Shown here in pieces: positions 1-64,000 of a DNA stretch of 64,000 bases. The notes under the pieces were generated by a model. The model worked only from the letters and a program-made list of their open reading frames with translations, ran no database searches and was not told the DNA's origin. Origin of the DNA: Cymbomonas tetramitiformis (Eukaryota; Chlorophyta; Pyramimonadophyceae; Pyramimonadales; Pyramimonadaceae); assembly GCA_001247695.2 (NCBI GenBank), contig LGRX02035080.1, positions 1-64,000 on the forward strand, given 5' to 3'. Made by a program: the position numbers and the translations under genes. How positions within the stretch are numbered: the first letter of the stretch is position 1; each line of letters opens with the position of its first letter.

Positions 1-96
1 TTGGCCTCTGACGGACGCTTGAATTGCATAGCCATTCGCAGCCGTTGGATGGGACATTGTTGGCCTCTGACGGACACTTGAGTTGCATAGCCCTCC
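1..96. repeat. Partial tandem duplication, 59-bp period
   Basis: The first 36 bases recur from position 60 with two substitutions (common core TTGGCCTCTGACGGAC). Only two copies are visible because the window starts inside the array, so it may extend to the left. Confidence 0.7.
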
Positions 97-2064
97 GCTC
101 AGATGTTTCGTGGATATGCAGAGCTGCTCTTAGCCGGGACACACCTCGCGCTCATCTGGGAACTGAGCTTGACTCAGCTAAGAGGCACAAGCGGAGGGCT
201 GCAGATGCGTGCTGTTGGTAAAACTTAAAACCCTAAAAGCTTCGCCGGTCCCCAAGCCTCGGGGCGCACCTGATGACAGCATCTCAGTCTCCATCCAAAC
301 CGCTATAGCAGAGCACTGCCCGTCCGCGATGATGGACAGAGGCACCTCCCATTCTCCGGGCTGAAGCTTCCATGAACTGTCGTCTGTGAATTGTGCACAA
401 ACAGCATCATCAGATCCAGGGGAACATGGTCGCCGAGTGGCGCAAGAAGGGGATTGGGGAACACCTAAAACCAAGATTTAGAGTCGGTTAGGAGCAGCGT
501 GTCTCTCATCACTTTAGCCAGTGCACTTCCCATTTTGTGAATTCAAAAGGCCACTAGCCAAGGTCCCGCTTCCCTTTAAAACAGCGAAGACGGCGAAGGA
601 ACGGAGATGTAGTGTCACCTCCGAAGGTGCCATCGCCATTGTTGGTGAACTGAAAAGACTTGAGCTCCACGGGCTGTGTTAGCATCTCGTGCTTAATGTC
701 TGCGACGCCGCCCTGATAGCTGTGAATGAGTGCTGCGTTTAAAGTGAACGAGGCTTGGTCGATAAAATCACATGCGCTCTGGAATAGTGACCTAAAACCC
801 TGTCCACGGTACCATCTCATCGGTTCAAGACCCAGCACTGCGGTTGACTTCGTGTTTCGGTTTTATACAGGTTTAACCGACTTTACTCAACGGTTCGGCA
901 GGAAACGCATCGCAAAATAACTGGCCGCAAGGCGTTCAACGGACTTTTCTCATGAGCGGTCGGCAGTGAACGCTTCGCAATACAATCGGACGCAAGTCAT
1001 GGGGTTTCGTACACTTTCATAAAATCGCGGTCGAGAGTCAAGACTCTGACGTAAAGGCTACGCAGCAGGAGGAGGGTTCACCTCGGAGACGAACCACGTC
1101 TGGGGTGGAGCGCGGGCCCCGCAGCGCGTTGAAGTCAAGCATGTCAAAGCCTGAAGCCCAAGGAACCCGGCATGCTCAGGCGTTCAGCACACTGCGTCAC
1201 GCCGAGTTGCTTGATGCAACTGCCAGGCGACACTTGATACGCGGCCCGGTGGGCAGGGCACAAGAGAGCGGCTGCACCTGAGATACGCCCCAGGGGAGCG
1301 CGGACTGGATTCGTCTGAGCTTCCACCTGCAGTTGGCCACATCCCCTGGAGTTGGTGCAACGTGCACGCATGCACATATATCTACTCTTATATTTTTTCA
1401 CCCACCCGTCGATAAAAATAGCACAAACGACCCTGTTCCTTCAGGCAAATACCACACCGACCACGTGCGCTTCGAGACGCGCGAGAGTGGGTGTGAGGGA
1501 CACGGGTGCGAAGGAGACGAGGCGTGGCCGGACCTGCAAGCCTGCGGCTACGAGGCGTGTGCGAGATGGAAGGATCCTCGAGTTGGAATGCAGCACACCG
1601 CCTTCCACCGCGCTTTCGAGATCCTCCAGGACCGCAACTGATGTTCGAAGGACGGTAATCACGCGCCATAGGGCAAGCCACGTCAGCAATTCACGCAGGC
1701 GACGAAAAGCAACAGTTACATGCTACGCTTAGCACTGCGTCCGCTTTGAGCTTATTTGAACAGACTGAACATAAGGCTCAAGTGAGAATAGGAATGAACC
1801 GTGTACGAAGGTTCGGATGGTTGTGATCTGGAGAAGGAGAAGACTTCAGAAAGGTGCCATGGCATCACGCGAGTCGCAAGGCGGAAACTCCCCTCGAGGT
1901 TGGAGGGCTTTGAGAAACGTTTTTAATGGGGGTTGGGACATAGGAAGACAGATCGTGAAAGGCTGAGAAGACCCACGGAAACGTGATGGATCCTCCAGTC
2001 CAGGTACGATTAGCAAGTCCACAGGCTCGTCTGGCGTTTGCCCTGCCACCGCACGGCTGAACGC
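97..2064. other. No supportable gene
   Basis: Open frames on both strands here are short, overlap one another and show no recognisable motif or consistent splice structure. I see no repeat or RNA gene. Confidence 0.5.
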
Positions 2065-2752
2065 TCAAGTCAGCCACAAAGCAGTTGACGAATGCCAACT
2101 AGGTCCTTGGCAAGTTTGAGAACGGCCGTGCGAAGAATGAAGCGTTCGCAGACTGTGTGATTCGTAGAGTGCGCACGTCCTGAACCAAAAAACAGCCTGG
2201 AGCAACCTTGGGTGCAGAATCGTGTATTCGAGCAGACCTGATTCTTCACTTTTGCCTCTGTCCGCTGTTGACGTGATCGAAACTAGTTCCTCGAGATCAT
2301 TATCCTCGATGCACTCCTTAATGGCAGCTGCTACAGGAGTGAGCGGCTCGACGATTTGGATATTCACCCCGCAAGGTGATGTATTGAGCTCGGATAGTTT
2401 TTGCGGAAGATAGCTTGCAAGGAGTAAAGGCAGAATTGGAAGCTCGCCTGCAAGATACAATGCCGTCAGGACAAGCGCGGGTGCATGGCTATCTGGGACC
2501 GGGATCTATGGATCGGTTACCATAAAGGGGGAAACAAAAGCGGCTACCTGAATTGCTCAGAAAAAGAATACGTGGCATATGTTCTTGAAAGAAGACACTC
2601 GAGGAGAATCGCTCCTTCATGTCAATCAAAACAGCAGCAAGCCACGCGGCAGTGCGCTGCTCATCGTGGATCAGTGCAAAATGCCACTCGTCAGGCCTGA
2701 TGAGTGCATCATATAGCATGTAGCGTAACATCAAGGAACGCATTTTATCCAT
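2065..2752 (-). CDS. Hypothetical two-exon gene
   Basis: The start codon at 2752 sits in a good Kozak context (GCCATGG). Exon 1 (2752-2521) and exon 2 (2447-2065) join in frame across a 73-nt GT...AG intron (2520-2448; donor GTAACC, acceptor TTGCAG). Reading through instead ends in a stop within the intron. The product would be about 205 residues, with a leucine/proline-rich stretch just after the junction (GELPILPLLLASYLPQKL) and an acidic segment in the middle. I recognise no family. The C-terminal 40 residues are low-complexity, so the true end could differ. The in-frame splice is the main argument for a real gene; chance remains possible. Confidence 0.35.
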
Positions 2753-3584
2753 GGCGAGTTATGCGTTGTACAAGGTTGTCCAAACGCACAATAGATATTC
2801 AAAGTTTCCCGAGAAAAGTGTTAATCCTGCCTGTGGTTCGTCCTTAAGAAACTATACTTCTGTTCATCAAATTTGGTGGATAGCCAAACACTAACTCAGA
2901 ACAGTCTAAGAACTATTCCAACAAGGCGCCATCGTCAGTTGATCAGTTGCGAACTTGCAATAAACCAATTCGAATTCAATTCAATGTTGCCTTTATCCTC
3001 CCGCGCGCCCGCTTGCTTATTTGCATCCTTGACACAGTTGGGAGTTGATCAACAACAGTCCGACTGTCCGAGTCGTCGAGATGGGCGGGGCGGGGGGAGG
3101 GGGCGGGGGGGCTAAGAAGAGCTCTTCGATTTTTTTACTCTCGTTCCTGCGCCTGACGTGAGACAAAATTTCTGCCAAGCTTCTACTGAAGTCAGAAAAG
3201 AGAAGTGCTGATAAAGATGGAAAGATTTCACGTTTCTGACTCACATGACTGTTCGGAAGCCACGATCGCTCACGTTTTCATCCAAGACACCTCCGTCCGG
3301 GAGTCCTGCTTCAGCGTGGCCGTTCATTTTCCGAACCCCGCCTTATACTTCAAGCGTCCACGTGAGACCTTCACATGCTAGTCCATGTGTGACACCATGG
3401 CTTATCTGTTTGTGAAGCCGGTACGCTCATGCATCAGAGAACCCGTGAGGTATAGCTATCGGTTCGGGTATCAAGTAACTTCGTGCCGCACAAGGAGTCG
3501 TGTTGGAAACAGCACAGCAGCCACGGGGAGAACGCTCCCGGCGAGATAGAACGAACTCAAGAATCGATAACATACGGGAATAAA
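2753..3584. other. Intergenic, no gene seen
   Basis: Contains a short G-rich run (about 3080-3112) and no open frame of substance. Confidence 0.5.
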
Positions 3585-3668
3585 TACTTAGACTGACACA
3601 AGCAGAGTCACCGAAGATGACACACCGGATATGACACGTGACAGTACGAACATGTCACTGTGCCAATT
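3585..3668 (+). repeat. Dispersed repeat fragment (copy 1)
   Basis: About 85 bp from AAATACTTAGACTG to ATTCCAGCA recur nearly unchanged at 12867-12958. Here the fragment lies just upstream of the LTR element at 3796, which may have inserted next to or into an older repeat. Confidence 0.8.
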
Positions 3669-3795
3669 CCAGCACACCACCTCATCTGAGGTGAATCTAC
3701 AGCTTGTGAAAGTCACCACCCTAGCTACTAGAGTTCACATCTAATGAGAATGTTAAGTCTTGTAGCTAGAAAGATCACAAGCAAGGTTAAAGAAT

Positions 3796-3990
3796 TGCTG
3801 GATTCAGTAGTGACCCGTAGGTCATAACTTATCTGACTCCCGTTAGTTGTACCAGTACTCGTACAGTACTAGGTGACAGATCCCTAGGTCACAGACACCT
3901 TATATTCGTTTAACTCTTATAATCAGTTTACACTTGTATGAAAACTATTCAGTGACCACTCCGATATAATACGTTATATTATATCTCACA
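3796..3990 (+). repeat. 5' LTR of the Gag-only element
   Basis: Starts TGCTGGATTCAG and ends ATATCTCACA. It matches 7535-7726 except for an extra TAG near the start and a T/C difference. It contains short palindromes (TAGGTCAT, GTACTCGTACAGTAC), as do other LTR-like repeats in this window. Confidence 0.9.
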
Positions 3991-4361
3991 GGTTATGGGG
4001 TATTACCCCGCTTTTATCACTGTTGACTTTGCCATGACTGGCTAAGCTTTTCCGCTTGGCGGGGCGTTGGGGCCTCGCGAGATGTTAAATTGGCCACTTT
4101 AGGGCGCGCGGTTTGCGCTATGTTGCGGTGAGATTACGAGTTGGGATTTTCGGCAACTTCTTCGAGTGTCCGCGTTGGATTTTGTTTTAGACTGGGCTTG
4201 ATCACCCTTGCCAACAACTCCTTGGCCGCCGCGTATTCGACTCCGTTGATTTCGTTCGACCCCTTCTTCTCCTCACTCCGCAACTGCATTACGGTCGCCC
4301 GCCACCTCACAATTTGACACTCGCCTTTTCCCCAACCCCCCTCCTATAGGAATTTATTCTG

Positions 4362-7330
4362 ATGACTTCATCCTCAGTTGGAACACCAGCCATGGGCGCT
4401 AGGATGCGCCTAGATTCAATTTTTGCTAGGAACGTGGGTGCTCGCTACAAGAGCACCCCGCAGTCAGCGAATGTCGCACTCGCTGCTGCTGACAGGACAC
4501 GCAGCAATGCCGTTTTACAATCGTCTTGGGACATTGACGTTGTGAAGCGTGTTGCGAAGGACACCTTAGGTACTAAGGCGTCCTCATTTTCCGGAAGTGA
4601 ACCTCATCGACAACTCCTTTGGGACTCCTTGGTGACTGCCTTGGAGGCTTCTTTTGTCAACAAGGACACCGCCAACGAGGGCATCTTTGACCTCGTGGAC
4701 GTCACCAAAGAGGTTCACCCGATCTTCAACGACATCTTACTTCGTGCGTTGGTCTCTTTGACCACGCCCCACTCTCCAGCTCGAAGGTGGGTTGGCGCTT
4801 CGTCTCGGATCTCTCCGCGCGACGGTAAGCGTGCCCTCCTTGAGGTGACCAAGCGGTTGCTGCCGCCTGGGCATCGGCCGCTCCGCCATCACGAAGAACT
4901 CTTAACCCCTAAAGGGCGGTTTGTACCGTATACGGACGGATCACTCAAATTCACATTGTGACGTCATAAGAATCCCGAATTTACTTTTCAACACAGTTCT
5001 GAAAATGTCTCGACGAGCCGCATGCAACAATTTGCCCCGACATTGTCAAATCGAAGGTTCACGCTTAAGAAAGGTTGATTAAAGCTTGTTTTTAGGATAT
5101 CATAAATATATCCCTTCTATTTTAAATGATTAAGTACCGTTACAATCACCCTAACGACGTTACACCACCCTAATGGAATGTTGTGCATTAGATACGACGC
5201 GTGAATGTTGAGTTGGGCTCAATATTAGGGTTGTTTTGGTATCTTCAAGTTTAAAATTTGGAACTGGTGATATCAATAGTTGCTTCGCGAAACTCCAATA
5301 CCTAATACTTTACACGCGTCAATGCGATCCACCTTGATATCGCATTTCCAGAACTGTTTTCAAAAGTTCCTTTGGATGTCGAATGCTCAAGTTATTGCAA
5401 AATATGTGCATGCGTAAGAACCAAAACAATTCCATCCGCCCTTTAGGGGTTAAGCATTTCTTTTGGTTCGTGTGATGACCCTGAACCCTTGGTCGCGCAA
5501 TTTGACGAGTGTCTAAAAGCCATCGCGGCTAGCGGAGCGGGCCCCCTGGACGACGAGGCCGCCAAGAGGCAGCTGCTGGCGGCACTGGACGTCGAGTTCT
5601 ACAAGGAGGTGGTTACCCCACTTCGCCTCGACACTGAGCTGGCTAAAGTGGGCATTGAGGAGATTTACACACACGTCCTAGAGGTTTGGTGGTGTGCGAA
5701 CCCTAATGGCCCTCCCACCCGCCCCAAGACGGCCGCGCCTATCCCGACGCACACGCCTCTCGGATTGGCTTACGCAGGTGACGGGCAGGGTGACATCTCG
5801 GACTTCCTTGAGGAGTTCGCTCGTATCATTGGTGAGGCCTCTACCCTACTCACCTCCCTCCGTCATGACGAGCGCAAGGTTGCACCCGACACACCGCCGC
5901 CACGGAGTGATTTTCGCAGTCCGCATGGAGGCGGTGGTGTGAGATTCCCGCCGTCCAAGTGGCGTGACGAACGGAACCGTCGGACCGACGGTAAGTTTCA
6001 CGGACGCAATCGTCACGTGGGGTGGAAGCAACGCTTCGCGGCATCCCCGCTCCCGAAGGGCGGGAATTGGCATCAAGGCATGAAGCCGCAGGGTGCTAGA
6101 AGCATTTCTTTTCACTCCGCATCCTCGGCCTTCGTTCAGGAGTGCCCCCTCTGCCCTGGGCACTTTCATGACACGGCGCGTTGCCCGAAGGTGTGTGGTT
6201 CATGCGATGTGGACCTACGGGATGCCGCCATGGACCTGGACGAGGTGGTTTCGGCCTTCCAGACCGCCTTCGACAACGAGAACGACGAGGACTTCGCTGA
6301 CTTGTGCCACGAGCACGACCAGCCGCTGGTGCGTACCGACCCTGAGCCCTTCACCTATCCGGTGCGGCACGACGTGGGATTGCGTGCCCACTATGCGGGC
6401 TTGGGTCGTGGTACTTCGGACGACGGGATGGGGAATGTGCTATCAGATGCGCGGAGCGTCCTTGCGTCCCTGCGTTCTGCGGCTACGGCTGCGCAGGTCG
6501 GTGGTGCTACCGACGCTGGTAAGCAACCACCGCTGCACATCGGCACTTTGTCTGTGCCGCAGGTGGTGTGCGATGCGCAACCACCACCTGCCAATCACGA
6601 GATCGACGCTGGACTTTACCCTGTTTCGGCATCGGACCCCGCTTCTTTCGGTTCTCCTTTCGAGGAACCTCTACGAGTGTCTTTTATGGACCGAGTGATG
6701 CCCGGATGCCCTGACCCTTCCCTTCATTTGTGTTCGATTGAGCCTTCTCACGGCTCGATTCACCCGGGAGAGCTTTCCGTGATCGACGATGACGACAGCT
6801 CCGACAGTTATTCCTTTTCCGAAGACGGGATTCCCTCGGCCCCACCGGCTACACGGTCACGTGTCGGTGTGGCAACATCGCCGAGAGTCTTCTCTCTCGC
6901 ATCTCTAGCCCTGCCCGCACTCATGTGTCTTGCATGTGTGTCAGCGGTTCAGGGTTCGGTGGTGCTCGATCGAGCCCCTGAATTCACCGCAGCGGTACAT
7001 CTCACTGGGGTGGCTGCCAACAGTCTGTCAGACTTGCCGTGCTGTTTTACTTCCGTCATTTCTTTTCCTTCTGTGGTTTCGACAGGTTTGGATTCTGATT
7101 TTCAATTTTCGGAATTCCTAAATTTGCTCTACGAGTCTTTTCCTGCCTCTGGTTTCTGGTCTTGGCTTCTGGATTCTGGTTCTGGCTTCTGGTTCTGGAC
7201 ACTGGTCTCTGGGCTCTGGTTCTGGATTATGGCTTCTGGACTCTGGTTCTGGTTGAACTTCTTTGACACTGACCACTTCTTCAACTCTGGTGAACTCTGC
7301 AACTTTGTGGACCACTTTCAAAGTGGCTGA
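4362..7330 (+). CDS. Gag-like polyprotein, interrupted by a MITE
   Basis: The reading frame starts at ATG 4362 after a 5' leader and breaks at 4905, where a 544-bp TTAA-flanked MITE is inserted. Removing the MITE plus one TTAA copy continues the frame exactly into 5454-7330, giving roughly 800 residues. The N-terminal part is capsid-like and helical. A CCHC zinc knuckle (CPLCPGHFHDTARC; pattern CX2CX4HX4C) is encoded at 6143-6184, after a basic Arg/Gly-rich stretch, as in nucleocapsid regions. The C-terminus is unusual for Gag: a hydrophobic segment (about 6895-6950) and then a Trp/Phe-rich tail made from a TTCTGG-like repeat (about 7136-7260). As it stands, the MITE introduces a stop at 4961. 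The capsid part resembles the degenerate frame at 56.8-57.2 kb. Confidence 0.75.
4906..5449. mobile_element. piggyBac-like MITE inside the gag gene
   Basis: Perfect 14-bp terminal inverted repeats, CCCCTAAAGGGCGG at 4906-4919 and its complement at 5436-5449, are directly flanked by TTAA at 4902-4905 and 5450-5453. TTAA duplication and ends starting CCC are the hallmark of the piggyBac superfamily. The 544-bp interior is AT-rich and non-coding, so the element is non-autonomous. The surrounding gag frame is restored when it is excised with one TTAA, so this is a young insertion. Confidence 0.88.
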
Positions 7331-7534
7331 GTATCTGCTGAATTGCGCTGTAGGAACTTAGCTTGCAAGCAGTATCCTAGCAGCAGTTTTAGGAAGGGAC
7401 CGCCCTGGCTAAAGCACAGGCCTCCCTCTAGCAGTTTCCAGCTCCTAGCTGTTTGTTGTTTCGGAACAATTTGCTTTGTCTGTGCTCCGCTCTCTGCCAC
7501 CTGTAACAGCACTATGTACAGTCACAGGGTGGTG

Positions 7535-7726
7535 TGCTGGATTCAGTGACCCGTAGGTCATAACTTATCTGACTCCCGTTAGCTGTACCAGTACTCGTAC
7601 AGTACTAGGTGACAGATCCCTAGGTCACAGACACCTTATATTCGTTTAACTCTTATAATCAGTTTACACTTGTATGAAAACTATTCAGTGACCACTCCGA
7701 TATAATACGTTATATTATATCTCACA
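7535..7726 (+). repeat. 3' LTR of the Gag-only element
   Basis: Near-identical to 3796-3990, and followed by the target duplication AGAAT at 7727-7731. Confidence 0.9.
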
Positions 7727-7731
7727 AGAAT

Positions 7732-9392
7732 TGAACAGAGGATGCCGAATAAAATACTGCTAGGTGCTCATCTCATCTTAGGGCTAGATAAGCGGGCCCT
7801 CAATATATCATATAAAATACAAGTAAACGCTGCGTTATAGAACAGTAACACAAGCGTAAGATAATAGCGGGGGATGAGTGCAGTCTCTGTGTGAAGATGC
7901 TGCTGAAGCACAACGCTTCCTCATCTATACCATACGTCTCCCATCGCATAGATGGTACCGCAATTGGGTTGTGAACCCGAGACGTTGGTTGAACGACCAG
8001 TATCGTCAGAACGAATAATACGTTCGCTCCATAATACTGCGCATGCTTGTTCCGCACATGCTTAAAGCAAAGATGGTTCTTGTTTGTTACTTCAAGATGT
8101 ATCTTGCTTTGCCATCTTCGAGTTCGACGTACGAACTCTCGATGACAGGTGTCATTCAAGTCTTTCCTTGAATAATGACAGATGACGTGACTTATCATCT
8201 GACGACATGTACAGTCATAGTCGACCGTACTGACGACTGTCATTATAATATATGACATGACTCGACATGACATGACATGGTATGACATGTCTGACAGGTA
8301 TGACACGTATGACATGTATGACACATATGTCATCGGTCATGACCCTGACAGATCTCCCCTCTTAAAAGAGTTGTGACCTCACAACGGGCATACCTTTGTA
8401 TATGTCTATGATGTCTTTGTTGTTGTTGCTTCTTGCTGGTACCAGTCTTCTTACACCGATTTGAGGCGTCCCTCATGGTGTTTTTAGGTTATTGGGGGGA
8501 ACTGAGTCCACTTTAGTCCCTCACCTTACAGTTCTTAGGATGTAGCCCCCTTTGAAGTTCGTATCGTATTTCAGAGTGACGTTTCAAGGTTCAATGAATT
8601 GCGTTTCGTGATACAGATTGACGCTGGATTACTGATTGATCCACACGTATCGTGCGTCAGAGTGACGATTCAAAGTATCCGAAGTGTACGAGTCCGAGTG
8701 TACGTTACGGATTATTTGCGCTAGCCGTCGTCGCTTTGCGAACGATGATCCCACGATTTAACGATTTATAATCGAACGATTCTCGGCCTGATATAGTGCA
8801 CCCAACCCTTCCTCCCCTCCTTAAGCTACTTTGGAGGATCATAGGCGGCAACGGGGAGCCCGTGTTTGTTTCCGGAGTTATTTCACCGGGGGCTTGTTTT
8901 ATTGCAAACAGAGTGGCCCTGCTTAACGGGATTGGACTTATAATCCTTACCCGGTCTGCTCACTCTTGATATGGTCCAGTACGCACGCTTTGACGAACAT
9001 CTATCGCGATGAGTGAGAATGGATTCGCCACGTACTAATGTGAAAATTATTTAGTTATGTTTGTCAAGCACAACTTAGGATCACAACTCCGTCTACCTCA
9101 GTCGATATCTCCGGTAGCTTCGGATGACTGGCCAAGAATCCGATGACAAACCACGGTTTTGGCAAAGGTAGCATTTAGCAGTTTTTATTTATCCACAGAT
9201 ATGATATCTCACATGTGCGTATCTGTGCAAGGGTATGATTTTGTACAAGGCTCACTACACCTTTAGCAAGGAAGGATCAATTTCCTGCTTCTATGCAACA
9301 TAATGATAAAACATTAAGAGCAAGGTATATAGATGATCGACATGTATTAGTATATATTACAAGAAGTAAGGGCATGAGGCTTAATATAATGT
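7732..9392. other. Non-coding, with a TATGACA simple-repeat stretch
   Basis: About 8215-8350 is a degenerate repeat of TATGACA/TGACATG units, which explains the Tyr/Ser-rich open frame on the minus strand there. The rest has no gene. The part next to 9393 may be the 3' untranslated region and LTR of the chromovirus remnant, but no second LTR copy is present to confirm it. Confidence 0.5.
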
Positions 9393-9587
9393 TTAGCCTT
9401 CATAGGCAGCTATTATGTCTGCTGCATTGGTCAGCTCTGTGGCTTTGACCCAGGTGTCATGTTCAGGGCCGTAGCCTGCATATCGCACTAAATAGTACTT
9501 GACACCTCTAGTGATCTTATCTGAGAGTATATGTGATATCTCAAACAGTGGTTGCCCTTCTTCGGTGATCATCTGTGGCAGAGGCAA
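9393..9587 (-). pseudogene. Chromodomain end of the chromovirus integrase
   Basis: This 64-residue frame contains a classic chromodomain (FEISHILSDKI...KYYLVRYAGYG...DTWVKATEL) with the aromatic positions Tyr, Trp and Tyr in place. In chromoviruses this domain tethers integrase to histone marks and directs insertion. It is shifted in frame relative to the integrase C-terminus, so a frameshift lies near 9590-9620. Confidence 0.88.
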
Positions 9588-9801
9588 AGGTGCTTGGATC
9601 GAGTCATTGTACAGCTCTAATCTGGATAACAGGCTGTACCGGATGAATACGGATATCGAGGTCTCCGAAATCTAACTCGTATGCACGGCCATGGCTAAGC
9701 ACTTTGGAAATGGTGAACGGCCCAATATATGGCTGCTTAAAGTGACTGCCTGCCTCTGTCAAACCAGTCCATTGAATAAACTCGGTCCGTAAAAGAACTT
9801 T

Positions 9802-12058
9802 CTACCCAACTGCAAACTGCCGAGGCGTGTGAGTCTTATTGAATCTGGCTTGGCTAATTTCTGCTGCTCGGGAAATGTTGTCTACCGCGTTGACATGAAC
9901 AGCCGAGTACTGGTCAAACTGATCTCGAATAGCTCTTTGTATTGGAACAGGAGCTTCTGGCGGAATAGCGATTACCAGGTCATGAGGCGAAAGTGGTTGC
10001 GCCATCGAGTCGAGATAAAATGGTGAATAACCAGTTGATGCAGAAACTGTGTTGTTAATTGCAAACTCCACCAGAGGCAACTTGTCCTCCCACGAATTGG
10101 CTGAAGTATCATTGCAACAACACCTGAGGATATCCTCGATGAAGGCATGGCTCCTCTCATTGGCTGCATTCGACTGTGGATGGTGTGAGGACGTCATAGA
10201 CAATCTTGTACCAGTAGATTTCCACAGTGTTTGCCAGAATGTAGAGGTGAATCTGGGGTCTCGATCTGAGATGATGTTCCTCGGAAGACCATGGAGCTTG
10301 AAGATATGCTGCATATATATAGAAGCAGTATGCTGAGCTGTCCAGGTCATGCTGAAGGGAATGAGATGACAGCGATGAGAAAATTGGCACATTACCACAA
10401 ATATACTGTCGTGCCCATTAGTGGTGATAGGCAGGTCAGTAATCCAGTCAAGAGATACATCTAGCCATTTTGTCTTAGGCACAGAATATCGTATATGTGC
10501 CTGACCATAAGGCTTGTGTCGCCTCGTTTTCTGGCGCTGACAAACGGGGCACTCCCGAATGTACTTGATGGCTGCCGTTGTCATTCCTGGCCAATAATAC
10601 CGGCTACGCAGAAGATGAAGCATGCGATTTTTGCCTACATGACCAGAAATAGTGGCTGAGTGGCACTCATGAAGGAGAATGTGGCGAAGCTGTGTGATCT
10701 CACCGTCATCTGTGGGGACTTTAGCTGTTGGTGGAATGTACAGCTGTCTGCCATATATGGTCTTACGATAGATCAACCCCTGAATGAGCTCGAAGCTGTA
10801 GCTGCTGACTGACTGTGATGAAGTCGATGATGTCAGCTTAGCCAAAATAGTCTGTGCAAATGTATCACGATCATATTCGGATATAATGATGTTGTGTAGC
10901 TGATGAGCTGATGAAGAAGATATAAGAGCAATGAATGTAGGATCTGCAGATGGCATGACTTCGCTGATGTCCATGTGCTGAAGACAATCAGTGAGTTCAA
11001 AAAGTGCAGAGATACGAGTGAGTGCGTCTGCAACCTTATTCTTATCGCCAGCAATATGCTCTATACGGAAATTGTACTCGGAGAGCTCATCCAACCACCT
11101 TGCCTGTTTGGGGCTCAGTGTGGATTTGGACTGGAAATAAACCAGTGGCCGATGATCTGAGCGTACAATGGTCTCAGGAGCTCCCAACAAGATGTGGCGA
11201 AAGAATCGGAAGCCCTCCACAATGGCAAATAGCTCGATCTCAGGAATAGGCCAACGTCTCTGTGTATCGGATAGAGTGACGCTGTGATAACCACATGGCT
11301 TCATACCTTTTCCTTGATCCTGGAGTATCACTTGACCAACGTGTGTGCCTGATCCATCGACCTCCATAATAGATGGCAGTTTCTGATCTGGAAGCTGTAG
11401 TACTGGAGCGTTACAGATGGCACTTTTGAGGTTATCAAATGCCTGCTGCTGCTCAGATTCCCAGACAAACTCTGCATTATCTTTAAGGAGACGATTGAGC
11501 GGCTCGGCAACTTTGGAGAACTTTGGTATGAATCTCCTGAATTGACCGACCATGCCCAAGAATGACCGAAGGGATGACTTGCCATCTTTAGCCATACGGC
11601 GTAGAGGCTGTTTTCCAACGGTAGGACCATAAGACACTGGAGGCTGAATTGCCATAACTGCTCGGATTCTGTCTTCGATGATGGACAAGCCTGCTTCAGA
11701 GATGTGATGTCCGATGAAATCTATAGATCTGACGAACAACTCCACCTTGGAAGGCCTGATGAAGAACTGGTGTTCTCTGCAACGCTGGAGAAACTGTCGG
11801 ACATGACTCACGTGGCTGTCAAAATCCGGACTGTATACGATGGTATCGTCCATGAAAATGACAAGGAACCGATCGATGAAGTCGAAGAATGCCCGATTTC
11901 CTACACGTAGAGCTGTTGCAGGAGCATTGGTCAATCCGAAAGGCATGACTGTCCACTCATAGGAACCGTATCTGGTGCGAATAGCTGTTTTGTGAATGTC
12001 ATCTGGATGTATAGGAATCTGATGGAAAAACTGATTGAAGTCAAATCTGCTAAAACAT
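9802..12058 (-). pseudogene. pol: Chromovirus pol fragment: RT-RNase H-integrase
   Basis: The RT catalytic box reads FMDD, near 11850, after MPFGLTNAPA. RNase H follows with SDHRPLVYF and the end motif KVADALTR. The integrase zinc-binding domain shows the HHCC pattern (HECHSATISGH then CPVCQ). The DDE core includes SLDWITDLP, ISDRDPRFTS and the final Glu in NAANERSHAFIEDIL. An extra segment of about 20 residues with GKQPLRRMAKDGK sits between the RT palm and the SFLGMVGQFRRFIPKFS motif. The frame ends in a TAG (9804-9802) just before the integrase C-terminal domain, which continues in the same frame to about 9610. Truncation upstream and this stop make it a dead copy. Confidence 0.9.
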
Positions 12059-12589
12059 CGTGCACCTTTTGTTGGAAGTAGGGTCGGGGTTCGTAATAGC
12101 CGGTGATCTAGCCGTCGGCGCGTTGCGAACCGCGTCAGTGAGCCTCAGCGAGGCGTCGATGTCGGAGTCCCTCGTGAGGGACCGTTTTGCTCTAGTGGAT
12201 ACACCCATAACTCTGAAAGCCCGATGGGAGGTGGTACGCCGGGGCGCGTTCGGGTAATGTCGTGGGGAAGATGCGACGCCACAGTTACGGAAGGAGCGGT
12301 AGAGCCATGCGAGCGAGGGGCACTGGAAGACGTTGTCGAGGTCGAAGGTGCTCGAGCCACCAGCCCAAAAACCGGCAGCAAGCGGGATCAGGGCAAGCGT
12401 AATACCGTAAATGAACATTGCGTCGACTAGGCCCGGTCCAGGTCGAACCCCCATAGCTGCGGCTCAAAGACGCTCACCGCAAACAGCTCATCTCAGAATT
12501 CCCGTGAGCCCCCAAACGCGCCTTCGCGCACCACCTCTCCAAGCGGCTGCTTTAGCCAGTCATGGCCAAACTAGCTGTGGAATATAGCG
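12059..12589 (-). other. Unidentified sequence abutting the chromovirus break
   Basis: A minus-strand open frame (12454-12050) starts with a hydrophobic segment and becomes Arg-rich. It runs into the chromovirus sequence and has no recognised domain. It may be the end of another retroelement gene, since an LTR-like repeat follows at 12590, but this is a guess. Confidence 0.3.
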
Positions 12590-12960
12590 TGGAATGGGTC
12601 CACGACCTACTGGAATATCCCGGTTCAAGATATCAGACAGCCAGTGAACCAATATAGATAAACTCTTATAAGAAATAAACCCTAAGCTAGATATACCCGG
12701 AACGGTCACGGAGTCGGAACGGTCTCGAGTCTAGCTACCTGTGACACTCGGTGTGTCACAGCACAGGCTTACGGATCAGTCACGGTCCAGTGTTGGCTAC
12801 CTAGGAATCTGTCATAGGGGCCTGCACCGGGACTCCCGGTCAGGGCTGCCTATACAGATTTCAGCAAATACTTAGACTGGCACAAGCAGAGTCACCGAAG
12901 ATGACACACCGGATATGGCACGTGACAGTACGAACATGTCACTGTGCCAATTCCAGCAAT
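12590..12960 (+). repeat. LTR-like dispersed repeat, copy A
   Basis: The segment from ACTGGAATATCC through AAATAAACCCTAAGCTAGAT to GCCTATACAGATTT recurs at 35612-35865. It includes the inverted motif TGTGACAC...GTGTCACA and GGACTCCCGGTC. Its last 90 bp match the fragment at 3585-3668. It looks like a solo LTR or LTR end. I could not define exact termini or a target duplication. Confidence 0.65.
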
Positions 12961-13680
12961 TCGTTTACTCCGAGCACGCGATACGTACGTTTGATGTCAC
13001 TCCGCTGGTTGTATATGCTCTCGTGATAAGTAAGTATAATTTCCCTGCCACGAGAGCTAGGGAGCAAGTTGTTGTTGTGTGATATTATCCCCGTTTGCGC
13101 GTAAAGTTGGCGCTTGTTCTCTCAGTGCCGTACCGGATTCTCCAGAGCCTCTGCTTGGGTCAAGATTTAAACGCAAACGTTGACAAGTGCATAGACCGGT
13201 TTACCGAACGCGCCGTAGACTGGCTACGACAACACAAACGTTAAGCTGAGAAAACCCTTCAATACATCACTGTCGTTGGTATTCTTGAGTTATCCAACCC
13301 TGCAAATCGTACATATGAATGTAACTACACAAAATTTGACTTCAAGCTACGCCTCCTGCTTTTCAAAAGTCGCGACAAGACATAAACGTGGTTCAAATCT
13401 GTTTTGAGGCTTTAAGAGTTGCTTAGCAGTAGCGTCAATACACATAGTTGATGGGAAGTTGAGTTTGCTTAACATTTAGGGCAATGCAGCCAAGTGCAGC
13501 TAAGGGTGGAATCTCCTGCGGGTGCCTCGCGGTGAAGGCTAGCACGGGCGAAGGCAGAAGCTTGACGGACCCCATTGCGCTGCTTCTACTTTCGAACCTT
13601 TGAAGAGCGCGTTGGTACACGTTTGATATCAGCTGACGTTCGGCATCCTATCCTGAACACAGCTCGAGAAACCGCAAGCC
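12961..13680. other. Intergenic upstream of the asparaginase pseudogene
   Basis: No gene or repeat recognised. The promoter of the downstream gene would lie here, but I see no decisive signal. Confidence 0.45.
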
Positions 13681-14923
13681 ATGAGGAAATGGCTCGACGC
13701 TACGAGCAACCTGGGGCTGCTGGCGGCCGGATTTGCCGGTGGGTGTCTCTTCAGCTATTGGTCTTGCCAGATACGGAGAGCTGCACAAAGCGCTGCCATC
13801 TCCGAGGGGAGCTCTGAGGGGAGGCGGTTGGTGTCAATCGCTGTGCACGGAGGAGCATATGCTATCCCCGATGGGATCGCCGAGGCTTCCGTGAAAGGGG
13901 TTTCAAAGGCTGCCGCGATCGGATATGAGATCCTACTACTGCGAGGAGGTTCAGCGCTGGAGGCAGTTGAGGCGGCGGTGCGAGAACTGGAGCTGAATCC
14001 CGCGTTCGATGCGGGGGTCGGGTAAGTGCTGAACGAGGATGACGGTATCGAGATGGACGCAATGATTATGGACGGCCGCACCCTGGAATGCGGGGCTGTG
14101 GCGGGGATGAGCAGCGTGGAGCACCCGGTGACCGCGGCGCGCCTCGTAATGCAGGAGACGAATCATGTAATGTTCGTGGGTGAAGGGGCGGATCGTATCG
14201 CCCACGAGTTGGGGATGCCGACGGCGACCCATGACCAGCTGGCGACGCGTCTGCCGCTCGAGAGGAGTGGAATTATTACCGGAAATATCGGGGTACCATC
14301 AGTGCCTTGTTTGACAACAAGGAGGGCAGCAAGGTCAACTCCAGTGAAAAGCGAAGTGAACCGACACACGCGCAAGCGACGCATGTTCGGAGATCAAAGA
14401 CGCTCTCTTCCTTCCTGCGTTGTTGGTCCTGGCCATCTCTGCTGAATCGACATACCGAGGTCGTCGAGCTTGGGCACGACACATTGGGTGCGGTGGCTTA
14501 CGACTGCGATGGCCACGTGGCAGCTGCCACCAGCACGGGGGGAATCACTCTATCACTGCGAAGAAGAAGGGCCGCTGTGGTGACTCGCCCATTGTGGGCT
14601 CCGGTGGATATGCTGCAGATGGTCTTGGTGCGGTTTCGACGACAGGACACGGGGAGGCCATCATGAAGGTTGTTCTAGCTCATAGAATCCTCGCGGAACA
14701 TGCGCGTGCAGGGTCGGAAGGCGGGCAAGAAGTTGGGGGTTTCCAGCGCCGTGTGGAGCAAGGCCTGGAATACATGAAGGCACGTGTCAACGGCTACGGC
14801 GGAATAATTGGAGCGGATGGCCAGGGGAGGGTCGGGATGGCCCATCATACCACAAAGCGCGTGGCTTGGGCCAAGGCAGAGCAGCGTCGTGGTGGAGCTG
14901 TCAGTGCAGGCCTCACACTATGA
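13681..14923 (+). pseudogene. Isoaspartyl peptidase/L-asparaginase (Ntn hydrolase), broken
   Basis: The family (plant-type asparaginase, threonine Ntn-hydrolase) cleaves asparagine and isoaspartyl dipeptides after self-cleavage before a catalytic Thr. Family landmarks appear in order: VHGGA, GGSALEAVEAAV, FDAGVG, EMDAMIMDGR, GAVAG, HVMFVGEGA, then GHDTLGAVAYD with the nucleophile Thr at 14481-14483, ATSTGG, RCGDSPIVGSG and STTGHGEAIMK. A hydrophobic N-terminal segment (LGLLAAGFAGGCLFSYW) suggests a membrane anchor or targeting signal, which is unusual for the family. The gene is broken three times: an in-frame TAA at 14023-14025 in the Ser codon of GVGSVLN, a frameshift near 14260, and another near 14535. 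The TAA overlaps a GTAAGT, but homologous coding resumes at once, so an intron is unlikely. Sequencing indels are an alternative for the two frameshifts. Confidence 0.85.
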
Positions 14924-15667
14924 TGGGTTTCTTTCGTTTCTCAAATTTACTCGGAAACAGTGAAAGATGATGTGCCTTTGCAGCGCCAAATTAAAAACAT
15001 ATAGTTAAGTGTGACGCGATGTCACATATGATATGTTCATCACTAGCACTCTCAAAATCATGACATGAAATTGTATAAAAGTATACATCACTAAGAGACG
15101 TGTATTCGACTATTGGGGCATGATGTATGGAAGAAATATAGGTATCGATATATAAAGATTAATTGGCAAATTATGTTAGCTTCGCGCATGAATCCCTCCA
15201 TCAACACCTTTCCCCATTACCTGATATTTCAAGCCATACAGGGGGTGTATGCGATTTTGGAGGAGGAAGCATGCAAGCGCTGTGCGACAGATATGCTGCC
15301 ATGAAACTAAATAGATATGCCGGTGCCTTAGAAGTAGTAGTGACCAAACCAAATGGGCAGGATGCATCTTCTTTGGACACCACTGAGGCGAAGGAACACA
15401 CTATTCGATGAAAATGACATTATCATATGTCATTTTTGGATTTATATATATTTCATAAAAATCAGGGTTTAGTGATATTTATGCGCGAAATAGGGATACA
15501 TAAAGGCAACAAGCTAGAAAAGTGCAGTATGCGTACAATGAAAACACCGAAGTATGCATACACGTATCATTCTTTATTCAAATGTTTACGAGCAGAGTAC
15601 TTTTCACCCTATACCGTCGAGGCATGACTGATACTATCAGTCAGGGCGGTCGACAAATCCTGCTAAT
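14924..15667. other. AT-rich spacer with a shared 3'-flank motif
   Basis: No clear gene. A 24-bp stretch around 15393-15416 (core CACACTATTCGATGAAAATG) also occurs near 32158-32181, both times downstream of a minus-strand gene whose product ends in an acidic tail. This suggests that the two loci share an element end. Confidence 0.4.
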
Positions 15668-16397
15668 TTATTCAGTAGTCTGTTCTGGCTCATTTTCATC
15701 TACGTCTTCTTCATCAGAATCGACAGTGGCAACTCCCTTCCCCTTACTCGTCGGGTCAGTCTTCTTTTTTGGCTTCGTCTCGGCATCCGGATCGGGCTCG
15801 GCGTCGAAATTGGTCAGCCGTTGCTGCGCAGAGCTGACCATGTACGGGTCGTGGTCGAAACCGATCGCGTTCAAACCACACCTCATGGCGGCCATGGACG
15901 TTGAGCCGACGCCGCAGCAAGCGTCGAGAATCCAGTTGAGTGGATGGCGCGATGGCCGTCGTCATCCACCTTGCCCGGATTGTCACCGAGCATGTGGCAC
16001 TGGATCAGCTCCATCAACAGAGATAGGGGTTTCTGATGGTTATTGACGACTTTGCCGTCGCGTTTGAACATCTGGTCCACAACCGGGAAGCCGCGCAAAA
16101 GTGACGCGCGGCTGTAACGTTCACCTTCCCCCAGATCAAAGTTGAACATCCACTCCGGCTTTTTAGAAGACTCCCCCGCGGCATCGCTCTTTACATGGTA
16201 CCCCAGGACCCCACATTCAACGTCATTGACGCGTACGGACTTGTTGGGGTTCATGTGCACGTTCTGCTTGTGCCAGAAGAACCGCTCCGCGCGGCCGGAA
16301 CAGTAATTGTCATTCACCTCCAGAAAATCGTTTTGTTGGACGAAACCGCAAAAGAAAGCGACTGTCCATGCCGGGGCGGTGATCTTGGGGGGAAAGA
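15668..16397 (-). pseudogene. C-terminal part of a beta-class DNA methyltransferase gene, cut off by the 9.8-kb element
   Basis: The minus-strand frame from 16397 carries features of N6-adenine/N4-cytosine DNA methylases of the permuted (beta) order: a strand/W-K segment (RAERFFWHKQNV), the KP motif NNHQKPLSLLMELIQ at about 16010-16050, and then, after a 1-nt frameshift near 15940-15960, motif I as ILDACCGVGSTSMAAM followed by GLNAIGFDHDPYMVSSAQQRL. An acidic tail (DSDEEDVDENEPEQTTE) ends the protein. The upstream part of the same gene continues beyond 26219, on the other side of the 9.8-kb insertion. It would methylate DNA if intact, but the insertion and frameshifts make it non-functional. 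The motif I match is strong; which base it modified cannot be told. Confidence 0.75.
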
Positions 16398-16770
16398 TAT
16401 CGGTCCAAAATTTCGTCCGTCCGTCCGTCCAAAAACTCGTCCGTCCAACTGACGGACCAATTTTTGGACGGACGGACGGACCAAACATTCTTAACATTCT
16501 AAGATTTACAAAATTAGGGCTCCCATACTTAAGCCCATACTTAAGGAGGGTAACGCGTCGGCCCGCGTCGACGCCTGCGTTTTCCCATACTTAAGAAAAT
16601 TTAAATTTTTTCTTCATACTTAAGGAATATACACTTACTCCCCCCTCCCCCCCTGACCAGGAACTCAGGGGGTATAACCCAGTCGCATGCGAGTGTCAAA
16701 CGTGCGTTGCGTCAGAGAGACGAACTCAACGACAGAGCTTGACAATCGTATACGATTGTCACACGTGAGT
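16398..16770 (+). repeat. Left terminal inverted repeat of the 9.8-kb element
   Basis: Pairs with 25848-26218 on the opposite strand. Shared blocks in order are CGTCCGTCC runs, TTCTTAACATTCTAAGATT, TAACGCGTCGGCCCGCGTCG, AAATTTAAATTTTTTCTTC, CTCAGGGGGTAT, and AACGACAGAGC followed by the palindrome. Confidence 0.9.
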
Positions 16771-16819
16771 CTGGTTGTCGGACCTAGTGCACCTGCTTGA
16801 CAATCGTATACGATTGTCA
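16740..16819. promoter_or_regulatory. Two 22-bp palindromes (copies 1 and 2)
   Basis: Each is the half-site TGACAATCGTA followed directly by its reverse complement, at 16740-16761 (inside the terminal repeat) and 16798-16819. They lie 180-260 bp upstream of the first plus-strand gene. A TGAGTCTGGTTGTCGG-like tail follows both. They are candidate protein-binding sites. Confidence 0.75.
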
Positions 16820-16997
16820 ATATGGTGAGTCTTGGTGTCAGGTGTGCTGCACATAGACATATCGGGGCGTCTAAGGTTCAGGGTTTTAGGATATATGTTG
16901 GATATATATATTGGAGGAGTTGTAACCGGAGGTCATTTCATCACACCTGCGTTCGTCACATAGAACCACAACCCGCCCCTTAGACTACCTCACCATT

Positions 16998-17498
16998 ATG
17001 CCCAGTATTGGAATATTGCAGTATTGGATATGGCCTTTCGATACTTTTACGTTTCGCGACTGCCAGTTACAACAAGCCCAATGGGTTCCTGAAGACCGTT
17101 TAATTCTCCGCTTGTGGCGGCGAGCGCGGCAACAAGCTGAAGAAGACTGGGAGGACTTCGGGCAACATGCAGTTAATCTCAGGACCTATCACTGGTGGAG
17201 TTTTTGGCCGATGTACGTCCACGGCCGTAGATCCAGCGAAAGGTTCGGGGTGAGGCATCTCGTGTACTGGTATGAGGGCGGGTGGATCTACCACCGATAC
17301 TCAGATTTGGAGTGGCGGGGCTGGCGAAATAGACACCGCTACAGCGAAACTACGCACGGTGCCCTGACAGAGCTGGAAAGCGATCTGCTGCAGGAAGATG
17401 AAAGGAGATGCGAAGGTTGCGGGCGTATGTTCAGAATCTGCACCCTAACGCGCATAATTAATGCTAGCGCGTGCAATGAGGAGACATATGCTTGGTAG
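16998..17498 (+). CDS. Hypothetical Trp/Tyr/Arg-rich protein with a C-terminal CxxC
   Basis: A 166-residue frame starting at ATG 16998, with an unusual load of Trp (about 14) and Tyr, and one RRCEGCGRMFRIC motif near the C-terminus that could bind zinc with other Cys/His. No family recognised. It is the first of a series of short plus-strand genes in the element, preceded by two copies of the 22-bp palindrome and followed at 17604 by the palindrome that precedes the next gene. This arrangement suggests that each gene has its own promoter. Confidence 0.6.
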   Translation: MPSIGILQYWIWPFDTFTFRDCQLQQAQWVPEDRLILRLWRRARQQAEEDWEDFGQHAVNLRTYHWWSFWPMYVHGRRSSERFGVRHLVYWYEGGWIYHRYSDLEWRGWRNRHRYSETTHGALTELESDLLQEDERRCEGCGRMFRICTLTRIINASACNEETYAW

Positions 17499-17603
17499 CT
17501 AACACTTATGTCACGTGACAGTACTGAAATAAACCGTATACTTACATGTATGAAAACAATAACTTTCACGCCGTGCATACCAAAACTACCCTCTGGACAC
17601 TTC

Positions 17604-17625
17604 TGACAATCGTACACGATTGTCA
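17604..17625. promoter_or_regulatory. 22-bp palindrome (copy 3, one mismatch)
   Basis: Half-site TGACAATCGTA with the complement changed by one base at the centre (CGTACACG). It lies 97 bp upstream of the ATG at 17722, with a TATATAAG-like sequence between (about 17661-17668), consistent with a core promoter. Confidence 0.65.
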
Positions 17626-17721
17626 ACACCGTGTTGAAAGGAAGTCCCTCGAAGTTTACTGCTATATAAGTAATGTTACATGTCTTTTATTCATTTATTT
17701 TCGCAGTAAAATACTAGCATC

Positions 17722-18117
17722 ATGAATACTCCTCAGTTCATGGAAGACGCACTTGTTGAGCTTGAACGTATGTATATCGAATACGAAAAATGCAGTGTGT
17801 GCCATTCCTGGAATTTGTTCTTATATCGCGAGGAAGTGTTCATCGATCCTGCGCTGATTCCTACACATGACCCCTCTGAGGCTAAGTGGAGGTTTATCCG
17901 CGACACTCGGGAAACGTGGTATTTTCAACTGTTGGATGCGCATCGGTATCCTGGCACTACTGCGCAATATACGTACACTCCAACGCACGCCAACCCTGGC
18001 GCACTTACCCCAAAAACAATGGCGGTTCCCACAGATTTCATTCCGGAGTTGATTGACCAGGGCACAGGCTATAATCCCGAACCCGATGACGACGGAAAGT
18101 GGTGCAATTGCCGTTAG
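17722..18117 (+). CDS. Small Cys-motif protein, paralogue 1
   Basis: A 131-residue frame. It shares a layout with the next gene: an acidic/helical start, a CSVC pair, a middle part with RDTRETWYFQLLDAHRYPG, then a PxxMAVPTDFIPELI segment, and a final CNC motif. The spacing of CxxC and CxC suggests a small metal-binding fold. No known family recognised. Its preserved paralogue immediately downstream argues that this is real coding DNA under selection rather than a chance frame. Confidence 0.65.
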   Translation: MNTPQFMEDALVELERMYIEYEKCSVCHSWNLFLYREEVFIDPALIPTHDPSEAKWRFIRDTRETWYFQLLDAHRYPGTTAQYTYTPTHANPGALTPKTMAVPTDFIPELIDQGTGYNPEPDDDGKWCNCR

Positions 18118-18205
18118 GTAAAAAATACCAGGCTCCCATGCCTACTTAAGACGTGTTGTAGCGAGTTGTAATCATTTGTTTTCGCGTTCAAGAACTTCCG
18201 GAGAA

Positions 18206-18637
18206 ATGGCGTCGACACGGCAGATTGAGCGCGTCTTGCTTTGGTTAGACGGTTTTGATGAGGATGAAGATATGATAAATAATGTGTCCATTTTCGGTTA
18301 TACACCTTGCGTAAACTGTAATGCGGAAAACGTATATGTGCATTGCGAAAGGCCTATCATTCAGGGAAATTGGGACTTGGACGAAATCTCTGCAGGATAC
18401 CGTTATGTACACCGAACTCGGTTTTTCCTATTCTTTACCTTGATGCATCTCGAACGATTTCCCTCCAGGAACCCTTGGACGGGGAGGTGGGTAACGCCTA
18501 GAAATCTGAAAATACCTGTGGACAAGATAAATGATTTATTGTTACCGGAGCAGCGCGGCGAGAGTATAGAGCAATATTTAGGAGCTTGCAACTGTGCGGC
18601 GGATATGCCTGACGAGGACTTGGACTTTGGCTTCTAA
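18206..18637 (+). CDS. Small Cys-motif protein, paralogue 2
   Basis: An upstream in-frame ATG exists at 18176, but homology to paralogue 1 favours MASTRQIERV at 18206. It shares with paralogue 1 the CVNC pair, the segment YVHRTRFFLFFTLMHLERFP, the block TPRNLKIPVDKINDLLLPEQ, the terminal CNC, and an acidic tail (PDEDLDFGF). Tandem duplication within the element is the likely origin. No function can be assigned. A short spacer (18118-18205) separates the two genes and contains no palindrome, so the second may share the first one's regulation. Confidence 0.65.
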   Translation: MASTRQIERVLLWLDGFDEDEDMINNVSIFGYTPCVNCNAENVYVHCERPIIQGNWDLDEISAGYRYVHRTRFFLFFTLMHLERFPSRNPWTGRWVTPRNLKIPVDKINDLLLPEQRGESIEQYLGACNCAADMPDEDLDFGF

Positions 18638-18802
18638 GAACATGCTAATTGTACCAATTATTTTAAGAAAATAATTGTTAGTTCTAAGTAGTGTTTTATT
18701 CATACCCTGCATCCTCCACACAGCTACCATTTTCGCTACTTCCGTATACAGCGTTCTCATCATTCCATACTCGCAGTGTGGGTATGACCTAGTGCAACTG
18801 CT

Positions 18803-18824
18803 TGACAATGGTATACGATTGTCA
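18803..18824. promoter_or_regulatory. 22-bp palindrome (copy 4, one mismatch)
   Basis: Differs by one base (TGACAATGGTA) and is followed by CACGTGAGTCTG, as in copy 1. It lies 93 bp upstream of the F-box gene start, with ATATAAGG at about 18871-18878 in between. Spacing is nearly the same as for copy 3 and its gene. Confidence 0.65.
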
Positions 18825-18916
18825 CACGTGAGTCTGAGTGTCGAAGCTATTGCCCTTCGGCTGTTTCGAAATATAAGGGGTTGAAGTAATAGATAAACGT
18901 CATTTTTTTACACATA

Positions 18917-19815
18917 ATGCATCTTCCGAATAACGTCTTGTTAAAAATCTTTCAGGCCATTCCTTACGGACCTGATCATTCCAATGAACCGTTATGTATG
19001 TATCTCGGGAATCTCTGCCGAATAAGATGTGTCTGCGTACAGTTCAATGATACAATAATCGGGCGTGCGCAACCCGCGCTAAGTGTTGGGCTAGTCCCTT
19101 GCGGCAACGCTATCACCCGCTCTCTTCTTACCGCCTACATTTTTTTATGGAAGACGCCAACCTTCGTCTCTTAATTCACCGAGCCCATGTCTCCCTCCTA
19201 CGCCTACAAAGCATGTTTCATCAAAAGTATCCTGAAATGGTGGCTCCTAGCGGAATGTGCATGTCTCCGAAATTAATCGCGGACCACCTCAAAATGTTCG
19301 CGCTGGACACCATTCTTTTAACCCCACTGCCCGAGTCCCCCCACGAACATGTTTTACATGTCCGATTCAACTCGACTGAAAGATCAGAATCGTCCTCACT
19401 TCCCATATTGGAATGGCAGATTCGATGTGGCGATGATACCTGCTCCCCATTCGTTTCCATGCTCCATGTGCCCAATGTTCCGTTAGTAAATATCAGTGTG
19501 TTGTTCCGTTACGATGACCTGTCAAACGCTGGGGTGTGGGCCATCGATAGCTTATCAAACGCGCCGGCAACCAATAGAATTTTGAATCGTTACCCCGATG
19601 TGTACATGACATGCCGGCTTGCTGCACGCGTGATACGCATTGTAGATCAATATTTGCGCTCTGGTCGCTCCTATTTCCATCCGGTTCCCCGTGAAGAGAG
19701 TTTAGTTGCCAAAGTATGCCAATGTATGACATTGACAAGAAAAACACTTCAACAACATGAACTCGACAGTACAACGGATGGGCTCGGGGGATGGATCATA
19801 GCGAACGATTTATGA
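18917..19815 (+). CDS. F-box protein (one frame change)
   Basis: Begins MHLPNNVLLKIFQAIPYG and continues LCRIRCVCVQFNDTIIG, which fits an F-box: Leu-Pro start, Leu/Ile/Phe core and the Cys-x-x-Phe/Trp end. F-box proteins link Skp1-Cullin ubiquitin ligases to targets. The first frame ends at 19174. A second frame (19099-19815) continues with about 215 residues without a recognised repeat type, probably the target-binding part. The switch falls between about 19090 and 19170 and could be a 1-nt frameshift or a small intron. If it is a frameshift, the gene is broken. The 3' end converges on the minus-strand methylase gene, 165 bp away. Confidence 0.55.
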
Positions 19816-19979
19816 TCGGGTATGTGCAACATTTTTATTGTGCACGCAGATTGTATTATTACAATTATTTGGATATTTTGTGCTACCCTGAAATGTATGT
19901 TTCGTGGGTGTCCTCGGTTCTAGGGTCGGAGCCCGCCAGTGTCAAATGTACTAGCATTCATGCAGATTTACACGCTATG

Positions 19980-22900
19980 TCAAGTGTCGGGGTGCGCGAG
20001 CAACGCTGCCGCGAGAGTGCCTGTAAGCTCGAAACAAGCTTGTGGCTGCTCAGCCTCCATACCCGTGTCTGGCTGCGCAGTCCCCATGTCAAAATATTCC
20101 GCGACTTCAGTCAATTCCATTTCGTGGTCATCAGGCACATTGGCCTTTTGTTTTTCTATCAGCGCTATGTCACCTGCGAGCACCTCGGAATACCGTGCTC
20201 TGGCCATTTTCAACACCTCTGCATCCATGTCGATCGAAAGGACATGCCTTTGCTCCATATACCCCGCCATGGAGGCTGGAGCCGTTCCGCAAGGAAATTC
20301 CATAACACAAGCATCCATGTTGCTGTACAAGCGCATCAGCTCACGGTAAATCAGCGCACTGAACGCGGCGATCTCGTCATTGATATCTGGCATTTCTTTG
20401 GCTTCCATCATCCGCGACGCTGCCAGTACTGCAGGGGCCATATTAATCTGAGACCCAGCTGCTGCTTGAATCGCCCATAGCAAATGCAGGCAGTTTTCCT
20501 CAAACCCCCTTTTCGTATGGGTGATGCCCAACGTCTGCAGAAACCATGCGGAATCGTATACGGGTGCCTCAGTGTAGGCAGGGCCATAAAGCTTCGGAAT
20601 CGTGAACGTAGCCCCAAAGCGACCGGCATTTCGAATCTCGATGTAGTCATCCGGCAAGGAGTGAATGTAGCACAAGATCATACGCGTGGCTGCATAGCAA
20701 ACATCACTGTCATTAGGACTTGTAATCCTGCAACTTTTAAAAAAATACTTGTGAGGACTAACTCACCAGCGCAATCCACAAGAGTCTTGTAAGTATGCAT
20801 GGTATCCTGCGATGACTTATTCACACTCTTGTCCATAGCCCTTCCTTCCTTGGAATCAACGCGCTTCCATCGTTTTGCTTTCATCATGCTCTTCATGACC
20901 TCATCGAAGCGTGCAGTGTAGAATTTGTTGGAAGATTTGATTAACATCCACACCAGAAGCTTGGTTTCCAAATCAGGCTCTCTGTGGACGTCTTGCATAA
21001 GTGTCTGGTGATGCTTTTGCACGTACGTCATATGCTGCGAATCACGGTAAAATTCCCCATCAAATTCATAGGGTCCCCAAGGGTTGTCAGCTTTTAGTTT
21101 GAGTATACTATCCTGCGTATCCTCATCATCATCATAGACGTCCATCATAGCCTCTCCGGATATATACCAATCTGGGTATTTAGTCCAACCCATCAGCGAG
21201 GCAAACTTGGCCTTGGCAGATTCGATGACATCCTTGATGAAACCAAGACGATGACAATACGAGCTGAACTCAGTGCCAGTCAAAAACTTGCCCTTGCAAC
21301 TGATCCCATATTTCTGGTAGAACTCCTTCCGTTTGTCCACATCGTCCACTAATACTCCTTGCTTCGCCACATTAAGAACAAAGAAAAAATATCGTACATC
21401 AAACCCTAAGGCTGATAGCGAGGTGCTTATAGCCTCTAGGGTAAGAACAGGCTGCAGTTCTTTCGGATAGTTCTTCAACTCGAGAGCTTCCTTCCGCCAT
21501 TCATCTCCCAGTTTTGGATCCAGTAACCGCAAAATCTGCAAGCAAGACACGTTGGACACATGTAAGGGGGGCGACACGCTTGTCACGCGTGGGTGAGAAC
21601 TGAAGCTTGCGCCAAAGCTTGACAATCGTATACGATTGTCACGCGTGAGTCAGGGGCGAAGCTAGCGCCAAAGCTTGAGAATCGTATACGATTGTCACGC
21701 GTGGGTGAGAACTGAAGCTTGACAATCGTATACGATTGTCACGCGTGGGTGAGAACTGAAGCTTGACAATCGTATACGATTGTCACACGTGGGTGAGGAC
21801 ACATGAGAGAGCGCGGAAGTTTCATACCTTTTGCGCATCCCGCTCGCGCGATTGGAGGAGGGCAACTTTTGCCGATTGATCCCGAAGTTTGGAAATCTCG
21901 TTCGAGTAGGCCGCCGCGGTCGTATCCCTCAGATTATTCCGATACCAAGCGTTACTCTTGGCACTAGCTTGCCTTACCGGGAATTGTGTAAAATGCGCCA
22001 GTTGGTCTTCCGAGGCGTCGGCAATATTCAACAGCAAAATCCATTTATCGTGTTCGTGAGAGTCAACAAGACTTTCTGTTTGGTCGGTGTTCGTCAGTGT
22101 CCCGATAAGGCTCTGCGCAAACCGAAACTTGTAAAAAATTCATTCATGTACACACGGTATTTTATTGAAACGATGAAACAAACGATATCATACAAGGATC
22201 GCTTACCAAAACACAAAGAGGTGTTTCTTTCTTCAGAATTGTAATCGTTGTGGCCAACCCCTCCAGAGAGGACCTATTACTGGTCCCGGTACCGCTCCAG
22301 AATGCTTTACGTTTCCTTGCGTCCAGGACAAGGTCAAGCCAGGCGTCATAGCGATGCTGGCCATCCACCACGACAAGCTGCATTCGCATGAACTTGTTTT
22401 TCACCCACTTCTTGTTGTCATCAGGACCACTATCGAATAGACTGAGATAGTCGGTCTCCAGATTGTGCACCATGTTGTTGAAATTGCTTACTTCCTCAGG
22501 AGCCTCCGCATCCGCCGCTGCAAGCAACCGAAATGAACTCAGGTCTGACAATCGTATACGATTGTCAAGCTTTGTAGGAAAGTCCCGAACCCTTGCATAA
22601 TACTAGTGCTGACAAGCAATGCCTCACCGGGATAAAACTTGGACATGAGCATTTGCCTATACTCTTCGTCCGTGTAATAGTGTCCAGTCCACCACGCGAT
22701 GACATGTGATTTGTCCACCTCCCATCGCTCCATGATGACCTTCTTCTGCTTCTCTATTCCCTCTTGTGAAGTCGCGCGGGTAAACGAAAGTCGGTTTGAG
22801 TCCCCCTGAACATCAGCAGGGTAAACGATATTTGACACGAAGTGGGAACTGATTCCGCGCGATCGAGATGTCATCAGACCTGAGACAGGTCGTCATCGTC

Positions 22901-25339
22901 ATTTCGCCGGATCCGAGGTGCCATGCCACCGCTGCGAGGTGCACACGGTAAAGCTGCGAACGGAAGGTCAAAGGCAAAGGGGAAGGCAAAGGGTTTAAGA
23001 TTTAGCGGCAGTCGGAATAGTTTTCAGAAGCATATGGAAAGTATTCTAGTGCTTCTGAAAACTATTCCTACTTCTTCTATATCCTAAACCCTTTGACTTT
23101 CCTTTTACTGCTGCACGCGACCGGCAAGCATCTTTGAAACTTCCGAGTTTCAAAGATGCGTTTTGTATTTTGGGTGCACCCTAAAATTACAAAACAGCCG
23201 AGCGCTTCCCGTTTGTGCGGGATATTCACATGTATTCCATGAAATATTTCATATGAGTTAACACACATGCACACGCAGGGGAAACCCTCGGCTGCTTGGC
23301 ATCTTTGGGTTTGGGTTCGAACCCAAACCCAAACCCAAAACATCTGCCTTAGAAATAAATTGCGCGTTTCGCGCACAAGTAACTTGAAGCCTTGAGCTTC
23401 AAGTAACTTAAAGATATGTATCTTGGCAGCATTTGTGCCAAGCTTCGTGCTCTAGGACGCACGGGAAGCCCTCGGCTGTTTGGCATCTTTGAGTTTGGGT
23501 TCGAACCCAAACCCAAAACATCTGCCTTAGAAATAAATTGCGCGTTTCGCGCACAAGTAACTTGAAGCCTTGAGCTTCAGGTAACTTAAAGATATGTACC
23601 TTGTCAGTATTTGTGCCAAGTTTCGTGCTCTAGGACGCACGGGAAGCCCTCGGCTGTTTGGCATCTTTGGGTTTGGGTTCGAACCCGAACCCAAACCCAA
23701 AACATCTGCCTTAGAAATAAATTGCGCGTTTCGCGCACAAGTAACTTGAAGCCTTGAGCTTCAGGTAACTTAAAGATATGTATCTTGGCAGTATTTGTGC
23801 CAAGTTTCGTGCGCTAGGACGCACGGGAAGCCCTCGGCTGTTTGGCATCTTTGGGTTTGGGTACGTTCGAACCCAAACCCAAAGGCAAAGGCAAAGGACA
23901 GTTTCGTAGATTCTGTCCCGATGCCTTCGCAACCTCGCATGCTAACTCATATTATATTGAATATTCAACATTCAAGCGTTGGATACCCCACGCCAACGGG
24001 AAGCGCTCGGCTGATTTGTTATTTGGGTATGCGCACCCAAATGACCAAAAACGCATCTTTGAAACTCGTAAGTTTCAAAGATGCGTGGCCGATGCCTTCG
24101 TGCTTATGTGTATATTTCATATGAAATATGCCATGGAATAAATGTGAATATCCCGCACAAACGGGAAGCGCTCGGCTGTTTTGTAATTTTAGGTTGCACC
24201 CAAAATACAAAACGCATCTTTGAAACTCGGAAGTTTCAAAGATGCTTGCCGGTCGCGTGCAGCAGTAAAAGGCAAGGCAAAGGGTTTAGGATATAGAAGA
24301 AGTAGGAATAGTTTTCAGAAGCACTAGAATACTTTTCATATGCTTCTGAAAACTATTCCTACTGCCGCTAAATCTTAAACCCTTTGCCTTCCCCTTTGCC
24401 TTTGACCTTCCGTTCGCAGCTTTACCGTGTGCACCTCGCAGCGGTGGCATGGCACCTCGGATCCGGCGAAATGACGATGACGACCTGTCTCAGGTCTGAT
24501 GACATCTCGATCGCGCGGAATCAGTTCCCACTTCGTGTCAAATATCGTTTACCATCAGCAGGATGTACCAGCAAGCCAAGAGGGGCAACTACTGGAAGCT
24601 TTTTGTCTTCTCGAGTATTAAGCTGGGGACGAAAAGTCCATTCTGAGATCACTTTTTTGATATTCAGCGGTCCTGGGAATATGTAGTCTTGCATGTTGTC
24701 GTCATCAGTGGTCCCAGATATCGCTGCCTTACCCTTCGGGTCACGAGCACGCTTTGGCGGTGGTGCACTCCCCGAGGTCTCGGGTGCAGGAGCTGACGCT
24801 GCCTCTGGCCCTGCCTCTGGCGGTGCATCTGCATCAGCTTTTCTCTTACCTAGCATTCTTTTAAGAGTGCCAGCAGCTTTAGGTGCGTCCCGATTCTTCA
24901 GTAATGCAACAGCTGTATCAACTATCTCCTTATTATCTCCACCTTCCACAAGGGCCCGAATTCCACTCTCGAGGTCTTTCTTCTCCTTCTGTTTATTTGT
25001 AGCGGCATACTCGAGCATTAGCGCAACGACTTGCTCAGCTGGTTGCTGAGCTGGTTGCTGAGCTGGTTTCGGCGCACCAACTGTAATAGTCAGCTTTCTT
25101 GGCGATTTAGCTGTAGCTTGAGGATCACTTGCGACTGGAGTGGCATCTTCACTTGCGACTGGAGTGGCAGCTCCTGCGGTACCTGGAGCAACACCAGCGG
25201 CGGGTAACTCATTTGAACCACCTTCACCGGATGCCAAAGATCCGCTCTGAGAGGCCTGTGCACCTCCGGAGGCCATACGCTGTAAATCTCTCATTGAGCC
25301 TCCGATTTTCTTTCGAGCGGTTTGTTTTGTACGAGCCAT
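19980..25339 (-). CDS. H3-tail mimic / ParB-like / methyltransferase-like multi-exon protein, interrupted by a nested transposon
   Basis: Exon 1 starts at 25339 with MARTKQTARKKIGG. The first nine residues after Met equal the histone H3 N-terminus (A1-K9), with two changes (S10K, T11I), then G12-G13. A Ser/Ala/Pro-rich linker and basic patches (KRMLGKRK, PPKRARDPKGK) follow. The frame is broken at 24552-22821 by a nested element and resumes in phase at 22820. The next exon (about 22551-22165) carries VVVDGQHRYDAW, the DGQHR signature of ParB/sulfiredoxin-fold proteins (22365-22351). Further exons are about 22075-21828 and 21535-20767. The 292-nt intron between them (21827-21536) and the 77-nt intron after 20767 (20766-20690) keep frame with GT/AG ends. 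The last exon (20689-19980) holds MDACVMEFPCGTAPASMAG then HVLSIDMDAEVLKMARARY, resembling motif I and the acidic loop of DNA methylases, but the usual FxGxG is altered and no DPPY is evident, so catalysis is doubtful. The exon borders around 22560-22820 and 22075-22165 are uncertain. Joining all parts into one protein is inference. Confidence 0.65.
20690..20766 (-). other. Predicted 77-nt intron of the methylase-like gene
   Basis: Donor GTGAGT at 20766 and acceptor TATGCAG ending at 20690. Exon ends join in frame (VDCA to ATRMILCYIHS). A nearer acceptor (TTGCAG, 39 nt) would shift into the frame that stops shortly after. Confidence 0.65.
21536..21827 (-). other. Predicted 292-nt intron carrying four palindromes
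   Basis: Donor GTATGA after codon AAG (21828) and acceptor GCTTGCAG ending at 21536, phase 0 on both sides. It holds four of the twelve 22-bp palindromes. Confidence 0.6.
21620..21785. promoter_or_regulatory. Cluster of four 22-bp palindromes (copies 5-8)
   Basis: At 21620-21641, 21676-21697 (one mismatch, TGAGAATCG), 21720-21741 and 21764-21785. Spacings are 56, 44 and 44 bp, each copy followed by CACGCGTG or CACACGTG. They lie inside an intron of the minus-strand gene. Confidence 0.75.
22546..22567. promoter_or_regulatory. 22-bp palindrome (copy 9)
   Basis: A perfect copy at the boundary between two exon-like segments of the minus-strand gene, probably in or next to an intron. In the exonic reading of the left frame it encodes LTIVYDCQT, which also appears where other copies are translated, so the site is unlikely to be genuine coding sequence. 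Confidence 0.65.
22821..23256 (+). repeat. Left inverted repeat of the nested foldback element
   Basis: Complementary to 24117-24552 with a handful of differences. It contains smaller nested hairpins, for example GAATAGTTTTCAGAAGC facing GCTTCTGAAAACTATTC around 23020-23070 and GCATCTTTGAAACT facing AGTTTCAAAGATGC around 23127-23160. Confidence 0.88.
23278..23880. repeat. Interior tandem repeats of about 180 bp
   Basis: Three full units and a partial one, starting near 23278, 23459, 23639 and 23819. Each has CCTCGGCTG(C/T)TTGGCATCTT, a GGGTTTGGGTTCGAACCC palindrome, AAATTGCGCGTTTCGCGCAC, and the inverted pairs AACTTGAAGCC/TTGAGCTTCA and CTTGGCA/TGCCAAG. The unit is rich in small hairpins and non-coding. 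Confidence 0.85.
24117..24552 (-). repeat. Right inverted repeat of the nested foldback element
   Basis: Mirror image of 22821-23256, ending CGTTTAC at the insertion point. Confidence 0.88.
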
Positions 25340-25556
25340 GCAATAATGAAATCAATGACACCCCGACATGCATTTATAGGGCTGCAGGTACGCACCTCCC
25401 TCACGCCCGGCAGCCACAGCCTGTGCCTTAGCAGTGGGCTTTCTGACTCTTGTGACCTCCCTGTAGACATCTGTAAAATTATGAATTATTTTAATATTTT
25501 CCTAGTATATATAGATAAAGAAAATCTATAAATATATCTACTACAATACTCACGTG
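25340..25556 (-). promoter_or_regulatory. Upstream region of the H3-mimic gene
   Basis: Lies between the ATG and the palindrome repeats. An AT-rich stretch (about 25470-25540, including TATATATAG on the plus strand) could hold the core promoter. No precise start site can be called. Confidence 0.4.
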
Positions 25557-25856
25557 TGACAATCGTATACGATTGTCAAGCTTCGACCGTACGGTTAATC
25601 ATGTTCAGATGTGCACGAGTAGTGACAAACTCTTCGCGAATATCCAGGCAGGGTTATACGACATGCAATAGGATACACGATCTCGGCGCTAAGTCTCTCT
25701 CACGTGTGACAATCGTATACGATTGTCAAGCTGAAACCGTACGGTTAATCATATTCGAATGTGCACGAGTAGTGACAAACTCTTCGCGAATATCCAGGCA
25801 GGGTTATACGACATGCAAAAGGATACACGATCTCGGCACTAAGTCTCTCTCACGTG
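25557..25856 (+). repeat. Two tandem 150-bp units
   Basis: Units 25557-25706 and 25707-25856 differ at a few positions. Each holds one palindrome, CCGTACGGTTAATCAT, and GTGCACGAGTAGTGACAAAC. The exact 150-bp period keeps the binding sites on a fixed pitch. Confidence 0.85.
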
Positions 25857-25878
25857 TGACAATCGTATACGATTGTCA
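25557..25878. promoter_or_regulatory. Three 22-bp palindromes at 150-bp spacing (copies 10-12)
   Basis: Perfect copies at 25557-25578, 25707-25728 and 25857-25878, each preceded by CACGTG and followed by AAGCT. The last is inside the right terminal repeat. They sit 218-540 bp upstream of the H3-mimic start codon, mirroring copies 1 and 2 upstream of the first plus-strand gene. Confidence 0.75.
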
Positions 25879-26218
25879 AGCTCTGTCGTTGGGTTCGTCT
25901 GTCTGACGCACGTTCGAAACTCGCATGCGACTGGGTGATACCCCCTGAGTCCTTGGTTAGGGGGGGGGAGGGGGGAGTCAGTGTACATTCCTTAAGTATG
26001 AAGAAAAAATTTAAATTTTCTTAAGTATGTGAAAACGCAGGCGTCGACGCGGGCCGACGCGTTACCCTCCTTAAGTATGGGCTTAAGTATGGCAGCCCTA
26101 TTTTCGAAAATCTTAGAATGTTAAGAATGTTTGGTCCGTCCGTCCGTCCAAAAAATGGTCCGTCCGTCCGTCCAAATCTTGGACGGACGAGTTTTTGGAC
26201 GGACGGACGAGTTTTTGG
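25848..26218 (-). repeat. Right terminal inverted repeat of the 9.8-kb element
   Basis: Complement of 16398-16770. The outermost part has two to three GGACGGACGAGTTTTTGGAC units, one more than the left end. Confidence 0.9.
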
Positions 26219-28704
26219 ACGCGTCACTGGACTAACATCCTATCTCTGATCTTGGCGTTGAAAGACTCCAGGAACGTTTGCACCTCCTCCTTGGTCATCG
26301 CGTCGGGAGTCTTCTCCTTGTCGAGCGCGTAATTGCAGTCGATGACCGCCCCCGTGAAGGGCAGTCTCGGGATGTCCTTCAAATCGTCCATACATGCTGC
26401 CCTTGACGATCTTCCAACGAGGGAACATCGGCACGTCCTCCTGATGTGTGGGCTCGTCGCCCTCCAGGTCCGCCTCTCCTGCAACCTTAGGCTCCGGCCC
26501 GTCGGTCCGCGCCTCCCGATACAGTTTGATGTCGACTTTCAACTCGACCTGTTGCAAGCCTAAGATGTGAGCCGCGCTTGGCGCCTGCGCTTCTTTGAGA
26601 TTTGCCCGCGCGTTCTCGACGAAATTGAAGATCGCTAGCGGAACTTCCCCAGACCCGCCCCCCCGGCGCGCTCCCCCCTTCGCGGACTGTAAGCAGCCGA
26701 TCAGCGACTCGATTTTCTCTTGGGAGCTCCAGTAGCTGGTGAGCTCCGTCTTGAATTCGTCCCAGGTTTTGCAATCCTGCCGCGGACACCAAGTGCTTCT
26801 GCACCATGCGTTCCTTCTTAAACTGGCTTATCATATTGCCCCCCTCTTTTAGTGAGATCTCCTTCTCAATAACCAGGCGCAGATACGTGTCCACCTTGTC
26901 GAACTCCGCATCGCCCGCCAAGCCGCTCAAGTTAATCCAGAACGTCATACCCATGGATTTGGCATTGTGGAGAAACTGAGCTTCTTCCACCAAAATCCCT
27001 GCCCCTCTAGACGAGCCCCCCGCTCCGTCCCCGCCTCCTCGTTGCACCTCGTCTTCCAAAGTAAGGGCGTTCCATTTATTGTCGCGGGGGTTAGGATATG
27101 GCACTTGACCCCCCCACCACCCCAGCGGACATCATTTCTTCCCCCCACCTCCCCAGCGGACACTCTCCACTGTTACCTTTAGCAACCCATACCCACCCAC
27201 CCAGCGGACAACACCTGCCCACGGACAGCGCCATCACGTGACCCCACCACCCGGACAAAAAACGGAAATCCTAACCCCCGCGACAATAAATGGAACAGCC
27301 CTAAAAAAAACATTTTTAGCATGTCTCAAAATATAGAAAAGAATGCTTTGGGAGGGAAAACACTGTATGAAGCAGAAGCAAAAAATAATTTACCTGTCGG
27401 TTGGAGGTGGCCTTTTTGCCAGCTTTCTTGGAGGGTCCGCTAGCGGGCGAAGATGAGGCCTTGCGCTTTTTGGTCTTCGAAGCTAAAGGGTTTTTCATGC
27501 CCTTCAGGTCAAACCTTCTGTAAGCCTCCATGATGCTAACGCAGAGGTTCCACGTCTGCGGCCGGAAATTTGCAACGGTCCAGTGCATGAAGTAGACGTT
27601 GATAAGCGTGCTGCCGAATACGGAATGCTTGGACATCGCTATTTGCTTCACATGCGTCTCCATCGACTGGTTCAAGTGAGACATTACGGGGTACCAACTT
27701 GTGACCCGATCGAGCGAGGTGAGCGTCGATGTCATCGTCCAGCACCGTCACCGTCTGCTCTCCCTCTTCCTGCTCCCCCGTCGCCTGCTCCTCGATGTAC
27801 TGGAATCCCTTGGGATATTTCACGGGATCCGGGATTGCAAATCCATGCTCTGATTCGTATGTCGCCATTTTTTCCACCGGCCCTCCGGCCTGGTACCGCC
27901 CAGGTTGATGAGTGTCACCCTCTTCGGCGTCCTCGGGGACGCTGGCTTCGAACTCGGAGATCAACGCTTCTCGGTAGATGGTGTACACGACCCCATGCTT
28001 TTCGAAAAGGGTCGAGCGGAGCCCTTGCATGAACTGAGTGTTGTCTTTACCTTTTTGCTTCTGATCGATCGAGTTCTGCATCTCGCCTAAGAATCGAACC
28101 ATGCCATGTCAGGCGTGAGACTGATGTAGATCTTGCTCTCGAAGGACTGGAAAGCTACCTCCAACGGGACTTCCTCGTTACACTCGTCGGTGGCTTGATA
28201 ACAATGCTGGTGCCCAAAAGCCTTGCCTCTGTATTCTCCCCTCAGTGCTTTTTTCAGGGAGAATTCGGCACGGGTTTTGACATCGTCGATCGCAACGAGA
28301 CCCGCATTGAAAGGGGCCCACGGGTTCTCCTTCCTGCCGGACTTGATCTCGTTCACCCAGCCCCTCTCTTGATCCCGGCAAGCCTCGTACCCCTTCGCGT
28401 GGTACAGGCATTCGATGGGGAGACGAAACACACTCCCTTGCTCCGCCGCCTCGTCTTTCGACATCGGATTCGGCCACCGGTGCTCCATCTCGATTTTCTT
28501 GCACAGCTCAGCTTTCTCCGCATAGTCTAACTTTGCTGCATGCTCCACTTTCAGCTTAGCGTGCCACCCATGTGCAGCCTCCTCGGCTGCCTTCCTTGCC
28601 TCAGAGGGGGTGGCCACTTGAGACATATCCACATTAGCGCCCGCTCCAGTATACACTCTGGAGCCACCAGGTCCTTGAAGGGCGCGTTGGGCAGCAAGCC
28701 CCAC
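26219..28704 (-). pseudogene. N-terminal and central part of the outer methyltransferase gene, decayed
   Basis: Minus-strand coding can be followed in pieces: 28704-28087 (charged, with RGWVNEIKSGRKENPWAPFNAG), 28102-27720 (with YESEHGFAIPDPVKYPKGFQYI), 27710-27397 (HWTVANFRPQTWNLCVSIMEAYRRF, then a Lys-rich tail ending at a GTAAAT donor), 27060-26780, 26557-26400 and 26400-26224. The last piece (GAVIDCNYALDKEKTPDAMTKEEVQ) sits where the DPPY motif IV region should be. Continuation lies at 16397-15668 across the 9.8-kb insertion. Frame changes near 28090, 27715, 26780 and 26400 mostly lack good splice signals, so the gene is a pseudogene. A 237-bp MITE lies within it, and the 5' end abuts another inverted-repeat element at 28719, so the true start may be lost. 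Confidence 0.6.
27065..27301. mobile_element. Harbinger/Tourist-like MITE
   Basis: 237 bp with inverted ends GGGCGTTCCATTTATTGTCG (27065) and the near-exact complement ending GCCC at 27301, flanked by TAA on both sides (27062-27064 and 27302-27304). A TAA/TTA duplication with ends starting GGGC fits PIF/Harbinger MITEs. The interior is C-rich, with three copies of CCCAGCGGACA. Confidence 0.8.
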
Positions 28705-28718
28705 TGCCGTTCTCCTGG

Positions 28719-29794
28719 TGGCTACTACCCAACTTCAAAGTCCTACCATAATGACCTACGTGCAAATGTGTTTTCCTCGCATAAACATCACGTAATTGGT
28801 TCAACGTGCGATCACCCATCCTATTTATGAGTCAAATGAATATTTCAAGTTGTGGGTGTATGCATAGGGTGACCTTTGGAGTGCTTAAATTGCGCACGCT
28901 TTGGTGGTGTTTTTTTTCAAATTTCAGCAAAAAAAGCTAGGTCCTACCATAAGGACCTACATTTAAGCCCGGCTATCCGCTTCACAATAGGTCCTACGAA
29001 AATTTCGAGACCCACGTCGTCAAGTTCTCGAGCTGCTCTTTCCGTAGTGTCTTGTCAAAAATTCCATCCGAGTTCATCTTGGCCCTCAAAATAGTGGTTG
29101 AAGCAGCATTGGCTGTCAAAGCTGGAAAAGGCACTAAATCGCCCAAAATAATAATGCCCTTCGTCCGGCTCAACGATGAATACACGCCAAAATATCGCAC
29201 ATTCTGCCTATGTAGATGGCTCGAAAATTCAATTATTGTGTCTATATGGCGACAATAGCGAGGTAATAGTGTGTAAGCGGCATGTGCGCATTCAATATAG
29301 CATCCCCGACTTCAGACCAAAGCCAAAATTGGCCCTTAAAGTTTATGACATTTGACTAAAAATGATAGGACAGGTTGATTGGGGTGCAGCTAGATGTCCG
29401 CTATGAGGTTATCGACTTGTGCTCTATTCTAAACATGATTGTATATAATGCTTCGGTGCTACTGGATCATTGGACGCATGCTCAGCCGCCATAGTCTGTC
29501 GGCGAAAAATCATACAAGATATGCTATTATTCTAAGAGATTTTTGGCTTTAGAAAAGTTCTCGACGATTTTTTACGCTACCCGTGCCTAATACGGGTAGT
29601 GTAGCATCCCGCTTGGGTTAAAACTCGGCAAGTGGGAAAGAGGGGACTGAGTTCAGGTCCTAAATGTGCCATAAACCGGAGGGTAACCATTCACGATACC
29701 AATAGGACACCTTAAAAATTATTAAAAAAGTGGTCCTTATGGTAGGACCTACAGCGTTCTAGGTCCTACCGTAAGGACCATCGGGTAGTAGCCA
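28719..29794. mobile_element. Inverted-repeat element, TGGCTACTACCC family (1,076 bp)
   Basis: Ends TGGCTACTACCC at 28719-28730 and its complement at 29783-29794. Inside each end are GGTCCTTA/TAGGACC palindromic blocks (for example 28920-28945 and 29730-29780). A minus-strand fragment (29200-28994) matches a frame inside the element at 54.2 kb. No target duplication is evident. It touches the 5' end of the outer methylase pseudogene. Confidence 0.7.
28994..29200 (-). pseudogene. Protein fragment shared with the 54.2-kb element
   Basis: About 35 residues (from TTILRAKM through DKTLRKEQLENLTTWV to FS) match the frame starting at 54398 (DKTLQKEQLKNLTAWV). Conservation at the protein level between two elements suggests descent from a coding gene of the parent transposon. 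Function unknown. Confidence 0.5.
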
Positions 29795-29819
29795 TTTCCC
29801 CCTCAATTCAGGCTCAAGA

Positions 29820-30290
29820 CGCGCTTTTCGAGGCGGAAGGCGTTCATTAGCTAATGAACGCTTCCCCAGTTCAGGCTCAAGGCAAGATTTTCGAGTCGGA
29901 ACAAGGCGTTCAGTAGCTAATGAACGCTTTCCGCCCCGGTTCAGGCTGAAGGCGCGCTTTTCGAGGCGAAAGGCGTTCATTAGTTAATGAACGCTTTCTC
30001 CACCGGTTCAGGCTCAAGGCGCGCTTTTCAAGGCGAAAGGCGTTCATTAGCTAATGAACGCTTTCCGCCCCGGTTCAGGCTGAAGGCGCGCTTTTCGAGG
30101 CGAAAGGCGTTCATTAGCTGATGAACGCTTTCCGCCCCGCGCGATTCAGGCTCAAGGCAAGATTTTCGAGTCGAAAGGCGTTCATTAGTTAATGAACGCT
30201 TTCCGCCCCGATTCAGGCTGAAGGCGCGCTTTTCGAGGCGGAAGGGGTTCATTAACTAATGAACGCTTTCCGCCCCGGTTCAGGCTCAAG
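29820..30290. repeat. Tandem array around a 20-bp palindrome, left arm
   Basis: About seven units of 60-75 bp, each with a version of the palindrome CGTTCATTAGCTAATGAACG followed by TTTCCGCCCC and CAGGCT(C/G)AAGGC. Several copies have compensating or single changes in the centre (AGTTAATG, AGCTGATG, AACTAATG). Open frames crossing it (Asn-Arg-Gly-Gly-Lys repeats) are artefacts. Confidence 0.85.
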
Positions 30291-30565
30291 GCGCGAAAGG
30301 GACGTACCGAAGGCTGTATAAGAGGTATTTCGCCACCAACGCCGAGATCATCAATCACTGACGCTGGCCTCTTGCTTTTCCAGAAAGGCGCTGCAATCGG
30401 CGTTTTCCACGCCTGGGTTACATAGCTCGCCAAAACGAATACCTGGCTTTTGCTTGCTGCCTCTGCTCTGTGTTTTAGGTTGTCGTAAGCTGAAAGCCGA
30501 TTGGTGTGCCTTGGACAGCTCAAGGTTAATTCAAAACCCACGCTATCCAATTCGACCAGAGTCAT
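30185..30565 (-). CDS. Hypothetical ORF, downstream member of an ATGA-overlapping pair
   Basis: The first 90 residues (from MTLVELDSVGFELTLSCPRH) are non-repetitive. The remainder runs into the palindrome array and is probably not genuine. It overlaps the previous ORF by ATGA, which is unusual in a eukaryote. A frameshift or small intron joining the two is more likely. No family recognised. Confidence 0.35.
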   Translation of the reverse strand: MTLVELDSVGFELTLSCPRHTNRLSAYDNLKHRAEAASKSQVFVLASYVTQAWKTPIAAPFWKSKRPASVIDDLGVGGEIPLIQPSVRPFRALSLNRGGKRSLVNEPLPPRKARLQPESGRKAFIN

Positions 30566-30873
30566 TTCATTGTTCCTAAGTACGACAAAAAAACAAAAAA
30601 AGACCTGTCGTTTTCGATTATACTAAACGCCACTCGTTTTTCTGATTGGAGGTTGCCCTCTGTATCTACAGTCCCTCGGTTCGTCTGAATACTGGGGAAA
30701 TTGAAAACCATTTCAGGAGTCTCGTCTGTAATGTCATTCGGGTGAATTATCAACTGCAAGGTGTCTGCTGGACGGTCGGTTTCAAGCGTTCGAATAATGC
30801 TCCGCCTAGAGCCGAGATAGTCGTGGCAGACGTAATTATCTCTCAGTTGTTGAAATGCTTCTGCAGTCGCCAT
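30562..30873 (-). CDS. Hypothetical protein between the palindrome arrays
   Basis: A 103-residue frame starting MATAEAFQQLRDNYVCHDYL, with no recognised domain. It is divergent from the gene at 31200 across a 325-bp spacer (30874-31199), which would hold both promoters. Flanking palindrome arrays on both sides suggest it belongs to one mobile unit. Confidence 0.45.
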   Translation of the reverse strand: MATAEAFQQLRDNYVCHDYLGSRRSIIRTLETDRPADTLQLIIHPNDITDETPEMVFNFPSIQTNRGTVDTEGNLQSEKRVAFSIIENDRSFFVFLSYLGTMK

Positions 30874-31199
30874 ACTAAAATGAGAGAAATTGGCTGTAAA
30901 CTGTGAAAGGGGGTGTGTGTGAAGAAACTTTGAAAAAGTGATGTAACTTTAGCAAAATATTGCAAGTCATTTCTGTCAGCTAAAAATGACATCTCAATTT
31001 TCGATGTCAGATTTTTGTCAGAAATGACATTTGCTGTCGCTTCCTGATTCGGTATGTTCATATCAAAGATGCGATTTTAGGATAACTTGGCGTCATTTGC
31101 GCTGAAATCGAGAATCGATCGATCCAAGAAGATAGACGTTCTCTGTTGACTCGTCAGTCCATATCATTTTCAGAACGTAGAAAACGGCTTCATAAGCTA

Positions 31200-31862
31200 A
31201 TGACGGCTAATTTGGACGAAAATATGTTTGATATTCCTTTTGACGAGGGTTGCGAGATTATCTGCAAACCGTGCCCGCAATTCGTTGTTGAAGATTCTAT
31301 GGAGTTAGAGGCTGACTTCTTTGATCAGGAGCCAATTCAAAGCATAGCCCTGAGCGCAAATACGCAAATGGTCCTTTGGAACGCGCCTTTGACGTCTAGA
31401 TCGGAAGTTTGCTCTAATTCGTCACGCGTTTCCGGGACACGCGCTTTGCGCGAAATTGACTTAAATGAGATAAAACGCAGACTTTATACAGAATTTTCAG
31501 AGACAAGTTTAGACTTGCTTGATGGAGACACTCTTCGGTGTTTGAACGGTGAAGTAAACAAGCAGATTGTTGTGCGCAAACCGTACGAATCCGACATACG
31601 CAAGAAGAAACATGAAGGCGTAATTAGTATCAAGCAGCGACGTTTGCAGGCTGACAGTATATCAATGGCAGAAACCATTAAGTGCAATTGCAAGTCACAC
31701 TGTTGTCTATCTTTCTCATCGTCAGATATTAAGGGTTTTCGCGAAAACATTTTTAGCATGTCGCAAAAAGATAGAAAGGAATACTTCGTGAAGGACTTGC
31801 TAAAAAACAGCTTTCGATCTGAAGATAAATTCGACTTCAAATACTTTTTGGCCAAGAAGTAG
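31200..31862 (+). CDS. Probable DNA-binding/transposase N-terminal protein with a CxC-xxxxC motif
   Basis: The first in-frame ATG is at 31200. The frame is open further upstream, where a CAG acceptor (about 31170) could begin an exon. The C-terminal third contains KCNCKSHCCLSFSSSDIKGFRENIF and then SMSQKDRKEYFVKDLLKN. This cysteine cluster followed by a helical segment resembles the N-terminal zinc region of some eukaryotic transposases in which C-x-C-x3-C-C precedes a DDE core. The frame ends with FKYFLAKK and no catalytic core follows, so it is either truncated or a stand-alone DNA-binding protein. It would be the best candidate mobility-related gene in the palindrome-array element. Confidence 0.45.
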   Translation: MTANLDENMFDIPFDEGCEIICKPCPQFVVEDSMELEADFFDQEPIQSIALSANTQMVLWNAPLTSRSEVCSNSSRVSGTRALREIDLNEIKRRLYTEFSETSLDLLDGDTLRCLNGEVNKQIVVRKPYESDIRKKKHEGVISIKQRRLQADSISMAETIKCNCKSHCCLSFSSSDIKGFRENIFSMSQKDRKEYFVKDLLKNSFRSEDKFDFKYFLAKK

Positions 31863-31876
31863 GTATGTTTATTTGA

Positions 31877-32058
31877 ACTCGTTCATTAGCTAATGAACGG
31901 CCTCTGGCCAAAGCGCGACTCACACATAGACACTTTGGCTGCGGGAACCAGCATTCATTAGCTAATGAACGGCCTCTGGCCAAAGCGCGACACACACATA
32001 GACACTTTGGCTGCGGGAACCGTTCATTAGCTAATGAACGGCTTCTGGCCAAAGCGCG
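31877..32058. repeat. Tandem array around the same 20-bp palindrome, right arm
   Basis: Three units of about 70 bp, each CGTTCATTAGCTAATGAACG (or a near variant), then GCC(T/A)CTGGCCAAAGCGCGAC and CACTTTGGCTGCGGGAACC. The palindrome is shared with the array at 29.8-30.3 kb but the spacers differ. Confidence 0.85.
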
Positions 32059-32066
32059 ACTCACAC

Positions 32067-32985
32067 ATTAGCACGCCTTTAGCATGGTTTTCAGTCCGTA
32101 GGACGCCCGTAGCACGGCAGTAGCACGCGCCTGTAGCATGCCAGTAATATGTCCTTAGAACACACTATTCGATGAAAATGATATTCTCATGTGAAAATGA
32201 TATTGCCTTATTTACCTCATGATAGGATTAAAAAGCCGCATTTTAACAGTCAAGAACATGCAAGTGCGCGTTGTGCATTAGATTTAATGGTTTTTATGGT
32301 ACAAAATTGAGGTCAAATGCAATTTTTCGAAATCTAGGAGGAGTGAAAACACAAAGAACTTTTGACTCGGAATCTATATACACGTTATACACATATTATT
32401 TACATGTTTTTTTCCGTCTTGCTTTACGCGTCCACTTCAGATGCTACCGCTACCGCTACGCAATTATCAAAAGCTTCGTCTTCATCGGAATCATCCGATT
32501 CATTCAAGTCACCTAGGTCCTTGCGCGTGCGTTTGGATTGTTGTGCAAGCAAAGCGACGACTATCTGCGCGTATTGCTCGTTCGGTATACTCCGTTCGGG
32601 GTCATTCGCATCCACATTCCATGCCAGCACTATTTCATTCTTATCGAAAGTCTCGGTAGACGGTCGGTGCCCCGGTGGCGCTGCGAAATTACTGCGAAAA
32701 GTAATTATACACATTTATATATACATATGACCTCTAACGACGTGCTAACGGCATGCTAACAGAAGAATCTTTTCAGGAATATTCCTCAGGCCTGTTAGCA
32801 CGTCTGAGCTTAGCACGCCAGTAGCACGGCGGTAGAACGTCGGTAGCACGTGCATATATGGGCGTTAACTATGGGCGTTCCAGTTAGCACATGTGCTAAG
32901 GACATATTACTGGCATGCTACAGGCGTGCTACTGCCGTACTACGGGCGCCCTACGGACTGAAAACCATGCTAAAGGCATGCTAAA
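32067..32985. mobile_element. Inverted-repeat element of about 0.92 kb
   Basis: 32067-32159 and 32887-32985 are inverted copies (shared blocks GGTTTTCAGTCCGTAGG, GTAGCACGGCAGTAGCACG, CCAGTAATATGTCCTTAG). One minus-strand frame lies inside. The 24-bp motif CACACTATTCGATGAAAATG lies just inside the left repeat and also occurs at 15.4 kb. Target duplication not resolved. Confidence 0.6.
32424..32714 (-). CDS. Hypothetical protein with acidic C-terminus
   Basis: A 96-residue frame starting at ATG 32714. The body (FAAPPGHRPSTETFDKNEIVLAWNV) has no recognised domain, and the end is acidic (LNESDDSDEDEAFDN). Like the outer methylase at 15.7 kb, it has an acidic C-terminus and is followed by the same 24-bp motif, so it may be the 3' end of a related multi-exon gene captured in an internally deleted element. 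Confidence 0.4.
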   Translation of the reverse strand: MCIITFRSNFAAPPGHRPSTETFDKNEIVLAWNVDANDPERSIPNEQYAQIVVALLAQQSKRTRKDLGDLNESDDSDEDEAFDNCVAVAVASEVDA

Positions 32986-32999
32986 CACGGACGTGATAA

Positions 33000-33978
33000 C
33001 ACGCCGGAGGAATATTCCCTAACAGATTCGTTTCTTTAGTATGTCTTTTGCATGCGGTTAGCATGTCGTTAACACATGATGTGATAACGACATGCTGACG
33101 ACATGCTAACATAATGTGGGGGGAGAATGTTTTCACAAATTTCCCTATCACGCTAAAGCCAAACCAACATAAATTGAAAATCTTCAGGGGGCATCGATCC
33201 AGTGACCTCACGCGCAGAAGCACACATCATGTCCACTCGACCACGTGACCATAACGATGGGCATTCCGAGACGATGACGCAATAAATCAATTGGCGAAAG
33301 GATAGACGATGACGCGAGTGAAGGGCTTGGCGAAAATTAAAAAAAGAAATTGAGCTTGACGTCGTGACATCGGTGTAGGTGATGAAGAATTGAAGATTAC
33401 GATACGATCAGCGATGGTCAAAATCGCACAGTAGAAAGACATCGGAATTCAAGATTCCGAACACGCAAACGGCTAAGTGCGATAGACGATAACGATATTC
33501 CTCCTGCGTGCCTGCGATCCCCAACCCGAACCCGCGAGCGCGAGCGTCATGCGGTGGATTATTCCATATCTCCAATCGTCCGATGGCATGGCATGGCATC
33601 GCATGGCATGGCATGGCATGGCACACGTTTCGCAGAATTCGTCATCGTCATCGTTATCGTCGATCGTGCTCGCGTGACGAGGACGTGTTGTGACTTCTCA
33701 CGCCCCCCAACGCGCAACGGGAAGTGAAGGTGTCCACTGTACAGTAGGCATTTTTACAGAATACTGTAAAAGTTCAAACTCACCTCTACAGCCGTCAACG
33801 CTTCACATTTCACCGTCCAGCAGTGTGCAGCAGCGTGTGGTGGCCTCGCCAGCGGGTTGCATGTTATGATATTTCTCATTCTTGCTCGCTGCAATATGTC
33901 ACAGGTTTGTAGTGCATGTTTTTTATATGTATATGTATTATTTTGTGTGTGCTTAGCGCGCTCATCCTTGGCATGCTT
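33000..33978. other. Intergenic with a GGCAT simple repeat
   Basis: No gene recognised. About 33584-33622 is a run of (GGCAT)n with one variant. Short inverted CATGCTAAC motifs lie near 33050-33115. Confidence 0.5.
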
Positions 33979-34047
33979 GGAGTGAACGGGAAGATTCCCG
34001 CGAGTCATTTGCACTCGAAATAGTTGGTTCAAATCCAACTCACTCCA
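33979..34047 (+). tRNA. tRNA-like cloverleaf with atypical anticodon loop
   Basis: A 7-bp acceptor stem (GGAGTGA at 33979-33985 pairing with TCACTCC at 34040-34046), a short D-arm (GGG/CCC with a 6-nt loop lacking GG), an anticodon-type stem (CGAGT/ACTCG) and a perfect T-arm (GTTGG TTCAAAT CCAAC) fold without mismatch. The putative anticodon loop is CATTTGC, so position 33 is A rather than T and the anticodon would read TTT. The missing D-loop GG and missing T33 suggest an organelle-derived tRNA, a decayed tRNA, or a tRNA-like structure rather than a normal nuclear tRNA. Confidence 0.45.
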
Positions 34048-34679
34048 CCTCTCCTTTTCAGTTTCCTTCGTTAATTTCGTTTGTCACTTATATTATCTTT
34101 CATCTTTACTAAACGTTACTTGGTTGGTTTTGTTTTTCAGATCGCTGAAAATATTCGAGTGGTGAAATCAAATTTTCCACCATCATCTCGCGTTCACATT
34201 CGCGCTTCTTTGAGGTTCCTAGGTTGCTAGTTATGTTTTGCACAAGGGAATCTTTAATGCGTTTTCCGCTTTTTACTAAGTGTTGGTTCTTTGCTTTACT
34301 TTTCAGATCGGCTGTTTTGCCCTAAATGGAGAAAATCGACCGCCTCGAGTACTTCATGAGCTTCAAGCTTCCCTTCGAGCGTGCTAGGTTGATAGATTGT
34401 TTACAATCGTAGTGTTGGAACTAGAAATCGTACGAATAGAACGCTATTTTGCGTATTGGTAGGATAGAGATGAGTAGTCCCAATTGTATCCCATTGTGCC
34501 TAGCTAGCTACACTATCGTATTAATATGATTGTATTGAACATGCTCGAGTGTTCCATGCGCATGCGTGATGTGCTAGCCTTCGCATAGCATACGCATTGT
34601 GAACACACTTTATGTAAGTAGCACACATTTTCGCAATCCTCTAGTGATATTGTGCATACAGATAGGCCTCGTACACGCG
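34048..34679. other. Non-coding
   Basis: No gene, repeat or RNA signal recognised. Confidence 0.45.
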
Positions 34680-35370
34680 AGTGCTAAATGCTAAAGGCAT
34701 ACTAATGGCATTATATGGACATGCTAACATCAGTTATCATATCGGCGTTAGTATGTATGTAGGACGTCCATAGCATGTCGTTAGTCTAGTATCGTTAACA
34801 TGTAAATAACATGTCGATAGTATGCGTTTAGTATGTACTTGTTAGTGCGAGCATAGCATGCTAAAGGCATGCTAATGCCACTATATGAACATGCTAACAT
34901 AAGTTATCATATCAGTGTTAATATCCACGTAGCACGTCCATAGCATGTCTTTAGTATGCGTTTATGATGGTTGCGTTAGCATGGACATATTATGCTAAAA
35001 ACATACTAATGCAATGCTATGGACATCATATTGGCATACTAAACCACTTGGCTTGCCATTGTTAGCATGTCCGTAGTATGCCGTTAACATGCCGTTATGA
35101 TGCTGTTAGTATGTTTACCAAAGACGTACTAAGAGCGTGCTAACCAAGCTAACGCCATGCTAACGTTGCGTTAGTGTGTCGTTAGCACATATCGGTAGTA
35201 TGTCGTTAGCATGTAGTTAGCATATAAATTCCAGTTAGCATACATGCTAACGACATGCTAATGACATGCTAACGTTGTGTTAATATGTCGTTAGCATACA
35301 TTGTTATCATTCGTTAACATGTCGTTAGCACGTATTAGTACGTCGTTAGCATGCATACTAACGTTTTCCA
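34680..35370. repeat. Degenerate array of GTTAGCATG/CATGCTAAC motifs
   Basis: Dozens of short direct and inverted copies of GTTAGCATGT and ACATGCTAAC at irregular spacing, with a larger repeat of about 180 bp (CATGCTAAAGGCAT(A/G)CTAATG at about 34687 and 34857). The same motif occurs around 32700-33120, so the two regions probably derive from one element family. Confidence 0.75.
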
Positions 35371-35611
35371 GGACCGTAGGGGCTTGCTGACGAGTATACA
35401 GCTTTCAGACGACTGCAGCACGAGTCACAACTTCACAGTAACTCGTGTCACACGTCTAACTCTGTATATCGAGTTGACACCTTTCGGTGTGTCACAGTCT
35501 GCACTGACACAGTCGACTCCGTTCGTATCGCCTGTTTCACAGTCGAATCTCCGAGCACTGTCTCTGCTGACGTGTCACTCCCACGCAGTTCAAAACTAAC
35601 AGTTACCGTTT

Positions 35612-35865
35612 ACTGGAATATCCTAGTTCACTAGATATCAGAAAACTCCCGAACTGTGTGGATAAAACTCATCAGAAAAATAAACCCTAAGCTAGATATA
35701 CCCGGAACGGTCTCGGACGGTTTCGGAGTCTAGCCTACCTGTGACACAGCGTGTGTCACAGCACGAACCTATAGATCAGTCAGCTGTCCAGTGTTGGCCT
35801 AGGAGTCTGTCATAGGGGCCTGAACCGGGACTCCCGGTCATGGCTGCCTATACAGATTTCTTAGA
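35612..35865 (+). repeat. LTR-like dispersed repeat, copy B
   Basis: Matches 12590-12850 over about 250 bp with scattered differences (AAATAAACCCTAAGCTAGAT, TAGGGGCCTG, GGGACTCCCGGTC). It is preceded by TGTGTCACAG-type motifs from 35440, which may belong to the same repeat. Confidence 0.65.
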
Positions 35866-36557
35866 TACTTAGATACCTTCGCCCTAGATACCAATGCCCA
35901 GTGCACTGCACTCAATCGACATCTTACATTAGGCCTGCAATCGCGCGCCATGACCAACTATATAGTTCTCAACCCAGCCCAAGCGTCGCGCTTGGCCAGA
36001 TATTCTCAGGGAAAATAAGCAATGGTTTCTACTAAGGCGTAGGATGGCATATGCAGGCCTATCAAAAATCGTCGATACATCACGAAACACCTATTGGCAT
36101 CGATCAATCAAATCAAAATGCAAGTAGTTATCAATAAACACACCGATATATTGACATGTGGTAACGACTACCGTTTCAGCATTTGTGCAAGCGAGTAGAG
36201 TCGTCGGATCCTAGGTGTGCTCTGATGGCGCAACAGTCATAATAGCAACCGTTGTAACGACTTTAGGCATGTTAAGTTTAAATTTACAGGGAATAGAAGG
36301 GAGTATCGTATCAATGCTTAGTCACGGCTTAGTTGCATCTGCGTGATTCTTGTGTATAGGTAATCGCACCTACCGCGTGTACCAAACATAGAGGCATCCG
36401 GTAGTAGACATGGACCGCGACTTAATACGCGACGCTTCTCCCGGCGCGATCGGGGCATACACGGCTGCATTGACGATTCACGGCAGTCGATAGATATTTC
36501 ATAAATGGTAGCGACGAATCCACTGTACAAGTCAGGTCGATCTTTTCAAATGCCGGG
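35866..36557. other. Non-coding
   Basis: No gene or repeat recognised. Confidence 0.45.
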
Positions 36558-36639
36558 AAAAAAATGCCGACAGGACTCGAACCTGTGACCTATTGCTCAC
36601 TCGTGCGATCGCTCTATTCCACTGAGCTACATGAGCAAA
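36558..36639 (-). ncRNA. tRNA-derived pol III unit (tRNA pseudogene or SINE head)
   Basis: On the minus strand, a perfect A box TAGCTCAGTGG (36629-36619) and perfect B box GGTTCGAGTCC (36583-36573) have normal tRNA spacing, with a TTTTTTT terminator at 36564-36558. The acceptor and anticodon stems do not pair as in a functional tRNA; instead TTGCTCA at the 5' end pairs with TGAGCAA in the middle. So this is probably not a working tRNA, but it could be transcribed by RNA polymerase III, as in a tRNA-derived SINE or a tRNA-like regulatory RNA. Confidence 0.55.
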
Positions 36640-36832
36640 TTGATGCTCTGAAGCGCACTCAATGGCATCCTTGTACAGTGTGCGGGGAATCGAATTGCGC
36701 GATGACATATGCGTCATCGACTTCATCATTGATGGCACGTCGCGAGATTACATTATTATGCGACCCACGACTGTCCGCTGTGTATAGATACTTTATATGT
36801 TAGAATAAGTACAAGAAATGTGAGATATCACC

Positions 36833-37150
36833 GGTGGTTGTGTTGAAACAATGCCAATATTCTCTATTTTCTTTGTATTCTTTATTTAAGGCAATATAAG
36901 TCTACTGGGGACAAATAGTTTCATTGCTGAATTCTTTATACTAGTTGGGGGTTTTCAAACAAATGCATTTGTAGGTAGTATTTCTGCATCAGGGATGATT
37001 TCCGGTAATGCTCATTCTATGTGGCTATTTAACACAGTTGTCTTTGGTAACTTTAAACCTAATCTTCTTATGAATTTTGCCGATTTAAATAGACGTGAGG
37101 TTTATATGTTTATTCCATTTGTAATCGGTGTTTTATGGATGGGGTTTTAA
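36833..37150 (+). pseudogene. nad4: Nuclear copy of a mitochondrial nad4 fragment (NUMT)
   Basis: Translation gives the C-terminal part of NADH dehydrogenase subunit 4: TMPIFSIFFVFF, GNISLLGTNSFIAEFFILVG, GMISGNAHSMWLFN, VVFGNFKPNL, NFADLNRREVYMF and PFVIGVLWMG. A TAA interrupts at 36886-36888 and another at 37148-37150 where the protein should continue (GVYP in relatives). Base composition is much more AT-rich than the flanks. A lone, stop-containing piece inside repetitive nuclear DNA is best explained as a mitochondrial insertion. Confidence 0.88.
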
Positions 37151-37921
37151 TTATTTTTAAATTGTGTAATAAAGACGTGTGTCGTTGTAGTAGTCCCTGC
37201 CACTGTTTCTAGCAGGAGTCAAGTTAAATTGTATTCGAAGGTACCTGGCGTGCTATTGTGAGGGGGGGGTACGCCTATTATAACAACGGGGGTCAATAAA
37301 TAATGCGTAGTTGATGAGTGTGACCAATAACGTTCAGTACCACTGCCATCATCACTAGGTGAGACCATCGGAAAAGTCCCTGCATGTTGAGATGCACATG
37401 GTAGCGGGCACCGACCAAACTCATATCACCTCTCTCTCACTCGAAAGCATGTGGCACACGGAAGCCCGTGCCCGCCTCTTGAGTCTTGGTCAGCTAATCG
37501 ATTGGATTGCTGGTCCTTGCAAATAAGCATTACACAGATAGTTTGCATACGCTAGTGAGACCGCAATTCATTACTGCAATGTACACAAATGCTAACATGG
37601 ATGAGCAAGGATGACCTGATGTCACTTTGTGTCCGTGTGTCCATGTCAGCATAATTGAATATGTAACTTGCTTTTCACAACTCCAATCATGCCATCAATC
37701 GCATTGCAACGTCTTAAGGGAGCAAAAAGAAAATATATGGTTTATCTCGCCTCGTTCAATATATCAGTTCATTCTACACACATGATATTGTGAGTGAATC
37801 TCCGGCTCATACTAGAGTACCAGATTCTTACGAAATATAAAGTCTACTCGAAGCGGTCAACCTGCTTTTAGTGGACTTCTTGGCAGGGTTTTCCAATCAG
37901 AAACGAAGGATGTTCATATCT
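37151..37921. other. Intergenic
   Basis: No gene recognised. The first part (to about 37260) may be a continuation of the mitochondrial insertion, since AT-rich sequence persists. The last 100 bp would be the 3' UTR of the cysteine synthase gene. Confidence 0.4.
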
Positions 37922-40154
37922 TCACATCTTGGCTTTTGAGGAGTCCCAACCGAGAAGTGGGGCATCAGGACTCATGTTTGGTGGTGCAGGAAGCGCAGCC
38001 GCTGCCTCTCCCTTGACGTCCGCCCATAATAGAGGATGATTCAGATATCGAATTCCGGACGAAGGGGAAATGAAAACAATGGTCTTGCCCTTGGCCTCGG
38101 GACGTGCCGCAATCTCTGCTGCAACCTTGGCTGCCGCACCTGCTCAGCAATACCGTTGCAAAACCTCAACGACTACGCTTGGCGGATATTTTGTCTTCGA
38201 ACCAAATGGCGCCCCGTGACGTAGGACCTCAAGATGCAAGCACGACCTTGCCAGATGGATGCAGCCCGAATGCAAGCAGATCAGGCAGCTGAAATACAGT
38301 GGATTCAACAACAAAGTGCAAGAGGTTGAGTTCACAAAATGAGAGGTATGAAGCTCACCGGAGGAGGGCCCGACTAGGAGGCCTTCGTTCTTCGCAAGCG
38401 TGGTGGCCCATTCGCAGGACTGTTCGCTCGAGGCATGCAGGAACTCATCCACAATACCACGGGCCCCCTCCTTGAAGGCAGCACCAGGTTCCAACTCCTC
38501 AATGAACTTGGGCTGGAAGCCGGCACCGATGCCCAGTACCGTGTGCTTCGTGTGTTGCTCTCCCACAAGCACCCGGCTCTCCGTGGGCTCAACACAGATT
38601 ATCTTCATCTTGGGGTTCTTCTTCTTGAGGAAGCGCCCAGCGCCGTTTACCGTGCCGCCCGTGCCTACTCCTGCTATGAAGTAGTCGATCTTGCCTTTGC
38701 ACTGTCTCCAAATCTCTGGGCCGGTGTTCTCTACGTGCGCCTGCCCAGAACGGAAGAATGTCAGATTCTGAAGCGCCCGTGTGGCTCAAACTTTGGGGGC
38801 GCCGTGAGTGTAATACAGAATGGTATCCCGGACAGTGAAGATCCGGCGTTGCGTCCCCGGAAATCCGTCGTTCCGTCCCCGAAGATCCTTCGTTCGGCTT
38901 CAATGAGTGCAGAGAGATATATAACATTCACGTGCACCAAGACAGCTGATTCCAAGCTGTTCGACCTGCTGTTTCTGAGAGGATCGCCCTGGCCAGTAAA
39001 CGCTGGAATACCCGCATAACGCCTCCGCGTTGCGAGTCGCGCGAATAAATGAAAGTGAAAGACAGGACGTGTGTTGACGGGATGCACACTCCAGACATGT
39101 ACCCTTGGTCGCAAAAAGGGAATGGTGTCCAATACCATGTGCGGAAGGATGTACGAATCAGCGAGCGAAACGGTAGAAGAGAGGTCAAAACATCCTTAGT
39201 TCGTGTCCTGACAGGTGCTGTTCGACGCCTCTGCATGACGGTCTGAAAGTAGTTGAACACGACTTTGACGCAGGTGACAACAGAGGTCACAGTCAAGACT
39301 GTGCAAAAGCAGTGTGTGGCATACCTTCGGGTTATCTGGATTCTCAAACTGAGTCGGGCACCAATAATCAGCGTTAGCAGCCAAGGTTTGTTTCAAATAA
39401 TCCAACGCGCCTGCATTTTTTCCGTACTTCCTCAACTTGCTGGTAAACGTCAGCAACCCGGTTTTATCATCACAAATGCATAGAACTGTCAACGGGACAA
39501 ACCCGGCATGCCCTTGGCAGCGGCGGTAAGATGAACGTGAGCACCGAACTTGCGGCAAATAAGATAACGCTCTTGCATGGGAGGCAACTGCGGCATGATG
39601 ATGATGCACTTGTAGCCTTTGGAGGCAGCAGCCATTGCAACGCCTGTGAAGACACTCTAACATTCAAGGAAACGAAAGCTCCATGCTACAACTATTGCCT
39701 TCCAGAGGCTTGCCAGAAAAACATGATAGTAGAGATACGCCTGGGTACCGATTCCCGTATTGCCACTGGTGGCTTCTACGATCGTAGTCTTCTCTGGATG
39801 GATCTTATTGGCCTTTTCAGCTTCTTCAATCATACACTTCGCGATACGATCCTTTACCGAACCTGTGATCAACGGACACGGGTCATACGCACCCTCTCTC
39901 TGCAGCACGCCCGTGCACCAAACACGTCACAAGAACCCCCACGTCCTAGGCCTTGTAAGATCGAAAACAAAATGATAGACAAACTCTGAGATCTCAGGCT
40001 TCCCAGAGTCACCTCCTGGGTTCTGCATTTCGAGCTTGGCCAAGACTGTCACGCCCGGTTGCGTGGAGCGTTGCAGCTTCACCATTGGGGTTTCACCAAC
40101 AACGTCCAAAACGCTTTCAACGTAGGTCGAAGGTTTTCCATTTCTGTTACCCAT
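37922..40154 (-). CDS. Cysteine synthase (O-acetylserine sulfhydrylase)
   Basis: PLP enzyme that makes cysteine from O-acetylserine and sulfide. Start ATG 40154 ([27 protein letters not shown]); stop TGA 37924-37922. Exons are 40154-40013, 39862-39749, 39643 to about 39490, about 39440-39325, 38740-38359 and 38139-37922, and the well-defined junctions are GT-AG and keep frame. Hallmarks in order: NPGG/SVKDR with the PLP lysine, [10 protein letters not shown] (phosphate/substrate loop), [41 protein letters not shown], then [18 protein letters not shown] and the final [13 protein letters not shown]. The junction near 39440-39490 is unclear: two frames ([11 protein letters not shown] and [12 protein letters not shown]) both look plausible, so there is either a small exon or an indel. 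No transit peptide is obvious, which suggests a cytosolic enzyme. It is the only clearly intact host gene here. Confidence 0.92.
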
Positions 40155-40464
40155 TGTGTGATCTCGTCTTCAACGGCTTTTCTCACTGGTCGCTGCTGTA
40201 AAAGTGGAAGTTGTAAGTGCAACAACGCAGCGTCAGGCGAATCTATCGAGATACAATATCGCACGGGCGTGTTCAACTAATAAAATCACCGAACTTGGAA
40301 CTGCCAGAGTGCCAGTTGTTATATAGGGGGTACGTGAACGTACAGGTGGGGAAAAAATAAACCCCCCTGAGTATCCATCATCCGCATCATCATCATGTGA
40401 AGAGTGAGAGACCCGCGACAAATAGAGGCGGCCAAGGGGGGAGGGAGGATTTACCTCTGCTCCC

Positions 40465-40690
40465 CCAGACCCCTTCATTTTCTCTGATGACCTGAATTAC
40501 ATTATTAACGCCGTGTGAAGTCATACGTTGTCATTTATGCATGAACTGCATGTAATGTGGGGGCTACCGCTGGGGGCCCCCCAGACCCCCTTCATTATTC
40601 ACTGATGACCTGGGTTAAATATAATTAAAATTTAATTATTACCGCACTGTGAAGTCATACCTTGTCATTCATGGATGACCTTTAAATTTA
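40465..40690 (+). repeat. Imperfect tandem duplication, about 115-bp period
   Basis: CCCAGACCCCTTCATT...TGATGACCTG...GTGTGAAGTCATACGTTGTCATT (40463-40533) recurs at 40578-40672 with substitutions and an AT insertion. It lies upstream of the cysteine synthase promoter. Confidence 0.7.
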
Positions 40691-40708
40691 TATTTAATTT
40701 TATTTATA

Positions 40709-40841
40709 CTGTCGTGTCGTGTCGTGTCGTGTCGTGTCGTGTCGTGTCGTGTCGCGCCGTGTCGTGTCGTGTCGTGTCGTGTCGTGTCGTGTCGTGTCGT
40801 GTCGTGTCGTGTCGTGTCGTGTCGTGTCGTGTCGTGTCGTG
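40709..40841 (+). repeat. (GTGTC)n pentanucleotide microsatellite
   Basis: About 27 copies of the 5-bp unit with one GCGCC interruption near 40754. The open frames across it on both strands (Thr-Arg-His-Asp and Ser-Cys-Arg-Val repeats) are artefacts. Confidence 0.95.
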
Positions 40842-43800
40842 TGTACAGTGACACACTGAGTCGTGTGTCACAGCTCACTGTGTCGTGTGTCACAGCTCTA
40901 CTCTGTGTCGTGTACAGCGTACATTGTACAGCCTACGATTCTGGCTTCATTTTTTCGCACTGTTAAGGGGAATTCGACAATGACACAGTGTTAAGAGCCA
41001 CTGAATTATATTTCCCGATTTTTCAAAAGAGGGGGATCTTCGATTCCATCTCCGATTTTTTCCCCAATAAAAGGGTTGGCTACACGTGACACCGTCAGAT
41101 CGGGGCAGCTTAGGGGTGCGTAGGGGTTAGGGCACACTCCACTGTATGATCGTGGCGTCCGGGTTAATCTTAATGATCGTGATAATCAATTTAGAATTTT
41201 AAATCTAAATCGTACCACTTACCACATCCGTGATTCTGATCCGATGTTGAGGACCGATTCTAATTTGAAATTTATTAAAAGAAAGACGTAAAAAGGAGAC
41301 GACGGGAGCACGCGACCGCGCCCGACGCGAGCACGCGACGGTCCGGTGGGAGACTCGAGGGCTCTTGACTCTCCGATCGAAATGTACCGAGTATCTGAGT
41401 TATATATTTCAAAATATGTATACCTTGCACTGAGACTGTATAGTTTTTTCGGATGATTTTAGGGGTATTTTTCGCGGCTCGTATCGATGTCATAATCAGA
41501 GGGGTTATAAAGGGGGAGTATAGTATTAGGCGTAGGTGATACCGTATACAATCCAATAATAGCTTAGCAGTAATGTGCTACTTGTTGAAATATATGATAC
41601 GGCCCTCTCGATACGAGCATACGATCAAGTAAAGTGGGGTTTGTATTGTAGCTTTGTGCGTAACCCTGAAAAGACTAAGTGTGAAAACGAATGATACGGC
41701 AAGGGCAAAGAAAAAGGTCTACACCACCAAGCGGGATAATCGATTGTTTTGTGGTCTCCCTCAACTTTTCGGCGGTGCAAGCGGCATCATCGCTCGTCCG
41801 AGCACGCTCGCATCCGCATTATGTTCCCGTCTCAACGACTCCAAGATCTAGCAGAATACCCGTAAACGGGTGTTCGTATATCGACACAGAACGTTGTTTC
41901 CGGCGGTCGGTCGGAAGCGAGGTACACAATAATTGAGAATTACCGAAACCGAAACCTAATTTTGGCGGAATCGCGTGTAATCATGGGAACGCACATTACT
42001 GGAAAAGTTGCTCCGACGAGCGGAAGCTTGCCGTACGGAGATGGACCGGAAAAGCCACGAGATAAGATTACAAGTGGATATTACAAGTGAATGTATGTTG
42101 TCTCAACTCACCGTCACAGTTGCACCACCGAGCGAAGGTGACACACTCCAGAATTGTCATATCAGAATGTCATACGATGAAAGCCGATATACAGATTCTA
42201 GCACACCACCTCGGCTGAGGTGGTACACACAAGTGGCGGTGACTGCTATTCGTGCATACGGGATGCAGAAGTTGACGTCGTCAATCGTTATCGCAGTTGT
42301 CCAGTGTCGTTACGAATGTGATCGAGCGTGTGAGATTTCACTTGAGATTGCTACAGTGAATTATCGCTCAAAGGAAGCGTGCTAGTTTGTGCTGTTTAGC
42401 TGGAATCCTCTTACATGTTTAGGAGCGGTCCCGTTTACCAGAGCAAAGCATGAGCGACCTAGGTCGCTCACGCGGTAGAGCAAATCAACTAGGCAATGTT
42501 GATGATGCCGGTTCGGTTATACTATTCCGCTGTCATTGAGACTAAGCAAGAATGAAGCATCGAAAAGGTTGAAGCCTTGTTCATTACTGATAGGACTCTC
42601 CCGGTTCCTCTCTGTGCGTAGAAATTGGCATAGTTCTGTATACATTCCAGACAAAGGCGCTCGTCGAAAAGAAATGTTCATATGAATATAGATATGTCAG
42701 CCATTAACCCAGTTGTTTGAGTGCATAGCTAAAAGATTACTAATCCGTGGGCATTCCCATGATCTCATCCCCTTCTGCCTCAAGCTCAGCCCACATCGTA
42801 CGGGCTGCAATGAAGCATTGGGCTCGGACTGCATTTTTCTCTGAGTTGCAAGAATTGCAGAGAACGACATATTCTTCTAGGGTGCTGAGATTAGAAACGG
42901 AAACTGTTACACCGCCACACCCAATCACATGCCATTAATTGAATAAGTTCACAACATGCGGAATAGCGACCAAAGTTCCGCCAAACCGGATGCATACTTT
43001 GCGCATGCACCTTCGGATCTAAAAGGATGCAGTGACATTTCGAGCTTCCGTAACCCTGGTAGTATGTGACCATTTCTCGCTACAACATGCACATGCATTA
43101 ATGTTACTACCCTATCGGGCAATTTGCGAACATTTGTGCCTTAAGCCATCTCACAACCATCCAAGAAAATTTTCTTGCCACAAGCTCGTCCTTCACATTT
43201 CACTTTGGCATATGATTGCATTGAACAGTACGTTTTAAAGGAGCCTGTAGCGCCTTACAACACGGGGAAATAAGTGTCAAAGAGGTACAGAACCCGAAGA
43301 AGATTGTAAGATGCATGCTTATATTCAACTCGATGCGGGGATCAGCTGTAACAAATCACAGCTCCATAACAATGTGAACAGGACGGGGTGCTAAAATTGA
43401 GCGCACCAGAAGCCCCAATGGCTGGAATCAAGACCTTCCCCAGACGCGTCAAGATATCTGCAGGGGCACCCAACACAATACCATGGCGGGTCAGCCAATT
43501 CTCCACTGCACTGATTGCCGTAACCATACAGCCAAATACGGAAACTAACTTCCCATCTATCATCATCGTTGAGCAGACCTTGTAGATCAGGATCAAGGGT
43601 CTAAGCCCCTGGGTGTATATTGGACTGAGAACTCAAGTGTGCTGAAGTACATAGCATAACATAACATGGGCTTACGTAGATTTGAGAAACTGAGCTGCAG
43701 GAGGTGCAGTTTATCCATCTGGCAAACACACATATCCTCGGGGGCTTTTGCGATGATGTAGTCACATTCAGGTCCGTTTCAAGTTATGGAGAGTCCAAAC

Positions 43801-45130
43801 AAATATAACCAGCCACGACTACCGGATGACTATGGCGGAGCTCGTGCTGCACACGACCATGATGAGGCGCTGCCGGATGGCTGTGACTGAGCTTCCGCCA
43901 TGTGGCACTTGCTATTATTCAGGTAAGCTTGCACATGCATGAGCGTGCCGGAAGCGTCATGCAGCATCCGTATGAACGAACGGAGGTTTACCAATGCAAC
44001 CCACGTCATGTCATGCTTTATAGAGCATAGAGGCCGCACCTTCACAATGGCTGGGATCGAGGGCCCACGGCACTTGCTGCCCGACCTCGCTTTGAAACTT
44101 TCTGAGCAGTAAATCGAGCACGCGGCCGTCCGTCAGCGGTGTACCTGCCTCTGAACAACGCACTAACCACGAACCACTCTCTCAGCGGGGTACTTCATCT
44201 GCAATGAAGGGCAAAGGCAATCAAAGGCTTTTATTGATAGCTCCGCCCTCACAAATCACTACATCGCCTCGCACTCACCACCAGCCAGAATGTCTCACCA
44301 GCAGCGGTGCCCTTACCAACTGCCGCACGGCCTCACATGCAGCGGTGCCCTTATCAACCCAGACGTCAACTCGCGGCCGCAAAAATAAATCCGCGCTTTG
44401 CATCGAGCAAGAGGCATCTCGGGTAAGGCAGCCTCCCACATCGATGGCCAGTTGCGATCATGATGAAAGACAACACAGGGCATGCGCGCCAAGGGGAGGA
44501 TTCGAGTGGACACCAGATGAAGAATCCAGGCAAACCTCGGGTAACTCACCATGAAAGCACTCCGCAACGGACAGAGCGCGTATAGCAGCATGCTCCTGGC
44601 GCTGTTCCAGCACCGCGCTGACTACCAGTCCAACCTGTCCAAGGATATCCCACAAAGCGGAGTTCTCAAGACGAGTTTCGACGAACTTTGCGGAACTTTG
44701 CAGAGGCTCGCCGGCACTTTAATTGGAAGCAATGGTCGAACACCGCAGGTCACGCGCTTCACAACTAGGGCTCGCGTGTCTTTTACTCGCGCGGCCTCCA
44801 AAATGTAGCGCTAACAGTAACTGGATTGCCTCGGGGGTGGACTCCGCAAAGCCACAGGCAAACATCGGTCAGCACCACCCCGCCCGATGACAAGCAGATA
44901 CGGTGTTGTGCCAGCGGTATGACCTTGACCAGTGTAGGGCACCCGGATCTGCCAGGTTGGCACAATATGCCGGAGATCTAGCTGGAGAAGCCGCGCACCA
45001 TGTCAGCATCGGGGAGCGCATGAGGAGAGTGAAGCTCCAGCGCTCGCAACGCCCCAAGTGCATCGCCGGGCTGACCATGTGCCATGCCGTATCGAGCTGC
45101 TGCACGACACATTAACAATGTGGGGGGTGT
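40842..45130. other. No recognised gene over about 4 kb
   Basis: Several open frames of 60-130 codons are present but none has a recognisable motif. The hairpin CACCACCTCGGCTGAGGTGG near 42205 resembles one at 3674 (CACCACCTCATCTGAGGTG) and a related motif at 52230, suggesting decayed LTR-like repeats near 42080-42300. About 43830-43900 contains an inverted pair of GCTGCCGGATGGCTGTG-like sequence. Confidence 0.4.
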
Positions 45131-45199
45131 CCTGGACGACAGTGCTTCCTGCCCCTTTCCCGCCTTCAGCTAAAAGAAACCCGCCAACATCGTAATCAC

Positions 45200-45630
45200 C
45201 ATCGCCACCATCACGCCATCACGCCATCACGCCATCACGCCATCACGCCATCACGCCATCAGCGCGCCAGCGGCGCGCCAGCGGCGCGCCAGCGGCACGC
45301 CACCAGCACGCCACCAGCACGCCAGCACGCCATCAGCACGCCAGCACGCCATCATCACACCATCACACCATCACGCCAGCACGCCAGCACGCCATCACGC
45401 CAGCACGCCATCAGCACGCCAGCACGCCATCATCACACCATCACGCCATCACACCATCACGCCATCATCACGCCATCAGGCCATCACACCATCACGCCAT
45501 CGCCATCGCCACCTCCATCTCCATCTCTCGTTTATCACCATCGCCGTTGCCGTCGCCGTCGCCGTTGCCGTCGCCGTTGCCGTCGCCGTCGCCATCGCCA
45601 TCGCCATCGCCAATGCCAACGCCATTGCCA
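45200..45630. repeat. CATCACGC and GCCGTCGCC simple-repeat block
   Basis: A run of (CATCACGC)n and CAGCACGC variants, including three GGCGCGCCAGC units around 45265-45295, then a (GCCGTC/GCCATC)n trinucleotide-type stretch (45540-45630). Translated Asp-Gly repeats on the minus strand are artefacts. Confidence 0.9.
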
Positions 45631-46769
45631 CCACCATCAACCACCACCATCAGATGGTTTTCGGGGTTGTAGGCTTTCAGGGTTGCTTTTACCGCTAAGT
45701 TGGCCAATCTGAGAAACACTAGGGGGAGGAGGAGCGCTATCCAGGGCACGGACCCGCAGAATGTGTGCAGGCGGAGTCGGTGGATCCTCATCAGCCTCGT
45801 CTTGTAATTTCGCCTCGAGCCTGGTATCGAAGGCCGGACTTCTCGTCAGCAGTGGGTACACGTGATTTTCATTGGTGCAAGAGTGGAACTCTTCATTGCA
45901 AGCAGCTGGTACATCCTATGCGTGTCCCTGAAGGGAGTTGGCTCACTGAGTAGAGGTTACTTGCATTGCGAAGTGGTTGCACACTCCGACGTGGATGCGC
46001 GCCGAGGAGAGTGGAGAGATGGGAGGATGGGCATGCAGCAGCCTCGATCTGTGGTGAGAGAGGCGTTTTGCAGACGGAAGGAGGCTCGAGCGATACGCAT
46101 CAGATGGTCGGCGAAGTTAACTCGCAGCCAATGTTCAGCTCGTTGAACAAACTTGCGTCTGTCATCGGCTTGCTCGTGTTTCACGTTACAGCATCCACGA
46201 GAAGCTGGTTTGTGACATTAGTTGCAATGAACAGAGCTGATCAGACAGCCTGGATGGGTGCGAAATGAGGTATAGAAGAAGCTAGCTGCTACGAGCACGC
46301 CGTTACTCACTGATGTTTGAAGAAGGTCAGGGGAAACTGGAAAGGATGTACACACCATTGTTGATTTGCAGTGAGGGGGGGAGCGGCCAGGCTCCGCTGC
46401 CTCTTCCTGGAGTAGATCAGCGGGCGCTGAATATTTCGCTGCAGTTCCTGCATGCCTCCATTCCGCCGTTGATGTTGAACGAGATTTTGTGCCAGTTAGG
46501 TTTGCACTAGAGGTTATACATTCATCGGATCATATGTTTGCGTGTTCTTTTGTGAAAATGAGCAATGAGTAACAATGGGCAAGTGAGTCTGTGTGTGCTT
46601 GTGTGCATCTCTTCTTGTTCCGATAGGCAGTCATCCTAGCCACCAGATCGCTTCAGAAACTCGAAGTGGTTGCACTACGTACCCTCACCAGGAATCAAAG
46701 GATTCATTTGAGACATTCCTACGGAAGCTCCGGAGCTGCGTAGAGATGAAAGGTCCCTGCGCCGCGCTA

Positions 46770-46890
46770 ATCCACCGCAATCTGCTAATCCACCGCAATT
46801 CGCTAATCCACCGCAATCCGCTAATCCACCGCAAACCGCTGATCCATCGCAATCCGCTAATCCACCGCTAATCCACCGCAAACCGCTCGA
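46770..46890 (+). repeat. TAATCCACCGCAA minisatellite
   Basis: About seven units of 12-18 bp, such as CTAATCCACCGCAATCCG. They lead directly into the 91-bp satellite. Confidence 0.9.
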
Positions 46891-47545
46891 GCCAAGCCTC
46901 CACTATCAGTGTTCTGCTGCCCTATAGCCATGCCCAAAGCCACCCTGCCAACGCCCGCTTGCACTCCCACAAACCGCTCGAGCCAAGCCTCCACTATCAG
47001 TGTTCTGCTGCCCTATAGCCATGCCCAAAGCCACCCTGCCAACGCCCTTGCACTCCCACAAACCGCTCGAGCCAAGCCTCCACTATCAGTGTTCTGCTGC
47101 CCTATAGCCATGCCCAAAGCCACCCTGCCAACGCCCGCTTGCACTCCCACAAACCGCTCGAGCCAAGCCTCCACTATCAGTGTTCTGCTGCCCTATAGCC
47201 ATGCCCAAAGCCACCCTGCCAATGCCCCCTTGCACTCCCACAAACCGCTCGAGCCAAGCCTCCACTATCAGTGTTCTGCTGCCCTATAGCCATGCCCAAA
47301 GCCACCCTGCCAATGCCCGCTTGCACTCCCACAAACCGCTCGAGCCAAGCCTCCACTATCAGTGTTCTGCTGTCCTATAGCCATGCCCAAAGCCACCCTG
47401 CCAACGCCCGCCTGCACTCCCACAAACCGCTCGAGCTAAGCCTCCACTATCAGTGTTCTGCTGCCCTATAGCCATGCCAAAGCCACCCTGCCAATGCCCC
47501 CTTGCACTCCCACAAACCGCTCGAGCCAAGCCTCCACTAGCAACC
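46885..47545 (+). repeat. 91-bp satellite, about seven copies
   Basis: Unit contains ACCGCTCGAGCCAAGCCTCC, ACTATCAGTGTTCTGCTG, CCCTATAGCCATGCCCAAAG and CCACCCTGCCAA. Small indels (89-91 bp) occur between copies. The last copy ends at 47540 with a variant. Confidence 0.95.
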
Positions 47546-47860
47546 CACAGCTCGCCAGGCATCCTGAAGCGATTCCCTAGAAGACTGGTCACGGCAACCT
47601 GCGCCTGCGCCTGCAGAATCTGGGCCAATTGCATCTCGTTGCCTGTGCATGTGGTCATCTGTTATTGACAACATGCTAGCGCCCAGACTGCCATGGAATT
47701 CTGTTGTATACATCGCACATGAGAGGCAAGCGTGTGTGGCTCACTTGTTCGGCATAGCGGGTAAAAAGAGCTTGCTTCCGCTCCTGTCAGCTCCGCCCAG
47801 AATCCCGTACACACTCAAGACAGCGACAGCCTTCACCGCTTGCAATATGACAGGCTGGCG

Positions 47861-48284
47861 TCAAGCATCGGGAGGTAGAGCCAATTTGCCAAGGACGAAG
47901 GTCACGGCCCTTTTAAGCAAAGAAGGGAGCGAATCGCATTGTGATGCCTCTGCAGATCGGTGCGTCACTCGCACATGTGCTTCAACGAGCGTCACTCGCA
48001 CATGTGCTTCAGCGAGCGTCACTTGCACATGTGCCACAAGCACGGACCCGCGGATGGCCCAGGCGCAGCAGCCGCGGGCAGCGAGGAATGCCCTGCAAGC
48101 TGCGCATGAGGCAGCACAGCGAGCGTGCGCACAGCGCCAGGCACGGCTGCAGGTGGAAGACCTCGTGGATGCCTTTCCTTTGACCAGGCGACCAGTGCCT
48201 GCCGTGAACGATGTTTTCTTGACCATCGCACGACGTAGGGACGACGTAGCATTTTTCTCCGAGCATTGTGACCACTTAAGCTGA
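47861..48284. other. Low-copy spacer between satellites
   Basis: Contains an internal triplication, GTCACT(C/T)GCACATGTGC(T/C)TCA, at 47965-48030. Open frames on both strands overlap, so coding status is undecidable. Confidence 0.4.
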
Positions 48285-48391
48285 CGTGGCGCAGCCCGAT
48301 TGTCAAATTCCAGGCGAAATTTGTGCGGTGGCAGGAATCCTTTATCAGAAGTTTGCAAATTGGTGGAACGTGTCATCACCCAGCCTGCAGC

Positions 48392-49430
48392 CAATGGCAG
48401 AGGTGCGCGCCGTGTGAGCGGCAACGGGGCGCGACAACCGCTGTGCCCGACCTGTAGCCAATGGCAGAGGTGCGCGCCGTGTGAGCGGCAACGGGGCGCG
48501 ACAACCGCTGTGCCCGACCTGCAGCCAATGGCAGAGGTGCGCGCCGTGTGAGCGGCAACGGGGCACGACAACCGCTGTGCCCGACCTGCAGCCAATGGCA
48601 GAGGTGCGCGCCGTGTGAGCGGCAACAGGGCACGACAACCGCTGTGCCCGACCTGCAGCCAATGGCAGAGGTGCGCGCCGTGTGAGCGGCAACGGGGCGC
48701 AACAACCGCTGTGCCCGACCTGCAGCCAATGGCAGAGGTGCGCGCCGCGTGAGCGGCAACGGGGCACGACAACCGCTGTGCCCGACCTGCAGCCAATGGC
48801 AGAGGTGCGCGCCGTGTGAGCGGCAACGGGGCGCGACAACCGCTGTGCCCGACCTGCAGCCAATGGCAGTAGTGTGCATTGCGTAAGCGGCAACGGGGCG
48901 CGACAACCGCTGTGCCCGACCTGCAGCCAATGGCAGAGGTGCGCGCCGTGTGAGCGGCAACGGGCGTGATAACCGCTGTGCCCGACCTGCAGCCACGGCG
49001 CAGGTGCGCGCCTCGGTGTGAGCGGCAACGGGGCGCCGACAACCGCAAAGCCCGACCTGCAGCCAATGGCAGAGGTGCGCGCCGTGTGAGCGGCAACGGG
49101 GCGCGACAACCGCTGTGCCCGACCTGTAGCCAATGGCAGAGGTGCGCGCCGTGTGAGCGGCAACGGGGCGCGACAACCGCTGTGCCCGACCTGCAGCCAA
49201 TGGCAGAGGTGCGCGCCGTGTGAGCGGCAACGGGGCACGACAACCGCTGTGCCCGACCTGCAGCCAATGGCAGAGGTGCGCGCCGTGTGAGCGGCAACAG
49301 GGCACGACAACCGCTGTGCCCGACCTGCAGCCAATGGCAGAGGTGCGCGCCGTGTGAGCGGCAACGGGGCGCAACAACCGCTGTGCCCGACCTGCAGCCA
49401 ATGGCAGAGGTGCGCATCGCGTGAGCGGCT
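48392..49430 (+). repeat. 67-bp satellite, about 15 copies, with higher-order duplication
   Basis: Unit starts CAATGGCAGAGGTGCGCGCC and ends CCGCTGTGCCCGACCTGCAGC. Variants (ACGGGGCG, ACAGGGCAC, GGGCGCAAC, CTGTAGC) appear in the same order in 48392-48760 and 49065-49400, showing a duplication of a five-to-six-unit block. Because 67 is not divisible by 3 and the unit has no minus-strand stops, all three minus frames are open for about 1 kb. These long frames should not be taken as genes. Confidence 0.95.
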
Positions 49431-52400
49431 TGGGCATGCCAGCAACGTTGTCGTGTTAAATGGATCTTCTGTTTTGAGATTTTTATGTGTCACCCGCTAA
49501 CCATTAAGCGTTTTTTTTCTGTGCACGATCCCGATTTGTCAACTGGAGCATTTTACGATCAGTAGGTGCTGCGTGCAAATAAATTAAGCTTTACTCCAGA
49601 GGCGCAGAGGGCAATCAAAAGCGCAGCAATTCAAACTTTTGCTCAAGGGCGATGTTTCGAACGTGTTCTCGGAGCTTGCAGTGCTGACGCAGTGCTGAAG
49701 CAAAGCGTTGCTTTTGAGCTTCGTCGACTTCGCGCGCCCAATACGCGGCCTGTCGTTCTTGCCAAAAAGAAGCACCGCGCGAAATGCCCGATACTCTTAC
49801 CCCCACTGGGCCACAAGTGTTGTCACAGAAAGCTTCCACAAGAGCGTGACTCGTGCTGATAGTGTTCGGCTAGCCGCGTCCACGTGTCACTGGTGCGCAC
49901 GGAGTGAAACTTGACGGGCGTCCGGTGCGAGTCGGTCCTCGCTATGGACCTGTTGAGTTCGCTGAAAAGAAGGGCATCCAGGCGAACTCACGTGCTGAGG
50001 GTCTTTCGCGGCGGTCTCTCCGACGTCGCGAAACAGTTTCCTGCCGACAATCTTCGCCGTCAGCTCCACTCGAACTTTGAGGCAGCCACTCGGCTCCTGT
50101 GCCCGTGGAAAATTAAGAGCCAATAAACCAACTATTCACCTCCTGATGGTGATCCCTTCAAAATACACACCACTATTCAGAGGGTGATGATCACAATGGG
50201 AATTATTCTTCGGAAAAGGCGGCGCACATCTCTCACCTTACGAGGGACAGGCAAGATACCTCCCATAAGCGCTCTCCAGAAAGATACCCAGGAGGGCTCT
50301 GCAAAAGCGCCTTTCGAGCTGGGGAGGGGCATACATATCTCAGAAGGTTCAGATGCCATTCCCGACAGCACGGCTGACGCAACGCAATTTTGTCAGCAGC
50401 GCAGGGAACGCTCAGGGCGAGCATGTGGGAGAAATGAAACCCGCGGGGGAGTGAGCGGACGTCGCACCTGGGAATCGATCTGCCTCCTTGGCGAGTCGAT
50501 ATAGCTTACGATAGGTCGAAAATACGCTTTTCATACCGACGTAATTAAGCAAGAACCTTGCCTGCATTTCGAAAGTGCCCTGTGAGACTGCGAGTGAGAG
50601 CTGAAAGCGACGACCGAGAGTCAGTCTCATGTGTAAGAAGCAGTCGTGTACATGACGCAGCTTCGTGCAGTGGAGGGCGTTCCACGAGAGAGAGTGGTTG
50701 TTAGGATATCACAAGCACGGTCGACTTTCCGTTGCGACTAGAACTTATTTGTAAATGTTTGCTTGCTAAGTAACCATCCTATTAGCATCGGCCTCTTGGG
50801 AAATATGATCCTCGCAAACGCGACAAGCATCTTCGAGGGGAGAGCGTTTTCACACAAGAACGTGCCGGAAGTGGTCACTCGCGTCACCTTGAGACTGCCG
50901 TCTTTCGTTCCAAGTTTATGGACTTCGTGCGAAAATACGTTTATCACACTCACAGGGACGGAGAGTTACCCCCTTGCTCATCCAGATCGTATCGGAATAC
51001 GCCTCCACTAACGTGGAATCCGTTCAGCGCAGTCGCAGTCTCCTTATTTAAAATATCAAAATGTATGCTGCGTGCACCTTCAGAAAAGAGGGAGCGGAAG
51101 AGTGTGTGCAGTTGTGCAGACACTATTGTTACTAAGAAGAGCATTCCTATCAAGTAGGTTGTAACGTTGTAAAGTAGTTGTATCGTGGTAAGTACTTGGA
51201 TCTTACTTGTGTCACCGTAAAGCAGCTCACTACAACTAACGAGCCACGAGCGGAGGGGACCATACCATCTCGTATATAGTGTCCGCGTGGAGCCTGAAAG
51301 ATCACACGTGGATCCTCCAGGCATTGCCAAAGCACGATGTTTGTCCACATGTCCGTCGGTTATATTGCCCCATCGGCGGAACCGCGGAAGCCTGCATGAG
51401 ACTTGAGTGTTCAGTATGAGTCCCTATCGTATGACTATTAGGCGTGAACCAATCAAGAGTCGTCGTTAAAATGGTAGTCGATTGGTCGATGGTAATTCAA
51501 CGCGAGCAAATTCAGACTCCGAGACTGAAAGTTCTCATCTTTAATGTTTCAAACTCTCCCCTTCGAGGTGGGGGCTACCCAAACCAAAATTTCTGAATTG
51601 AAATAAATTTGTTTTTCACTAGCCTGCTTTGCAGGGTTACCGCACTCTCAGGACTTTGCTAGCGTAAATATTTTATTATATTATTATCATTAAATTTGTT
51701 TCAAGGAGCAGCAAGAGGAGGGGCCGCGAAAATCGGGTTCCCGAAAACCGCAAGCAATCATACTCAACTTGTGGAATAGTAACACCACCAGTGACCCAAC
51801 ACTAGTCTCGCAAATACATACGATGCAAAGTACTGGCTACGGGGTGGAGCGGTGGCGTGACGCCGAGACAAAAACAACCGAGCTCCGTTGACGGAAATGT
51901 GTCGGCGACTTAGCCATCAAAGGGCAGCTCACGAAACTAAGTGTGTGTGTGTTTGAGGCCCTCAACCTTCTCGAACGTCTCATCAATCAACTGTTCAACT
52001 CCAAAAGAGCATGTCACGGATGTATAACTCTCTGCGTGATATTAAGATTGAACCTTGAGCGAACAAGGTTTCGGATCAGAACCATGAACGTAAACTGTGA
52101 TTGAAATAAACCAAATACCCGTTAAGTAGGTTCGGCTTCTAGGTTTCGGTGACAACCGGTGACGGTCATCCAGACTACTACAGGATAGTGGCAAGTGACA
52201 GATTTAGTGGTCACAGTGTTACTTCAAGCACACCACCTAGTGACTACTACACCACCTAGGTGACCCGAGCTAGGTGGTCCCGAAACACTGAAACACAACA
52301 AAGGCCTAATCAGCTTCTGCCCAGACGGTGAACCACTATGAGACTTGTACAGTACTTGAAGGGCGGTCTCGTGTGCAAGCAGAGAATGCAGACTAGCTAT

Positions 52401-52734
52401 CGTTTGTTGTGCAATTATGATGGCTAAACAAAATTAAAACTAGCCCATCTTGGGGCTCCTCTGCACATCTAATATGTGAAACAACATAGGCAGGCATGAC
52501 CGCACGAGCATCGGTGAACTCAGCCACTAGAGAAGTGCACGGCAATGCAGTGTACACCGTGTTGAGTCGGGGACCTCGGGGTCCGCCGGAAAATCGTGCG
52601 TCAAAGAAAATTAGCCACATACAGCCTTAAGTGTCGATGTCGATTGAAGAAGCGGTAGAAGTCAAAGTACAGTACAGTCCAGAGATGAAAACAAGGAACA
52701 CTTCCTCTCAAGGCTGCCCACGCTTTGACCCTGG
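49431..52734. other. No recognised gene; LTR-like motifs near 52.1-52.3 kb
   Basis: Short frames at 49.6-50.1 kb on both strands have no known motif. Around 52140-52290, the sequence TTCGGTGACAACCGG...CACCACCTAGTGAC...CACCACCTAGGTGACC resembles the palindrome-rich LTR-like repeats elsewhere in the window. Confidence 0.4.
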
Positions 52735-53814
52735 TGGCTACTGCCCGACGGTCCTTGTCATAGGACCGGAAATCGCGTCCGGTCCTATGACAAGGACCGG
52801 AGTTTCGGGATTTTTTTAATGCTTCCTTTGACGGTCGGAGACCCTGTTTTCCGTATCATAGTACCCTTAGAACCTAAACTTAGTGCCAATATGCGCCATG
52901 TACCTTATATCGTCATATAATGCATATATCCAATGCATTTGTACAAGGCATCCTATCATTTTTTTGTTGCAACTCTTGGAGGACGGTGATAAATACCTCT
53001 TATCATTCCATAAATTTTATCCAATCGAATTTGGAGTCTGACAAGCTTGATTGTCAATCTACCAATTTGAACCCTAACATCATATCCAATCATGCGCAAA
53101 AGATAGTGCACGTTTCCGATACATATTGGTTCATATATACACTTTGAAATCGACCTTGCGCCTGTATTTGCTAGAGTATTTGCTAAATTTCACAATTTAA
53201 TTCCTGGAAGGAAACCTGCCCTTAATGTGCAAATCTGAGTGAGGGCATGCTAGAATTTTCATCCTGCACGTGGAAGTCGTGTTCCATATATATATGTAAT
53301 GATTTTTTGAACGCTTTACATAACTGAAAGATGAACTAGTATGACTTGTGTGAATCTGCAAAGTTAAAGGGGTGCGTATTTTTTATCACCGATTTTCAGG
53401 AATTCTCATATTTCGTCTACGCGTGGACTCGATGAGCTATATTTGTGGGCATATTATGGGTTTCCAAGGTGGTGCACATGATAGATATCATAAATAGGTC
53501 CTAAATATGTTAGGTTTGAGCGCTATAAGCATTCTAAAGCCATTTGATGAGTGAACGAAGCTCCGCCCTTTCCGGTCCTTGTGATAGGACCGGCCATTTT
53601 GTTTAATTTAAGGCGATGCGCTACCCCCACTAGTTCCACCATGTCCCCACATGCCCAAATCGAGTATACCGCCCAAACCACGTTCAGGATAAATTCTTTG
53701 AAACCCAAAAATGATGCCCAAGCACTCATATATCAAGTATATCTAAAACACGCACTTGCTAGCCCCAATTCACTACGGTCCTTGTCATAGGACCGGACCG
53801 TTGGGCAGTAGCCA
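52735..53814. mobile_element. Inverted-repeat element, TGGCTACTGCCC family (1,080 bp)
   Basis: Ends TGGCTACTGCCC at 52735-52746 and its complement at 53803-53814. Just inside the left end is a perfect hairpin, two 21-bp arms starting GGTCCTTGTCATAGGACCGG (52752-52802) around a 7-nt loop. Further copies lie at 53574-53592 and 53777-53797. The interior is AT-rich and non-coding. The flanking 4 bp are CTGG and CTGC, perhaps a decayed 4-bp target duplication. Same length and end sequence type as the element at 28.7 kb. Confidence 0.78.
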
Positions 53815-54162
53815 CTGCGTGGGGAGGGGGGCGGCACATCACATTGAAATACCCCGGACTCTTTTCCAGGTCACGGGGTTGGACCCCCCGACCTCAATAT
53901 TTTGCCATGGGGGGTTAGGCCCCCCCGACCTCGATATTTTGCCTTGGGGGTCGGATCCTATCCCCCGGCAGAGTCAACACGCGCGGCGGGCCCAACACGC
54001 GCGGCGGGGCCAACACGCGCCTCCCGGACTCCGTTCGCTCGAGCCTTTGGGGGATACATTATCCCCCAAGACATTGCGATGTAGATGTCTTGCCCCCGGG
54101 GGGGAAAGCGTGGGCAGCCCAAAATGACAATCGGCTCACTTTTAAAAAAGAAAAATAGGCCC
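53815..54162. other. Short tandem duplications
   Basis: GGGGTTGGACCCCCCGACCTCAATATTTTGCC and a variant repeat at 53877-53945, then three copies of a 14-bp GCCAACACGCGCGGCGGG-type unit at 53975-54018. No gene. Confidence 0.6.
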
Positions 54163-54166
54163 ATTG

Positions 54167-54841
54167 TGTCTATTACCCTAAGGTTGGGTGTGCCCGCAAC
54201 TTAAGAGCCATTTAAGTTGGGTGCACCCAACTTACCCTTTGGTGGGATTATTGGGAGTTGTCGTTACCGGATTCTGGTTTTTATTAGCTCAAACTGACGG
54301 GGAAAATGTCCTCTTTTACACACACATCTACACTATTGAGTGAATCAAGCTTATCCGTGAGCAATTTTGGGGAGTATGCGAGGGGGTAGGAAAAATTGTG
54401 AATTTTCCAAGTGATTTTGGGGGTTCACCTACGCATGCTACTTCAACCGAGGTTTTGAGCTTCAAGATGACCTCGGATGAAACTTTTGACAAGACATTGC
54501 AGAAAGAGCAACTCAAGAACTTGACGGCATGGGTCTTCGAATTTTCAAACGACCTTCGAGTGTCACGGGGAGTCCCTTATATTACCCACGTTCTTAGGTA
54601 TTGTGCACCCAACCTAAGGGACATCCGGAATATTTCAGCACATACCCTACTGAAACGGCCTCATTATATCCCGCAATCTTGGATTATAGAGGTATAATGC
54701 ATATCCATTGTTCAAAGGGAACATAGTAGCCCATGGCCTAGCATTGCTTTGGCATTGTACGTCCGATATTCGATGAGTTATTGACGTTTGAAATGGGGTT
54801 CTTAGGTTGGGTGCACCCAACTAAGCTTCGGGTAATAGACA
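54167..54841. mobile_element. Inverted-repeat element with 4-bp target duplication (675 bp)
   Basis: Ends TGTCTATTACCC (54167) and its complement ending 54841, with GGTTGGGTGCACCCAAC palindromes just inside both ends. Flanked by ATTG on both sides (54163-54166 and 54842-54845). The end consensus TG(G/T)CTA(C/T)T(A/G)CCC is shared with the elements at 28.7 and 52.7 kb. It contains a frame related to that in the 28.7-kb element. Confidence 0.82.
54398..54697 (+). pseudogene. Frame shared with the 28.7-kb element
   Basis: The first 50 residues (with FKMTSDETFDKTLQKEQL, NLTAWVFEFS) match the minus-strand fragment at 29200-28994. No function recognised. Being in a 675-bp element, it is a remnant of a larger gene. 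Confidence 0.5.
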
Positions 54842-55186
54842 ATTGTCGGCCAGACCGGCCAGGAATCTCGTTTCTTTCGTCCAGTCGTCGGCCAGACCGG
54901 TCACTTATGTCCCTCCAAATGCGCGTGCAAGATGACCCACTACTTGTCGATTCTGGAGGCATCTATGTCTAGACGATGAAAGTAAAAAAAAACAAAAAAC
55001 AAAACGCATCATTGTAGGAAATCGTTTTCAACCTTTTCTACGCACCATTTTGGTTCGAATGTAACGAAAAGTGCCTACGTACTACTAATAAGTTGCGACG
55101 AATACGGAGATTATTTCGTGGATAACTATTGAAGAAGAGCGCCCAATTGAGACTCGGCCAGCTTTCCGCCAGGTGGCCCAGCCAAT

Positions 55187-57400
55187 TCAATCAACGAATT
55201 CGCTATCGCGTGAGTCGGTCCATCCAATAAAATCATTTCGGACCGCCATCGACCAGGGTCCGTTTTTTAGGACTTCAGTCGGCCCTGGGCCGGTCAGTCC
55301 CCATAGGAAATGTTCCCTAGATGTAAAATGAACAACTGAATGAGCACCACCGACCGGTGGAGCCATGTGTGCGCCGATGCAACCACCACAGAACGAAAGC
55401 CGCAGCGGTGATCGGCGCGGCGGTGGCGCATGCACAAAGCAGTGCACAAAGAGATTGCCGTAGAGTGGCCAAGCCCCAGCGGTGGTTGGCCACAGCTTCG
55501 TGCCGGTGGGCAACCATGAATACTCCGCAGGTGGTGTGCCGTCGTCATCGGACGCGCTGTCGGCATCGGAGCCGTCCGCATCGTCCTCGGCGTCCGCCTT
55601 GATGCGCACGTGATTAAGTGCAACGTTGCACTTACAGTAACCTTCCCCCCCTCGTCCGTCACCGAGAGGCCCCCCAACTTTACAATCATGTCTGCAAAGT
55701 TGAGGTCGGGCTCGTGAGCATGTAGAGCACTCACCGGATATAGCTGGGCATCATCACCCGACACCACCGACGGTGTGGCGTCAGCGGGCGCAACCGTCGC
55801 TGGCGCGTGGCGCAACCGTAGCCGCGGCGGTGGCATGCGTGAACGTGTTGAGGGCGAAGCCCTGCGCAGCACCACCGACGTGGAAGCCCCCCATGCTCGT
55901 GTCCACGGGCCGGCAGTACTGCATGTACTTGGCCATGTCGTCGTCAATGTCCTCGCTGACGTCGAAGGAGCAGGCGGAGAAGTCATTGATGATCTCGGGC
56001 GTTACCGCCCGCCAGAAGACATAACGCGCTCGATCGAGCGCTCGTTGTCGGCGTTGTCGATTGCCTGCTGGAACTGTACGGCGTAAAAGTCGTGATCCGC
56101 GTCGCTCCTCGGTAGCGAAGGCATGTGCTCTGCCAACCCCAGCACCGTTGACCCGCTTGCCGCCACGTCGGTACCTGCTAGTCGCGGTGCCAATGTCGCA
56201 AGCGCGCGCGACTCCATGCAAATGTTGTTCCCGCATACTGTAATAGCGGGATAGTCACGCATGTTTCATTGTGGAAGGTAACCTTGTCCGAATTCAAACG
56301 CCCTGCGACCAATTCTCACTTCGGCAATAGGGCACGCAGCCATCATGCAATGCTTCGGCCGACCGGGACGGATCGAAGGCCGTCGGCTTCTCCGCTCGCG
56401 GAGTGAAGCCTTCACCGTTGACGCGGTCGGAGAGGGCCTTGACGTGCTGAGCGGTGACCTCGTTGACCTGCTTCCGTAAGTCCATGATGATCTCCAAGAG
56501 GTCAGCGTCGGCACTCCGCCCATCGCGCTCGTCGTCCATGAAGTACTTACCAGAAGCGGTCAGAATGCTCGCACTCAGAGGCATCGTAGTAGCGCCCAGC
56601 CGAACGTGCTCGGCGTGGCATTCACGCACCCATTGTTGAATAGTCAACAAGTCTGTTGCCAGTCGTTGGTCGTGTAGAAGTAGACGAGAGACGACCGGCT
56701 GGTAGTAGGCACTGTCGAGGGCGTTGATGAGAAGGCGTCATCGTCATCGTCCATGGTACCCCTACCTACGGCGTGCGGAGGTGAGGGCGTCGTTGAAGTC
56801 CGCAATTGCGACCTGCGTGCGGGTCCTTGTTGGGAACACTCGCACACCGAGCAAGTCCGACGTCGCCTGGAAGGGGGCGTCGGCATGCAGCAAACGTCGT
56901 ACGAACTCGAAAAGTACCCCCGTCCCGCCGTGCGGGTGAGACTGCCCCGAGTTATCCAACCAGTCCGTAGCGGGCGAGTTAAGATGTTGAACCAGGAGCT
57001 CGAGGGTAGAATAAAGTAGCCTATTGGCGTCCACCCTTACCGTGACAGCGGCATCGTCCAGGGTGAAAAGGGTCGTGAAGGCCACGTCCTCGGCAGTAAA
57101 CGCCTCCTGTATAACAGGAACCAGTCGCTCGGGCGAAGAGGGTGGCAGCGTTGCTCTCGTCACCAGCATGAAAGCGCTCGCTTTTCCCTCCCAAGCACTT
57201 CGTCACCACGTGCTTGGAGACGGACTCGTCGAATCGCTGACGAATCAAAGCGTATTTGATTGTTGCTACGAAAATCGCAGCGGCAGATCCACCAGCCGAC
57301 TGAGCAGTCTGTGAGGGCGGGGCCGGTGTCGCAGCGTGACGCGCTGCTGCGTTGTCGAATGTTGTAGTAAGCGAACGTCGCATAGTGGACCACACACTGG
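55187..57400 (-). pseudogene. Decayed Gag-like gene related to that at 4-7 kb
   Basis: Minus-strand coding in several frames: 57400-57160 (ALIRQRFDESVSKHVVTKCLG), 57169-56762 (LFTLDDAAVTVRVDANRLLYSTLELLVQHLNSPATDW ... FVRRLL; shown in two parts here as key residues), 56650-56294 and 56262-55190. The capsid-like segment aligns with the first part of the element Gag at 3.8-7.7 kb: F-D/T-L-x-D, N-x-L-L, PA-x-x-W and a final RLL at similar spacing. Frame changes near 57165, 56700, 56290 and 56010 show decay. No LTRs were found around it. Confidence 0.5.
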
Positions 57401-57705
57401 CGACACGGCGGGGCGATTACGAGCACAGTGGAGCGGTGGAGTGCGTAGTCGCATGTGCAAAGCCGTCGTGTTAATGTGCGCGGCAGGCGGGGAGTGAGTT
57501 TGTGGCAGACAGGGGTCCCGCGGAGGACCGCAGTTCGTATCAAACGGGTGAAGCTATTGGACGGTCTCGTTCTCTCCCTCACCCATAACTACGTGTGGAT
57601 TGCAGGGCTTCTAGCGAAGCAAACCAGAGGCGTTGGGATGGGCGGTAGAGACAGCCCAGCCTCCGCCGGATTGGTATGCTCTTACCGGGAACGGGAATTT
57701 GCTGA

Positions 57706-58299
57706 GTGAGTCAGTGCACGCGGACCGCAGATTTATTCACTTTTGTCGCCAGACTGACTGATGCCTGTATCGCTCTCGTTATTTTTGTTACGGGCTCTAC
57801 CCGAGAGTGGCACAGGTTACGGAGTATACTGAAACGGTACAGGGATCACTGTTATATTCGCGGAATGAGAGTTTTGATGGCAGCCACGGCTTGCAGTGAT
57901 TTCTGTGAGAGCAACGAGCTCGAGTTCTGCGGGTTGAAATTTGTGTTTGGTGCTAACCAGTGCAGTTTCCGCCCACTGCTTATCCAGAACGAGAAGATAT
58001 GTGTGTTTTCAGTTGATAAGCATCACCCACTTGCGTTTCCCTTCGTGCACCGGACGTCTATGTGCCCCGAGACCAGGAAATCCGCGACACCGGTCGGGGC
58101 ACTCCACAGAATTCTCACACATAGCTCCGGGGAAGATATGGTACTGGATGCTTTATTACTGCAGGAGATCGAGCTGCTCCGCGCCGGTTATCCCAACTCC
58201 TGGCTCTGGAAAGGTATTATTTCTCTGGGAGGAAAAGACCCCGTTCAGCTTCTGGGCGCGATTCGGCACAACAAGCAGGTCCCGACGCCTCCCCGGTGA
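57706..58299 (+). CDS. Hypothetical protein, 197 codons
   Basis: Starts ATG 57706 or a later Met (57867, MRVLMAATACSDF). It has a Cys-containing middle part and a Leu-rich C-terminal helix (LDALLLQEIELLRAGYP). No family recognised. It is the longest intact frame in the last 8 kb and lies next to the decayed Gag gene, so it may belong to the same retroelement. Confidence 0.35.
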   Translation: MSQCTRTADLFTFVARLTDACIALVIFVTGSTREWHRLRSILKRYRDHCYIRGMRVLMAATACSDFCESNELEFCGLKFVFGANQCSFRPLLIQNEKICVFSVDKHHPLAFPFVHRTSMCPETRKSATPVGALHRILTHSSGEDMVLDALLLQEIELLRAGYPNSWLWKGIISLGGKDPVQLLGAIRHNKQVPTPPR

Positions 58300-61200
58300 C
58301 GCCTTAATCACTGAATTCCGGAAAGCAACTTTAAATTGAGCACACGGACCGTCTGTTGACACCTTTCAGTGAGATGTATTACGTCACACTGGCTTTATTT
58401 CTTCTACGACTTTGTAAGACAATAACTTGATTTTAACTACGATGTATTACGTTATTCTATATGGAATTCTCCCGCGATGTCGTGAGACAGTCAGTATTTC
58501 TTGTCACAGTTACCGTATATACGGTGATCCCCGTGCTTAAGTCTCTTCTGATCACAGTGCTCCAGTCGGGACAACCACTGCTCGATGCGTCCCTTGGTTT
58601 TATGACTGCTTTATGACTGTTTTATTATTGTTTTTTTAAACTATTTTAGGCGTATATATTCCAACCATATGAGTGGATGCAGCAGTCCACTTTGTATTTA
58701 TGTTATTTCCTGTGAAAATTCCTGAAGCCTGCATGAGACACGGGTTTTTCAACCTTTACAACCAGCCATGCGATTTCTGGGACCCCTGCGGGTAGTGCAT
58801 TACGTGAGTTTCCCTGAAATTTCCTGACGACTTTGTAAGACAAGTGACCTGCTGAGGTAGTTTTTTCCTGTCATGATTTCTGCATAACCAAACGTGACCC
58901 AACTGCTCGCACGTGCATCACATAGCAGTCAGGCAGTTATGTAACCATAATCCTACTGACGAGACGAGCCAAGTGGTGGCCGTGAAAAGCGCTATAAGAA
59001 ACCACAAACTACAGCATGTGTAAAGGAATATATATTTGTTATGAAGAAATATTACTTTTGCAGTCTACGGTTTTATGTTATCATGTAAAGTAAACCTTTG
59101 TGAACTGACTTGAAGTTATAACTAGTTGATGTTTTGCAAAAATGTTCGTTGCTGCTCAAGATACCGATGTGGCCTTTCTTTTCACTTCAAGGATTTTCTT
59201 ATCAGTGTGCTACCTTTGCAGCATGATACAATGAATCGATGCCTTAATTTTGCCATGGATTTGGCACACCTCATATAGACGAGCGAGCAGCTGAGCATGT
59301 CGCATGGCAGGTTGTTTATTACTGTATGCAGGCCGGAGTGCCGGTCTACACGGGCGGTGCATGTGCAGTATGTCCAACCAATCACATGTTTTCTGCGCAA
59401 GGTCCAATTGGCTCGGTGTATGGTTCTAGTTTGATTGGGTTAGAATCTGTGAGGATCCAACCATCATCCGTCCAATTGCCACTTTCCAATGCATACAATC
59501 TCGCCTGCATCTCCTCGGTGGCATATGGCCAGTCAGCTGCGTCATGCGTGTCGCAAGTAGAGTGAGGACTATCGTGAGCAGAAAGGCGATGTTGATGCCG
59601 TCCATTGATCTTTATATTTGCTGTGACCATAAACCATATGCGTGACAGGCGATGCATATCAGTATTGTCACACGTAAGTGCCACATCCAGGCTATGATTT
59701 GTGTCGCAAGAGGGGTGCCTAACGTAGCGCATATGGAGAAGGCTTCCATGGATGATAATTGGGTAGTATTACCATAAAGTTGATACTACTGTACATGTAT
59801 TAACGTTACAGTACAGAAAGCAAACTATTGTGCTAACAGTGTGTGCGTTGAAGTTGGCGTATAAACGACAGTTGGTTAGTCTAATACCCGAGACCGATTC
59901 CGCATCACTGCTGCCTTGGAAATGTCGGATCGTGTCAGCGGCAGGTCAGGGTGGCACCTACACTGCTTAAATAGTTTCCCGCTTTTTCACTTGCTCCTCG
60001 AATTGCATATGCAGTGGACAGATCGTTCTAGAATATTTGTGGTTAGGTATGATTGTCGCTCTGTCAAACATAGGTGGAACAACCGTAGCTAGATACGCCA
60101 AAATAAGGAGGTTCCAACTTGTTTCGGGCAGGGCAGAATCCATGCGCAGGCGCCATATTTGAAACGCTTTCATGAAGGCTCACATAATTATGCCCAAACC
60201 ATACGTTATAGCATCCAATGAGACACAAAAATATATAAGTTCGATGAGTGGAATTTTGCTCATTGTCGTAGGAAGGAGAACACCACAACCTATCATCCTC
60301 TGTCAACGCAACAACCATGATTTGATTGCTACTCGTCGTCATAAATATATTGTCATACATATCATAATCATAATCAGCAGCAGCAGCAGCATCATCGGTT
60401 TGCGAATTTATATCAACGCAGTGAAATCGAAGTGAGTACACCAACGGAAACAGCTCTATAGTTGAATCTATCATTCATATTCATATTGTTATATACACCC
60501 TGCCACGTCATTCATCTATAATTCATAGTCGTATTATATATGTAATAATGGCAGTTGGCTCAGAGCAACCTGCGACAGCTTAATCCCTAACCAGCTCTGT
60601 GTTGCCCGCTAGCCTAACAAGCTTGCTGTGGGGAAACGCGTGTGCATGCGGCCGTGTGCATTTGGCTGGAACTTTTCTACATCCACCCCTGGATATGTCA
60701 TAAAAATTGACCATTGTGACGGGGGATATCAAATCACCTCAAATCTGCCTTAAAAATCGATGCGGAAACCTTTCTCAAGTATGGGACAACATTAAAAACT
60801 GGGTGTTTTTAAAAACATTTCCCCTCCTTTTATTATTAGGATATGCTTTGCTAATCGTGTGATATTTGTCGGTGAATATGAGATAGCACTATCGGTTAGC
60901 GGTGCTTAAACATCGGCGATGCCCAAGTTTTCATGAGGAAAGCGGTCCAATGAGAGCACCACACATATACACAATCTGAAAGGGAGTTTGTCATATTCAT
61001 TTTACCTTCCAAAGCATGAAATTTTGGTTGGATATGTCACATTATATACGCACCATTTGTATGCACCATGACTGACTCACCCAAAACAATTGGATGATGC
61101 CCATGTAACACATGTGTGGTGGTTTAATGCAATAAACATATATAATTTTGTTGGTGAATTTTCATATTCATGTGTTTTTGGAAACGGTTCTTATCGCTGA

Positions 61201-64000
61201 TTAGGTGTCAATGATATGATACAAATTTATGGTAATTAAACAGCACAACATACAAAGTTGAAATACAAATGTATCGATCGGAATTGAGAAGGTTTCTGAA
61301 ATATATATAGGTCATCCATGAGCAATACTCTCGATCGTCTGGCATTGCGTGCGCTTCGTCATCATTACCATACATCATTGATTTGATATATGTTACGACG
61401 ACGCCAGTGCGCCGCTGACATATGCCAGCCATATATTTTGGTATGAGCAAGCCTGTGTCAGCGGCAGTTGGCATGGCCGCGCCATCGGCTGCTGGGTTGC
61501 CCATTTGGATTGGCCACACACTCACCGCATGAATGGTAGGTTATGCAGGATTCCCATTTCCCATGTGGCCGCGATGAGCGATTTCTGAGAGCTTTTTGTA
61601 TTATTGCCATTCCCTCGCCAATCTCCCCGGTGGCACCTCGTGGCATCGCTTCTTCAGGAACGTATGTGCATAGTTCACCTACATCACCCAACAATGCAAA
61701 GAAGAACAAATAGACTGACGACGACTGTGGTAGCATGCATGCCGAATTGTTCATTAATGACCACATTAAGGGTCATTGTTATGAATACTAACATATTGGC
61801 CGCACGCAACGATATTAACTAGCTATTTTATTTGTAATCGTCTTAACGAATACAATCGTTTCAGTTTCGGAATTCACAATTCATCATTTGTACAGTATGA
61901 TGCTCGGATGTATCAATGATGATCTGGTGAACATTGGATACGTGTGGCACAATGATAATGAGCCAATCGTATTGCCTGCTTGTGTGCAAAGTGTGATATT
62001 TTAGACTGCAGCCTACGAATGCTTTCGTGGCTTGATACAGCAAACGTGCAAGCTGATGATAATTTGGCTCTGAATGTCATATGGGAGGGCAAATGAATTA
62101 TAAGGTATCCAAAAATAGATGGTATACTATCAAATGTAAAAGTCAAGATATTTTCAATACAATGTCATGGTTTTTTTTGAAAGTTCAAACTTAGCGTCGG
62201 CTGCATGTGGCTAAAATTGACTGAAGTTGACATTTTGGAACACTTACCGGTGGATGCCCAGTGTAAGATACAATGAATACATCCCGCCATTGCCTTCCAC
62301 AACATGAGACCAATCGCTCATGTACGAGAGGAATGATAACGAAGATACTAAGTTGAAGCATACCACCAAAATGAAACTATGCTCATGTGCACTGGCATTG
62401 TGACCGCACCTCCCTACTACCTTAAATTGCGACTGTTCCGCGGTGAACTGTATTTGACAAAACCTAGCCCATTCACAACTCTGGACCTATAGTAATTTTT
62501 TGGAAGATCCCAATTTTGTAGTAGTTTGTAAGTACTTAGTTCGTAAGTAGTTCGTAACCCAAAATCGGTTTTGAACCTAATAGAAATTCCGATTTTGTTC
62601 AGAAGCTCTTGGAAGCATATACATGATGGTGTCGAAAGTAAAATATAAATCACATTTTTGGCGTATGAGGCATCATTTGGAAGATATATCGATGGTCTCA
62701 ATATGATGATGTGTATGGCAATAGGTATGTGTCTGCTAAGGTGATATGATAACCAAAGTATTGCATAAGCAACACGCGCATACCTGTAGGAATACCGTGG
62801 ATGCTGTCTGTCATTGGTTGGATTAATTGAAGTGCGCATCGTGAACAATTGACATCAGGGATTCTGTCCAGCAGCATCCACAAACATGCGCATTGCTGAA
62901 TACTACGGCCAAGCACACGCGTGCCATGATAACACAGTATGGACGGGTTCGTCAAATAAGTATGGGAAAATGTGCCATGCAGCATACAACACATACATTG
63001 AGAGTCACAAACTACCATAAGAACACGACCGCAAGCCCCATGCATATGCGAGTCGTGTCTGCATCATTTTCTAGCAGTCTGCAACATGGGTCCTTCCTCA
63101 TGTTTTGCAGAGAACTGTTTTCACTTCACTCACGCCATCGCACTAACTAAGGTAAACAGGCAAATCTTTACTTGACTACTATGTCCACTCACTAGGTCTT
63201 TACATAATATACAGCTTCTGAAAAAGTATGATGCTTTCGTAGTACATAATGAATTCTGAAGACTAAGCATCCTCGCTGTACGACTTAATACCTGTTAAAA
63301 GGTCTGAAAATGATACGTAACACACAGAAATAAATCCTACCAGAATAGAACCAACGCATAACCGCCTGGAAATAGTACCCTCATCGTCAGCCTGTCTGGC
63401 TCAAATAAGCCGTCATCTGTAACTGTGACTTTCTGTCGCTCAGAATAACATACAATTTGCACCAGGGACATCGCGATCGACCCCTATGCAGATGGGGTTT
63501 TGGTGTGCTTATGGGTCGGAGTCGTTTATACAAAGAGCTAGTATCACATGGTGAAGTGTATAACGAATTGTCCGGAGACTTGAAAATATTCCAAACATTA
63601 ATACTGTAACAGATACCATACACCATTAACCAGTGTGCGATAGCCAAAATAGTGGTGGTGGCCATGCTTCGTGGTTGTGGTGCGCACTGTATGGTCACAC
63701 TGTACTTGGTGTACATGTCCGTTCGCCCCGTGGATTTATTGCGAGTGTGCCCATCATTATGGGGGATCTGTGTAAATCCACCATTTTTCCAGATAGACTC
63801 CATAGCACCATCAATTCACATGTCCGTCCTTCGCTTCCGGAATCGTCTGATTGTTGTGACATATCGCAAGCAACGTAGCAACGGATGTACAATGCCATGG
63901 AGGAGGCGTATACTAAGTACTATGCGACATTATCGATGATGGCAAGTGTCACAGCGACTGATGTGTATGTGTGTACTGGCATTAAGACCGCGAGCGCAGG
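58300..64000. other. AT-rich, no recognised gene
   Basis: Only short frames with no motif. A 19-bp phrase (ACGACTTTGTAAGACAA) repeats at 58407 and 58826, and GAAGCCTGCATGAGAC is shared between 51386 and 58722. I saw no RNA gene, LTR or complete inverted-repeat element here. Confidence 0.45.

Follow-up and report, generated by a model that had tools for sequence, protein, structure and literature searches.

The locus analysed here raises the question of whether a transposon of the green alga Cymbomonas tetramitiformis encodes a protein that begins with the tail of histone H3, and what purpose such a tail might serve. The window, i.e. the whole stretch of DNA that was analysed, comprises 64,000 nucleotides of contig LGRX02035080.1. 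A sequence-only reading had described the product of a large minus-strand gene in this region as a transposon-encoded mimic of the H3 tail, which might help the element to evade or exploit chromatin silencing.

The H3-like N-terminus

The minus-strand ORF starting at position 25339 opens with MARTKQTARKKIGG. Its first codons (ATG GCT CGT ACA AAA CAA ACC GCT CGA AAG AAA ATC GGA GGC; positions 25298-25339, minus strand) specify M-ARTKQTARK-KI-GG, compared with ARTKQTARK-ST-GG in H3. This codon-level reading confirmed that residues A1 to K9 match the H3 tail exactly and that G12-G13 are also kept, with S10 and T11 replaced. The predicted protein is otherwise not a histone, as had been proposed: no Pfam family was found on exon 1 at E <=1, nor any histone family among the other pieces scanned, and a histone pseudogene was rejected in the absence of the histone fold. 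Removal of the initiator Met before Ala is a general expectation for proteins, and at the sequence level the H3-like stretch would thus stand first in the mature form of a protein that is not a histone.

The assigned start codon is preceded in the window copy by an in-frame stop and, 34-39 nt 5′ of the ATG, by the sequence TATAAA (25373-25378, minus strand), which lies within the TATA motif TATAAATGCATG, identical in all 26 transposon loci fetched from a genome-wide search for MARTKQTARK starts. Two further ATGs overlap or directly follow this TATA box; both are assumed to precede the probable transcript start.

The search of the 852-Mb genome returned 296 MARTKQTARK starts, compared with approximately 1e-4 expected by chance and none for a reversed control pattern. 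A chance match was thereby rejected, in agreement with the earlier argument that so long an identity is improbable. In 31 of the 296 starts codon 5 is AAG (the H3 codon type), and the ten of these that were read all begin like H3. From the remaining 265, 26 were read, and every one proved to be the start of the transposon gene. Other copies of the element whose ORFs begin in this way exist, and the family is a high-copy one.

We also compared 20 further copies (20 of 138 matching rows, 74-90% identical to the query, all with the match extending from residue 1). Residues 1-9 are fixed in all 20 of these start-intact copies, with two synonymous and no non-synonymous changes in the corresponding codons, while residues 10, 13 and 14 are variable; the substitutions S10K/E and T11I/F could weaken some interactions of the H3K9 type. 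Across 31 copies, 14 of which had been found by the tail pattern, residues 1-10 carry no amino-acid changes vs 8.0 expected; among the 17 copies retrieved without this pattern, the lack of change in the tail falls short of significance (P 0.11). At the 5′ end, conservation at the DNA level reaches well beyond the tail, so part of the tail invariance is explained by the youth of the family. Homologues lacking the tail, which had been named as grounds for refutation, do occur in small numbers, through loss of the start codon (2 of 142 exon-1 matches), a one-base frameshift within the tail (2 of 142, and the same frameshift in the C22682 copy) or truncation (the C2836 copy has no 5′ end), but none arose by substitution within A1-K9 among the copies read. 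A tail-less form seems to have been copied, as three copies have this frameshift in common.

In the IMG/VR database neither exon 1 nor exon 4 had a relative, and no ORF opening with MARTKQTARK was found (records near the genome of the window were possibly excluded). Contigs of prokaryotic genomes gave nine matches to the start pattern, comprising (i) six that are H3 or H3 fragments, (ii) one that reads MARTKQTARKSTGGK and then departs, in a frame of 38 aa (L061), and (iii) two ORFs of 28 and 19 aa. In the protein database, exon 1 had no match, exon 4 had two, and a 987-aa query had one among the best 8000 candidates; all three are Cymbomonas gene models.

Structure of the element and of the tail gene

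One full-length copy of the element was read; it is approximately 13 kb long, with 0.37-kb inverted repeats and a second gene resembling MULE transposases. In the window, the outer terminal inverted repeats (TIRs), similar to those of the C25707 copy, are located at 16411-16770 (plus strand) and 25849-26240 (minus strand; limits approximate for both). The 9.8-kb element described earlier derives from a longer one by deletion. On its promoter side there are 150-bp tandem units (25549-25886; starts 25557, 25707 and 25857), each with TGACAATCGTATACGATTGTCA. Four ORFs are present on the opposite (plus) strand: at 19099-19815, whose longer version in C25707 shows a weak F-box-like match (E 0.0088, under the cut-off), at 18176-18637 and 17722-18117, neither with a Pfam or PHROG match, and at 16998-17498, with no match above the cut-off. 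The 1173-aa joined product of the putative transposase gene matched no Pfam family up to E 10. Candidates for the CxFHWxQ-like and SWIM-type CxC..CxH motifs of MULE transposases were noted by eye. Inspection by eye of the ends of two outer elements did not reveal a target-site duplication of the MULE type (~8-11 bp).

In better copies the tail gene has eight exons and encodes approximately 1310 residues, arranged as the H3 tail, a low-complexity linker, a ParB-like motif and a methyltransferase-like C-terminus; the 8-exon frame is kept in eight of the 13 loci that hold all exons. The exon structure was established by homology, and exon 1 of the window was compared with that of an uninterrupted copy (L010). 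The window frame as read spans 24521-25339 (272 aa), with its last codons inside a nested insert. The first part of exon 1, containing the H3 tail and the linker, occupies 24553-25339 (minus strand), and is interrupted by a nested TIR element (22821-24552; arms 98% identical) flanked by a duplication of CCTGCTGATG (24553-24562 and 22811-22820). Position 24553 is thus a true boundary, as had been indicated, but it marks the point of insertion and not a splice site. The minus-strand gene continues with the remainder of exon 1, up to the donor GTGAGG (22628-22810), exon 2 with the ParB-like motif VVVDGQHRYDAW (22207-22517), exon 3 (21828-22112), exon 4 (20767-21535), whose junction with exon 5 is also present in gene models P0001 and P0003, exon 5, shortened by an internal deletion (20355-20689), and the rest of exon 8 with the stop codon and a motif I-like sequence, FPCGT, from the methyltransferase-like domain (19980-20350). 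The window copy has lost exons 6 and 7, the first part of exon 8 and part of exon 5, and the upstream gene is absent. Because of the nested insert and the exon 5-8 deletions, the full protein cannot be produced from this copy. The description of the product as a transposon-encoded H3-tail mimic is nevertheless supported for the family: the tail is not a chance match, is present in high copy number, is common to divergent subfamilies, and stands at the N-terminus of a gene of which intact 8-exon copies exist.

Predicted domains, palindromes and selection

In profile scans no domain of the tail gene reached a curated cut-off, and a single-sequence AlphaFold model of P0003 had a mean pLDDT of 35.7. 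The ParB-like assignment comes from a DGQHR motif and a weak PHROG ParB match of exon 2 (E 0.16), which is not significant; no ParB match was found on the 251-aa region in PHROG, nor any ParB family in Pfam.

The C-terminus resembles beta-class DNA methyltransferases in its sequence motifs, with an odd motif IV. VDGPF (1016), QKP (1183) and FPCGT (1206; L010 positions) are present in all eight intact copies, in the order IV-X-I of the beta class, and IV and X are ~166 residues apart, a spacing close to that of DPPY and QKP in CcrM. Family scores are weak, and below curated cut-offs where these exist: a PHROG methyltransferase at E 5.8e-5, three DNA-methyltransferase families at E 0.006-0.04, NCBIfam CcrM on P0001 at E 1.2e-4 and, as the sole PDB match, CcrM at E 0.07. 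The catalytic (D/N/S)PP(Y/F/W) is absent from the eight intact copies, all of which have DGPF instead, and this makes catalysis doubtful.

A 22-bp palindrome recurs in the introns, promoter and ends of the element. In eight copies none of 83 sites falls in exons (31.5 kb), and all 83 are located in intron or upstream DNA (12.8 kb); in L010 by itself none of 12 is exonic (p 4e-6). Each of the eight copies carries 8-17 palindromes in the stretches examined, and the number of upstream units differs between copies. Motif reading of the window placed an array in intron 3 (21576-21797; sites 21620, 21676, 21720 and 21764) and a single palindrome in intron 1 (22546-22567). The element thus contains a candidate target motif that is dense, tandem and variable in its non-coding DNA, as in VANC-type systems. 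Nothing assigns the palindrome to the tailed protein in preference to the putative transposase.

Exon 1 is under diversifying selection, with dN/dS of 2.48 on internal branches (p 4e-5) and 1.16 on terminal ones; a rerun gave 2.39 (bootstrap 1.59-3.93), gap trimming 3.12, and the 17 copies retrieved without the tail pattern 3.72.

Possible functions of the tailed protein

We propose that the tail gene is an accessory gene of the ~13-kb TIR transposon, and that its product may act as a sequence-targeted chromatin effector, most likely one resisting silencing, a reading to which we give an even chance. The DNA-recognising part (probably the linker, ParB-like and methyltransferase-like regions) would bind the 22-bp palindromes of the promoter, introns and ends of the element. 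The free N-terminus, after Met removal, would present ARTKQTARK, an epitope identical to H3 1-9, to the host readers, writers or erasers of H3K4 and H3K9. The likeliest outcome would be anti-silencing at the element, either because repressive proteins that bind the H3 tail are occupied or drawn away, or because activators of the H3K4 type are recruited. The earlier suggestion that the element evades or exploits silencing gains strength, by analogy with VANC systems, from the non-coding palindromes and the diversifying selection.

It is also conceivable, although improbable, that the host heterochromatin/H3K9 machinery (HP1-like readers, LSD1-like complexes) is recruited by the tail or modifies it, so that the transposition complex is targeted into silent chromatin or the element restrains its own activity. 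Residues 5-9 do supply the K9 context, and SNAG domains exemplify an H3-tail mimic able to hold LSD1 complexes (passages of PMC5896174), but S10 and T11 are not kept, and the diversifying selection on exon 1 suggests conflict and not a stable partnership. We consider it similarly unlikely that the palindromes or other DNA of the element are marked by the protein as a sequence-specific DNA methyltransferase, whose activity or position would depend on the H3 tail (cf. the VRTK of PAF15 and UHRF1): the three motifs conserved in all intact copies, the CcrM-like distance from IV to X and the weak profile matches fit this explanation, but the DGPF of motif IV and scores far below those curated cut-offs that exist speak against it. 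Least probable of all is a captured H3 gene fragment hitch-hiking without function. In its favour, Mutator-like elements tend to pick up host gene pieces (abstract of PMC6446971), conservation of the 5′ end is seen in the DNA itself, and tail-less copies exist, three of them with one shared frameshift. Against it, the first ten codons differ from those of the H3 starts listed by synonymous changes only, the upstream DNA is unlike that of four H3 genes (by eye), and residues 1-10 have escaped amino-acid change.

A chromatin effector carrying an exact H3 1-9 tail would offer a biochemical handle, as one peptide and its point variants could reveal the engaged host chromatin proteins; antibodies against the H3 N-terminus may cross-react with the transposon product. 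Transposon resistance to chromatin silencing is known at the protein level in few systems.

Comparison with known systems

SNAG domains differ from H3 in sequence. They belong to host factors, whereas the Cymbomonas tail has nine identical residues and belongs to a transposon factor. The SNAG domains of GFI1 and SNAI1, in connection with LSD1, are alike in that a DNA-binding protein carries a mimic of the H3 N-terminus (passages of PMC5896174). PAF15, whose VRTK is bound by the PHD finger of UHRF1, is likewise not a histone yet begins with an H3-like peptide, and it acts in a pathway of DNA methylation, but it is a host protein, and its likeness (VRTK to ARTK) covers four residues compared with nine identical ones here (passages of PMC8034647). 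The viral mimics (ARSK of influenza NS1, ARKS of SARS-CoV-2 ORF8) are also short H3-like motifs of selfish agents, but that of NS1 is C-terminal (passages of PMC10208167); this review contains no word beginning with "transpos".

Among transposons, some MULEs contain an extra domain possibly acting on chromatin (SET, in the MULE-Phytophthora_1 clade), but the passages of PMC6446971 name no H3 tail, and Cymbomonas, chlorophyte and methyltransferase are absent from that article. Retrotransposons of dinoflagellates and charophytes also carry a gene of the DNA-methyltransferase type (abstract of PMC5890265), but these encode C5 enzymes, in contrast to a DNA transposon with a beta-class-like domain of doubtful activity. 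ParB, Cymbomonas and CcrM are absent from PMC12695648. No transposon-encoded H3-tail mimic was found in the open-access literature among the matches listed.

The closest parallel is the VANC system of Arabidopsis VANDAL (Mutator-like) elements, which the element resembles in anatomy and evolution. As passages of PMC5735166 and the abstract of PMC10398659 describe, VANC is encoded by an accessory gene beside the transposase in a TIR element (PMC5735166), its motif is repeated in introns and upstream DNA in variable tandem number, and the protein has constant and highly variable regions. The motif of VANC21 is 9 bp long and in one orientation, whereas here it is a 22-bp palindrome; in the passages on VANC there is no word of an H3 tail or of a region like ParB or a methyltransferase. 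VANC binding and methylation loss have been demonstrated, whereas DNA binding and anti-silencing by the Cymbomonas protein are proposed from sequence. It is plausible, at somewhat less than even odds, that the transposon built a VANC-like targeted anti-silencing factor from other parts, with the exact H3 tail as its effector and the palindrome arrays carrying a non-nucleosomal decoy or recruiting tail. If so, no earlier case of a histone-tail mimic encoded by a transposon would be known, and sequence-specific anti-silencing would have arisen independently and convergently. Histone mimicry would then reach beyond viruses and host factors into transposons, and convergence with VANC into an early-branching green alga.

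The H3-like start and the window copy

The minus-strand frame opening at the ATG at 25339 encodes, in the window translation, a product that starts MARTKQTARKKIGGSMRDLQ. After the Met, residues 1-9 are identical to A1-K9 of histone H3, S10 and T11 are replaced by K and I, and G12-G13 are retained, which bears out the H3 identity proposed in the sequence-only reading. The frame enters a nested element inserted in exon 1 (22821-24552; arms 98% identical over 437 nt; CCTGCTGATG duplicated), so the true exon resumes at 22810. This insertion is a separate TIR element, with internal tandem repeats of about 184 bp and a 10-bp target-site duplication. The outer unit, which carries the tail gene, has TIRs at approximately 16411-16770 and 25849-26240. 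Its copy of the gene has lost everything from part way through exon 5 to part way into exon 8, exons 6 and 7 included, and the transposase-like gene has been lost as well.

The window also contains a Gypsy-type retrotransposon pol fragment (9802-11946, minus strand), in which the Pfam cut-offs are exceeded by RT, RNase H and the integrase zinc-binding domain and narrowly missed by rve, and a tandem array of 15.6 units of 67 bp (47861-49493, minus strand), in which long overlapping frames stay open.

Structure of the complete element

The uninterrupted copy L010 (contig C17515) contains eight exons with GT-AG borders, whose joined product comprises 1310 residues. The exon 4-5 and 5-6 junctions are common to the Cymbomonas gene models P0001 and P0003, and the 6-7 junction is also present in P0003. 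The frame is open in 8 of the 13 loci holding all eight exons. The copy in contig C25707 (total length approximately 13.2 kb) has TIRs at -4732..-4368 and +8117..+8480 relative to the ATG (85.6% identical). The strand of the tail gene also carries, further upstream, a second, transposase-like gene (1173 aa from two joined exons), in which HxH, CxFHWxQ and SWIM-like CxC..CxH motifs were recognized by eye; a Pfam scan of its product returned no families up to E 10. Of the four ORFs on the opposite strand, one weakly resembles an F-box (E 0.0088).

Distribution of the H3-like start

The searched genome (851.7 Mb, 25,745 contigs) contains many copies of the family, and the protein-database matches are C. 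tetramitiformis gene models. A degenerate MARTKQTARK pattern occurs at 296 places, versus none for a control pattern. Codon 5 is AAG in 31 of these; the ten read all go on as STGG or SAGG, like H3 genes. All 26 starts read among the remaining 265 belong to the transposon gene. The transposon-type 30-base pattern (up to three mismatches) is present at 272 places; the 100 matches listed are exact.

Among the AAG-type starts read, L072 (C14271:9511-9980) is a divergent, CenH3-like H3 variant retaining MARTKQTARKSAGGKK. L069 (C9958) and L070 (C12101) carry MARTKQTARKSTGGKA followed by non-histone sequence, departing from H3 past residue 15; each may represent exon 1 of an H3 gene with introns, or perhaps a second kind of chimera.

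Among the best candidates scored, 138 of 142 exon-1 product matches begin at residue 1, the other four are split evenly between residues 2 and 5, and every matched stretch is free of stops. Both matches beginning at residue 2 have ACG instead of ATG; both beginning at residue 5 read as a one-base frameshift in the tail. Of two copies from another search, C22682 shares that frameshift, and in C2836 unrelated sequence occupies the place of the 5′ end. A few homologues lack the H3-like start, an outcome that the sequence-only reading considered adverse to its proposal; ARTKQTARK is retained in all 20 divergent starts read. The latter (74-90% identical to the query of that other search, chosen for divergence) were drawn from its 138 rows, among those matching from residue 1, a sample that favours intact starts. 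A single synonymous change is present in each of two; position 10 is occupied by K in 18 and by E in the other 2, position 11 by F in all 20, and one shows G13V. The tail frameshift, a deletion of one base, is shared by three copies (L017, L018 and L095), so a tail-less version may have been propagated.

Selection on exon 1

A tree was built from 31 distinct exon-1 frames that are open. Its internal branches show a dN/dS of 2.48 (145.3 non-synonymous against 18.7 synonymous changes, p 4e-5) and its terminal branches one of 1.16 (109 against 30, not significant), as expected if selection on copies ends after insertion. A 322-codon rerun gave 2.39 (bootstrap 1.59-3.93), trimming around gaps 3.12, and restriction to the 17 copies retrieved through protein matching 3.72 (p 0.003). 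In pairwise comparisons, per-site non-synonymous change exceeds synonymous change in several pairs for exons 4 and 8, and exons 3 and 7 show little change.

Residues 1-10 have no non-synonymous changes, versus 8.0 expected (P 3.5e-4) or 4.5 on internal branches (P 0.011), in the 31-copy set, 14 of which were fetched by a search requiring the tail; for the 17 fetched without this requirement, 2.2 were expected (P 0.11). Conservation is also fairly high over roughly the following 25 residues, so other parts of the 5′ end are conserved besides the tail.

Palindromes and predicted domains

The palindrome TGACAATCGTATACGATTGTCA (up to two mismatches) has 12 sites in the window, all within 16740-25857. 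Eight intact copies contain 83 sites outside exons (12,778 nt) versus none inside (31,530 nt); these copies being related, the fair test is the single copy L010 (0 of 12 in exons, p 4e-6). Upstream palindromes lie in tandem units approximately 150 bp apart (-239, -389, -539 ...), and exact upstream sites number 1 to 7 per copy among copies with at least 900 bases of flank (L045 has none). Others occur in an intron of the transposase-like gene. The repeated promoter unit, seen at 25549-25886 and upstream of other copies, contains one palindrome and varies in number; at about 150 bp, its length is near that of the nucleosome core.

An exact H3 1-9 tail that opens a fast-diverging, high-copy transposon protein, beside palindrome arrays excluded from coding DNA, is best interpreted as the effector portion of a putative sequence-targeted chromatin factor. 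Anti-silencing would be the likeliest role, at roughly even odds; one main rival is targeting or self-restraint via H3K9-type partners.

The other main rival, a role in DNA methylation under the tail's control, concerns the C-terminus, where VDGPF (1016), QKP (1183) and FPCGT (1206; L010 numbering) are present in all eight intact copies, in the order found in the DNA methyltransferase CcrM and with about its VDGPF-QKP spacing. This region matched a PHROG methyltransferase (E 5.8e-5), three DNA-methyltransferase families (0.006-0.04), Pfam N6_N4_Mtase (at only 0.2) and, in PDB, CcrM only (0.07). P0001 matched NCBIfam CcrM (E 1.2e-4, far under its cut-off), with a corrinoid-protein methyltransferase ahead (2.4e-5). 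Enzyme activity of this methyltransferase-like domain is doubtful, since DGPF departs from the canonical catalytic motifs. Exon 2 contains VVVDGQHRYDAW, a ParB/DGQHR-like motif for which profile searches gave nothing significant, and modelling the structure of P0003 from its sequence alone gave no useful information.

Comparison with known systems

No transposon-encoded histone-tail mimic was found in the literature searched for one. The non-histone N-terminal H3 mimics described in the sources consulted, SNAG proteins for LSD1 (PMC5896174) and PAF15 for UHRF1 (PMC8034647), are host factors, whereas the algal tail is transposon-encoded; the viral ones described in PMC10208167 are short motifs. 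The palindrome layout resembles that described for targets of VANC, the anti-silencing protein of Arabidopsis VANDAL elements, whose motifs lie in VANC and VANB introns and upstream of VANA, in unstable tandem repeats (PMC5735166).
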